Origin: a virus
Reading direction: 5' to 3' (one strand)
IMG/VR virus record: IMGVR_UViG_3300044490_000021
Coordinates: 1 to 37,376 of that record
DNA: 37,376 bases
A program made the position numbers and the translations under genes. Positions 1-37,376 of the stretch are shown in pieces. Within the stretch, counting starts at the first letter, position 1. Each line of letters begins with the position of its first letter. The notes beneath the pieces were generated by a model. It was not told where the DNA came from. It was given only the letters and a program-made list of their open reading frames with translations, and searched no databases.

Positions 1-2
1 AA

Positions 3-170
3 CCACAGTTCCAACCTAGCGAGTTGTGGGATACAGTATTTACGGATGTACCAGTAGCCACCGTACACGGGAGTCTGGTTCCTGTGTATGCTCCTGGTCT
101 TTCAGAGTTAATGTACGTGCGACTTGGGGATCTGTATCCACCAGTTACGCACAGACAAGAAAGGGGGTAA
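3..170 (+). CDS. C-terminal fragment of unknown upstream gene (partial)
   Basis: The frame beginning at base 3 is open from the window edge to TAA at 168-170, giving 55 codons with no start inside the window. The readable peptide ends in LYPPVTHRQERG and is rich in Val, Pro and Leu; I recognise no family. It stops six bases before the TTG start of the next gene, and the AAGGGGG that serves as that gene's ribosome binding site lies inside its last codons. This spacing fits an operon running in from the left. An open frame of this length can occur by chance, so confidence is moderate. Confidence 0.55.
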   Translation, partial: PQFQPSELWDTVFTDVPVATVHGSLVPVYAPGLSELMYVRLGDLYPPVTHRQERG

Positions 171-176
171 GTAGTA

Positions 177-719
177 TTGGCCGAGTTTAAGCAACTGAAT
201 GTGAAGTTGAACGCTGCTATCTATGAAGCATTCATAGCCGCATGCACACGCAACAAGGTGAGCATGTCTGGCCAAGTGAAGCAGATGATAATGGATTACA
301 TCGCTGGTTCTTGGCCTGAAGAGTTCATGCTTGAGGAATGTAAAGCATGTGGCAAACAACTAATGCATATGAACAAGACGATGGCGTACTGTAGCCATGA
401 ATGTGCTGGCATTACAAGGCTACCGAGATCAATCTTAGTAGGTCACACAGCAGTGATCTCAAACACTGGAGTATACGGACATGTCTCTGTTGGTCGGGAT
501 GCCGTATCTTGTATCATATGCAACAAGCGGGTGGACCCTGGCCATTTTTTCGGCGAGGGTGCACAGGGGGTTTTTTGTCTGAAACACGCAGTGTTGTTGC
601 ATCATCGCTACCAGCAGCAGCAACAACCGCACTCGAATCCACAGATGGACGACGCTCAAAAGCTTCTCGACATGATCAAACAAGGAATAGACTTAACTAA
701 AATGGAAGGAGAAATATAA
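177..719 (+). CDS. Ribbon-helix-helix / zinc-binding protein
   Basis: This 180-residue protein looks like a small DNA-binding regulator. Residues 5-42 fit a ribbon-helix-helix (Arc/CopG-like) pattern: a short strand FKQLNVKL, a helix, a turn at KVSMSG and a second helix QVKQMIMDYI. Two cysteine clusters follow, C55-x2-C58 with C72-x3-C76, and C112-x2-C115 with C134-x2-H137, which look like two zinc knuckles. A glutamine run (146-150) precedes a charged tail. The start is TTG at 177, chosen because AAGAAAGGGGG lies about ten bases upstream and no ATG fits. One copy of the dispersed GCACAGGG motif encodes residues 128-133 between two zinc ligands. The stop overlaps the next start (TAATG). The domain reading is pattern-based inference; the target DNA is unknown. 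Confidence 0.7.
   Translation: MAEFKQLNVKLNAAIYEAFIAACTRNKVSMSGQVKQMIMDYIAGSWPEEFMLEECKACGKQLMHMNKTMAYCSHECAGITRLPRSILVGHTAVISNTGVYGHVSVGRDAVSCIICNKRVDPGHFFGEGAQGVFCLKHAVLLHHRYQQQQQPHSNPQMDDAQKLLDMIKQGIDLTKMEGEI
559..576 (+). repeat. Dispersed motif copy 1 (G-form)
   Basis: GTGCACAGGGGG followed directly by six T. It lies inside the 177-719 gene, where it is read as GAQGVF, in the same orientation as the gene. It is one of 13 copies of GCACAGGG(C/G)G plus a T-rich run in this window. Confidence 0.8.
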
Positions 720-967
720 TGGAAATAGTTCCTGGGTACACATGGAATGGCGAGAGGCTTGTGAGGAATCTGGAAGCCAGTATCCAGAGAGTGTCGTTCA
801 ATGGGCAGAGTGTAACGATACACACTAGCAGTGATGCTAGAACGTGCCAGATGTGTGGCAATCAAATTAAGAAAGGTGATAAGTATGGTGCAGGACGCAA
901 GGTTGCATACTGTATCCACTGTCTTACACCTTCATTAAAGAACATGGAGGAAGAAGAAAGTGTGTAG
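719..967 (+). CDS. Small zinc-ribbon protein, 82 aa
   Basis: The protein has an N-terminal part of about 40 residues without recognisable motifs, then a zinc ribbon with C43-x2-C46 and C65-x2-C68 (CQMCGNQI and YCIHC), and an acidic tail. It could be a nucleic-acid or protein adaptor; the sequence does not show which. Its ATG overlaps the previous stop (TAATG), with GGAAGGAG about five bases upstream, so the two genes are probably translationally coupled. Its last codons contain the GGAGG ribosome binding site and the GTG start of the following 32-codon gene. The function is not identified. Confidence 0.75.
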   Translation: MEIVPGYTWNGERLVRNLEASIQRVSFNGQSVTIHTSSDARTCQMCGNQIKKGDKYGAGRKVAYCIHCLTPSLKNMEEEESV

Positions 968-1058
968 AAACTGTGGAAGTAAAAGCATGAAATGGAATCC
1001 TCGTTTGGCAAGATGGGAATGTGTTTCTTGCGGTCACGCACAGCGTTCCCAAAGTTAG
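960..1058 (+). CDS. Very short zinc-ribbon protein, 32 aa
   Basis: GTG at 960 opens a 32-codon frame ending in TAG at 1056-1058. The peptide contains C2-x2-C5 (CRNCGS) and C21-x2-C24 (CVSCGH) spaced as a minimal rubredoxin/zinc-ribbon fold, with Trp and Arg between. GGAGG at 946-950 lies nine bases before the start, better than the chance level for such a small frame. It overlaps the end of the 719-967 gene by eight bases in another frame. The four correctly spaced cysteines plus the ribosome binding site are the evidence; there is no homology search behind this call. It could be a tiny regulator or a zinc adaptor of the transcription or replication machinery. Confidence 0.65.
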   Translation: MCRNCGSKSMKWNPRLARWECVSCGHAQRSQS

Positions 1059-1101
1059 CCGGTGGGGGCCGGATGGGCAGCCAGACCGATGGCAGACCGG
1101 C
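1058..1101. repeat. Inverted and direct repeats upstream of promoter (possible operator)
   Basis: GCCGGT at 1058-1063 is matched by ACCGGC at 1096-1101. Between them CAGACCG occurs twice, at 1082-1088 and 1093-1099, eleven bases apart, about one helical turn. The cluster lies about 33-76 bases upstream of the -35 hexamer, where a regulator could bind. No protein partner can be assigned from sequence. Confidence 0.35.
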
Positions 1102-1133
1102 GGGTGACTTTTGAAAATTGGTCCCCAAAGGTA

Positions 1134-1162
1134 TTGACAAAGGTGCCTATCTGTGCTATAAT
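1134..1162 (+). promoter_or_regulatory. Consensus sigma70-type promoter
   Basis: TTGACA at 1134-1139 and TATAAT at 1157-1162 are both perfect hexamers, separated by exactly 17 bases. Transcription should start near 1169-1171, giving a leader of about 120 bases before the ATG at 1291. This is the only perfect promoter I found on either strand. It suggests that the host RNA polymerase reads this operon strongly, probably early in infection. Confidence 0.9.
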
Positions 1163-1168
1163 GTAGGT

Positions 1169-1270
1169 GTGCCTGGGGGATACCCGCGCCCGACCCATCC
1201 CCCTGCCATTGGACGCCCCGTGGGGGTGTCTATCAGAATCTGTAGCAATAAAATGTTGCTACTGTTTTTT
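1169..1270 (+). ncRNA. Structured leader RNA ending in intrinsic-terminator-like hairpin
   Basis: Between the promoter and the 1291 gene lie three potential hairpins. The first is GGGGGAT (1175-1181) with ATCCCCC (1197-1203). The second is GACGCCCC (1212-1219) with GGGGTGTC (1223-1230), using one G-U pair. The third is GTAGCAA (1242-1248) with TTGCTAC (1256-1262), followed by TG and six T. The last fits a weak rho-independent terminator that would release an RNA of about 100 nt, or act as an attenuator just before the ribosome binding site at 1277-1283. Whether it is a free small RNA or a cis-regulatory leader cannot be decided from sequence. I recognised no known riboswitch core. Confidence 0.5.
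1242..1270 (+). terminator. Intrinsic terminator / attenuator in leader
   Basis: A perfect 7-bp stem (1242-1248 / 1256-1262) with a 7-base loop, followed by T at 1265-1270. The stem is short and only partly GC, so termination would probably be partial. It ends about 20 bases before the 1291 start codon, a layout typical of attenuation. Confidence 0.5.
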
Positions 1271-1290
1271 CTCGCGAAAGGAGAAATGAA

Positions 1291-1659
1291 ATGCAAGTCG
1301 CTAATGCAGGTAATGTGGATCGCAATAAGAAGTTGAGCCCCGTAGCCGCTGGAATGTTGATGGGCAAGTCCGGTTCACACATCAGTAAATTGCAGGCTGA
1401 TGAGATTCTTCCTCGCAATCTTACTGTTGGTGCTGTTCTGGATTATATTGCGACTGCTGATACTGGTCGCCGCCGAAGCAGCAAGAATGATGGTGAGCGC
1501 ATGTGGTACTTGACATGCGACGAGGCTACTGCTCAGCAGATCATCAATACGTTCCGTGTACGTATTGATGATCCGCGCGAACTTGCGAAGCAGCGTGCAG
1601 AAGAGGCGAAGGAGAAGGCTCGCAAGGATCTGGAGGAACTCGGCCTCGTTCCTGCGTAA
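1291..1659 (+). CDS. Small HTH-like DNA-binding protein, 122 aa
   Basis: Residues 16-52 read as a helix-turn-helix of the phage Nu1/excisionase kind: LSPVAAGMLMGKSGSHISKL, then a LTVGAVLDYI helix. The C-terminal 30 residues are a charged helix rich in Glu, Lys and Ala. The ATG at 1291 follows AAAGGAG (1277-1283) by seven bases; an overlapping ATG at 1286 is in another frame. It is the first gene after the consensus promoter and leader, so it is probably made early and abundantly. Its codons (many CGC, CGT, GCT) differ from its neighbours and resemble those of the 6929 SSB-like gene. It could be a repressor or activator of the phage, and is a candidate binder of the dispersed motif, but that link is only inference. 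Small terminase-type function is an alternative. Confidence 0.6.
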   Translation: MQVANAGNVDRNKKLSPVAAGMLMGKSGSHISKLQADEILPRNLTVGAVLDYIATADTGRRRSSKNDGERMWYLTCDEATAQQIINTFRVRIDDPRELAKQRAEEAKEKARKDLEELGLVPA

Positions 1660-1674
1660 AACATAAGCAGTAGA

Positions 1675-1702
1675 GAAACTACTACAATGGCGTAGTAGTT
1701 TC
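1675..1702. terminator. Perfect 11-bp inverted repeat after the HTH gene
   Basis: GAAACTACTAC (1675-1685) and GTAGTAGTTTC (1692-1702) pair perfectly around a 6-base loop. It begins 16 bases after the TAA of the 1291 gene. It lacks a following T-run, so it is either a weak terminator, an RNA 3'-end stabiliser, or an operator for a dimeric protein. A C/A-rich stretch follows up to the ribosome binding site of the next gene (AAAGGAG, 1757-1763). Confidence 0.5.
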
Positions 1703-1774
1703 CCGCATACACACCACACACACGCCCCACGCCCCACGTGGCGATTTCATTCTACAGAAAGGAGTATTCCAAAT

Positions 1775-2719
1775 ATGCCAGATGTTTCTACTACGTCCGA
1801 AAAGAAACCCCCTGTGCACTCCGGCGGGCCAGACCTGTGTATGTTGCGTCAGTGGTTTGGATCGTTTACTAAAGAGGAATTAGTAAACATGCTTGCCACT
1901 ATAATGTATACTGGAATACCTCCGGTGATTCCAGACGCAGCCTTGATAAAAGAAGTAAAGGTTTCTCGTGGACGTGGTCGCCCAAAGGGTAGCACAGTAG
2001 TTGGACTGACTAGTAATCTGCTGAAAGTGCTAGGTAAATACTACCCCATGCCAGCAGAAGAACTCAATCTTTCCATAATTGCAAAGGAAATGAATGTAGC
2101 AGTAAGCACACTTGTACGCTACCGAGAACACGTGGAGTATCTACCACCATACTTGCAATCATACTTCTTGGACATTCCTAACGTGCACATAGCGCCACGC
2201 TTTCCTCTCATCTGGAGAGCGGTGCTGGACATACACAATCACATGTTGATTGCAGCAGAACCTGGACGCATCATTCCTATCTATGCACTACATGCTAGAT
2301 TGTGGGGAGCAAAGGCATTGAGCATTTCAGTTCGTACTTTGGGGGATCACAAACTAGCGAGAGCAGAACAGCAGGAATTGAATCGTGTGTTTGATCCTAA
2401 TCTACTTAGCGTATTCGAACACGCAGGTTGGCCAAAGATACAAGTTCCTTCTGTACCTGGTGGTGCTGGTTGTGCAGATGGATGTCACATAGTTGAAGCA
2501 TATATTCACGGGCATGTACCAAAGACAGTGGGTGGATGGCGAGAACTACTGTGTATGTCCAGTAAACTTCCGAAAGGTGTGGTCTTGGACACGCAAGATA
2601 AGAAGGACTTTATTGCTCCAAGAACACTAAAGGATGTATACCAGCAGATCCTGTCACCAGTCTGGAATGAAGGAGAGGACATAATTGGCTCGCCAAGTCA
2701 ACCATTACCTACAGGTTAA
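1775..2719 (+). CDS. AT-hook and HTH-containing protein, 314 aa
   Basis: I do not recognise the family. Residues 64-73 contain an AT-hook-like core, SRGRGRPKGS, which in known proteins binds the minor groove of AT-rich DNA. Residues about 96-118 (ELNLSIIAKEMNVAVSTLVRY) fit a helix-turn-helix. The C-terminal half is about 200 residues without a clear motif and contains a CADGCH stretch. The start is ATG with AAAGGAG upstream. Copy 2 of the dispersed motif encodes residues 9-16 near the N-terminus (KKPPVHS), which is likely an unstructured tail. The gene lies directly before the RuvC-like gene, overlapping it by 35 bases. A role in DNA binding, perhaps at the replication origin, is inference. 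Confidence 0.65.
   Translation: MPDVSTTSEKKPPVHSGGPDLCMLRQWFGSFTKEELVNMLATIMYTGIPPVIPDAALIKEVKVSRGRGRPKGSTVVGLTSNLLKVLGKYYPMPAEELNLSIIAKEMNVAVSTLVRYREHVEYLPPYLQSYFLDIPNVHIAPRFPLIWRAVLDIHNHMLIAAEPGRIIPIYALHARLWGAKALSISVRTLGDHKLARAEQQELNRVFDPNLLSVFEHAGWPKIQVPSVPGGAGCADGCHIVEAYIHGHVPKTVGGWRELLCMSSKLPKGVVLDTQDKKDFIAPRTLKDVYQQILSPVWNEGEDIIGSPSQPLPTG
1799..1819 (-). repeat. Dispersed motif copy 2 (C-form on + strand)
   Basis: GAAAAGAAA then CCCCCTGTGCAC; the reverse complement is GTGCACAGGGGG then TTTCTTTTC. It lies inside the 1775 gene in opposite orientation and is read as KKPPVH. The 21 bases are identical to copy 13 inside the giant gene. Confidence 0.8.
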
Positions 2720-3212
2720 GATAAAATTTCCCGGAAACTTTTTGGATAAGTTTCCTATCCTGGGAATAGATCCGGGAAAAACAATTGGCATGTGCTATGC
2801 CACTGCAGAGATAGATGAGGAGACACACGCGGGCATCGTGTATCTATCTCTGTTTGATATTTCTTGGCCATCTGACGTGGATGTTCTGCAAGGAATGTTC
2901 AAACGTCAGGACAAACGACCAAGCACTGTGGTGATCGAGTGCTTTCGTTTGTTTCCTCACAAAGCAACAGCCTTAATCGGTGACGATTTCATTCCGTCAC
3001 AGGTCATAGGCTTCTTGCGTATTCAGTGTATGGATTACAGCACGTTGTTTGTGGAACAGATGTCTTCCATTAAGGCTGCATGGAAGGCACCAGCACTTGC
3101 GGCTTTTGGAATTGATCTCAAAGGCGTACCACATCATTCAAGAGACGCATTAATCCACGTAGTTCACTACTTAGTAGAGGAGGCAAAGCGTGCGCGAAAA
3201 GAAAAAACTTAA
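2685..3212 (+). CDS. RuvC-like (RNase H-fold) nuclease
   Basis: The 175-residue protein has the RNase H-fold resolvase signature: GIDPGKTIG at 27-35 with catalytic D29, VVIECF at 82-87 with E85, and SRDALIH at 152-158 with D154. This is the arrangement of RuvC/YqgF-like Holliday junction resolvases, which cut branched DNA using two metal ions; phages use such enzymes to debranch replicating DNA before packaging. The TTG start at 2685 is supported by AGGAGAGG at 2671-2678. This start makes the gene overlap the previous one by 35 bases. It overlaps the SNF2 helicase gene by 23 bases. A later start would still keep the catalytic core. Confidence 0.82.
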   Translation: MARQVNHYLQVKIKFPGNFLDKFPILGIDPGKTIGMCYATAEIDEETHAGIVYLSLFDISWPSDVDVLQGMFKRQDKRPSTVVIECFRLFPHKATALIGDDFIPSQVIGFLRIQCMDYSTLFVEQMSSIKAAWKAPALAAFGIDLKGVPHHSRDALIHVVHYLVEEAKRARKEKT

Positions 3213-4599
3213 AGAAATGCGAGCAGTTCGTGATAAGGGACATGCAAAGTCGCCTTGGCCCTACCAGATGAATGGTGCACGTTTTCTGCAAACGAGAGGC
3301 GGTGCTCTGCTAGGAGATCAAGTAGGTCTAGGTAAGACTCTCCAAGCAATCATTGCTGTGCAGAAATGTGGACTTCCCAATGTGCTCTTGGTAGTTCCGA
3401 ATAGCCACAAGAAGTGGTGGATTCAGGAGATCATAGCGCAAGAGCGCATTGCGTTTGATGTCCAGGATGTGAAGATTGAGTTACTAGGCAATCTTCCAGT
3501 CGTGCAGATTATCTTTTCTGGTGGGAAGAAACGTGTGTGGATAGTTGCCCATCATGAAGCGCTACGCATAAACAGTCCATACTTCAAAGTACTGGACGAT
3601 GTTCAGTGGGGAACAGTTATTGTAGATGAAGTCCACAAGATTTCCAACCACGAAACGCAAAGGGCAAAAGGACTTAACGCATTAAAGAGTTGGCATAGGT
3701 GGGGACTGACAGGTTCACCGATTGCCGACAAGCCTGACAGTTTGTGGGGACTGCTACATTGGATTGCACCTGACAAGTTCACCAACAAGTGGGCATTCAT
3801 CAAGGAACACTTCTATGTGTACGAAACTTGGGGAGGAAATCTCAAACTAGGTGCATGTATAAATCCAGCAAAGTTGCAGTTAGTAACTGCCCCATATCTA
3901 CTGGTCAGGAAACTGGAAGACGTGGGCATAGAACTTCCGGAGATTACACCAGTAGAAGATCGACCTGTGCCTTTGGAGTTGATGCCACTCCAACAGAAAT
4001 ATTATGACAAGGTAGAGAATGAAGCACGCATTGACTTGATGACGCAACTAGGGATCGTGGATGTGGATCCCGAAGATTACGAACTCTATCTTGATCTGGA
4101 TGACGATGGTGCGAAGTGGATTACTAATGCACTATCTCGATTCACTGCATGTCATCGTGCAGCATCATTGCCACCTACCGACGACAACGCAAAGATGGAG
4201 TGGCTAAGAGAATACGTAGAGAATGGCGGTGAGCCTGCCGTAATCTTTACAAGATACGTAGCCACCAAGGATGCAATCATTGAGAAACTTATGGACTGGC
4301 TGCCTAAAGAAGAAGCATCAAAGTACATCGTGGGTACTTATGCCTACATGTCTCATGGCCATAACCTTCAGCATTTACATGTGCTTATTCAATGGGACTT
4401 GTCGTGGTCTAGAATTGAATATGAACAGAGCATAGGTCGTGTCCATAGACAAGGACAACTCCACCCTGTTCAAGCGTATGAACTACAATGTGAGAATACT
4501 GTGGATATGTACATCGCTGAGTTAGTACACAACAAACAAGCAACCGCTGAAATGTTGTTGAAGTGGTTGAGAAAGGAGGAAGAATATGTGGACCAGTAA
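3190..4599 (+). CDS. SNF2-family DEAD/DEAH-type helicase
   Basis: A superfamily 2 ATPase of 469 residues. Motif I is GDQVGLGKT at 42-50, motif II is DEVH at 146-149, motif III includes LTGSP, and motif VI is SIGRVHRQGQ with R417 and R420. The order and spacing fit a compact phage SNF2 protein, which translocates on duplex DNA and helps remodel replication or recombination intermediates. The start is GTG at 3190, with GAGGAGG six bases upstream inside the RuvC-like gene. Its end overlaps the small zinc protein that starts at 4586. Its place between a resolvase and a Cas4-like nuclease suggests work in recombination-dependent replication. Confidence 0.87.
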   Translation: MREKKKLKEMRAVRDKGHAKSPWPYQMNGARFLQTRGGALLGDQVGLGKTLQAIIAVQKCGLPNVLLVVPNSHKKWWIQEIIAQERIAFDVQDVKIELLGNLPVVQIIFSGGKKRVWIVAHHEALRINSPYFKVLDDVQWGTVIVDEVHKISNHETQRAKGLNALKSWHRWGLTGSPIADKPDSLWGLLHWIAPDKFTNKWAFIKEHFYVYETWGGNLKLGACINPAKLQLVTAPYLLVRKLEDVGIELPEITPVEDRPVPLELMPLQQKYYDKVENEARIDLMTQLGIVDVDPEDYELYLDLDDDGAKWITNALSRFTACHRAASLPPTDDNAKMEWLREYVENGGEPAVIFTRYVATKDAIIEKLMDWLPKEEASKYIVGTYAYMSHGHNLQHLHVLIQWDLSWSRIEYEQSIGRVHRQGQLHPVQAYELQCENTVDMYIAELVHNKQATAEMLLKWLRKEEEYVDQ

Positions 4600-4750
4600 G
4601 CCTAAGCAAAAGTACACACGTCCTTCTGTCTCTTACGAAACGCGCAAGTGCAGTTTGTGTAAGGAGCCTATTGCTTCCGGAGTTCCACATTATGTGGTTG
4701 AAGGAGAAGACGAAGAAACCAGATACTATCACAAGGAGTGCCTGCTATGA
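4586..4750 (+). CDS. Small treble-clef zinc protein, 54 aa
   Basis: ATG at 4586 opens 54 codons ending in TGA at 4748-4750. The peptide has C22-x2-C25 and H49-x2-C52 (CSLC and YHKEC), a treble-clef or PARP-finger-like zinc site. GAAAGGAGGA lies just upstream. It overlaps the SNF2 gene by 14 bases and the next gene by ATGA, so it sits in a tightly coupled operon. The basic N-terminus (KPKQKYTRP) would suit nucleic-acid binding. It resembles the 719 and 12714 zinc proteins only in fold type. The function is unknown. Confidence 0.7.
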   Translation: MWTSKPKQKYTRPSVSYETRKCSLCKEPIASGVPHYVVEGEDEETRYYHKECLL

Positions 4751-5829
4751 ATGAGATCCACACCAGTAGCATTTCAGGATTCAATCATTGTCCACGTGCG
4801 TGGTATCTTGTAGATAGAGATATGGGTCTAGGATATAGGCCCAAACTACAGGATGTAAAACTTCAGTTCGGCACAATGATGCACCGAGCATTGGAGTTAC
4901 ACTATCTTGGTGGTATGCCACTTAAGGCATCGTGGGCAAGTGCTGTTCAAGATGAGATCCTGGCAGCAACCAACAATGGACAGAAGCCTTTGATGTTGGA
5001 ACAACGGGCTCAATTAAATCTTCAAGCTGCATCAGGACTTGGTGTAATCAAAGGCTATGAATCTTGGATTGCATCTTCAGGCAACGATCCATACTCTGAC
5101 TACAATCTAAGGTTCCTGGACATGGAGCGTGCATTCGTATTCCAACCAGATGGCTGTAGTTTCAAAGTCGGAGGAAAGTGGGACGGAGTTGTCGAATCCA
5201 GATCGGATGGTGAAACGTACATCTTTGAAACAAAGACATGTGCCAGTGTAGATTCTACACTACGTGGGATTATGTGGGATCCTCAGCCCCAGTTGTACGC
5301 ATGGGCTGCAAGCAACATTCTAGGTAAGCAGATACAAGGCGTTGTCTATAACCTGGTAACCAGCATCAATCCATTCGACATACCATTGTTGAAGAACGGA
5401 CTTCCTAGCAAAGGAGTAAAGTCTACAGTCAAGTCAACCTATGAAGTTTACTTGATGACTTTGCTTCAGCGTGCAGAAGCCACGGGGAATAGTGTTGAGA
5501 CTGTGCTTGCAAACTATGCAGAGGAACTTGCTTACATGAGAACTAGTTCTCCAAGATTGTACGTACGTCACCTGCATAGAGTGAGCGCAGCAATGCAAGA
5601 GCAAACAGCAAAGCACGTCACACGATTTTCTGAACTTATGGACAGAGCCTTGAATAAGGCAGCAGATGGAAACTACCCATTGCCTTACAAGTCACGGTTC
5701 ACGTGTCCAAATTGCAGAGTACGTATGGTGTGTTTAGCAATGGACGAGGGAGCGGACTGGCGGGAACTGTTGGAACGCGACTTCGAAAAAGTATCTAGAA
5801 GAGAGGAGGATGAAGACAGTGACGCTTAG
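4747..5829 (+). CDS. Cas4/RecB-like PD-(D/E)XK exonuclease with Fe-S cluster
   Basis: The protein has the Cas4/AddB plan. C15 sits in NHCPRAWYL near the N-terminus and three cysteines close the protein (C320, C323 and C329 in CPNCRVRMVC), together a 4Fe-4S site. The nuclease core is H46 (GTMMHRALE), D146 (GGKWDGVV) and E161-x-K163 (FETKT). Such enzymes resect DNA ends; beside an annealing ATPase and SSB this is probably the recombination exonuclease. I chose ATG at 4747 over an upstream in-frame GTG at 4738, because AAGGAG at 4733-4738 is correctly spaced only for 4747, and it makes an ATGA overlap. The length is 360 residues. No CRISPR array accompanies it. Confidence 0.85.
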   Translation: MNEIHTSSISGFNHCPRAWYLVDRDMGLGYRPKLQDVKLQFGTMMHRALELHYLGGMPLKASWASAVQDEILAATNNGQKPLMLEQRAQLNLQAASGLGVIKGYESWIASSGNDPYSDYNLRFLDMERAFVFQPDGCSFKVGGKWDGVVESRSDGETYIFETKTCASVDSTLRGIMWDPQPQLYAWAASNILGKQIQGVVYNLVTSINPFDIPLLKNGLPSKGVKSTVKSTYEVYLMTLLQRAEATGNSVETVLANYAEELAYMRTSSPRLYVRHLHRVSAAMQEQTAKHVTRFSELMDRALNKAADGNYPLPYKSRFTCPNCRVRMVCLAMDEGADWRELLERDFEKVSRREEDEDSDA

Positions 5830-6109
5830 GAGAATACCAGTTCCCGATATAGATCCGGATGAAAACCAAGAACTTATCCTTATGCCTAACATTGCACCTG
5901 CAGTAATCAGTCCAGAGAAACAGGAGAAGATACGTATTTTACAATCTGAAATGCTCAGGGCCTATCAGTGTTTGTCGCATCACTTTGGGGCAATCCCCAT
6001 AGAACAAATTCCACTACGACGTGGAGATCTAGTACCGTGGCTAGTACGTATCAAGGACGCATCTATGGAGTTAATAAACATTCTTGATGGAAGAAAGGAG
6101 GAAAAGTAA
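5810..6109 (+). CDS. Hypothetical protein, 99 aa
   Basis: I recognise no family. The first 35 residues are rich in Pro, Asp and Glu (VPDIDPDENQE). From about residue 36 the protein is mostly helical (PEKQEKIRILQSEMLRAYQC), ending in a charged tail. It overlaps the end of the Cas4-like gene by 20 bases and its ATG follows AGAAGAGAGG closely. The gene ends five bases before the GTG of the Sak4-like ATPase. Its position between a nuclease and an annealing ATPase suggests an accessory recombination subunit, but nothing in the sequence proves it. Confidence 0.65.
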   Translation: MKTVTLRRIPVPDIDPDENQELILMPNIAPAVISPEKQEKIRILQSEMLRAYQCLSHHFGAIPIEQIPLRRGDLVPWLVRIKDASMELINILDGRKEEK

Positions 6110-6114
6110 ACAGT

Positions 6115-6912
6115 GTGCTGATACCAGACTACAGTGATGATGGCAGTATCCTTCTTAGGATGATGGTGTATGGTGTTCCTGGTGCAGGGAAAACCACATT
6201 CGCATCAACGTTTGATGACGACCCCCGTACCTCACGTGTGCTGATTGTTGACGTTGGTGGTAACAGCATAAGCATACGTAAGAACTCACCTAAGCCGCTA
6301 GTCCTAATCCCGGAATCATTGAATGACATAGACAGAATATTCGCGTTCTGTCTACGGCAGAAACCAGACGATCCAATACGTGCGGCATTGGGAATTGACA
6401 GTGATGTCAGAATTAACACAGTAGTTATCGACACGCTTTCCGAAGTCCAACGAATGGCAATCCACGAGGAACGTGGAGTAGCGTATGCAACGGATTCTGC
6501 ATATCAGGCTGGAGTACCTTTGTCAATACGTAACACACCAACAATGCGAATTCAGGATTGGGGTGGCATCTTGCAGAAGATGACTACGCTGGCCTCAATG
6601 TTCTACAAACTTCCTATGCATGTAATCATTACATGCCAGGAGAAGTTAGAGATTGAAGAAGAGGATGGCAAGATCATATCCTCTACAGCACGCCCGTTTC
6701 TGCAAGGTGGATCCGCAGATGCAGTACCTGCATGGGCAACGTTAATTGGAAGAATAACACGTCGTCCTGTACCAGGTCGTGCATCTGTTCCATTCATGCA
6801 GTTCACAAACACAACCAGATGGTATGGCAAGAATCAAGTATCATTGACCTTGCCTAACGAAATCCAAGATCCAACTGCGTCTAAAATTCTAGATGCAGTC
6901 ATTGCAGGTTAA
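6115..6912 (+). CDS. Sak4-like RecA-fold ATPase (single-strand annealing protein)
   Basis: The protein has a Walker A at 20-28 (GVPGAGKTT, K26), a Walker B-like VVIDTLSE with D106, and a later ITCQEKLEIEE stretch. This is the compact RecA-like core of the phage AAA_24/Sak4 group, known to promote single-strand annealing together with a cognate SSB. The next gene is indeed an SSB-like protein, and the Cas4-like nuclease is upstream, completing an exonuclease-annealer-SSB set. The start is GTG at 6115, after AAAGGAGG. Its 265 residues are a normal length. A general P-loop ATPase without recombinase activity cannot be excluded from sequence alone. Confidence 0.8.
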   Translation: MLIPDYSDDGSILLRMMVYGVPGAGKTTFASTFDDDPRTSRVLIVDVGGNSISIRKNSPKPLVLIPESLNDIDRIFAFCLRQKPDDPIRAALGIDSDVRINTVVIDTLSEVQRMAIHEERGVAYATDSAYQAGVPLSIRNTPTMRIQDWGGILQKMTTLASMFYKLPMHVIITCQEKLEIEEEDGKIISSTARPFLQGGSADAVPAWATLIGRITRRPVPGRASVPFMQFTNTTRWYGKNQVSLTLPNEIQDPTASKILDAVIAG

Positions 6913-6928
6913 CGAAAGGAGAACTATC

Positions 6929-7378
6929 ATGGCAGTTTTTACACCCGCAGGCGAGAATCCCGTGCAGGCTCAGGTTGGCAATCCTACGTTTGGTGGTAGC
7001 CCGACAGAGACCAAGAAACGAATGCTTGATTTTGCTAGCGCGCGACGCATTCCTTCGCCTGGTCAGTACCTTGTTGTCGTAAAGTCCTACACTGAGAAGA
7101 CAAGTCAAAAGGGAAATGACTACATTCAAGTTTCGTTTGCCATCGAGCAGCCTGAGGAGTACAACATGTTGACGTTGTATGACCGGCTGATGATGGTTGG
7201 TGGTGGCCTTGCGCGTACTATGAATGCGTTGATCGCACTTGGATTCGAGGTAACGGATAACTTCGAGTTCGATCCCAAGATGTTGGTTGGATGTCGCGCA
7301 TGGGTTGAGGTAATCAACCAGCCTGATGATAACGGCGTAATGCGTGCAAACATTTCCCGTTATCTTGGCAACGGCTAA
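6929..7378 (+). CDS. SSB-like (DUF669-type) single-stranded DNA-binding protein
   Basis: The protein has 149 residues, with a central beta-rich part: PGQYLVVVKSYTEKTSQKGN, then YIQVSFAI and, later, LVGCRAWVEVINQ. This strand pattern is that of the DUF669-type proteins found next to Sak4 recombinases and taken as phage SSBs. The ATG at 6929 follows AAAGGAG (6915-6921) by seven bases; the longer frame from 6893 would overlap the ATPase and lacks a ribosome binding site. Codon choice (GCG, CGC, CGT) suggests high expression, as expected for an SSB. No acidic C-terminal tip typical of bacterial SSB is present; it ends YLGNG. Confidence 0.7.
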   Translation: MAVFTPAGENPVQAQVGNPTFGGSPTETKKRMLDFASARRIPSPGQYLVVVKSYTEKTSQKGNDYIQVSFAIEQPEEYNMLTLYDRLMMVGGGLARTMNALIALGFEVTDNFEFDPKMLVGCRAWVEVINQPDDNGVMRANISRYLGNG

Positions 7379-7391
7379 CTAGGGGGAGAGC

Positions 7392-9782
7392 GTGTCGAAT
7401 GTTGCAAGTCCTAACTTCGACTTCTTCACGGCAGTCTTTCGACACGCTCCAGCAAACGCTAATACGCTTGTAAGGTGGGGTCCAGTTCAACCAGTGTTTT
7501 TCGTTCCTCTCTCCAGTCTGTTTGATGGAAGTGTTTCGGCTGGAGAGGGGAACGTGTTTTTTGGACCTGCTCTACGAAAGAGTGAGGACTCCACAAAAAG
7601 CGGCGTGCTCGGAGCGAGTGCAGCATGGTTGGATTTCGATAACGAAGAAGGATCGAATGCAATCGCGCTGCTTCCTCCAAGCATTATGGTTGCTAGCGGT
7701 GGCCCTGGGAAGTTCCATTACTATTGGTTAATGGATAGGTTTGTTAGTCCAGACCAATTGGAAAGAATCAACAAGGCCATCGCTACGCACCATAATGATC
7801 GAGGAGGAACGTGGGACTGTACTAGAATACTCAGAGTTCCTGGTAGTCAGAATCTGAAATACAATCCAGCAAGAATTGCTGAGATTAAGATGTTCGTTCC
7901 GCAGAGAGTGTATCCACCAGAAGAACTAGAGAAACTACAGGCATTCGATCCTGCAGTTCTAAGAGTTCCGGATGGACGCTCTCGTAGCGAACGAGATTTT
8001 CGTTTGGCAAAACTGCTGGCAAGTTGGGGAATGTCCGATGCATCTATCGAAGTTTCTCTACGCACGTATTCAGATAAGGCCAAAGAGGAATGGAGAACAT
8101 ATCTACCCAGAACCATCACAAGAGCGCGAGAGAGTCTTACACGTTCAGGTAAAACTCTGTCGCGTGAAGACAAGAATCTAGATGTAGCACCGAGGAAAGT
8201 CAGACACCTAGCCAACTTCTATGCAATGCCAGTAGCCTCGCTTGTTTCTTCTACTGGTTCCGATGAAGGAATAATGATGGAAGTTGGATGGGGAGAAGGC
8301 AAGCGTAGACTGCGTGCTGTTCAGAGTGACTTCGATAGCAGAAAGGCGGTGAACACATGGTTAACCAGGAATGGATTGCAGACTAGAATGTGGTTAGGAA
8401 ACGACAAGGACGCATCAGACTTCTGGGTTGCTTGTTGTGACATCATCCCAGATGAAACTGTGCTACTTGTACCACAGGCAGGGCGCCACACTTACAAGAA
8501 TGCTACTATGTTTGTGTATGGAAAAGAAAACGCCCTGTGCACTCCAGCCTGTAATAGATTGCCAGTGTTGTGGTCATCGCCAGTATCTGAACAAAGAGAA
8601 GTGTTTCTTCCCGAAACTCCAGAACTCTTGCCACAAGAAGATGCCCTTCACCTTATCAACACCACGCTAAAACTTAACGTCCCCGAAGTAATAATTCCTG
8701 CACTTGGTTGGGTAATGGCCACACCAATCAAGCCTCTAATCGAAACCTGCTACATGAGGTTTCCGTTACTGTTGCTCTTTGGGCAAAGAGGCAGTGGTAA
8801 AACTTCACTACTACGTGATGGCTTATTACCATTGATCGGTGGAGTTACTCCGCTAGGTTCGGACGTTACCCGCTTTGCACTACTGTCTGCACTCTCTTCC
8901 TACAATGCCATACCTGTTTGGCTTGGAGAGTTTCGTGCATCACTTCCAAACACTGACGAGTTGCAAACGTATCTGCGTATGGCATACGATGGTGCGAGAG
9001 AAGAGCGTGGACGCAGCAATCAAACAGTTGCTGTCTACGAAATGACAGCACCAGTCGTAGTAGATGGGGAAACCATGTTTCCAGATTCTGCTGTTAGAGA
9101 ACGGACTCTGCCAGTCAGACTTATTCAGGCTAACATCCTGAGATCTGGATACACGGTAGCAATGAAAACTCTCAGAGAGATCCATCAACTACAGCCTCTA
9201 TTCGCACGGGACTATCTGCAACATACCCTGTCTACCACGAAAGATGACGTTTCCCGCTGGATCGCACAGGGCGAAATTTTTTTCAGTGAGAGTATTCCAC
9301 AATCCAGGTTAGTAAGTGCTGCAACCACAGCATACATAGGGATCAAGTTGTTGCAGACTTACGTTCCAGTGGATCTTACTGATAAAGAGATAGTCAGTGC
9401 TATCCTCAAAACGATGGACAATGTCTACGTTCACGGACTTGGTGTGCGTACGCCAGTAGAACAGATGTTGGAGATTCTGTCGCACGCATTTCGCGCTGGC
9501 CAAACGTGGGCAATCCAGGCTTGCGAGTACAAAGAAGGCGTGTTGTGGTTTAATGTCACAACCTGTCACCACTGGATTCGTAGATTCTGGTTTGGATTAC
9601 CAGAGAAGGAAATGCTCATGCCTCAGATTGACGAGCGTGTGGGCATCTACATAGAAACTCCAAAGGTGAAGGATGGCGGCATTTACTACGGCCTTAATAT
9701 TGCAAAGGCGCAGGAGTTAGGATTAGACGTTCCAACTCCAATATCACTCACCATCAAAAGGAAAGGAGAGGTCACTCTGTGA
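7392..9782 (+). CDS. AEP-type primase fused to helicase-like ATPase
   Basis: This 796-residue protein has a RepB-like archaeo-eukaryotic primase at the N-terminus: metal-binding D81-x-D83 (AAWLDFDN), SGGPGKFHYYW at 102-112 with H109, and TRILRVPGSQNLKY at 144-157. The C-terminal half has a Walker A, GQRGSGKTS at 464-472, and a Walker B-like VWLGEF, as in phage primase-helicases. It should lay primers and unwind duplex for the polymerase encoded next, whose GTG overlaps this stop. The GTG start at 7392 follows AGGGGGAGAG. Two copies of the dispersed motif lie inside the gene (at 8521 and 9264), in opposite orientations. Confidence 0.82.
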   Translation: MSNVASPNFDFFTAVFRHAPANANTLVRWGPVQPVFFVPLSSLFDGSVSAGEGNVFFGPALRKSEDSTKSGVLGASAAWLDFDNEEGSNAIALLPPSIMVASGGPGKFHYYWLMDRFVSPDQLERINKAIATHHNDRGGTWDCTRILRVPGSQNLKYNPARIAEIKMFVPQRVYPPEELEKLQAFDPAVLRVPDGRSRSERDFRLAKLLASWGMSDASIEVSLRTYSDKAKEEWRTYLPRTITRARESLTRSGKTLSREDKNLDVAPRKVRHLANFYAMPVASLVSSTGSDEGIMMEVGWGEGKRRLRAVQSDFDSRKAVNTWLTRNGLQTRMWLGNDKDASDFWVACCDIIPDETVLLVPQAGRHTYKNATMFVYGKENALCTPACNRLPVLWSSPVSEQREVFLPETPELLPQEDALHLINTTLKLNVPEVIIPALGWVMATPIKPLIETCYMRFPLLLLFGQRGSGKTSLLRDGLLPLIGGVTPLGSDVTRFALLSALSSYNAIPVWLGEFRASLPNTDELQTYLRMAYDGAREERGRSNQTVAVYEMTAPVVVDGETMFPDSAVRERTLPVRLIQANILRSGYTVAMKTLREIHQLQPLFARDYLQHTLSTTKDDVSRWIAQGEIFFSESIPQSRLVSAATTAYIGIKLLQTYVPVDLTDKEIVSAILKTMDNVYVHGLGVRTPVEQMLEILSHAFRAGQTWAIQACEYKEGVLWFNVTTCHHWIRRFWFGLPEKEMLMPQIDERVGIYIETPKVKDGGIYYGLNIAKAQELGLDVPTPISLTIKRKGEVTL
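8521..8542 (-). repeat. Dispersed motif copy 3 (C-form on + strand)
   Basis: GAAAAGAAAA then CGCCCTGTGCAC, inside the primase-helicase gene upstream of its Walker A, read as KENALCT. It shares the GAAAAGAAA extension with copies 2 and 13. Confidence 0.8.
9264..9283 (+). repeat. Dispersed motif copy 4 (G-form)
   Basis: GCACAGGGCG, AAA, then seven T, inside the primase-helicase gene downstream of the ATPase motifs. It is read as AQGEIFF in the gene's own direction. Confidence 0.8.
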
Positions 9783-12211
9783 ACGAAGCGCTAGAGGATG
9801 AGTTGTACGAAGAGGCTACAGTAAAACCGAAACGCCCATATGCCCTTTGTCACGAATGCCCTCTGTCCGATCCTTCTCATACATACGTACCTACATACTT
9901 TCCGGCGACGGAGCCGGAGTATGTAGTTATCGGAGAAGGTCCAGGATATGAGGAAGCCAGAGTAGGCAAACCATTCGTTGGCGAATCAGGCCGCCTATTA
10001 CGTGCAGTATTCAAGATGAATAACAAGGATCTTGATAACTGCCTAGTCACTAACTCTACAGGCTGCCTTCCCAAGAATGCTACTAAAGCACAACTTGAAC
10101 GTGCTGTTTGGTGTTGCAAACCAGCACTTGATGCAGACTTGAGATTGGGTTCGCCACGAGCGCCGAGAATATTACTTGGCGCACACGCGCACAAGTCTGC
10201 GGGCATGGAAGATTACTACCACTGGGAGAGAAAAGGCGAACAAGATCCACCAAGGATGCGCGATTACATATCGCTTCCACATCCTGCATACATACTTCGT
10301 AGTCCTGGCATGGGAGTTCATTTCGTAAACGGAATGTACAAGGCATTGTCTGCTCCATCTTACGATGATGGTGATCCAGAAATGTCATTGCACCACGATG
10401 AAAAAAATCTTCCCCCTGTGCACAGCGAGGTTTTCGAGCGAGCACGGGACATCGTGATAGACTTAGAAACTACTGGCCTTTACTGGATTGAGGACATTCC
10501 ACTGTGGGTAGGTATTGGGTACAGAAATAGGATTGGTGAGATTGAAACCATAATCCTTGACGGCAAAGCCATGATGGAAAACGAAGCCATGATGGAATGG
10601 ATTGCAGATTTCGTGGACACCTACAAGGAGAAGATCGGTGGTTTCAATATCAAGTTCGATATGCTTTTCCTCTCCCAATACTATGAGGTAGGCCTCAATA
10701 GTTTCAGTTGGGATGCAATGCTGGAAGTGAATGCACTGAACGAATATTGGTTCCGTGACTTGAAGAACCTGGCTACTTACTTCTGTAATGCAGGATCTTA
10801 CGAAAAGGAACTATCGAGGTATGTGGAAAGGAAGTCGGATGGATACAAAGACGTTCCAGAGGATGTGCTTACTAGGTATCTATCACGTGACTTGAAGTAC
10901 ACACTTGAAGTACACGAAGCGCTAAGGAACTGGTTGGGAGAAAGGCATGAGCGTTTCAATCAGCAATTTCAAATTCCAGTATGTAGGGAATTGGCAGTAA
11001 TGGAGTTTGTTGGTGTGGCTGTTGACGTAGACAAACTCCGTGAACTCGAAGAAGCATTGATCAAGGAAGCAGAGAGCATCAAGGAAAGTATCCAAAGGCT
11101 ATCACAAGATATAATAAGTAATCCAAACAGTCCAAAGCAAGTGGCTGCCTACCTGTATGACACACTGCATGCGCCAGCATGTGCTATCTATGGATATGGT
11201 GTACGAAGCACAGCAGAGCCAGTCCTTGAAGCATTACCTGAAAGTTTCAAGAACATGCCAGTGATAAGGAAGATACTGGAATTCCGTGGGATCAGTAAGA
11301 TACTTTCATCCTACGTACTTAATGTATATCCTCGTGTCTACTGGGACTCGCTTAGTAGGTGTCACCGTGTTCATCCTGACTGGGATCAGACTGCTGCTAT
11401 TACAGGCAGAATGTCTGCCCACCATCCAGCCGTGCAAACTATTCCACGTGCTGGAGAAGAGGGAACATGGACATCTAAGATTCGTGCTTGCTACACAGCA
11501 GCACCAGATAATGTGCTATGTAGCGTGGACGGAAGCCAGTGGGAACTTCGTGTTGCAGCAGCAGAAAGTGGGGATGAGTTTCTACTTAATGCATATGCAA
11601 ACGGGAAGGATATACATGGTGAAGTTACATCAGCGATGTTCGGCCCTGGATGGAATAAGGAACAGAGAGCCAACACCAAGCGGTTTGTATTCTCTTGGAT
11701 ATACGGTGGGTCTGAGCAATCTAGTGCAGCTGTGTTTGAACTTCCGAGAGATACAATCCGCATATATGTCGACCGATTCAACCAGTCTTTGCATGGACTG
11801 GTTGAATACAGAAAGCGTGTGCACGAGGAAGGTAAAACGCGCGGCTACATCGAAACCAGACTAGGACGTCGCTGTCACTTCCTGCTTATAACTTCTGCTA
11901 ACGAAGACGCAGTACGGAAAGGAACATTAAACTATCCAATACAAGGTGCAGCAAGCGATCTAACTTGTCTTGCTCTTGTGGACTGCGCTCCAAAACTCAG
12001 AAGGATTGGAGCGCGAGTGGTGATGTTGGTACATGATAGCATTGTCTTTGAAGCACCGAAATCTCTAGCAGAGAAGGCATGCAAGATCGTTGCGGATTCC
12101 TTGGAGCGTTGCTCCGCCAAAGTCTATCCAGAACTTCCGTGGGTAGCAGAAGCAGAAGTTGGTCCTAACTGGGCAGAGTCGGAGAAGGTGAAATTGTGCG
12201 GGGACAAATAA
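9779..12211 (+). CDS. Uracil-DNA glycosylase fused to family A DNA polymerase
   Basis: The 810-residue protein joins two enzymes. Residues 20-195 are a family 4-like Fe-S uracil-DNA glycosylase: C24, C27, C96 and C112 for the cluster, GEGPGYEEA and GKPFVGESG at 52-71, and LPHPAYILR at 167-174. Residues 225-390 are a 3'-5' exonuclease with D228 and E230 (IDLETTGL), FNIKFD and YLSRD. The polymerase follows: D584 in motif A (DGSQWELR), K634 in motif B (NTKRFVFSWIYGG), and HDS with D753 in motif C, where HDE is more usual. The GTG start follows AAAGGAGAGG and overlaps the primase stop. Motif copy 5 lies at 207-215, in the linker between glycosylase and exonuclease. The fusion would couple uracil removal to synthesis; this is inference. 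Confidence 0.88.
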   Translation: MNEALEDELYEEATVKPKRPYALCHECPLSDPSHTYVPTYFPATEPEYVVIGEGPGYEEARVGKPFVGESGRLLRAVFKMNNKDLDNCLVTNSTGCLPKNATKAQLERAVWCCKPALDADLRLGSPRAPRILLGAHAHKSAGMEDYYHWERKGEQDPPRMRDYISLPHPAYILRSPGMGVHFVNGMYKALSAPSYDDGDPEMSLHHDEKNLPPVHSEVFERARDIVIDLETTGLYWIEDIPLWVGIGYRNRIGEIETIILDGKAMMENEAMMEWIADFVDTYKEKIGGFNIKFDMLFLSQYYEVGLNSFSWDAMLEVNALNEYWFRDLKNLATYFCNAGSYEKELSRYVERKSDGYKDVPEDVLTRYLSRDLKYTLEVHEALRNWLGERHERFNQQFQIPVCRELAVMEFVGVAVDVDKLRELEEALIKEAESIKESIQRLSQDIISNPNSPKQVAAYLYDTLHAPACAIYGYGVRSTAEPVLEALPESFKNMPVIRKILEFRGISKILSSYVLNVYPRVYWDSLSRCHRVHPDWDQTAAITGRMSAHHPAVQTIPRAGEEGTWTSKIRACYTAAPDNVLCSVDGSQWELRVAAAESGDEFLLNAYANGKDIHGEVTSAMFGPGWNKEQRANTKRFVFSWIYGGSEQSSAAVFELPRDTIRIYVDRFNQSLHGLVEYRKRVHEEGKTRGYIETRLGRRCHFLLITSANEDAVRKGTLNYPIQGAASDLTCLALVDCAPKLRRIGARVVMLVHDSIVFEAPKSLAEKACKIVADSLERCSAKVYPELPWVAEAEVGPNWAESEKVKLCGDK
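10401..10423 (-). repeat. Dispersed motif copy 5 (C-form on + strand)
   Basis: Seven A, TCTT, then CCCCCTGTGCAC. It is read as KNLPPVH in the linker between the glycosylase and exonuclease domains of the polymerase. Confidence 0.8.
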
Positions 12212-12735
12212 GCTTCCACATCATACCAGACATCCGTGCTGGTCTCAATGCAAGAAACGAATTAGGGGAAGAACTGTGGTCCCTCATTCGTATGCAGTAC
12301 CTGAAAGAAAACCCGAAGTGTAGTTACTGTGATGCGGATGGAGAAGAACTGCATGAGGAGTGGCGATTCGATGTTGCAAAAACCCAAGCAACACAGGTAC
12401 TCCTCGACGTGCGTATCTTGTGCAAGAAGTGCCATCTTGCTACTCACATACTTCGTTCTTCTGCTGCGCTTTCGGAGCGGGAGTATCAAGAAATTATCGA
12501 GCATATCATGCATGTAAACGGGTGGTCCGCAACACGTATAGATAAAGAAATCAAAGACGCTCTGGATTGCTACTACTGGTTAAAGAATCAACTGAAAGGA
12601 GTAACCACATGGAAACTTGATTACGCTTTGCTGATTCCTAAGATCGCTATAGCCAGGACTTTCGTTTCGGCAATAAGAAAGTGCATGCGCCACAATCCCC
12701 CAAGGAAAGTAGTATGGCCAAAGAAAAAGAAGTAG
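12196..12735 (+). CDS. HNH-like zinc protein, 179 aa
   Basis: C42-x2-C45 (CSYC), then H53 (ELHEEW) and C76-x2-C79-H80-x3-H84 (CKKCHLATH) form a treble-clef zinc site like that of HNH endonucleases. The canonical His-Asn-His triplet is incomplete, so catalysis is uncertain. The C-terminal half is helical, with a basic end (WPKKKK). The GTG start at 12196 overlaps the polymerase gene by 16 bases, with GGAGAAGG upstream. It may be a DNA-processing or binding factor of the replication module. A homing HNH origin is possible, but it sits in frame within the operon without disturbing neighbours. Confidence 0.65.
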   Translation: MRGQISFHIIPDIRAGLNARNELGEELWSLIRMQYLKENPKCSYCDADGEELHEEWRFDVAKTQATQVLLDVRILCKKCHLATHILRSSAALSEREYQEIIEHIMHVNGWSATRIDKEIKDALDCYYWLKNQLKGVTTWKLDYALLIPKIAIARTFVSAIRKCMRHNPPRKVVWPKKKK

Positions 12736-12923
12736 ACTATCTTTGGTGTGCTAAGTGCAATCGCACACGTCCTGTAGTTAATACCAAGGACGGATCGAAG
12801 TGCTCAATCTGTGGTTCCCTTCTAGGGAGAAAGGATTCGAGATATGCTAAATATGGCAAACCAAGCACGTATAGTGGATGTGGCAGCATACATGGCAAGC
12901 AGAGGAAAGTTCGCTATCCCTAA
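12714..12923 (+). CDS. Small zinc-ribbon protein, 69 aa
   Basis: C12-x2-C15 (WCAKC) and C30-x2-C33 (CSIC) define a zinc ribbon in the first 35 residues; the rest is basic (RYAKYGK, GKQRKVRYP). ATG at 12714 has AAGGAAAG upstream, which a longer in-frame start at 12681 lacks. The last 80 bases overlap the MazG-like gene in another frame, an unusually long overlap here. The tail may therefore be shaped by the second frame, or one of the two starts is wrong. The ribbon itself lies outside the overlap and looks genuine. The function is unknown. Confidence 0.6.
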   Translation: MAKEKEVDYLWCAKCNRTRPVVNTKDGSKCSICGSLLGRKDSRYAKYGKPSTYSGCGSIHGKQRKVRYP

Positions 12924-13377
12924 TGCGGATGAAGCAGCCAAGTTTATGGTAACGGAAGTAGCGGAAGTGATAGACGTAATCATGCGGAAAGATCCAAAAT
13001 TCACGCGCAACAATCCGAACAAAGACGACTGGAAATACGTAGACGAACTAGGAAAGGAACTGGCGGATGTGGTTTACATGGCGTTCCTGTGTGCGAACGC
13101 AGAAGGAATTGATCTTGCTGCGTACCTGAATAGCCAGATAGTAAGACGCGCACAAAAGCATCTTGGCAATGATGGTGCTATGGTGGCCGGATCGCTACTG
13201 GAAGCAGACACGCTGAGGATTGCAGAAGATAAATCCTTTATCTCTTATCTGCTTACGCAACCCAGGTGGATGAACCCAGCGGATGAGGACTCACTAAGGC
13301 TAAAAGGAATAATGCAGCGGTTTCTTTCTTACGCACTGAAGGATCCAGCAGATGCCACAGCATCCGACGAATGTTAA
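12844..13377 (+). CDS. MazG-like nucleotide pyrophosphohydrolase
   Basis: The all-alpha NTP pyrophosphatase signature is visible: E38-x2-E41 (VTEVAEVID) and E72-x2-D75 (KELADVVY), the metal ligands of MazG-like enzymes, in the first 110 residues. These enzymes hydrolyse nucleoside triphosphates to monophosphates and either clean the nucleotide pool or lower alarmone levels during phage growth. The remaining 70 residues have no clear motif. ATG at 12844 follows AAAGGA by eight bases; a second ATG at 12853 is also possible. It is followed, with overlap, by a second likely nucleotide-metabolism protein. The substrate cannot be told from sequence. Confidence 0.75.
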   Translation: MLNMANQARIVDVAAYMASRGKFAIPNADEAAKFMVTEVAEVIDVIMRKDPKFTRNNPNKDDWKYVDELGKELADVVYMAFLCANAEGIDLAAYLNSQIVRRAQKHLGNDGAMVAGSLLEADTLRIAEDKSFISYLLTQPRWMNPADEDSLRLKGIMQRFLSYALKDPADATASDEC

Positions 13378-13771
13378 CTGGTCTCTCTTAATGGGAAAGA
13401 GTGGGGACATGTCCACAGAGAAAGCGTTAGTTTCTAACTTTCTCTATGTGATGTATCCACTCTTCTGCAAGAAGCATCATTCCTACGGACCACACAATAT
13501 ATCAGTGTTCGGAGAACAAGGTGTGTATATACGAATGTGGGACAAGATGCAACGCATTCGTAGATACATGAATGATGAAGATGTTGCCAACCTTCTTAAG
13601 GACGAGAAGATCGAAGACACACTAATGGACATCGCAATCTATGCAATGATTGCAATTCTGGTACGCCACGGTGACTGGCCCAAGTATCCATCTTCACTAC
13701 GTATGCGCCTTGAGAATTGGATTTTACAAACTCGATTGCTCAGGCGCTTGTATCTCTTGATGAAGGCGTAA
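13352..13771 (+). CDS. Nmad1/DUF1599-like protein
   Basis: The 139-residue helical protein contains HHSYGPHNISVFG, MWDKMQRIRRYM and KIEDTLMDIAIYAMIAI. These match in order the DYG, DKxxRL and DtlxDxanYa stretches of the DUF1599 / Nucleotide modification associated domain 1 family. That family is related to MazG helices and is predicted to act in phage nucleotide modification. I chose ATG at 13352 because GAAGGA lies about eight bases upstream; ATG at 13409 is an alternative that would keep the domain. It is the last gene of the + strand operon, and its stop abuts the convergent terminator. Confidence 0.65.
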   Translation: MPQHPTNVNWSLLMGKSGDMSTEKALVSNFLYVMYPLFCKKHHSYGPHNISVFGEQGVYIRMWDKMQRIRRYMNDEDVANLLKDEKIEDTLMDIAIYAMIAILVRHGDWPKYPSSLRMRLENWILQTRLLRRLYLLMKA

Positions 13772-13774
13772 GCG

Positions 13775-13828
13775 AAAAAAAACGCCCTGTGCACCGCAGC
13801 GACGCGGGAGCGCACAGGGCGTTTTTTT
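13775..13828. terminator. Bidirectional terminator made of motif copies 6 and 7
   Basis: Eight A then CGCCCTGTGC (13775-13792), and GCACAGGGCG then seven T (13812-13828), give a perfect 17-bp inverted repeat with a 19-base loop. A-run and T-run on either side make it an intrinsic terminator in both directions. It lies exactly between the convergent ends of the two arms (13771 and 13834). This is the clearest case of the dispersed motif having a recognisable job. Confidence 0.9.
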
Positions 13829-13833
13829 CTTTT

Positions 13834-14151
13834 CTACTCTGACATTGTAGGTGTCTTAGTAGTACGGACTCTCCTCGTAGTCTTTGTTTCCACTGGTGGT
13901 TCTGTCCTCGCACATTGTGCAACCTTATCCTCAAGCGACGACATTCTTGCATCGAGACTGGTCGCCAGTGTTTCTAGACTCTTGCACAACCTATCTGTGC
14001 TGTCCTTAACACCGATAGCGTAGATATTGACCAGTTGGTCTACGATGCTTTTGGAGAGAATGTCCCCCTCCAGAAAGGCACGAGTAAACCACAACAGCAC
14101 ACCTATGACTCCGAGGTTGCTGATTACTTGCGCCAGCTCGACTATAGTCAT
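13834..14151 (-). CDS. Membrane-anchored coiled-coil protein, possible holin/lysis accessory
   Basis: The protein has 105 residues with one hydrophobic segment near the N-terminus (about 8-25, VISNLGVIGVLLWF). A long helical part with heptad-like Leu spacing follows (RLCKSLETLATSLDARMSSL), then a basic Thr-rich tail. This plan is seen in several phage holin or lysis-regulating proteins, but many unrelated small membrane proteins share it. No ribosome binding site precedes the ATG; the upstream gene stops six bases before, so translation may rely on reinitiation. It is the last gene of the - strand arm, next to the terminator. Confidence 0.6.
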   Translation of the reverse strand: MTIVELAQVISNLGVIGVLLWFTRAFLEGDILSKSIVDQLVNIYAIGVKDSTDRLCKSLETLATSLDARMSSLEDKVAQCARTEPPVETKTTRRVRTTKTPTMSE

Positions 14152-14157
14152 AGGTGA

Positions 14158-14688
14158 TTACGGTTTGTACGGTCTGTAGTTTAGAAGAACGCCTAGGTAC
14201 GTAGGGGTGTAGTAGAAAGTTCTCGTAGTGGCAGTGGTACCCGTAAACGCCTTAACCTGGATCCTGTAATACTTACCGACGATCGGTGTAGTAGTCATGT
14301 ACTCCATCCTGCCTACAGTACCACTGGAGTTTACGTTGGCGTTCAGTGTAGTTGTTACCCAGTTGACGTTATCAATGCTGTGTTGCAAGAACAACCCAAT
14401 TGTGTAGTACTGAGCTGCCCATACATTAGCATTTGCTACAAAGTAAAGATCAGCAACATTGTACTGTGGCATATCTTGATTCTGCCATAGGTGTGAAGTG
14501 TAGTTAGTGATAAGAGTGGCTACTCCGTTAATCGTGTTGTTGGTGGTGGCACCAGTATATACATCTATGTATTCGTGGATTGAAGGTTTGTCCTCTACCT
14601 GAGCCTGAATGGCCCCTAGACTTCCTAGAGTGGCAGTCAGAATTATAGCCGCGCCAACTATGGAAGCCAGAACTAGCAGTTTCCTCAT
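14158..14688 (-). CDS. Exported or membrane-anchored protein, 176 aa
   Basis: Residues 1-30 form a signal-like segment (MRKLLVLASIVGAAIILTAT, then an AIQAQ end). After it comes about 145 residues of Thr, Asn and Tyr-rich beta-type sequence with no recognised domain. AGGAGG precedes the ATG by about six bases. It follows the similarly organised 14698 gene, and both mature parts are Thr/Tyr-rich, so they may be a functional pair at the host envelope or virion surface. Superinfection exclusion, lysis or adhesion are possible; the sequence does not decide. Confidence 0.65.
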   Translation of the reverse strand: MRKLLVLASIVGAAIILTATLGSLGAIQAQVEDKPSIHEYIDVYTGATTNNTINGVATLITNYTSHLWQNQDMPQYNVADLYFVANANVWAAQYYTIGLFLQHSIDNVNWVTTTLNANVNSSGTVGRMEYMTTTPIVGKYYRIQVKAFTGTTATTRTFYYTPTYLGVLLNYRPYKP

Positions 14689-14697
14689 TGTTTCCTC

Positions 14698-15234
14698 CTA
14701 GCGGTACACTGCATAGATAGTACTGGTGTAGTAAGTAGTAAGTGTCGGGACTGCAACGTCTGCAACGAGATAGAATGCACGCCCCATTGCGCTGTCCCTA
14801 TTGTGGTATACACTACTACCTCCACCAGAAGTAGTGGTTGCAGTCACTGGTATGTCTGTACTAAGGACATAACCCTGCCCACTTACTCCAGCCCCATGAT
14901 ACATCTTGTACGAGATCGAGCCTGTGGTATTGCTCGCACTCGTAATGTAGAAATCTACATTCTCTGTATCATCGGGAAGGATGAAAGTGCTGGTAGTATA
15001 GTCCGTAGTATAGTAACCAGTTGACAAGATGAGCACCGGCCCTTGGGCGATGCCACTTCTGGATTCGAGAGTGGACACATTGTCCTGAGCACAATCTTCT
15101 GCAGCACATGCTACCTCCGGCTTCGAGTAGAAGGTACCCAGATGTAGCATAGTAGTGAGCAGGACAAACGCCCACAAAAGGACAAAGGCTATAGCCAGTC
15201 CTTTCTTTCTATGTTCCCTATATGCCAGTTCCAT
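14698..15234 (-). CDS. Exported or membrane-anchored protein, 178 aa, with upstream amber
   Basis: The N-terminus is basic then hydrophobic (YREHRKKGLAIAFVLLWAFV), a single membrane anchor or uncleaved signal. A Cys pair (VACAAEDC) follows, then about 120 residues of Thr/Ser/Tyr-rich beta-type sequence. The ATG at 15234 has no ribosome binding site. Eighteen bases upstream and in frame is another ATG (15252-15250) preceded by a good AAAGGAG, but its third codon is TAG. The gene may therefore be expressed by reinitiation, carry a nonsense mutation, or need readthrough. The function is unknown; it pairs with the 14158 gene. Confidence 0.6.
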   Translation of the reverse strand: MELAYREHRKKGLAIAFVLLWAFVLLTTMLHLGTFYSKPEVACAAEDCAQDNVSTLESRSGIAQGPVLILSTGYYTTDYTTSTFILPDDTENVDFYITSASNTTGSISYKMYHGAGVSGQGYVLSTDIPVTATTTSGGGSSVYHNRDSAMGRAFYLVADVAVPTLTTYYTSTIYAVYR

Positions 15235-15269
15235 GTTATTTGGCTACGCCATTGTAGCCACTCTCCTTT

Positions 15270-15497
15270 CTACTGTCTGCCTGCAGCTAGTTTTGCAGCA
15301 GCGTCCTCACCGGCAACGCCAAGAATGTACGCCATCACAGTACCAACTAGCGCCATCAGCGTTTGGTTGCTGTCAGTAACGCCTTGCAGATACCCAGTCA
15401 TAATGCCCATGACTACGATCATCATGGCGCGGAACTTTCTAGACTGGAACTCATGGAAGATGCTACCGAAGAAACCACTAAGCCAGTTCAACAACAT
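15270..15497 (-). CDS. Small two-helix membrane protein, probable holin
   Basis: The 75-residue protein has hydrophobic segments at about 23-42 (FRAMMIVVMGIMTGYLQG) and 46-62 (TLMALVGTVMAYILGVAG), a short polar N-terminus and a charged C-terminal tail. Size and topology fit class II-like phage holins, which form pores that release the endolysin. GAGGAGG lies eight bases before the ATG, within the end of the preceding gene. It sits among other small membrane proteins and downstream of a SpoIID-like cell-wall protein, consistent with a lysis cluster. The call rests on topology, not homology. Confidence 0.6.
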   Translation of the reverse strand: MLLNWLSGFFGSIFHEFQSRKFRAMMIVVMGIMTGYLQGVTDSNQTLMALVGTVMAYILGVAGEDAAAKLAAGRQ

Positions 15498-15774
15498 TGC
15501 TCATTACCTCCTCTACTTTAGGTGTCTCTATGATCTCGCCCGTGCGAGTCATTAACCACTCACGATTATCGAATGCCATAGTTACGTTAGTTCCCGGTTG
15601 GGTTACCACTATTAAGTTCTCCAATGGAATATTTTCCAGTCCAGGGTTCAGTTGCTGCACTAGTTGGATTGCTGTTGTAGACAGTGTCTGTATCTCCTGC
15701 TGTAGGACTCGAATCTTCTGGTCGAAAAGTTTCAGCGCGTCCAGCGACAGCGCTGATATGGGAAGCGGTTGCAT
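15478..15774 (-). CDS. Coiled-coil protein, 98 aa
   Basis: The first 45 residues are helical with heptad spacing (ALKLFDQKIRVLQQEIQTL). The rest looks mixed (VVTQPGTNVTMAFDNREWLM). AAAGGAGGT lies about nine bases upstream of the ATG at 15774, which supports a real start. For 188 bases it shares DNA with the C-terminus of the 15587 gene in another frame; both frames stay open. It overlaps the holin-like gene at its end. No family is recognised. Confidence 0.65.
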   Translation of the reverse strand: MQPLPISALSLDALKLFDQKIRVLQQEIQTLSTTAIQLVQQLNPGLENIPLENLIVVTQPGTNVTMAFDNREWLMTRTGEIIETPKVEEVMSNVVELA

Positions 15775-16432
15775 TGCCCATGACCTCCTTTACTAGATTT
15801 TGTAGTTGCCCCATGATGACAATGATGTCACCAATAGCAGTGTATACCTGCTGTAGTTCCTCACCCTCCGGTGGCTCCGGTGGCGGTGGAAAATCCGGTG
15901 GTGGTGTAGGTGGTTCAGGTTGCTCCGGTGGCGGTGTAGGTGGTACCACACCAGGTTCTAGTAATTGAAATGCTACATAGTAGGAATGATGGCCAATCGT
16001 ATTTCCAGTTCCTTCATCTGGATGATACGTGTGCATTCCAGATACTATGTCGCTAACTGTATCTTTTACTAGAACGTGAACGACCTGCCCCCCAAACATT
16101 GCCAGGTTTCCGCCCGCCTCATACAACGGCTTGTCTAGTATTACAGATGTTGGTGCTGGTTCTGTTTTTGTTCTCCCCTTCCAGTCCCACGTAATTCCAT
16201 AGTTTCCTCGAAGTTGTTTTCCATCCTTATCTACAAGATCGATGTATACGTTGTGCTTGCCCATGTTATCCTGAGGCGCCAAGTGCAGCACGCCTAGGCA
16301 CAGGGCGAATTTTTTTCCAGGCTGGGGATTTACTTCCGCAATGGCCACGTCATATTTCAGTGCTTCGTTCTTGCGTCCACCCTCTTTGATCCATTTGTCT
16401 ATCCAGTGTTGGCGTTCATTCTGTCCGAACAA
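15587..16432 (-). CDS. Virion or envelope protein with proline-rich linker, 281 aa
   Basis: Residues 1-165 form a domain I do not recognise, followed by a Pro/Glu-rich linker at about 168-196 (PPTPPPEQPEPPTPPP), then a helix (AIGDIIVIMGQLQNLVKEV) and a Ser/Thr-rich tail. The linker points to a multi-domain structural or surface protein. The start is TTG at 16432, supported by AAAGGAGG six bases away; no ATG fits. The Ser/Thr-rich tail, from about residue 219, overlaps the 15478 gene in another frame, so the true end may differ. Copy 8 of the dispersed motif encodes residues 40-45 (KKFALC). Confidence 0.65.
   Translation of the reverse strand: MFGQNERQHWIDKWIKEGGRKNEALKYDVAIAEVNPQPGKKFALCLGVLHLAPQDNMGKHNVYIDLVDKDGKQLRGNYGITWDWKGRTKTEPAPTSVILDKPLYEAGGNLAMFGGQVVHVLVKDTVSDIVSGMHTYHPDEGTGNTIGHHSYYVAFQLLEPGVVPPTPPPEQPEPPTPPPDFPPPPEPPEGEELQQVYTAIGDIIVIMGQLQNLVKEVMGNATASHISAVAGRAETFRPEDSSPTAGDTDTVYNSNPTSAATEPWTGKYSIGELNSGNPTGN
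16298..16316 (+). repeat. Dispersed motif copy 8 (G-form on + strand)
   Basis: GCACAGGGCG, AA, then seven T, inside the - strand 15587 gene, so the coding strand carries the C-form (read as KKFALC). Confidence 0.8.
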
Positions 16433-16865
16433 AGACTACCTCCTTTCCTAAAGTGTGTAGTATTTCTCTCCACGACAAACCTTCCTCGGCCAACGACAGT
16501 ATCTCTTCCTGCGTCTGTCTGTTATACTGTGCGTGTTGACAGTTAGGATCATCGCCTTTGATGATAGTACCGATACTCCAACGTATCGCCGCGTCAGTGC
16601 GGCTATGACGCTTCGACGGGACATACGCCTGGTCTCTGCGACCTATACTGTAGATATGAAACTCACTGTCCCGTGGGTGCTGCAATCTACAGTATGCGTA
16701 GGTACGGCAAAAAACGCCCTGTGCGATCAGCGCGTCCATGTCTGCATCGTAAGACATTTCTGCTGGAAGAACTCCCATCAAGTATCTTTCTACTGACATA
16801 TTGATGTCTCTTCCATCGGACAGTCTGACCGTTATCAGGATCGTAACTGCCAAGAAAGCGTTCAT
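16416..16865 (-). CDS. SpoIID/LytB-like domain protein
   Basis: Residues 14-60 match the SpoIID core: VRLSDG, SVERYLMGVLPAEMS with E36 at the position of the catalytic Glu, then ALIAQGVFCRTYA, the counterpart of the usual ALKAQAVAARTYA. SpoIID proteins are peptidoglycan lytic transglycosylases acting on denuded glycan. At 149 residues it is shorter than bacterial members. The last 45 residues, with a QTQEEILSLAEEGLSWREIL helix, may be a separate binding part. It overlaps the 16862 gene by ATGA and has no ribosome binding site, so it is probably coupled. Possible roles are host-wall degradation at entry or at lysis. Motif copy 9 falls in the conserved AQ helix. Confidence 0.65.
   Translation of the reverse strand: MNAFLAVTILITVRLSDGRDINMSVERYLMGVLPAEMSYDADMDALIAQGVFCRTYAYCRLQHPRDSEFHIYSIGRRDQAYVPSKRHSRTDAAIRWSIGTIIKGDDPNCQHAQYNRQTQEEILSLAEEGLSWREILHTLGKEVVFVRTE
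16709..16724 (-). repeat. Dispersed motif copy 9 (C-form on + strand)
   Basis: Six A then CGCCCTGTGC. On the coding - strand it is GCACAGGGCG then six T, read as AQGVF within the conserved helix of the SpoIID-like domain. Confidence 0.8.
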
Positions 16866-17110
16866 GCTATTGTGGCTATTTTCGCCGTTGCCAGATTAAG
16901 CATTTGTGTCGCTAGATTTTCCAATGCTGTTGCCTGCTGTGCAGTTAGATGTGGAACCAAGTTTCCAGAGTGGCATCGTGTAAGACCGTCATTGTATTCT
17001 ATACTGACTATGTATTGCAGTTCATATTTACTAGAATCCTTTCTCATATACAGCTCTACGGACGAGACTTTCGTGGGTTTTTCACTTTGGAAATTATCAA
17101 AGAATGCCAT
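16862..17110 (-). CDS. Hypothetical protein, 82 aa
   Basis: It has an N-terminal beta-type stretch (KVSSVELYMRKDSSKYELQY, VSIEYNDG) and a C-terminal Ala/Leu/Thr helix (QQATALENLATQMLNLATAK). AAAAGGAGG precedes the ATG. The stop overlaps the start of the SpoIID-like gene (ATGA). No family is recognised. Its position next to the tail-fibre gene and the SpoIID-like gene suggests a small virion or lysis component. Confidence 0.65.
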   Translation of the reverse strand: MAFFDNFQSEKPTKVSSVELYMRKDSSKYELQYIVSIEYNDGLTRCHSGNLVPHLTAQQATALENLATQMLNLATAKIATIA

Positions 17111-17140
17111 GCTTAATTCCTCCTTTTCTTTTCTATCAGC

Positions 17141-20100
17141 CTATCCAGTAATCGTTTGCCAGAATGGCAAGTAATAGGCTGTAGTACCAGAGTAGAACTT
17201 AAGCCATCCAGTACTGTTTCTGGATGTAGATCCGCCCATCTTGACGGTGCCAGTACCAGTAGATATGGAAGATGTAGCATTCGTAAGTGTCACATAACTT
17301 GCGGTGCCGCCATCATCACCACCGACTCCTACACTACCAGATACCTTTAACTTAGGAGTTCCTGGTGCAACACCTATTCCAACCTTACCAGCAAAGTAAT
17401 TTCCCTGGTTGGATCCTTCCTGGTAAACGCCATAGTTGGCCGTTACAGGTGCGGTTCCGCTGTGCGCCTGGAGGAACAACTGATACAGGTTGGTGATCGT
17501 ACCGGTGCTGTTGTACGTTGAAATGTGTATGCCTTCCACGGTCGTTGAAACCGGAGTCTCTTTGTCGTCTGTATTGTAATGTCCAGCGCGGATTATCGCG
17601 CCAGCCAGGTTTGCCAGTGTACCGCTGTCGTCCACAGCAGCCCCGTTGGCATTTCTCCATGCTGAGATGTTTAAGGCATACATATATCCCGAGTTCGTTT
17701 TCGTAGCGGAAACCCGTTCGTATGCACTCATCGTCAGGCCACTACCATAGTAAGTTCCGGTTGTGGTAGTGTTGTGAACGCTCGAGCAACTCATGCCTCT
17801 TGTACTACTTTGATTTGTTGCTTCGTTATCGACGTTGAGAGGAATGTATGAAATTGGATCAGCGTTAATCCCAAGTGCACCGCTCACAATCTTCATAGAG
17901 TCGCCGGAGTCGAGATTGAGTTGGTTAGACCCACCATCAGAAAGAACAACATCACCACCAAGTGTGAGACTAGTTGCAGCGCTGAAGTTTCTGGAGCTGT
18001 CAATCGCGGATGTACCTGCGATTTGCAGGGAACCGGATACCAGGTTAAGGCTATCACCACTTGCAATGTCGAACCTGTTAGCTGCACCACGAGAAAGTAC
18101 TGCATCACCACCTAGTGTCAAGCTGGTTGCCCCGCTGAAGTTTCTGCTGCTGTCAATCGCAGATGTTCCTGCTATCTGTAACGCGCCAGATACTATGTTG
18201 AGGCTATCGCCGGTTGCAAGATCAAGTCTGTTAGCAGCACCGCGGGAGATACTGACATCAGTGCTCAGTACTAAAGAACCTGAAAGATTAACGTTCGTTC
18301 CAGTTAGATCTCCGGTCATTGTGTCTCCAGATTTTTGAACGAAGTTATTAACAATGTTTCCCTGAACTGGAATGCTTAGATGATAAAGCACTGAGTCTTG
18401 GTAGATCTGAAGATCAGGAAATGGTGATGCTCCTGTTGTATTGGCATAGATCTCTAGCCACAAACGTTTGCCTGCAGGAACAGTGACTGCCGTTGCTGCA
18501 TGCATGTGAACTTCGTATTCTGTCTTTGTAGTAGTTAGAATGTCTGTTTCGTCTGACTCCGAAGAAATAACAGTCTTGTTACTAGTCCCATCACTATCGA
18601 CATAGTACAGTCTGAAGGAAAGTGTGGTTGGTTTCTTGCCAGAAGCTGTGACTCTTGCAGCAATGTGCAACTGAAGAATGGAACCTGCATTAATAGTAAA
18701 TGGGGTAGGCGTGTCTACAACTGAAGTTTTATAGCAAATAGCAATCGTGTCTTTTGGAGTAACGTCAACCGACTCCGTGCTTGAGGTTTCAGATTCAACC
18801 AGTGTCGAAGACATTATGTTGGTAGCATGTATATAGTAAGTAAGAAGTGATGGAACAGCATTCTGTAGATAGGACAGTGTAACAAAGTGGGTTAAGTCTG
18901 TAGGATCTGAACCAGAAACTACACCTTCGAAAGCACCAGGTCCGTTAACTTTCAGCAAGGTACTTGTAACTGATGGCTGTGTAGAGGGTGTGTATCCAAC
19001 ACTTGCTCCAGAGAAGAAGTGCGCTCCTGAACCTGAGAATCGTGCAGTGTGTTCATAGGATGCAGAGCCATCAGGACTGACGAAGAAGTTAATACGAGGC
19101 GTGTATCCTGCACCAGCGCCTAGAGAGTTAACCTCAATGATGGCATCAAAGTTGCTGTTGTTACGAAGAGCGGCAATGGTTACGCTAGAGCCTGCTTCTG
19201 TTCCTATGTTGGATGATGGAGCCTTGGCACGTAGAGACGCTGTATGCTCTATAGTTGCATCCGGACTGTAGATACTCGCGTATGTGTATCCAACTACGTT
19301 AGAACTAACGTCCAACCATCTGATGTAGTTGGTGCTCGCATTACCTTGTTTCAAAAAGATACCTGTCGAATCCAGTTTGACGTCTCCACCACCAGCATAT
19401 AGTTTTCCGTCTGTGTCGAAGTATACTTGTTTGGTTCCTGATCCCCACATTTCAAGCAAGCCAACGCCTGTTGAAGTATCGCGATATATCTTTAGGGCTG
19501 TGTCTGGTGACCCAAAGGTTCCAGTGCCTTGAAAGAAACCACCACCTAAACCAATAGTCAGTACGCCTTCGATGATTCCGGACGAAGCATAGATTGTTCC
19601 TCTTGCAGTAATGTTCTGGAATTCGGCTGATCCATCGCGCGTGATCTTCCATCCGCTAGTATTAGCAACATAGTCTGAAGATTGTATTTGTGTCGCAAGC
19701 ATGCCACTAGTAATGCGTACATCACCTGCTCCTTGTACTCCAGTCATTGCTGCTTCAAGATAGGAAAGACGTTGACTAGCGTTCGCACTGGAAACCTGAT
19801 TGCTCAGATTCTCTATTCGTCTAAGCAGATCTTCATATTCTGCCACTGTCATACCTCCGTACTTCGGTGCTAGATACGGAACACTGGATGGAAGTGGTGG
19901 AATGAACTGTGATACTCCACCAAATCTTCCTGATGATGTACCCCACAGGTGATCAATGTTTCTGTCCATCCAGTATTCAAACGCTGCCTCATCTAGTAGT
20001 GTCTCCGGCCATAGGTAGAATACCGTATAGCCAAGATTCTCAAGCAACGCTTGTTGAGTCTCGTCACGAGTTTCAATCTCCAATGATATGTTGTGCCAGT

Positions 20101-20491
20101 AGGACTGCACCTGCACAACTACCATTGGAAGAAGGAATATGAAGTCTGCAACAAGGCCACCAAATTCACTGCGTCCTCCTAACTCGGATGCTTGAAAATC
20201 AAAGTCAACACCTGGCATGAGTCCGCGTTGTATCAGTGCCTTGTAGAATATTCGTTCATACAGCGAGCCACTAATTCCTGGTTGGGCACGCTGTTCCAGG
20301 TACTCCTCTGTGTCGTACTTCGTTCCGCGACTACGTGCGTGCATCCTAGGTCTTTCTGCACGCAAAGCCTCTCTAGTTACAGCACCAAGTTTCAAGCGCC
20401 GTATCTGGCTATGCACTTTCTTCGGATAGCCACGCACGTAGCGCGGATGCCGCAGGCCGAGCACAGGGCGATTTTTTTCAGTTCCCGCCAT
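17141..20491 (-). CDS. Tail fibre-like protein with N-terminal restriction-nuclease-like domain
   Basis: This 1,116-residue protein starts with a basic tail, then a domain (about 73-180) with the layout of VSR/DUF559-type PD-(D/E)XK folds: VDFDFQ, LVADFIFL with D116, VVVQVQSYWH (127-133) and ENLGYTVFYLWPETL. The usual Glu of the ExQ pair is Q127, so catalysis is doubtful. A coiled coil follows (214-250), then beta-rich fibre sequence beginning with GWKITRDGSAEFQNI, common in phage tail proteins. A 51-residue tandem repeat lies toward the C-terminal third. AGGAGGG precedes the ATG. Motif copy 10 encodes residues 5-10. It probably forms host-binding fibres; the role of the nuclease-like head is unknown. 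Confidence 0.78.
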   Translation of the reverse strand: MAGTEKNRPVLGLRHPRYVRGYPKKVHSQIRRLKLGAVTREALRAERPRMHARSRGTKYDTEEYLEQRAQPGISGSLYERIFYKALIQRGLMPGVDFDFQASELGGRSEFGGLVADFIFLLPMVVVQVQSYWHNISLEIETRDETQQALLENLGYTVFYLWPETLLDEAAFEYWMDRNIDHLWGTSSGRFGGVSQFIPPLPSSVPYLAPKYGGMTVAEYEDLLRRIENLSNQVSSANASQRLSYLEAAMTGVQGAGDVRITSGMLATQIQSSDYVANTSGWKITRDGSAEFQNITARGTIYASSGIIEGVLTIGLGGGFFQGTGTFGSPDTALKIYRDTSTGVGLLEMWGSGTKQVYFDTDGKLYAGGGDVKLDSTGIFLKQGNASTNYIRWLDVSSNVVGYTYASIYSPDATIEHTASLRAKAPSSNIGTEAGSSVTIAALRNNSNFDAIIEVNSLGAGAGYTPRINFFVSPDGSASYEHTARFSGSGAHFFSGASVGYTPSTQPSVTSTLLKVNGPGAFEGVVSGSDPTDLTHFVTLSYLQNAVPSLLTYYIHATNIMSSTLVESETSSTESVDVTPKDTIAICYKTSVVDTPTPFTINAGSILQLHIAARVTASGKKPTTLSFRLYYVDSDGTSNKTVISSESDETDILTTTKTEYEVHMHAATAVTVPAGKRLWLEIYANTTGASPFPDLQIYQDSVLYHLSIPVQGNIVNNFVQKSGDTMTGDLTGTNVNLSGSLVLSTDVSISRGAANRLDLATGDSLNIVSGALQIAGTSAIDSSRNFSGATSLTLGGDAVLSRGAANRFDIASGDSLNLVSGSLQIAGTSAIDSSRNFSAATSLTLGGDVVLSDGGSNQLNLDSGDSMKIVSGALGINADPISYIPLNVDNEATNQSSTRGMSCSSVHNTTTTGTYYGSGLTMSAYERVSATKTNSGYMYALNISAWRNANGAAVDDSGTLANLAGAIIRAGHYNTDDKETPVSTTVEGIHISTYNSTGTITNLYQLFLQAHSGTAPVTANYGVYQEGSNQGNYFAGKVGIGVAPGTPKLKVSGSVGVGGDDGGTASYVTLTNATSSISTGTGTVKMGGSTSRNSTGWLKFYSGTTAYYLPFWQTITG
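17870..18259 (-). repeat. 153-bp tandem repeat inside the tail-fibre gene
   Basis: Units 17954-18106 and 18107-18259 are close copies (51 codons, containing AGTSAIDSSRNFS and RGAANR), with a more diverged partial unit at about 17870-17953. All keep the reading frame. Such repeats lengthen trimeric fibre shafts and can change number by recombination. Confidence 0.8.
20461..20478 (+). repeat. Dispersed motif copy 10 (G-form on + strand)
   Basis: GCACAGGGCG, A, then seven T, eleven bases inside the start of the - strand tail-fibre gene, read as EKNRPVL in the flexible N-terminus. Confidence 0.8.
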
Positions 20492-20503
20492 TAAGCCCTC
20501 CTG

Positions 20504-22519
20504 CTACACGTAAGCGATCGTACACCTTGCACGAGCACTGGCATATCTATTTCCATCCTCACTGTACTGTCTCACAATGAAACGTAGTGATGTTAGATAT
20601 GCCGAACTGGATTCGCCAAAGATGTTCGTGAATGTGATTGGAGCCACACTTGCGCGCGCTGCCTTGAGTGATGTACGCATTTCGGATGCTGTCGATCCCA
20701 GTCTTTCGCCATCGGGTGTTGCTAGTTCATCCTCTACAATCACTTCGAATGATACACCATAAAGCACACTTGGTCTGGCCATGCACTTCAGAATGTGAGC
20801 CTTCAGGATTGGAGAGACAGTTCCTGAACTGGTCTGGAGATCGAAGACAAGTTGGATCCGTTTACCAGTTACGCTTGAGAAGTTCAGTGTCTTTGTGCTA
20901 GAAGTAAACGTTCCTAGACTGGTAAGTGTAGTATTATCGTCCGTCCTATAGGAGCAAGCAATGCTAGTGTTGGTAGGAAACTCAGCATCTACAGTAACCG
21001 ATGCGAACGATTTATCCACGCGCATGAGGCCGGCGTCAATGTAACTGGTGTATAGCCTGTGGTTTCCAGTTGTAGGATAACTAGCATATGTTAACTCGGA
21101 GTACGGCTGGAGTGTGACATAGTTAAGATAAGATACTTTAGTTCCCGCATTGTTCCTGTATGCGTAGTAAAGTCTATCATTCTGTGGATCAATCCACATG
21201 TTCATGTTTCCATAGATAGCACTAGCATCAGAAACGTCTGCTACCTTGTGCCAACCTACAGCATCAGTCTTAAGTATTACTCCATGTGCCGCTGTTTCCG
21301 TAGTCTCCAGCGAGTTAACTTCATTACTACGTGCAATAACGTACATGAACTTTCCTCTTGGAACCAGCGCACTGAAATCGCCATAGGTCTTGTAAGGCCA
21401 GTGTTCATCCCACCTAGGTGGTGTAACTTCTTGCAATCCAGACTTATACTTGTAAAGCGTATTACGAATGCTGAACCACAAGAAGCCATTCCAAACACAG
21501 GCAGCCTTGAAGTTGTCTGTGTGTGCTTCATTGCTGAAGTCCAAGATGTGGTAGGCTACGTTGTCGTCTCCAATAGCCCACGCACCATCTTCTCGCATTA
21601 CCCACAGTTGGTTACTGAATGGGACCATGTTGTTGATTAGGATATCACCAGGTCCAACATGGATTGCATACAAGTCTCCACTCTGTTGTCCTTCAGCGTC
21701 CGAACCGTCAGACTCAGACCAGTAATGCAACCACGGAACGTTGTACTCACAGCCCCACATGTAACCACCATAGGACGCCAACTTGTAGAAGTTCTGTGGT
21801 GGGATAACTGCGCTACCAGCATCGTCATACACAAGGAACTTACTGGTGTTGTCTGGCTGTGTACCCCATCCAGCAACCTGAATGGTATCATCTGTATTTC
21901 CTGTGATTGCCGTGCTTGTTCCTGAACCCGTGCCTTCGTAGATATATATGTTTCCACCAACAAAGATGTTAGTAGTCCATCCATGATCTATAGTTGCAGT
22001 ACATGATGTTGCGTTTGCTGTTGTTACTTGTCCAATATCACACACCTTCATGGTGCCACTAGTAGCAATGAAGAAATAAGTGCCATTGCTTAGCAAGTCT
22101 CTAACGTCAATGCTAGAAAGCAATGCTGTTAGCGATGATGTACCAGCACGATATAGAGCATTGTTGGTTCCAAAAAGACGATGGCCTCTGTGATTGCATG
22201 ATGACTGGTATACGTAGGTGTTTACGTTTGCAATGTTTACTGGCAACGTGTACAGGCTAGCAAAGCCCTGACTTGTGTCAACAAGATGTCCTGTGTTTGC
22301 ATACATAGCAGATTCGACGAATCGCTCGTTGCCATAGCCGTGTCCGTAATCTTCTTGACCGAGATCAAGATACAGACCTAATTCACTACGATGTGGAGTA
22401 CCAGTAACTGCACGTGGTGCCCAATCCACGATATCTACTTCACTGTAGGTATCGGGATCAACAATGTAGCGATAAAGAACACTACTGACTGTCATTCCTA
22501 CATGATAACCAACAGACAT
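20504..22519 (-). CDS. Large beta-rich virion (tail/tube) protein, 671 aa
   Basis: The protein is beta-rich with many Trp, Tyr and Gly, e.g. PPRWDEHWPYKTYGDFSALV, suggestive of a propeller or tail-tube fold. At 21820-22032 it contains a module (NIYIYEGTGSGTS ... NTSKFLVYD) also present in the preceding 22529 gene. GGAGGATAAC precedes the ATG. Gene order (connector-like gene, then this gene, then fibre) resembles tail-tube positions in short-tailed phages, so tubular protein or tail hub is a reasonable guess. Direct homology was not recognisable by eye. Confidence 0.65.
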   Translation of the reverse strand: MSVGYHVGMTVSSVLYRYIVDPDTYSEVDIVDWAPRAVTGTPHRSELGLYLDLGQEDYGHGYGNERFVESAMYANTGHLVDTSQGFASLYTLPVNIANVNTYVYQSSCNHRGHRLFGTNNALYRAGTSSLTALLSSIDVRDLLSNGTYFFIATSGTMKVCDIGQVTTANATSCTATIDHGWTTNIFVGGNIYIYEGTGSGTSTAITGNTDDTIQVAGWGTQPDNTSKFLVYDDAGSAVIPPQNFYKLASYGGYMWGCEYNVPWLHYWSESDGSDAEGQQSGDLYAIHVGPGDILINNMVPFSNQLWVMREDGAWAIGDDNVAYHILDFSNEAHTDNFKAACVWNGFLWFSIRNTLYKYKSGLQEVTPPRWDEHWPYKTYGDFSALVPRGKFMYVIARSNEVNSLETTETAAHGVILKTDAVGWHKVADVSDASAIYGNMNMWIDPQNDRLYYAYRNNAGTKVSYLNYVTLQPYSELTYASYPTTGNHRLYTSYIDAGLMRVDKSFASVTVDAEFPTNTSIACSYRTDDNTTLTSLGTFTSSTKTLNFSSVTGKRIQLVFDLQTSSGTVSPILKAHILKCMARPSVLYGVSFEVIVEDELATPDGERLGSTASEMRTSLKAARASVAPITFTNIFGESSSAYLTSLRFIVRQYSEDGNRYASARARCTIAYV

Positions 22520-22528
22520 GTTATCCTC

Positions 22529-23623
22529 CTAGAATGGCCAGTCAAGTGGACGTATGGATGCGCCAACAAAACCGTTGTGCAACGATCCAGAGAAATGACG
22601 GAATGCACCCTTCTGTGCATATGCCTGTGCAGCCTCACCAGTTGCACGCTGCATAGCAGCCCAGTTATCCAACTCAGAACTAGGTGCGTGTGTAAGTTTA
22701 GACATGAAGAGTCTGCTCAATGCTGACAGTTCCAGGAACTCTCGTGGGCAAACCACTTCGGCGGTTTCACTGCTGTAAGGTGTGAACTCACTCTCGTACA
22801 GGATCTTCAACTTGTAGCCTTCAACACCAGAACGAGAACTAGAAAGGTACAGGATTGTTGGTTCGTTGATGTTGTCTAGTTCCCAGTCAGTGATAAGACT
22901 AAAATGTGAAGTAGCATCTGCCGTATCTGTAAGTCGATATTTAGAAGTAGTATCCAGAGCAGAAGAAAAAGCAACACTGACGCTGAGAGTGCTAGCGCTA
23001 GCAACACTTGCCACAGTTCGTATATCCCCAACGCTCGTCCCTTCATAGATGCGAACCTCCTTTCCTACATCGTCACTTGAGAAAGCAGCGCTGCTGTTTA
23101 TGACCTGTACGTTTGTTCCCGCAGATGTGACCTGTCCAATTACGCTATTGACTCCCTGCTCCATCAGAACCTGAGCAATCCACTTTGGAGTTGGACTCAG
23201 TGAAGTTAGCGGATACGAAACCCCAACACCAGAACGCAGCACAAGATGTCCTGCTGTCTGCACGAAGAAGTATGGCCATGCATCCCGAAGAGCCTGATTG
23301 ATTGCATCGTTCACTTCGTGTGCAGTAAAGGATGACCAGATCTCATACGCGGCTCCTGATGCTGTTGCAGTGAATGGCTCAACCACAGTTAGTGTATCTG
23401 ACGATGCTGTGAAGTCTGAAATGATACGGTTCTCGTCTGCCGTAGGTAGATACAGAAACTGACCATTCCAGAAATCATCTGCCTGTGTCAGTTTAGCAGT
23501 GTCGATCAACGTCGTTGTTGATCCACCTGTAGCCGTACCTGCAACTGCACCATACCTCATAAACCAGGGCTGTCTTGTTCTGACGCCAATAGCACGTCTT
23601 ATCGTAGGACGTGTTACGCCCAT
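22529..23623 (-). CDS. Head-tail connector/neck-like protein with two beta modules, 364 aa
   Basis: The N-terminal part contains a module often seen in phage neck/tube proteins (GGSTTTLIDT, DDFWNGQFLYL, then TVVEPFTATASGAAYEIW). A helical part follows (AHEVNDAINQALRDAWPYFF) and then a second beta module (QVTSAGTNVQV ... RIYEGTSVGD ... DTTSKYRLTD). The C-terminal third is helical with Arg and Leu. TAAGGAGG lies upstream of the ATG. Between the coiled-coil gene and the large beta protein, this is most likely a connector or neck protein; this is inference from order and composition. Confidence 0.6.
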   Translation of the reverse strand: MGVTRPTIRRAIGVRTRQPWFMRYGAVAGTATGGSTTTLIDTAKLTQADDFWNGQFLYLPTADENRIISDFTASSDTLTVVEPFTATASGAAYEIWSSFTAHEVNDAINQALRDAWPYFFVQTAGHLVLRSGVGVSYPLTSLSPTPKWIAQVLMEQGVNSVIGQVTSAGTNVQVINSSAAFSSDDVGKEVRIYEGTSVGDIRTVASVASASTLSVSVAFSSALDTTSKYRLTDTADATSHFSLITDWELDNINEPTILYLSSSRSGVEGYKLKILYESEFTPYSSETAEVVCPREFLELSALSRLFMSKLTHAPSSELDNWAAMQRATGEAAQAYAQKGAFRHFSGSLHNGFVGASIRPLDWPF

Positions 23624-23633
23624 AGTTTCCTCC

Positions 23634-24320
23634 TTACATCACACCGACGTCCTCGCCCCAATTCAAGGAAGTTCGAGGTTTTGCTTTAGAACCAGGCACT
23701 AGTGCAATATCAGTCTCTGGTTGCTGCTTGAATCTCCAAGCCTCAAGATCTCCATAAGAAACAGAGCCTTTGATTTGCTGGTCATACATAGCAGCGCGCT
23801 GTACAGACTGGATATGCTCTTCCCAAGCAGGAATAAACAACTCAGATACTTCGCTTCTTCCTGTTGGTACAACGCACCTAACTCCATTCATTTGAAGTAG
23901 CACGGGATCACCTGAATTGAAAACGTCAACTTTCTTACTATGTCTAATCGCTTCTTGAAATCTAGTAGCCTTCATACGCATCTGCTCGATTGCTTCTTGC
24001 TGTAGTTTTTGAATGATTGCTTGTCGCTCTTCTGGGGAAACAGGTTGCTGCTCCCGTATTTTTTGCAGGGCTTCTTGTGCAGCCTGAAGTCCCTGCTCAG
24101 CCTCTCGCTTTTCCCTAATTGCCTGAGTAAGCAGCGCGTGCATATCGCCAATTGCTTGACTCAACTGATTGTACTGCATGGCTTCAATACGCTGCACTGC
24201 TTCTAGTTGCTCTAGTCTGTTCACCAAAGCATTAAGTGAGGGATCGGCGGTTCCCTCAGAATCAGAAGTTACCGCCGATCCTCTTACGCTTTGCTCTGGC
24301 GCATAAGGTTTAAGCGCCAT
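23634..24320 (-). CDS. Coiled-coil structural protein, 228 aa
   Basis: Residues about 28-125 are a long coiled coil rich in Gln, Glu and Ala (LVNRLEQLEAVQRIEAMQYN, IREKREAEQGLQAAQEAL). A shorter globular part follows (VLLQMNGVRCVVPTGRSEV) and then a basic tail. AAGGAG is present before the ATG. It lies between a small head protein and the connector-like gene. It could be a neck, head-completion or internal protein; I do not recognise the family. Confidence 0.65.
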   Translation of the reverse strand: MALKPYAPEQSVRGSAVTSDSEGTADPSLNALVNRLEQLEAVQRIEAMQYNQLSQAIGDMHALLTQAIREKREAEQGLQAAQEALQKIREQQPVSPEERQAIIQKLQQEAIEQMRMKATRFQEAIRHSKKVDVFNSGDPVLLQMNGVRCVVPTGRSEVSELFIPAWEEHIQSVQRAAMYDQQIKGSVSYGDLEAWRFKQQPETDIALVPGSKAKPRTSLNWGEDVGVM

Positions 24321-24330
24321 AGCAATCTCC

Positions 24331-24744
24331 TTACGACAGGTCGGTGGGTACTGCCCACACAGTTACGGTAAGATTAGAACTGTCAGAGCCGCCAGGAATA
24401 GCATCAATGTTGAGAGCAAGTGTTCCACCGGCTTCCAGTTTGGTTTTGGCAAGTGATGCAGCAGCGATTGATTGATACAGAACAGAACTGTCATGCGCGA
24501 TACGGCCAACTCCGGACGCGACTGTCCACAAGTCACCACTGGTAGTCGTTCCACCAGTAGGAGCAACATACGCAAGGACGAAGTCAGTTTGCCCAGATGT
24601 AGTACCATTCACGCCGATGTTGGCATGTACACGATCAATTGTGCAGTTAAATGGAAGAGTCTGAAGATCGAAACCGTCAGCAACAGTCAGAGTGTTAGGA
24701 TTCCGAAGAGTGATCGGAATCGCTACGTTAGGATAGAGCGGCAT
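24331..24744 (-). CDS. Small beta-rich virion protein, possible head decoration, 137 aa
   Basis: The protein is rich in Thr, Val, Gly and Ala with alternating hydrophobic strands (TIDRVHANIGVNGTTSGQTD, LTVTVWAVPTDL) and no Cys except one. Size, composition and place directly after the major capsid gene fit a capsid decoration or head-fibre base protein. GGAGG lies about eight bases before the ATG. The terminator at 24777-24826 separates it from the capsid gene, so it may be made at a lower level. The function is inferred from context only. Confidence 0.55.
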   Translation of the reverse strand: MPLYPNVAIPITLRNPNTLTVADGFDLQTLPFNCTIDRVHANIGVNGTTSGQTDFVLAYVAPTGGTTTSGDLWTVASGVGRIAHDSSVLYQSIAAASLAKTKLEAGGTLALNIDAIPGGSDSSNLTVTVWAVPTDLS

Positions 24745-24776
24745 TTTTAGCCTCCGTTAACTAAAGCGCGGGTCCG

Positions 24777-24826
24777 AAAAAAATTCGCCCTGTGCCCCCG
24801 CGCCGAAGCACAGGGCGATTTTTTTT
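24777..24826. terminator. Bidirectional terminator made of motif copies 11 and 12
   Basis: Seven A, TT, CGCCCTGTGC (24777-24795) and GCACAGGGCG, A, eight T (24808-24826) form an inverted repeat with a 12-base loop. The 11-bp GC core is perfect, with one T-T mismatch before the A/T runs. It lies just after the stop of the major capsid gene in the - direction, where strong terminators are common in phages. The T-run on either strand makes it work both ways. Confidence 0.88.
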
Positions 24827-24848
24827 CCCACGAAAGGAGTGTGAGAAA

Positions 24849-25880
24849 TTATGAACCGCCGAGAGCAGTAGCGTGTCGGATTACAACCATGAAGTTCTGC
24901 TGCAGAATCTTCGTAACGAAAGTTGTATACCACGCGATACTGGCTCTCTGGTCCAACGGGTCTGCAGAACCAGCAGAACCAAAGTCCTTCTGGATCAAGC
25001 GCAGAGGTCGGGTCTTGAGCATTGTAGTATTGCTGTTAGTCATGCTATTAGTACTTGGAGCCTGCATACCTGATGGCATGTACTGAGCCAAACCGCCAAT
25101 ACCAAACGCACCCTTACCGATTACAACCGAGTAGAAAACGTCGACGGTGCCGCCGCTACCAACATCGGGAAGCTCATAAGCATTCGGCGAGACAAACAAC
25201 TCACAACCGACTGCCTCACCCATGTAACCAGTAAAGTACGAATTGGATTTGCCACGCTCCTGGCTGTACTTCAAGATGGTCTGGAAAGTACTGTCATTAT
25301 ACAAATCGTATTCGGTATACGGGTGTATAATGACAGAGAACTTTCCACCATCCAGCGGACGAGCCTTATTAACCTTGAGCGTAGCAACGGCCTCAAGCAG
25401 TTCAAGAGCAGTAAGTTTCATGGCGCTAGTGATGTCGCTGTTTGCAGCAGCAGTAGAAGCGTATTGAATTGTGGTGCCGGCAATGATGACGTTACGAACG
25501 AGTTGGTCAAGACTATCACCAGCCTGCTCACCAAGAGCATCCGCAGCCTCAACCGCTACACGATCAATGCCCATCATTGCAAGTTTCTTGGTATAGCGAA
25601 TGTAAGCGCCATACTCATCTACGGTAGCAGTCAGGTTAGACATGCTCATGTCCATTGATGCAGGAGTGCTGCCCTCAGTCAATGCCGTAGTAACAGCAGT
25701 GAAAGAGTTAAGAATACGCCAGTCAATGGTAGCACCAGCATGCTCGGGCAGAGCAGTAATAGGACTTACACCGCGCTGACCAAAAGCCAGGTGCAGAAAG
25801 TTAGGAGTTGCGCGATCCAGCAATTGCATTTCATAGAACGTTCGCTGCTGTGTAGTAAGAACACCAAAGGTGGAAGTCAT
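24849..25880 (-). CDS. Major capsid protein, N4-gp56 family-like
   Basis: The 343-residue protein has the N4-gp56-type capsid plan: an N-terminal FYEMQLLDRATPNFLHLAFG, an ITALPEHAGATIDWR strand, ALTEGSTPAS, VDEYGAYIRYTKKLAM, and ALGEQAGDSLDQLVRNVI. These are in the order and spacing of that HK97-fold family. It assembles the icosahedral shell. CATGGAGGC precedes the ATG. It follows a scaffold-like gene and is followed by a strong terminator, as expected for the most abundant virion protein. Confidence 0.87.
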   Translation of the reverse strand: MTSTFGVLTTQQRTFYEMQLLDRATPNFLHLAFGQRGVSPITALPEHAGATIDWRILNSFTAVTTALTEGSTPASMDMSMSNLTATVDEYGAYIRYTKKLAMMGIDRVAVEAADALGEQAGDSLDQLVRNVIIAGTTIQYASTAAANSDITSAMKLTALELLEAVATLKVNKARPLDGGKFSVIIHPYTEYDLYNDSTFQTILKYSQERGKSNSYFTGYMGEAVGCELFVSPNAYELPDVGSGGTVDVFYSVVIGKGAFGIGGLAQYMPSGMQAPSTNSMTNSNTTMLKTRPLRLIQKDFGSAGSADPLDQRASIAWYTTFVTKILQQNFMVVIRHATALGGS

Positions 25881-25903
25881 CTTTAGCCTCCATGACTAGA
25901 ACT

Positions 25904-26551
25904 TTACCCGACAGATGGGAAGTCCTCCAATCTGACGTCGCCAAGTCTGATTCGATCCATTAATTCTGCACGTTCTTGCGCTGTCATATTCCAGATACTC
26001 TTCTGTGCTCCCTGCGTTCCCTGCCCCCCGCCAGTTCCAACCTTTGGCGCATTGGTTCCAGGTTTAGCAGTTCCCTTCAGTGCAGCAACTTGCTTCCTTA
26101 GCGTACTGATTTCTGACTGCATGGTAGTCAGTACGCTGTGCTGCCAGTCAGCAGGATCATTACCAACTATCTTATCTGCAGGAACAAACTGGCTGTAGTA
26201 TGAATACAGTTCATTAGCGTATCTTGTCTGTGCCAACTGTTGCTCTCGCACCTGAAGATCTCTAGCACGCTTATCCAACTCGTAACGTGCTTTCTCTTCG
26301 TCATTCATGCTGGATGTTTCGTACTTCTCCAGCATCTGACGCATTTCTTCGTTGGCACGCGCTTGATCACTGTACGCATTCTGCAACCAATTCATTCGCT
26401 GCTGATACTGGTCCTGCTGCTGTTGCTGCTGCGTTTGAGCCTGAGCCTGAGTATCTGGAGTGCTATCTACATTCTGTGCAGAATCCTGTGCAGGATCCGT
26501 AACTTGGGTGGAGGGTTCACCCTCTACACCACCGTTAACTAGATCAGGCAT
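25904..26551 (-). CDS. Scaffolding-like protein, 215 aa
   Basis: The protein is highly charged and helical. The first 50 residues are Asp/Glu/Gln-rich and disordered-looking, with a long Gln run (QAQAQTQQQQQQDQYQQ). Coiled helices follow (ANEEMRQMLEKYETSS, RDLQVREQQLAQTRYAN), then a short C-terminal domain (SIWNMTAQERAELMDRIRLG). Composition, size and position directly before the major capsid gene match phage scaffolding proteins, which shape the procapsid and are then lost. GGGAGG precedes the ATG. There is no protease motif. Confidence 0.78.
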   Translation of the reverse strand: MPDLVNGGVEGEPSTQVTDPAQDSAQNVDSTPDTQAQAQTQQQQQQDQYQQRMNWLQNAYSDQARANEEMRQMLEKYETSSMNDEEKARYELDKRARDLQVREQQLAQTRYANELYSYYSQFVPADKIVGNDPADWQHSVLTTMQSEISTLRKQVAALKGTAKPGTNAPKVGTGGGQGTQGAQKSIWNMTAQERAELMDRIRLGDVRLEDFPSVG

Positions 26552-26562
26552 TGTTACCTCCC

Positions 26563-29500
26563 TTACTTTTCTAGTGCTGACATTTGTGCCAGCGTTGGAT
26601 TAGTCAGCGGGTTCACAGAGACTTTAGAAGATGAACCCGCGGCCTCACGATGTTTGGCAAGTGCTTTCTTTGCCGTTTCAGTAGCCTTATCTTTCCATCC
26701 CCAATAGGCTATCAAGTACGCACCTACAGTCGTTGTCGTATTAGGAATTTGCTGTTTCATTAATGCACGTTGGGCATTCTTATCTTTATTTAGATCCCAC
26801 CATTTATCGTTATACGCATGAACACCAGGCCATCTAACTTCCGCAGCCTGGTGAACGATAGTAGTAGCTGCTCGATCAACATCTTCTGCATCAGCGTAGT
26901 ACTGTAGCAAGTCTGGATCGGAAATCATTTCTCTATTTAACCAATCCCAATATCCAAACAAGCCGGAGTTGGGTTGGTTAGGATTCTGTGTGCTGATAGC
27001 ATATGCAATTGCAGCATCGTGTCCCTTTGTTTGTTCTGTCTCAAAGAATTTATCTTGCCACTTCTGTGCGCTTGGCCATTCCGTTTCGGAACGTTTATAC
27101 AGAGCGGCTCTTTTTTCTTTTGCTCGCTTGATACCTTGAGCGATTTCTCCGGTAGGAGATGCTATCAATTCGGCAGCGTCCATCACAGCGTATGTCAACG
27201 CTTGATAATCAGCAGGCTGCCATCCTGAAAGATCTCCAGCAGACTGATAGAACTTCTCTCGCATTACTGACGTGAATCCTAGTTTATCAAGCAAGGCTGC
27301 ACCTGATTTACCAGGTGGTACACGATTAAGTACATTCCACGCCAGCGATGATATACGTTGCTGCTCGGTATCATAGGCAAGCCATGCAGTAGATAGCCAC
27401 GGATACTTTCCAAGAATCTGTGTTGCTGCTTCTTTAGGCAACATCGTCTTCTTTAAGTCTTGATATTCACGTCCTTGTTTTGCAAGTTCACTCTCCCAGC
27501 CTGCTCGTGGTGTTATTCGCAAGCCTAGAAACATCGAAGCCAGTGCGGGCAATCGTTGAGCCGACAAGGCCGACACTATTGCGTCTGCAAATGTTGGGCC
27601 ACGTTGTGTAGCCGCAGCATATATTGCGTCGTCTGGGCTCAGAGAACCAAGCATCTGTGATGCTGCTAGTCTGCGTGTTGCACTTGCTACATTCCATTTA
27701 GTCCCTCCAACAAAAGGTTGCACGTTTCCTGTTCGTGGATCACGTGTCCACATCCAGGGCTCTACAACTTTCCCAGTTAGTGCAGCAAAGGAACGTGTTA
27801 CTGGTGACAGGTATCCAGGTGTTCTTGCTCCTTCTCTGTCTCCTTGAAGAGCGCGTTCAGCCGCGTAAGCAAACATAAGCAGCGGATGTACTGCTGGTCC
27901 ATATCTGCCTATTGCTTGAATGGCTTTTCCAAACGCGCTTCTTTCTCGATCAGGATCCTCGAAGGATTCAAAGATATTTTGTACTGGAATAAAAGTAGAT
28001 TCAAAATCCCAAAGAAGTTTTCCGTCAAAACCAGGTACTCCAGAAATCGCAATGTGGTTCTTTGCCCAGTCTGGAATATCAGGATCGTCTTTGTTCATTT
28101 GCTCTATTCCACGCCGCATACGCAGGTAGGCGTTAACAGCCCCAGGCGAACGCGCTAAACTCTGTGCCCAATTAGGAACCGCGCGTGTGTACCAGTACAC
28201 CCACGGGAACGCTAACTGCAAGAGAATATCTGGCGTCCGGCGCATCTGGTAATCCAATAGCGCATGGTCACGAACCCGCTTTGCGTATTTAGCCGCTGCA
28301 GCGTGGACATCGACGTGTCGTGATTGTAGTCTCTTAGTAAAGGTATTCAGCACATTATCCAGTGGTTCTCCAGCCTTACCTGCTTGTTCAAGAGATCTTG
28401 TTAGTGTAGTGGCTGGCATATCTTCTACTTCTTTAATCACACGCTCGAGAAGGTTAGTTGCTCTTACAGCCATATCAGTGTTTACGCTTACAGCACTAGG
28501 TGATGGTCCAGATGCCAGACCAGATTGCACAGCGCTAACAGCATTCTGCGCAACAACTGCTTCTGGCTTGCCTGATGCCATGACCTTTTGTGCGTGGGCT
28601 CTTACATATTCACGATACTCATTGGCTGCAACTACCTTACCTTCCCATTCCGGTTTGTTTACACAAGCAAATGGAACAAGGTCTATGCTGCCATTTTTCT
28701 TTCGGACTGGATACATGGCATAAGGAATATCGCCTATCTTAAATTCCTTCATAGCCTGTACTGGCTTCGCGTAAACACGTGGTACAACTTCGTCAGGTTT
28801 AACGGCATCAGGTTCAAGAATGTCGCCGGCTCGTGTCTCCAGCTTTCCTGGCGATTCGATGCTGGCTTTTACACCACCAGCGTCTCGGAGTTCCATTAGA
28901 ACCTTGTCACGAGCGGCGCGATTCTTTTTCCATGTATCCGTCACGTCACCGATATCGTAAGTTAGCAGATTATCGAATACGCTTCGCACATCGTCAGGGA
29001 ACTTTTCCATAGGGCCACGTCGATTGAATAGCGCACGATAAGCATCCGAGATCCAACGCTTCATCTTCTCGAATACGCCCAACAATCCCTTGGTTGGAGC
29101 AAATCCTTCAAAGATATACATCTCAAATGCTTTCGCGAACTTCTCTTGATCGTTTACGTCCCATAGATTTCGTCTTCGTCCTACCCACTTTTCGATAATT
29201 ATCAGATCATCATTGCGTAGCATGGGTACTAGCATGTGTCCGGCTTCGTGCATAAGCGTAGAAGCATTGGCGTTCTCGAAACCTTTTAGTACACCAAGAC
29301 CAGTCAGCGGATTAAGCGACCAAGAGCCAAAAACTTCCTTGCCTACTCTTTGAAAGGATGCTCTTTCCGCCATCTTTGCTATGCTTTCCAGGCCGCTGAG
29401 GTGCACAGGGGGTTTCTTTTCAAACCGAACATCTGAGATAAAACGCTCGTACCAAAGACGCCAATCCTCGCCATATGTAGAAGCCCACGATTTAGCAATA

Positions 29501-32500
29501 GCATCGAAGATAGTCATTACGCCATCGCGCTGCTCAGGTGTAAGATTGAACACGTTCATTGCTCGATGAGCGAAATCCTCGCGCTTCAATCCACCAATGT
29601 ACTTAGCTACTCGAATACTCTCTGTTTCGTTCTTGTTGATAATGTGGGTAACTTCCGACCAGTTCTTAACCTTCTGTAGTGGTACGCGCTTGTTATCTTT
29701 CAGTACAGCATATGAATCAATGGTAGCCATACGATTAATTTCACCCATGTGTGCAGGGTAATCTGAAATAAGATCCTTACTCTTGAAGGTTGCAATAGTT
29801 ACATCATCTGTCATTCCCCATCTGTTGATAGCCTGAACAACATCAAAGGAAGGAAGTTTACTCTCTACATGGAACTGACCATTCGATGTTTTAGTAATGA
29901 GAATAGCATCCTTGGGCTTAGTGTTTAGTTGTTTTGCTAGATCATTAGCATCTAAGTCTCCACCGATGTGAGCGATTGCATCCGCAGATTCATCGGCTGT
30001 TATCATCACGGACGCAGCATCATCTGGATGTGAAGCACCAATGAAGTGCCAGATCCTATCTTTGTCATTGCTTGAAACGATGAGAGTTGCCGCACCACCA
30101 ACATTAGTTTCGAATCCTGTTGGTTGAGTGTGCTGCATATCGTAGAGCATGACAGAAGCATCTGGATCCACTCCAGCCTCGCGCATACGTGCAAATGTTT
30201 GCTTGATGCGCCCATCTGGAACATGCACTTCAATAGTGCCGTCTTCCAACTTTCGTATGATAGCGCTACGTCCGTTTGTAGAAGCAATGATTTCTGAGAC
30301 TTCCTTAAGTTCAGACTTCTGCAATATTCCAGTATCCAAGTTGAGTGTTGTCACCCAAGGCTCTGGCTTTTGAATATCATCACCGAGTTCAGTGACGGTA
30401 ATCTTTGGCCGATCCATTCTGGGCGTTGTCGATTTGGGTTTGGATTTTGTTGGTGTTGGTGTTGGTGTTGGTGTTGGTGTTGGTGTTGGTGTTGGTGTAG
30501 GTGCCGCCTTCTTAGGACGTGGTCCAATCTGTGCCATAACATTTTCTTTGAGATCTTCCCTTGCAGCAGCTTCAAGTGCTTCATCAGAAACTGGTGGAGT
30601 AATTACTGTAGGAGCCACTTCTGGTGCAGGAGGTACTTCTGGTGCTTTTGGTCTAGTCTTAATAGCCTGAACTTCCATGCGTACCTTCTCGTCGACAAAG
30701 TCTTCGAGGTTTGTTACTCTATCACCCTGCATTCTAACAGGCGTTTTCTCTGGAACACCAGCACGTAGAAGTTTGGCTGCTTCTTCTAGTCTACCTTCTG
30801 CTCTAGATGCTTCATCAATGAATTGGTCAGGAGCAAATTCAAGAATTACCTTCTTGGTTCCATCCTGATTCCAGTAGATATGACCAACTATGGTATTTTC
30901 TGCGGCTCTGATATTGGCAGAGCGAGAGAAAACGGTGCCAATGCTAGAAGTGTAGTGCGTAATGTATGCTAAGTGATCAGGAACCTCAGCATCAAGAGCA
31001 CCACTCCAGTCAGAAATGGCAGCTGAACCATCAGGATTTAACCAATTTTGCACCATATTGAGTTCGTCAGGAACCAGACCTTGGCCACCACCGCTAGGTA
31101 GGTTAATGTCTCCAAATAGTTCTTCTTGCCTGTAGTAGGAACCCTGGAATACTCCATTCCCCAGATCACCTAAAGTAGACGTGCGCTCAATCATAGGAAT
31201 GTTTGCACTTTGTGTATATGTTCTCCAGATAACTGGTGTATTGCGATCAATCTTTCTACCAGCCAACTCAGTAAATAACTCCATTGTCTCTGTTCTATCC
31301 ATTACGCCTGTTACCATGATTGGTTTATCCCCACGTTTTGATACTGTAACTACTCCAGACTTGCCTTTAGGATATGGATTATCCAATGGAACTCTTCGTA
31401 GCCGCATAGAACCAGTGCCAGCTGATGATTGTAGATCCCAAGCCTCAGAACCAAAATCCTTAACCGTTGTATTACTACCAAGCATACTCCATCGACGATG
31501 TCGCAGAGAGTTGCTTCCAGCAACTTCCTCTCCAGCCAAGAATCCTGGAGTCAGTCTAGTTGTGCGCCCTCTCTTAAACAGACCATCATCAATAAGGATT
31601 ACTTGGTCTGGGGCCATTTTTAGTTCTGCTGCTACTTTCCTTATTCCAACGAATGAGGAAAGTTCATGTGTAGCCACTATGTATGTATCTCCAGATTTCA
31701 CTAGAACCAGCGATGCTTTATTTGGAATTACAGTACCAGGAGCAACCTTGATCACTTCTCCTGTATCTTTAGTTACTATGTAGCGCTCCTGTTCACCAAT
31801 TGGTTTGGACATGTAAGCCTTGACATCAGGATTGGACTCCAGATCCAGTACGTTGCTGTATCTAATATCCGAAGCAACTTGTTCTGCCTTACCAGAAACC
31901 TCACCAGTTGGTGTTTGCACAATGACTGGTGTATCAGGAGGAAGTTGCTCCAAAGCCTTGACTGTTGTTTCTGTAACCTGACCATCTGGAACAATAGTTC
32001 CATCAGGAAGTTTCAACCCTTCCATAACCTCAGCATCTTTAGGAAGTACTTCAACTGCTTTTCTTCCTGCTTCTGGTTTAGTAGTGGCTGCCTTTCTGCT
32101 TTTGACATCAATAGCAACACGCTGAACTTCTGTAGATACAGGAAGCGTAGTAGCCTCTGCAATATCTACAGGCGCATCACCTGCTCCAGCAAGATCGGCC
32201 AGAATAAATGGTGTTGTTTCTTTGGTGTCCAAGTTGGTTACAAGAACTGGAGTCTGCTTATTAAAACCGTAGTCCAGTAACTTGTCTGCTATAGGCTTAT
32301 TGGAAAGGGGATTAGCGTTGTTAGTACGTATAACAAAATTTCCTTTCTGTCGGAACAATCCAAGAGACTTCTTCATGTCGGCAGTAAGAAGGACTGCCTT
32401 GGTAAGATCCAGTTCGTCATACGGAAGATAGAAATCAACCTCTCTGTTTGCAAGATTAAGAACAGGTTGTGCCGGAGTTACATCTACAGCAACTACTGGC

Positions 32501-35500
32501 TGCTCAACTGGTAGATCTTTTACCTCTACAAGAGTATACGAAGTATCTTGACTTGGGGTTCTGGCATTTCTAAAATCCGCTTTAGCCTTAACTCCGTTAT
32601 TCTTAAGCGCATTCTTTACTACCTCGTCGTCTGCTATAGATATATCAACGTTGTAAGTTATATTTTTTCCTTCCATGGAAAGACTTCCAGATGCTACAAT
32701 CCTGTCTCCCTTTTCCGCAAAACTTGTATGTGCAATGCCTTCAGCAATCTTGTAATCCTTATAAGGAATAGCAACAATGTCTCCACCTCTAGAAACAAAA
32801 AGCGCAGTTGGAATTCCTTGTGCTTGAAGGCCACTAAGAGTAGTCACGTTAACGTCATTGTGTGTCATAGCAATAAAGGAAATTGCGTGATCCTTCGGGG
32901 CACTAGTCTTTATTAGATCTCGTATATTGTGCGTAGTAACTACTCCATTGTGGAAGATCTGTATGCTTTTGTCTGTATTTAGTCCTCTAGCAACTGCAAG
33001 TTTAGCAGCGTCTTGCGGAGCAGTATTACCACGCGTGATTACAAAAGCACTGTCCTCATATAGATACATGTCCATAGGATCTTTAGAAGCAATGAATGTT
33101 TGTTCCTTTGAAAGTTCCACATCGAAATCGCCAACAGTAATCTGCTTGCCTTTTACTCTTGCTATATCACCCGCGTCCTTGGTTAAGAAACGCTCCAGTG
33201 GGCTGCTGCTTGCTGTTTCGGCTAAAAGATTGTCATACTTGAAAGTCAGACTGCCAAAGACAGGAGACTGGAATGTAACATATTCAGTGCCTTCAGGAAT
33301 AGCATCTTTTAAGAAATTAGAAAACCCATGTGGCGTATTGAGATAGTCAGCATTACTACTAACTAGATAGGCGTTAGGATCCGTACTTCTAATAATTACT
33401 AGATGTTGTTGTGGTTGGAAGGACATGAAGGTTGTAGCACCAGATATGGATGAAGGATCGAATGAGCCTTCGAATGTGGAAGATACTAGTTGTCTAGTTG
33501 TTGGATTGTAGACTGCTACGGCCTGCTCGCCTTTGTTAAGAGTAACCCAGCCATCCTTGAATCCAGTCATACCTTTAGCAAGCATTTCACTAGGATCTTC
33601 ACCAAGCAGCGTGTTCAATCTTCCGATAACAACATCACTTACCGGTGCACCTTTTTTACTTCTCCAGACAGTAATAACGTCATCACTATATCCCATTTCA
33701 CGAAGTGCTTGAAGAGCGTCCATGCGCAAGTCTGTAGGCGCTTCAATAAATACACCATGCATTGTTTGCCATCCAAGATAACTGTTCTTAGTACCCGCAG
33801 ATGCTGCATGAGCAAGAGACTCAGTTGACTCTACAAAGGAGCGAGTGTAGTAATCGAACGAGAAGTAGCATTGTGCTTTTCCTGCCTCACCAGCCCTAAG
33901 AATATCCGTAATTGCTTCTGCACGCTCAACGGGATTATGCAGAAAACTTTTTTCTCCAGGCATAATTACCTGTGTCTTTACTGGTGGATACTTATGTGTT
34001 CCGGCTTCTGCTGCACGAGTTCTCATAGACAGAGGATCTAGTTCAGGAGCACGCACTTCTGAAGCCAGATCTGGATCCCGTTTTATGCGTCTAGCAAGTT
34101 CTTTTGCTGCCTCATCATCCCTACTTCCGAACGCTCCAATGAACTGCCTCAACTTAATAAGGGGCATTTCGGGGTTGTCTGATGCTGTACGCTTTGCGAA
34201 CTCACCTAGTGATATGCCTAGCCCTAGCATTTCCGAATCAGGATCTGCTCCCATCTTGATAAGTTTCTTTGCAACACGTATCCTTGCTTCGTCCTGTTGT
34301 CTGGCGTTAAGTTTTATTGGCTCAAAGTCCAAACTGATCATTACCTTCTTTTTAGAGTACCTAACAGAAACCACAGGCTGAGATTCTGATGCTGCTAACT
34401 GTTTGTAGTTACGTTGAAAAGCCATCTGATACAGCGACTCTGCGTCAGACTCGTGGGATCCAATAATGAAATAGTCATGCGCAGTTTTAGGATATTCCGG
34501 ATTGTAATCCAGGTAGATTAGTTGATGAAAACCGATAGGATCATCCAAGACAGTAGCAGGAAGTTTATCTACTGCTGCGTGCAAAGCAAATGATTGATTG
34601 ACAGGAGCCTCAATTCCCTTAGGTAGTTCACCTGCATTACCAAGTTCGTGTGCCCATTCAATCTTAACTCCTCGCTCACCAGGAGAAGCCATCTGTGCAA
34701 TGGTTCCCTTTTCCATAATGAAAGCATATTCGTCCGTTGTAGATGCGGAGTACCAAATCATAGTCATATTTGGAATTGGTTGGTTTTTCTGTACGTAACC
34801 TTGCGCTATTTGAAGTGCAACATTTCTACTATAGGTTCCATGCTTATCGTATGGACCAACGAAGAAGTATCCAGCATCTGTAGCAAAGCATGCTATTCTA
34901 GCGCCTGGTGCTTTAGCGTTACGATTTAGTTCAGCAACGTCCTTTGCAATATCAACAGCAAGACGTGCAAAGTTAACTTCCTTACCTGGAGGAAGAAACT
35001 CTTTCTTTGTATCACCGAGTCTCTGAATGTAACTAAGATCACCAATCCACTGACCGGTATTAACCGCGTGTATGATTGGCTCATCCAGGTATTCCTCTCC
35101 CCACGCTATTTTCCGTATTTCCTCAGGACCAGTCTGGTACAGTTCCTTACCAGCACGCCAGTCATCAATGCTCATCACATTACTAGAGGGGAAAGGATTT
35201 ATCGTCACATCGAAATTAGAGAAGTCAGCACCCTCATGATAGCCTCTAGCCATGTGGTTCTCGTAGAGGCTACGAAGTTGTGCTGCATCCTTAATTTCAG
35301 GAAGATCATTTAGACCATGTCTATAGTGGTTAAGTAGTTGCACTCTTTCCTCAATGGTCAGGTCCTTGAAATATTTTTTAAACATCTTAGCCGCGTCTGC
35401 TTCTACCTGTCTTTGCAGCGGAACTAGGTACGGAGTTTGCCAGTCAATCCCTTCCCCGTAGTATTTCTCCATGTCGTATGGCCATCGTGCAAGATCATAC

Positions 35501-37376
35501 TGCTGCTGACCCTTAGAGATACCAGCAGCCCGCGCTTCTTTCATAATGTGTCTGTTGACTAAAACAGCGTCAGGAAGATCATCAAGTTCTTTCTTTGCAA
35601 ACCAGGCATAGCCTCCTGACTCGCCAATAATGCGTCCATATTCCATATCCATCTTCGCGTATTGCTTTTGGTACTCAGTCAGAAGCCTGTCTGAGTATTC
35701 TTTAGCAGTGATTAATCCAGCCTGGTGATCAGCAAAGAGTTGTGTCTGTGATACACGAACCCGCTTGATAGCGTTTACGTACTCCTCTTCCACCTGCTGC
35801 ACTGCCTGTCGCATCTTAGATTGATCCTTCAATCCAGTAGCCAGAGCAGCATGCGCGTTAGCGCGAGAGAGTTGAAGATCATGCTCTATCTTACTAAGCG
35901 CCTTCACCAGATTCTCAGCAACCGTAACTTTTTCCTTCTTAGGTACTGTAGCATCTTTACGAACAACTTCACGAAGTTGCTTGCTTGCTTCTCCAACTAC
36001 AGTTCCAGGAACTGGAGCCGGAGGAGACGTAACCTGCTTTGCAACTTCCAGCGGCCTCGTCATGTATACCTGTTCGAGATCTCGTAGACGCTTGACGAAC
36101 TCTTCCCTGTTCTTTGATTTAGACGCAGCAGTCTTAATAAGTTGATGTAGTTCAGCAAGCCCGCTATCAGTAATGTCCTTAGCCAATTCCTCAGATAGAA
36201 TATCCCAAGGCTTGACTCTAATCGCGTCATCACCAAGCAATCGAACATTGCCACCGTGGCTTGATACAAACTCAGCAATCAACTCACGTATCTGTGCAAT
36301 GTTATCGGCACCCAAGAAGCCAGCCTGCTCGATCTTTCCCTTGATGATTCCTATTTCCTTGGGAGTAAGCAGTCTTGCTATTTCGTCTGGAAGAGTTACG
36401 TCTATCTGTGATCTACGCCACAGCGTTCTTGTAGCACCATCAAATGCTTGCTGCACGATAGTTCGTGATGCTTGCTGCTCAAATTTCTGTGCAGCATACA
36501 TCGAGAATGTAGTAAGCCCAGGCTTGGTCATAAACGTTTCTCCAGCACCAATACCCTGCGTTGCTGCACGAACGTCATAACCAAGCACCAACTTGTTCAA
36601 AGCAGCGCGACGACTGCTGATGAATGGAGAGTACCCATCAACCATGATATGCGCAACGTTGTCTGTAAAGTTTCTAATCGCGTAGCCCAGATTCATGCCC
36701 ATGTATAGACGAGCGAATACGTTATCAAGAGGACGTCTTTTTTCAACAATGGCTTTAGCCCCACGCAGGATAATCCCTTTCTCGTACTCGGCTACTGGTA
36801 TCATTTCACTAATAGCAAACCTTGCTTTGTTGTACCAAGCATGTGCTACCTCAGTGGCTGTATGGGCTTCATCCGACATCTTAAGTGCTCTAGTTAGTGC
36901 AACAAGTTTTCCATCCTTGTCAGTTGCAATCTTCTTCATAAGTACTGCAGCACGTCGACCGTTTCGTGAAGATGGTGTCATTCCGTAACCACGATTGAAG
37001 AGTTCCCGACCAGCAGCCCTGACCTTTGCAGGATCATCGTCTGCTAGTTTAATCCACAACGAAGTTACTTCACCAATCTCGTCGTCAAGCCTTCGTGCGA
37101 ATTCAGTCTCGAATTCCGGAGTACCTACTAGATTTTTCCAGTTAGGATCTGTTTTCATGCTGCCAAGAATAGCACGATTTGCTGTACCGTTTACGATCTC
37201 TACAGCCTGAGCCGCTTCTTCCGCAACCATGTGTCTCATAGAATCGGTTGTATACGGAGCAACAATAGCAGCGCCCTTACCAAAGATATTCTCGGCTTCC
37301 TTAACCTGACCAGCACGAGAACTCAGCATTGCTATATCGTTAGCAACCGTTTCTGTAGGAAGAAGATGATCGAACA
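26563..37376 (-). CDS. Giant multi-domain virion-associated protein with zincin motif (partial, 5' end outside window)
   Basis: The frame runs from TAA at 26563-26565 to the right edge without a stop, at least 3,603 codons. An ATG at 37329 exists but has no ribosome binding site and the frame stays open above it, so the gene starts outside. Residues below count from 37329. Early on there are helices (FARLYMGMNLGYAIRNFTDN). Residues about 815-2510 hold many divergent copies of a 45-residue module. A Pro-Thr hinge lies near 2278. HEAGH at 2694-2698 (zinc metallopeptidase) is followed by FAKAFEMYIFEGF. A hydrophobic region follows (LLQLAFPWVYWYTRAVPNWA) and a C-terminal duplication. Position before scaffold and capsid is that of portal/MuF polyproteins; the plan fits the 'large polyvalent' phage proteins, perhaps injected into the host. 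Confidence 0.82.
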   Translation of the reverse strand, partial: FDHLLPTETVANDIAMLSSRAGQVKEAENIFGKGAAIVAPYTTDSMRHMVAEEAAQAVEIVNGTANRAILGSMKTDPNWKNLVGTPEFETEFARRLDDEIGEVTSLWIKLADDDPAKVRAAGRELFNRGYGMTPSSRNGRRAAVLMKKIATDKDGKLVALTRALKMSDEAHTATEVAHAWYNKARFAISEMIPVAEYEKGIILRGAKAIVEKRRPLDNVFARLYMGMNLGYAIRNFTDNVAHIMVDGYSPFISSRRAALNKLVLGYDVRAATQGIGAGETFMTKPGLTTFSMYAAQKFEQQASRTIVQQAFDGATRTLWRRSQIDVTLPDEIARLLTPKEIGIIKGKIEQAGFLGADNIAQIRELIAEFVSSHGGNVRLLGDDAIRVKPWDILSEELAKDITDSGLAELHQLIKTAASKSKNREEFVKRLRDLEQVYMTRPLEVAKQVTSPPAPVPGTVVGEASKQLREVVRKDATVPKKEKVTVAENLVKALSKIEHDLQLSRANAHAALATGLKDQSKMRQAVQQVEEEYVNAIKRVRVSQTQLFADHQAGLITAKEYSDRLLTEYQKQYAKMDMEYGRIIGESGGYAWFAKKELDDLPDAVLVNRHIMKEARAAGISKGQQQYDLARWPYDMEKYYGEGIDWQTPYLVPLQRQVEADAAKMFKKYFKDLTIEERVQLLNHYRHGLNDLPEIKDAAQLRSLYENHMARGYHEGADFSNFDVTINPFPSSNVMSIDDWRAGKELYQTGPEEIRKIAWGEEYLDEPIIHAVNTGQWIGDLSYIQRLGDTKKEFLPPGKEVNFARLAVDIAKDVAELNRNAKAPGARIACFATDAGYFFVGPYDKHGTYSRNVALQIAQGYVQKNQPIPNMTMIWYSASTTDEYAFIMEKGTIAQMASPGERGVKIEWAHELGNAGELPKGIEAPVNQSFALHAAVDKLPATVLDDPIGFHQLIYLDYNPEYPKTAHDYFIIGSHESDAESLYQMAFQRNYKQLAASESQPVVSVRYSKKKVMISLDFEPIKLNARQQDEARIRVAKKLIKMGADPDSEMLGLGISLGEFAKRTASDNPEMPLIKLRQFIGAFGSRDDEAAKELARRIKRDPDLASEVRAPELDPLSMRTRAAEAGTHKYPPVKTQVIMPGEKSFLHNPVERAEAITDILRAGEAGKAQCYFSFDYYTRSFVESTESLAHAASAGTKNSYLGWQTMHGVFIEAPTDLRMDALQALREMGYSDDVITVWRSKKGAPVSDVVIGRLNTLLGEDPSEMLAKGMTGFKDGWVTLNKGEQAVAVYNPTTRQLVSSTFEGSFDPSSISGATTFMSFQPQQHLVIIRSTDPNAYLVSSNADYLNTPHGFSNFLKDAIPEGTEYVTFQSPVFGSLTFKYDNLLAETASSSPLERFLTKDAGDIARVKGKQITVGDFDVELSKEQTFIASKDPMDMYLYEDSAFVITRGNTAPQDAAKLAVARGLNTDKSIQIFHNGVVTTHNIRDLIKTSAPKDHAISFIAMTHNDVNVTTLSGLQAQGIPTALFVSRGGDIVAIPYKDYKIAEGIAHTSFAEKGDRIVASGSLSMEGKNITYNVDISIADDEVVKNALKNNGVKAKADFRNARTPSQDTSYTLVEVKDLPVEQPVVAVDVTPAQPVLNLANREVDFYLPYDELDLTKAVLLTADMKKSLGLFRQKGNFVIRTNNANPLSNKPIADKLLDYGFNKQTPVLVTNLDTKETTPFILADLAGAGDAPVDIAEATTLPVSTEVQRVAIDVKSRKAATTKPEAGRKAVEVLPKDAEVMEGLKLPDGTIVPDGQVTETTVKALEQLPPDTPVIVQTPTGEVSGKAEQVASDIRYSNVLDLESNPDVKAYMSKPIGEQERYIVTKDTGEVIKVAPGTVIPNKASLVLVKSGDTYIVATHELSSFVGIRKVAAELKMAPDQVILIDDGLFKRGRTTRLTPGFLAGEEVAGSNSLRHRRWSMLGSNTTVKDFGSEAWDLQSSAGTGSMRLRRVPLDNPYPKGKSGVVTVSKRGDKPIMVTGVMDRTETMELFTELAGRKIDRNTPVIWRTYTQSANIPMIERTSTLGDLGNGVFQGSYYRQEELFGDINLPSGGGQGLVPDELNMVQNWLNPDGSAAISDWSGALDAEVPDHLAYITHYTSSIGTVFSRSANIRAAENTIVGHIYWNQDGTKKVILEFAPDQFIDEASRAEGRLEEAAKLLRAGVPEKTPVRMQGDRVTNLEDFVDEKVRMEVQAIKTRPKAPEVPPAPEVAPTVITPPVSDEALEAAAREDLKENVMAQIGPRPKKAAPTPTPTPTPTPTPTPTPTKSKPKSTTPRMDRPKITVTELGDDIQKPEPWVTTLNLDTGILQKSELKEVSEIIASTNGRSAIIRKLEDGTIEVHVPDGRIKQTFARMREAGVDPDASVMLYDMQHTQPTGFETNVGGAATLIVSSNDKDRIWHFIGASHPDDAASVMITADESADAIAHIGGDLDANDLAKQLNTKPKDAILITKTSNGQFHVESKLPSFDVVQAINRWGMTDDVTIATFKSKDLISDYPAHMGEINRMATIDSYAVLKDNKRVPLQKVKNWSEVTHIINKNETESIRVAKYIGGLKREDFAHRAMNVFNLTPEQRDGVMTIFDAIAKSWASTYGEDWRLWYERFISDVRFEKKPPVHLSGLESIAKMAERASFQRVGKEVFGSWSLNPLTGLGVLKGFENANASTLMHEAGHMLVPMLRNDDLIIIEKWVGRRRNLWDVNDQEKFAKAFEMYIFEGFAPTKGLLGVFEKMKRWISDAYRALFNRRGPMEKFPDDVRSVFDNLLTYDIGDVTDTWKKNRAARDKVLMELRDAGGVKASIESPGKLETRAGDILEPDAVKPDEVVPRVYAKPVQAMKEFKIGDIPYAMYPVRKKNGSIDLVPFACVNKPEWEGKVVAANEYREYVRAHAQKVMASGKPEAVVAQNAVSAVQSGLASGPSPSAVSVNTDMAVRATNLLERVIKEVEDMPATTLTRSLEQAGKAGEPLDNVLNTFTKRLQSRHVDVHAAAAKYAKRVRDHALLDYQMRRTPDILLQLAFPWVYWYTRAVPNWAQSLARSPGAVNAYLRMRRGIEQMNKDDPDIPDWAKNHIAISGVPGFDGKLLWDFESTFIPVQNIFESFEDPDRERSAFGKAIQAIGRYGPAVHPLLMFAYAAERALQGDREGARTPGYLSPVTRSFAALTGKVVEPWMWTRDPRTGNVQPFVGGTKWNVASATRRLAASQMLGSLSPDDAIYAAATQRGPTFADAIVSALSAQRLPALASMFLGLRITPRAGWESELAKQGREYQDLKKTMLPKEAATQILGKYPWLSTAWLAYDTEQQRISSLAWNVLNRVPPGKSGAALLDKLGFTSVMREKFYQSAGDLSGWQPADYQALTYAVMDAAELIASPTGEIAQGIKRAKEKRAALYKRSETEWPSAQKWQDKFFETEQTKGHDAAIAYAISTQNPNQPNSGLFGYWDWLNREMISDPDLLQYYADAEDVDRAATTIVHQAAEVRWPGVHAYNDKWWDLNKDKNAQRALMKQQIPNTTTTVGAYLIAYWGWKDKATETAKKALAKHREAAGSSSKVSVNPLTNPTLAQMSALEK
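26690..27085 (-). repeat. C-terminal internal duplication of giant protein
   Basis: Two adjacent segments share a pattern: EWPSAQKWQDKFFETEQ ... LFGYWDW and RWPGVHAYNDKWWDLNK ... LIAYWGW. Each has a WP at the start, an aromatic pair in the middle and a YWxW at the end, about 50 residues apart. Similar Trp/Tyr repeats occur at the ends of other giant phage proteins. Confidence 0.6.
29234..29253 (-). other. HEAGH zinc-metallopeptidase motif in giant protein
   Basis: The codons read MHEAGHM. His2694 and His2698 would bind zinc and Glu2695 would activate water. About 30-40 residues on, EKFAKAFEMYIFEGF supplies possible third ligands. In other giant phage proteins such a zincin unit is thought to cut the phage's own polyprotein or host targets; the target here is unknown. 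Confidence 0.75.
29401..29421 (+). repeat. Dispersed motif copy 13 (G-form on + strand)
   Basis: GTGCACAGGGGG then TTTCTTTTC, inside the giant - strand gene, read as EKKPPVH just ahead of the zincin region. The 21 bases are the same as copy 2, which lies 27.6 kb away. Confidence 0.8.
29790..34890 (-). repeat. Array of divergent ~45-residue modules in the giant protein
   Basis: At least nine segments share the order: strand ending in V/I, variable loop, helix with Ala/Leu, Gly or charged turn, strand V-x-V/I. Clear examples on the - strand are near 33,664-33,762 (MHGVFIEAPTDL ... SDDVITVW), 32,943-33,057 (SAFVITRGN ... SIQIFHNG), 32,228-32,345 (GNFVIRTNN ... PVLVTNLD), 31,584-31,690 (DTYIVATHE ... 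VILIDDG) and 31,210-31,335 (DKPIMVTGV ... PVIWRTYT). Identity between copies is low. The fold and function are unknown. Confidence 0.55.
30451..30498 (-). repeat. Hexamer microsatellite (TGGTGT x8) encoding a Pro-Thr hinge
   Basis: Eight exact TGGTGT units give a (Pro-Thr) repeat in the giant protein near residue 2278, between the repeated modules. The hinge is probably flexible, and its length could vary by slippage without breaking the frame, since each unit is two codons. Confidence 0.9.

Follow-up and report, generated by a model that had tools for sequence, protein, structure and literature searches.

What does a uracil-DNA glycosylase (UDG) fold do at the N terminus of a phage DNA polymerase, and does it still remove uracil? 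The question is raised by one gene of the window, by which we mean the whole 37,376-nucleotide stretch that was analysed (IMG/VR record IMGVR_UViG_3300044490_000021). The open reading frame spans exactly positions 9779 to 12211 on the + strand without an internal stop codon, and its Pfam matches, all above their cut-offs, follow the order UDG, exonuclease and polymerase from the N to the C terminus. The features of the gene are listed here, where Tth denotes the Thermus thermophilus UDG (PDB 1ui0).

9779..12211, + strand: UDG, 3'-5' exonuclease and family A DNA polymerase in one protein of 810 amino acids, GTG start codon
9848..10351, + strand: N-terminal UDG domain, residues 24-191 (PF03167 and domain model)
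9848..9859, + strand: first putative cluster pair, C24-x-x-C27, invariant in alignments A2 and A6
9932..9946, + strand: motif A, GEGPG, with the predicted catalytic E53 (alignment to Tth)
9974..9976, + strand: F66 of GKPF, aligned to Tth F54
10052..10054, + strand: N92, aligned to Tth N80
10064..10117, + strand: second putative cluster pair, C96 ... C113 (C112 is also a cysteine), from the alignment
10280..10285, + strand: motif B, H168-P169, with H168 aligned to Tth H155
10439..10930, + strand: 3'-5' exonuclease domain, residues 221-384 (PF01612, DNA_pol_A_exo1, E 4.8e-7)
11030..12178, + strand: family A polymerase domain, residues 418-800 (PF00476, DNA_pol_A, E 8.3e-76)

The frame shares 4 bases with the upstream gene and 16 with the downstream one, an arrangement that argues against a chimeric assembly at this place. 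An AlphaFold2 model of the whole protein, built with 32 sequences, has a mean pLDDT of 87.9 and a pTM of 0.87, and its polymerase part resembles Pol I structures (Z 37.9 to Mycobacterium smegmatis Pol1, 6vdd). In alignments, the catalytic residues of the exonuclease (D228, E230, D294, Y367 and D371) and those of the polymerase (D584, K634, F638, H752 and D753) are in place; by sequence, the active sites of all three domains are intact. The protein scores 102.2 bits against the model for the aminoadenine polymerase DpoZ (NF038380), below the cut-off of 500 bits, and is not assigned to that group.

The polymerase gene is the last of a replication module that is common to its relatives and that includes an SNF2 helicase, an exonuclease, Sak4, a single-strand DNA-binding protein and a primase. 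The locus counts given below come from jackhmmer searches with the window proteins over four rounds, among which some matches may be distant, and cover the 92 UDG-polymerase loci of at least 12 kb.

3190..4599, + strand: SNF2-type helicase (PF00176), 62/92 loci
4738..5829, + strand: PD-(D/E)XK exonuclease (PF12705, phrog_1218), 78/92 loci
6115..6912, + strand: Sak4-like ATPase (PF13479, phrog_124), 80/92 loci
6893..7378, + strand: single-strand DNA-binding protein (phrog_378), 82/92 loci
7392..9782, + strand: primase, possibly with helicase (phrog_10514, weak RepB_primase match), 52/92 loci
12196..12735, + strand: HNH endonuclease adjoining the polymerase gene (phrog_5200)
12844..13377, + strand: MazG-like protein, marginal (PF03819, 22.6 bits against a threshold of 22.0)
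13352..13771, + strand: Nmad1-like protein (DUF1599), below cut-off (PF07659, 18.3 against 25 bits)

We read the 810 amino acid protein as the replicase of a tailed phage, a family A polymerase of the known UDG-exonuclease-polymerase type. The MazG and HNH proteins of the window were matched in none of the 92 loci by jackhmmer. Upstream of the helicase gene, at 2685-3212 on the + strand, lies a gene for a 175 amino acid phrog_1981 protein carrying the stretch GIDPGKTIG, which we take to be typical of RuvC-like nucleases; it has relatives in 10 of 11 loci of the RSPG clade described below and in none of the 81 others.

A sister contig without the polymerase gene, IMGVR_UViG_3300044489_000054 (G070; 43,338 bases), is identical to the window over 21887-35880 and 34887-37376 and matches it at 99.7% over 1-5492; loci L153, L154 and L155 belong to the same observation. 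G070 runs on from the right end of the window back to its left end, and is apparently a second contig of the same phage. This suggests that the map, circular or permuted, measures about 59.7 kb (37,376 bases and 22,355 new ones), provided that the two contigs represent one phage. Among 10 larger proteins of the extra segment, Pfam named only a terminase (PF03237). Adjoining the head genes of the window is a frame of 3588 residues (26563-37329, - strand) for a putative, very large virion protein; it has no Pfam match and a single short match in PHROG (phrog_9880, residues 2684-2790, E 1.4e-12). A SpoIID-domain protein (PF08486, E 2.7e-12) encoded among the tail genes at 16416-16865 on the - strand is perhaps a cell-wall enzyme.

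The N-terminal domain has the fold of the UDG superfamily, as judged from PF03167 (residues 39-178, E 9.1e-18, 65.1 bits against a cut-off of 24.3) and from a model of the domain. It was folded and structure-searched alone; a search with the full-length model returns a list filled by Klenow-type chains, so the absence of UDG structures from that list is uninformative. The isolated domain model (pLDDT 89.2) is nearest to two family 4 enzymes, 4zbx (Z 19.0) and 1ui0 (Z 18.6), and the ranking descends from family 4 and UdgX structures (Z 17-19) through PDB 9QHS (13.8) to MUG/TDG enzymes at about 12 (MUG 12.2). Identity to the stand-alone enzymes 1ui0 and 4zbx is about 24%. The alignment to 1ui0 places E53, G54, F66, N92 and H168 on Tth E41, G42, F54, N80 and H155, which we take to be the pocket residues of UDG. 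The family 4 motifs are found (GEGPG, GKPF, VTN and HPAYILR in the alignment to 1ui0, and likewise in that to 4zbx except for motif B), and we assume for the residues of GE(G/A)PG, GxPF, TN and HPxxxLR the roles that they have in family 4 UDGs.

The cysteines C24, C27, C96 and C113 match the family 4 spacing C-x2-C ... C-x(about 16)-C in alignments A2, A6 and A7. They are invariant in the six fused domains of A2 and in the 32 sequences of A6, whose members were picked for at least three of the four cysteines, and are putative ligands of a 4Fe-4S cluster. The NCBIfam family 4 models give scores below their cut-offs (TIGR00758, 55.6 against 125.3 bits; NF040953, 51.8 against 250 bits), and for this reason we call the domain family-4-type rather than filing it as a member of family 4. 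The hallmark of UdgX is a KRRIH loop. This loop is absent from the 810 amino acid protein, and the UdgX model TIGR03914 yields 40.6 bits against a cut-off of 189.95, so the domain is not assigned to UdgX. An earlier note on this DNA, made from the letters alone, had claimed a fusion of UDG, 3'-5' exonuclease and family A polymerase that retains all four cluster cysteines and both glycosylase motifs of a family 4-like enzyme. Three Pfam domains in one frame, the aligned cysteines, E53 in GEGPG and H168 in HP on 1ui0, and the structure search bear out each of these points.

Fusions of this kind are already in print. They are described for SPO1 and Shbh1, where the UDG domain of the polymerase may aid processivity (extracts of PMC5135824), for PaBG gp205 and throughout its group of 11 members, which carry an N-terminal UDG, a 3'-5' exonuclease and a polymerase in one chain (extracts of PMC7412058), and for iF6_137 (extracts of PMC10054541). 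The window protein is a very divergent further example of this published architecture. Close relatives of the whole protein or of Sak4 were sought in viral contigs and none were found. A tblastn search with the whole protein matched 3769 of 50,697 phage records, and in 20 of these one place covers 80% or more of the query; the UDG part alone matched 33 records, 18 in features named DNA polymerase and 4 in features named uracil-DNA glycosylase.

There are 138 frames with both domains in our survey, drawn from viral-contig scans (79 loci and 57 loci) with named-phage loci added. Of these, 135 were counted, representing 123 distinct sequences; three frames open at the 5' end were excluded, as was L005, which duplicates the window. 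The counts exclude 20 polymerase frames without a UDG match, several of which are truncated or are second pieces of split polymerases. Because the searches were seeded with UDG-bearing polymerases, the frequencies describe the sample rather than all phages. In three loci (L007, L010 and L152, from Bacillus BSP7, Weizmannia Youna2 and MW202554) a UDG-bearing polymerase is split between two frames, perhaps by introns. The order UDG, exonuclease, polymerase recurs in independent isolates and contigs, so the fusion is neither artefact nor chance, and the simple assembly artefact that the earlier note had considered is contradicted.

Both cysteine pairs are kept in 120 of the 135 rows (109 of 123 distinct sequences), and the catalytic Glu and His in 72 rows (68 distinct). 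Cysteines and catalytic pair occur together in 64 of the 123 distinct relatives. The cysteines are kept without the pair in 52 of 135 rows, or 45 distinct sequences, 33 of which lack both residues. Four intact cysteines alone therefore do not show activity, since 45 of 109 four-cysteine sequences have lost the Glu and/or the His. This weakens the step from cysteines to activity by which the window's domain had been called active rather than decayed. The claim itself is nevertheless likely to hold for the window copy, where a working glycosylase is to be expected because the cluster cysteines and the catalytic site are both kept.

On a tree that uses only the polymerase domain (142 rows, 400 columns), the altered catalytic forms group into clades, with scattered single cases in addition. 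The largest clade without the pair reads SRSPG where intact sequences have GE(A)PG, and NPA where they have HPA, such that Glu is replaced by Arg and His by Asn; we call it the RSPG clade (L111, L114, L116-L118, L120-L127, L129-L131, L133, L135, L139-L141, L143 and L145), and all four cysteines are present in 17 of its 17 distinct sequences. A DxPN clade that includes Serbin, P744 and Lebethron has GDxPN, lacks GxPF and keeps the four cysteines in 7 of 7 distinct sequences. A KxP clade, with KxP and SP/AP motifs, keeps them in 11 of 11. The window itself sits on an end branch of 1.3 and joins L150, L136 and others weakly, the program flagging a meeting of long branches, and we are unsure of its placement.

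The UDG domain of the RSPG clade diverges about as its polymerase does. The ratio of UDG to polymerase divergence (log-identity) is 1.09 in this clade, 1.03 among intact sequences, 1.22 in the DxPN clade and 1.77 in the KxP clade. Median pN/pS in the RSPG clade is 0.25 for the UDG domain and 0.21 for the polymerase, taken over 26 pairs of which many are saturated at synonymous sites. By these comparisons the domain is under purifying selection and as constrained as the polymerase. By parsimony, the catalytic state has changed 10 times and the cysteine state 9 times, and an independent-pairs test, with 6 pairs, is not significant. The argument thus comes from entire clades in which the cysteines persist and not from a smaller number of losses.

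Our best explanation, to which we give somewhat better than even odds, is that in this polymerase lineage the Fe-S UDG fold serves permanently as an arm that holds DNA, and that in the window copy it is still a working glycosylase. The fold would hold DNA near the polymerase, either structurally or for processivity. This proposed role would account for the survival of cysteines and fold where Glu and His have been replaced; the cluster and fold stay constrained after that replacement, which argues that the domain has a use besides cutting uracil. The simplest such use is to hold DNA at the polymerase, and the Fe-S fold probably has this second role; vaccinia UDG, which doubles as a repair enzyme and a processivity factor (extracts of PMC10253040), is a worked precedent for it, although processivity is drawn from analogy. 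In the window copy the domain is probably also an active glycosylase, given its retained residues. It would excise uracil met by the polymerase, whether from a deaminated template or as dUMP in the product, and the resulting abasic site would be left to host repair.

We propose more tentatively, at less than even odds, a statement about the large phage replicase lineage as a whole, in which the polymerase permanently carries the Fe-S UDG fold as an arm for holding DNA or reading bases, the RSPG...N, DxPN and KxP clades have switched catalysis off with the cluster kept, and the window enzyme keeps both jobs. A dead site is read here from motifs, and the RSPG...N form could be a glycosylase with another target; the domain of that clade could accordingly be either a DNA-holding pseudo-glycosylase or such an enzyme. 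The KxP clade counts against a DNA-holding arm, as its domain evolves faster (the ratio of 1.77) and some of its kin (L054, L055, L056, L058, L063 and L064) have lost the cysteines and much of the domain. The fusion is known, and the uncommon point is the family-wide split between a kept Fe-S fold and a lost catalytic pair. An intact copy, an RSPG copy and a copy without the domain would make a clean comparison for the role of the glycosylase fold inside a replicase, a question that the literature has posed for SPO1-type polymerases and that poxvirus work has addressed. On the lineage-wide reading, phages would have come to employ a glycosylase in replication within one chain, where poxviruses did so by means of a separate subunit.

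The strongest competitor, which we nevertheless consider unlikely, is that replication-coupled uracil repair is the sole job of the domain and that relatives without the catalytic pair are simply decaying. The window copy, with E53, F66, N92, H168 and the cysteines intact, accords with this, as do the roughly half of distinct relatives that keep both cysteines and pair, and the authors of the PaBG study link the fusion to accurate replication (extracts of PMC7412058). However, decay does not explain why every distinct RSPG-clade sequence has four cysteines, nor the uniform replacement by Arg and Asn, nor the polymerase-like constraint on the domain.

Perhaps the domain recognises a template base, for example in modified DNA, rather than removing it, with the site adjusted in each lineage; we regard this as improbable. 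PF00303 (thymidylate synthase/hydroxymethylase, TS) is matched in 28 of 50 and 12 of 30 records of relatives, or 40 of 80 in all, and by a hand tally in 37 of 51 records of one half of the tree against 3 of 29 elsewhere. QueC, which we take to stand for the 7-deazaguanine pathway in these phages, occurs in 17 of 49 relative records and in all 12 searched members of the clade of Brevundimonas phage StAshley. PDB 9QHS, the polymerase of Thermus phage phiLo (residues 34-1175 of phiLo_158), is titled 'phiLo family-A DNA polymerase with modified template'; a literature search for a paper on this entry or polymerase found none. These points favour a base reader. Against it, neither PF00303 nor PF00692 (dUTPase) is matched in the window or G070, QueC (PF06508) is not matched in the window, and 0 of 5 RSPG-clade records have a QueC or thymidylate-synthase match. 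In the TS-rich half of the tree, moreover, the TS-like gene accompanies lost sites (23 of 27 records) and intact sites (14 of 24; hand tally) alike, and because many intact TS-negative records sit in one subclade we draw no conclusion on base modification and catalytic loss.

By the same searches, base modification is not supported for the window's phage, and neither is the suggestion of the earlier note that the phage polices or alters its nucleotide content. Of the two neighbours named there, the MazG-like gene matches at the threshold and the Nmad1-like gene below its cut-off. Since many relatives carry base-modification genes, the idea suits the family at large more than this particular phage. 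QueC-bearing UDG-polymerase loci are L002, L007, L009, L010, L094, L100-L102, L105, L108, L110, L112, L137, L138 and L144, of which L007, L009 and L010 come in addition to the 12 of the one clade, and a divergent TS-like protein is found in L001, L003, L006, L008 and most loci of the 77-row tree half. At the place of E. coli TS Asn177 there is Asp in 60 of 67 TS-like frames, from phages with lost and with intact sites alike, which presumably marks dCMP-type enzymes. In four named phages the TS-like gene adjoins one for a protein of 256-277 amino acids, two scanned copies of which have no Pfam match.

Marginally less probable again is a domain that is catalytically silent despite its motifs and purely structural. 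The NCBIfam scores below cut-off would fit this, as would residues 147-150 and 157-159, where the full-length model is poorly defined. However, each pocket residue examined is that of the intact family, and GE(A/G)PGYEEA, GxPF, TN and HPA are common to the window protein and L093, an intact relative with an overall identity of about 30%. The remaining alternative, an assembly or annotation artefact, has a negligible chance of being right in view of one uninterrupted frame with overlapping neighbours and an architecture repeated in many independent records.

Among known systems, the phiLo polymerase is like the window protein in being a family A enzyme with an N-terminal UDG fold (Z 13.8 for that domain) and, by alignment, four cysteines and E...H. 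It differs in having 1175 rather than 810 amino acids, in its distant branch and in having been solved, according to its title, with a modified template. The SPO1-type polymerases of Bacillus phages (Goe16 and Shbh1) have the identical domain order, but Goe16 (L004) lacks the cluster cysteines, has the motif ENPF and carries M for the F and S for the N. Serratia phage Serbin, Yersinia phage P744 and Pseudomonas phage Lebethron share the architecture, the four cysteines and the replication module, and differ in their GDxPN motif A, in lacking GxPF and the Asn at N92, and in adjoining TS-like and deaminase genes. In extracts of the published description (PMC7412058), Pseudomonas phage PaBG gp205 and the Lupandier group have the same chain of UDG, exonuclease and polymerase, although these phages are jumbo myoviruses. 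The stand-alone family 4 UDGs of T. thermophilus (1ui0) and S. tokodaii (4zbx) share the fold and the pocket residues but are separate enzymes. Poxvirus D4/E4 is a family 1 UDG, and the poxvirus polymerase belongs to family B. According to extracts of PMC10253040, D4/E4 places a UDG fold on the replicative polymerase in both a glycosylase and a processivity role; the likeness to the window protein would be one of role only; the poxvirus UDG is a separate subunit.

Follow-up and report, generated by a model that had tools for sequence, protein, structure and literature searches.

The window, by which we mean the whole stretch of DNA that was analysed, is a virus record from IMG/VR and is 37,376 bases long. 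The gene under study in it is a tail-fibre gene that carries the module at its 5' end, and the features of this gene and of the gene upstream are collected in Table 1. A further record, 3300044489_000054, matches window positions 21887-37376 without a difference in the stretches that were compared and is 99.7% identical to positions 1-5492, so that both seem to be overlapping pieces of a single phage population with a self-closing map. Elsewhere in the window there are a DNA polymerase A ORF (9779-12211) with an N-terminal uracil-DNA-glycosylase domain (PF03167, residues 39-178), a 149-aa SpoIID-domain protein (16416-16865; PF08486, E 2.7e-12) encoded downstream of the fibre gene, and a 3588-aa ORF (26563-37329), with no match in Pfam, that lies upstream of the genes for the scaffold and the major capsid protein (MCP), a place that its relatives also have in the loci L050-L053.

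Table 1. Positions in the window of the fibre gene, its module, the active-site residues and the neighbouring upstream gene.
Feature	Positions	Strand	Basis
Putative nozzle (tail-tube) protein, 671 aa	20504..22519	-	homologue precedes module in every evaluable locus
Ribosome-binding site AGGAGGG of fibre gene	20496..20502	-	
Tail-fibre ORF, 1116 aa, module at N terminus	17141..20491	-	ORF list; PF09327 match inside
Basic N-terminal arm, conserved, residues 1-66, net charge +11	20294..20491	-	alignment of 30 rows; charge count; low AF2 confidence
Vsr/DUF559-type (EDxHD) core, residues 72-167	19991..20278	-	profiles, AF2, residue counts
E79 (Vsr E25), invariant 34/34	20255..20257	-	alignment
D116 (Vsr D51), invariant 34/34	20144..20146	-	alignment
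Q127, variable 'x' position (DUF559 has Glu, Vsr has no acid)	20111..20113	-	alignment
H133 (Vsr H69), invariant 34/34	20093..20095	-	alignment
D143 (Vsr D97), invariant 34/34	20063..20065	-	alignment
Strong internal Shine-Dalgarno GGAGG (19854-19858), 7 nt, in-frame GTG (19844-19846, residue 216)	19844..19858	-	
Heptad-like helical segment, residues 214-250, joint from module to fibre	19742..19852	-	read from sequence
PF09327 Phage_Tail_Tip segment, residues 257-305, E 1.6e-9	19577..19723	-	Pfam match

Homologues of the module were reached by pattern and profile searches. The search by tblastn with the window domain, L061 and L073 against 50,697 phage records gave no match, and an octamer search with the single window sequence gave no relatives. 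A DNA pattern built on the spacing WH...D...L..LG...W gave six real homologues in viral contigs, which were aligned as A1, and the profile search with A1 then gave 39 viral loci together with a single contig from a bacterial MAG. Five further contigs were reached via the upstream gene and all five also carry the module, while a final viral scan with divergent members added zero new contigs. The profile comparisons and the AlphaFold2 model are based on alignment A2, which has 30 distinct rows; conservation was counted over 96 core columns in 34 aligned homologues, with a median pairwise identity of 45% and a minimum of 26%. Among the viral contigs, searches for MCP and TerL led to no records but those of the same phage. 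A motif with Q or E before F/Y-W-H was also tried and rejected, as it returned mostly E-x-K-G-[FY]-W proteins, which we take to be T7 gp3-like, together with some chance matches and no relatives. At L076 (10001-10363) there are in-frame stops within the module match, which may reflect sequencing error, a frameshift or decay.

The first 200 residues of the window protein match Pfam DUF559 at residues 110-168 with 17.9 bits (E 0.003), which is below the Pfam gathering score of 20.6. Close homologues lie above this score (L073 38.3, L064 34.2, L068 28.4, L061 23.8 and L053 20.7 bits) and L050, with 20.2 bits, lies just below it; altogether DUF559 is matched by 26 of the 30 A2 members, the best E being 9.2e-10. 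When A2 was searched against PDB sequences with hmmsearch, 3hrl (DUF559, endonuclease-like) was matched with E 4.6e-6 and 3r3p (mobile intron protein, I-Bth0305I, EDxHD) with E 1.7e-5, while Vsr (1vsr) was matched weakly, with E about 0.7; 1VSR and 3R3P, the latter being I-Bth0305I, have been named as the two comparison structures (PMC11879112). The hhalign comparison of A2 gave 97.6% with a bacterial DUF559 alignment and 94.6% with a Vsr alignment.

The structure prediction, proposed as a check in the first-pass annotation of this DNA, is consistent with these matches. With A2, AlphaFold2 gives a helix at residues 77-88, strands at 97-99, 117-119 and 124-128, a helix at 137-152 and a strand at 156-160, which is the alpha-beta-beta-beta-alpha-beta order of the PD-(D/E)XK core. 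The block-mean pLDDT is above 90 over most of residues 61-180, with 61 at residues 101-110, 85 at 111-120 and 79 at 131-140; on the single sequence, without the alignment, the pLDDT is 38. Judged by profile and by predicted secondary structure, residues of about 72-167 of the fibre ORF are a Vsr/DUF559-type PD-(D/E)XK domain. The VSR/DUF559 fold that the first-pass annotation had seen at the head of the fibre is thus borne out by the profiles, by the predicted order of strands and helices and by synteny, and the peptides that it quoted (LVADFIFL, QVQSYWH and GYTVFYLW) are all present, with residues 73-180 mapping where it had placed them. This extent holds for the core but the module is larger, as the N-terminal arm, for which the model suggests a probably extended conformation, belongs to it as well. 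In a tree made from few columns with a quick method, all 34 members of the tail family form one clade (98 SH-aLRT) apart from DUF559 and Vsr.

Nine of the 96 core columns are invariant among the 34 homologues, five of them glycines and the other four E79, D116, H133 and D143. The active site of Vsr consists of E25, D51, H64, H69 and D97 (PMC12907096), and the hypergeometric chance of invariance at four of these five named sites is 1.8e-4, a guide value only because kinship is ignored. The same quartet of E, D, H and D is present in the filtered comparison sets in 18 of 18 DUF559 and 14 of 14 Vsr proteins. At residue 129, the site of Vsr H64, the window has Gln and the 34 homologues have Q22 M4 D4 L2 A1 E1, with Gln found here also in one bacterial Vsr of the comparison set; at residue 127 the counts are Q18, R11, N3, E1 and S1. 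On the strand that reads I-E-x-D-G in DUF559 the window thus has Q127 and Q129, neither Glu nor Asp. The replacement of the usual Glu by Gln, noticed before, is real, but taking it as a hint of lost function does not agree with the invariance of the quartet, and since Vsr also lacks an acid at this position of the strand, Gln127 need not by itself mean that the domain is inactive. The survey for relatives that retain the Glu gave one, L073 (9848-10363), which is the sole member of the 34 to keep the DUF559-like Glu and Asp (IIEVDGLTWH) and the nearest tree neighbour of which, L064, has Gln.

The upstream neighbour is labelled a putative nozzle protein from its gene position only. In all of the 43 loci that could be evaluated, which include near-copies and are not 43 independent lineages, its homologue lies immediately upstream of the module; outside this number are L087, which is cut off, and L089, where there is no upstream match. 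By alignment, the distance between the two genes is at most 90 bases in 39 of the 43 loci, the larger gaps being 151 bases in L066, 268 in L088, 451 in L052 and 661 in L072. The small ORF that intervenes in L072 (9156-9800) encodes 215 aa with a cysteine-rich, zinc-finger-like N terminus. Among the records reached through the nozzle gene, 24 of 25 carry the module, a count to be read with the caveat that the nozzle profile was built from module-bearing loci, and the exception is a contig that ends inside the nozzle gene. The same profile has no match in the PDB, stray matches only in Pfam, and no match to T7 gp12 or to the Pascal tail proteins.

The module is usually a separate gene of about 170-250 aa, typically near 230 aa. 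Another ORF mostly comes straight after it, often one with an initial helical segment and fibre motifs, and in these stand-alone relatives the separate fibre gene has a beginning similar to the helical segment of the window protein. Fusion to the fibre is found in the window, L050/L051, L054-L056/L140 and L068, with at least four changes between the fused and the separate form on the 34-member tree. A fusion to the nozzle gene in L063 was rated weak because the upstream ORF there looks frameshifted. The internal GGAGG/GTG at residue 216 sits at the fusion point and is the sole strong Shine-Dalgarno sequence with an in-frame start in the 1116 codons of the window gene. In L050 and L051 a GGAGG stands 4 nt from an ATG at residue 213, whereas the fusion boundary has only a weaker GGAG site in L054 and none in L068; the background of strong internal start sites is 14 in 65,298 codons, with the window, L050 and L051 genes counted. 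The start at residue 216 may give a short fibre without the module, or it may be the relic of a formerly separate gene. In L143 (6241-7938) the module ORF has an in-frame insert of about 280 aa with intein-like ends (FSFQ/CLAGHHRV ... GYGMHN/SS) and a LAGLIDADG-like stretch (YLAGFFDGEGSV), placed at the conserved FQ-SS-x-x-GGR motif.

The best reading of these sequence data is that the domain would be an obligate tail component at the joint of nozzle and fibre, and the best explanation that we can give is of a lineage-specific component of the tail module in an uncultured podovirus-like phage group. It is from the gene order, the fusions and the conserved residues that we infer its presence in the virion, its docking and its catalysis. 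In this arrangement the basic arm would dock on the nozzle or adaptor, the Vsr/DUF559-type core would form the base of the fibre, and the helix after the core would join or pair with the fibre coil. As the N-termini of T7-like fibres anchor between adaptor and nozzle (PMC10575957), the simplest reading by analogy is that the module would do the T7-like anchoring job on a different fold. Between the two roles offered earlier, a repurposed anchor or an effector delivered with the DNA, the invariant gene slot favours the virion anchor, the delivered effector being a possible role too; a check by profile for a known anchor fold, made with T7 gp17, gp11 and gp12 and with the Pascal tail proteins, was negative. 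Against the placement at the nozzle joint it counts that the upstream protein is called a nozzle because of its gene order and that its profile finds no counterpart in the PDB or in T7 gp12.

Besides acting as an adaptor, the domain would bind metal and cut or nick DNA that is met at the tail. These activities are most likely retained because the quartet is constant in a domain that otherwise diverges down to 26% identity; its constancy suggests that selection also acts on metal binding or catalysis, and the nuclease-fold tail domain is probably still catalytic. That residue 129, the H64/Asp strand residue, is mostly Gln speaks against this, as does FASTKD4, where a Vsr-like fold serves as a non-cutting adaptor (PMC11879112), though the His is lost there. 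Taking both parts together, an adaptor with retained chemistry at the nozzle-fibre joint is given an even chance of being the right description. It is more tentatively, and with rather less than an even chance, that we extend it to the whole short-tailed lineage, where an active Vsr-type nuclease would anchor the fibres and be obligate in adsorption and ejection, with the second start tuning the number of module-bearing chains.

If the nuclease fold was recruited purely as an inactive fibre-to-nozzle adaptor, with the quartet kept for a structural metal or a hydrogen-bond network, the invariant gene slot and the fibre fusions would be explained, and so would the degeneration of the Glu and Asp strand residues in most members, the adaptor use of FASTKD4 being a precedent. 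In that case, however, it would be expected that at least one of the four active-site residues is lost somewhere among 34 divergent sequences, whereas none is lost, and in the precedent itself the active-site His is replaced. A purely structural anchor is for these reasons a doubtful possibility, although a serious one. The module could also be an intracellular nuclease that acts in packaging, in recombination or on host DNA and is merely encoded in the tail operon, with incidental fibre fusions; most members are indeed separate genes, and the internal start in the fused genes could release a module-free fibre, but the repeated in-frame fusions to the fibre N terminus and the strict adjacency to the nozzle gene better fit a structural partner, and we regard this role as unlikely. 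A free-standing homing endonuclease inserted beside the nozzle gene seems very improbable. The known EDxHD enzymes are homing endonucleases of phages (PMC3943268), to which the family is akin, and the PADLOC homing-endonuclease model is matched by three members; however, the conserved arm, the fibre fusions and the single clade do not agree with such an insertion, the module is itself invaded by the intein-like insert in L143, and its presence in nearly all of the records reached through the nozzle gene is not sporadic.

The virus may thus carry at its tail either a nuclease that still works or a highly conserved anchor derived from one. If the fold serves as an anchor only, it would be a new solution to the attachment of fibres; if it is active, each virion of the lineage would have a DNA nuclease at its tail, which raises the question of which DNA is cut. 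In the limited set of full-text literature that was searched, a fibre base with a nuclease fold is not described.

Among known systems, DUF559 (PF04480; Caulobacter VsrA CCNA_02930, PDB 3hrl) is the best sequence match and has the same core order and the same E, D, H and D residues (PMC12907096). By contrast, its third strand has the Glu and the Asp in 18 of 18 proteins each, where the tail family has mostly Q/R and Q, and the tail family forms a separate clade with its basic arm and a GGR-x3-GG insertion. The Vsr mismatch endonuclease (PF03852) shares the quartet and the lack of an acid where DUF559 has its Glu, but its profile match is weaker, its stretch from the His to the last Asp is longer and its function is DNA repair. 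The EDxHD family of homing endonucleases (PMC3943268; PMC12350094), with I-Bth0305I (3r3p) as the profile match, is likewise phage-encoded; those are enzymes of mobile elements (PMC3943268), whereas the tail family keeps to a single slot among the tail genes. With the N-terminal anchor of T7-like fibres (PMC10575957) the module shares its position at the end of the fibre nearest to the virion, judged by its gene place beside the putative nozzle, but the T7-like fold is a jelly roll plus helix and the hhalign probability with T7 gp17 is 0.1%. Finally, FASTKD4 (PMC11879112) also uses a Vsr-like fold as a binding adaptor, yet it binds RNA in mitochondria and has Asn for the active-site His, while in the tail family the quartet is intact.
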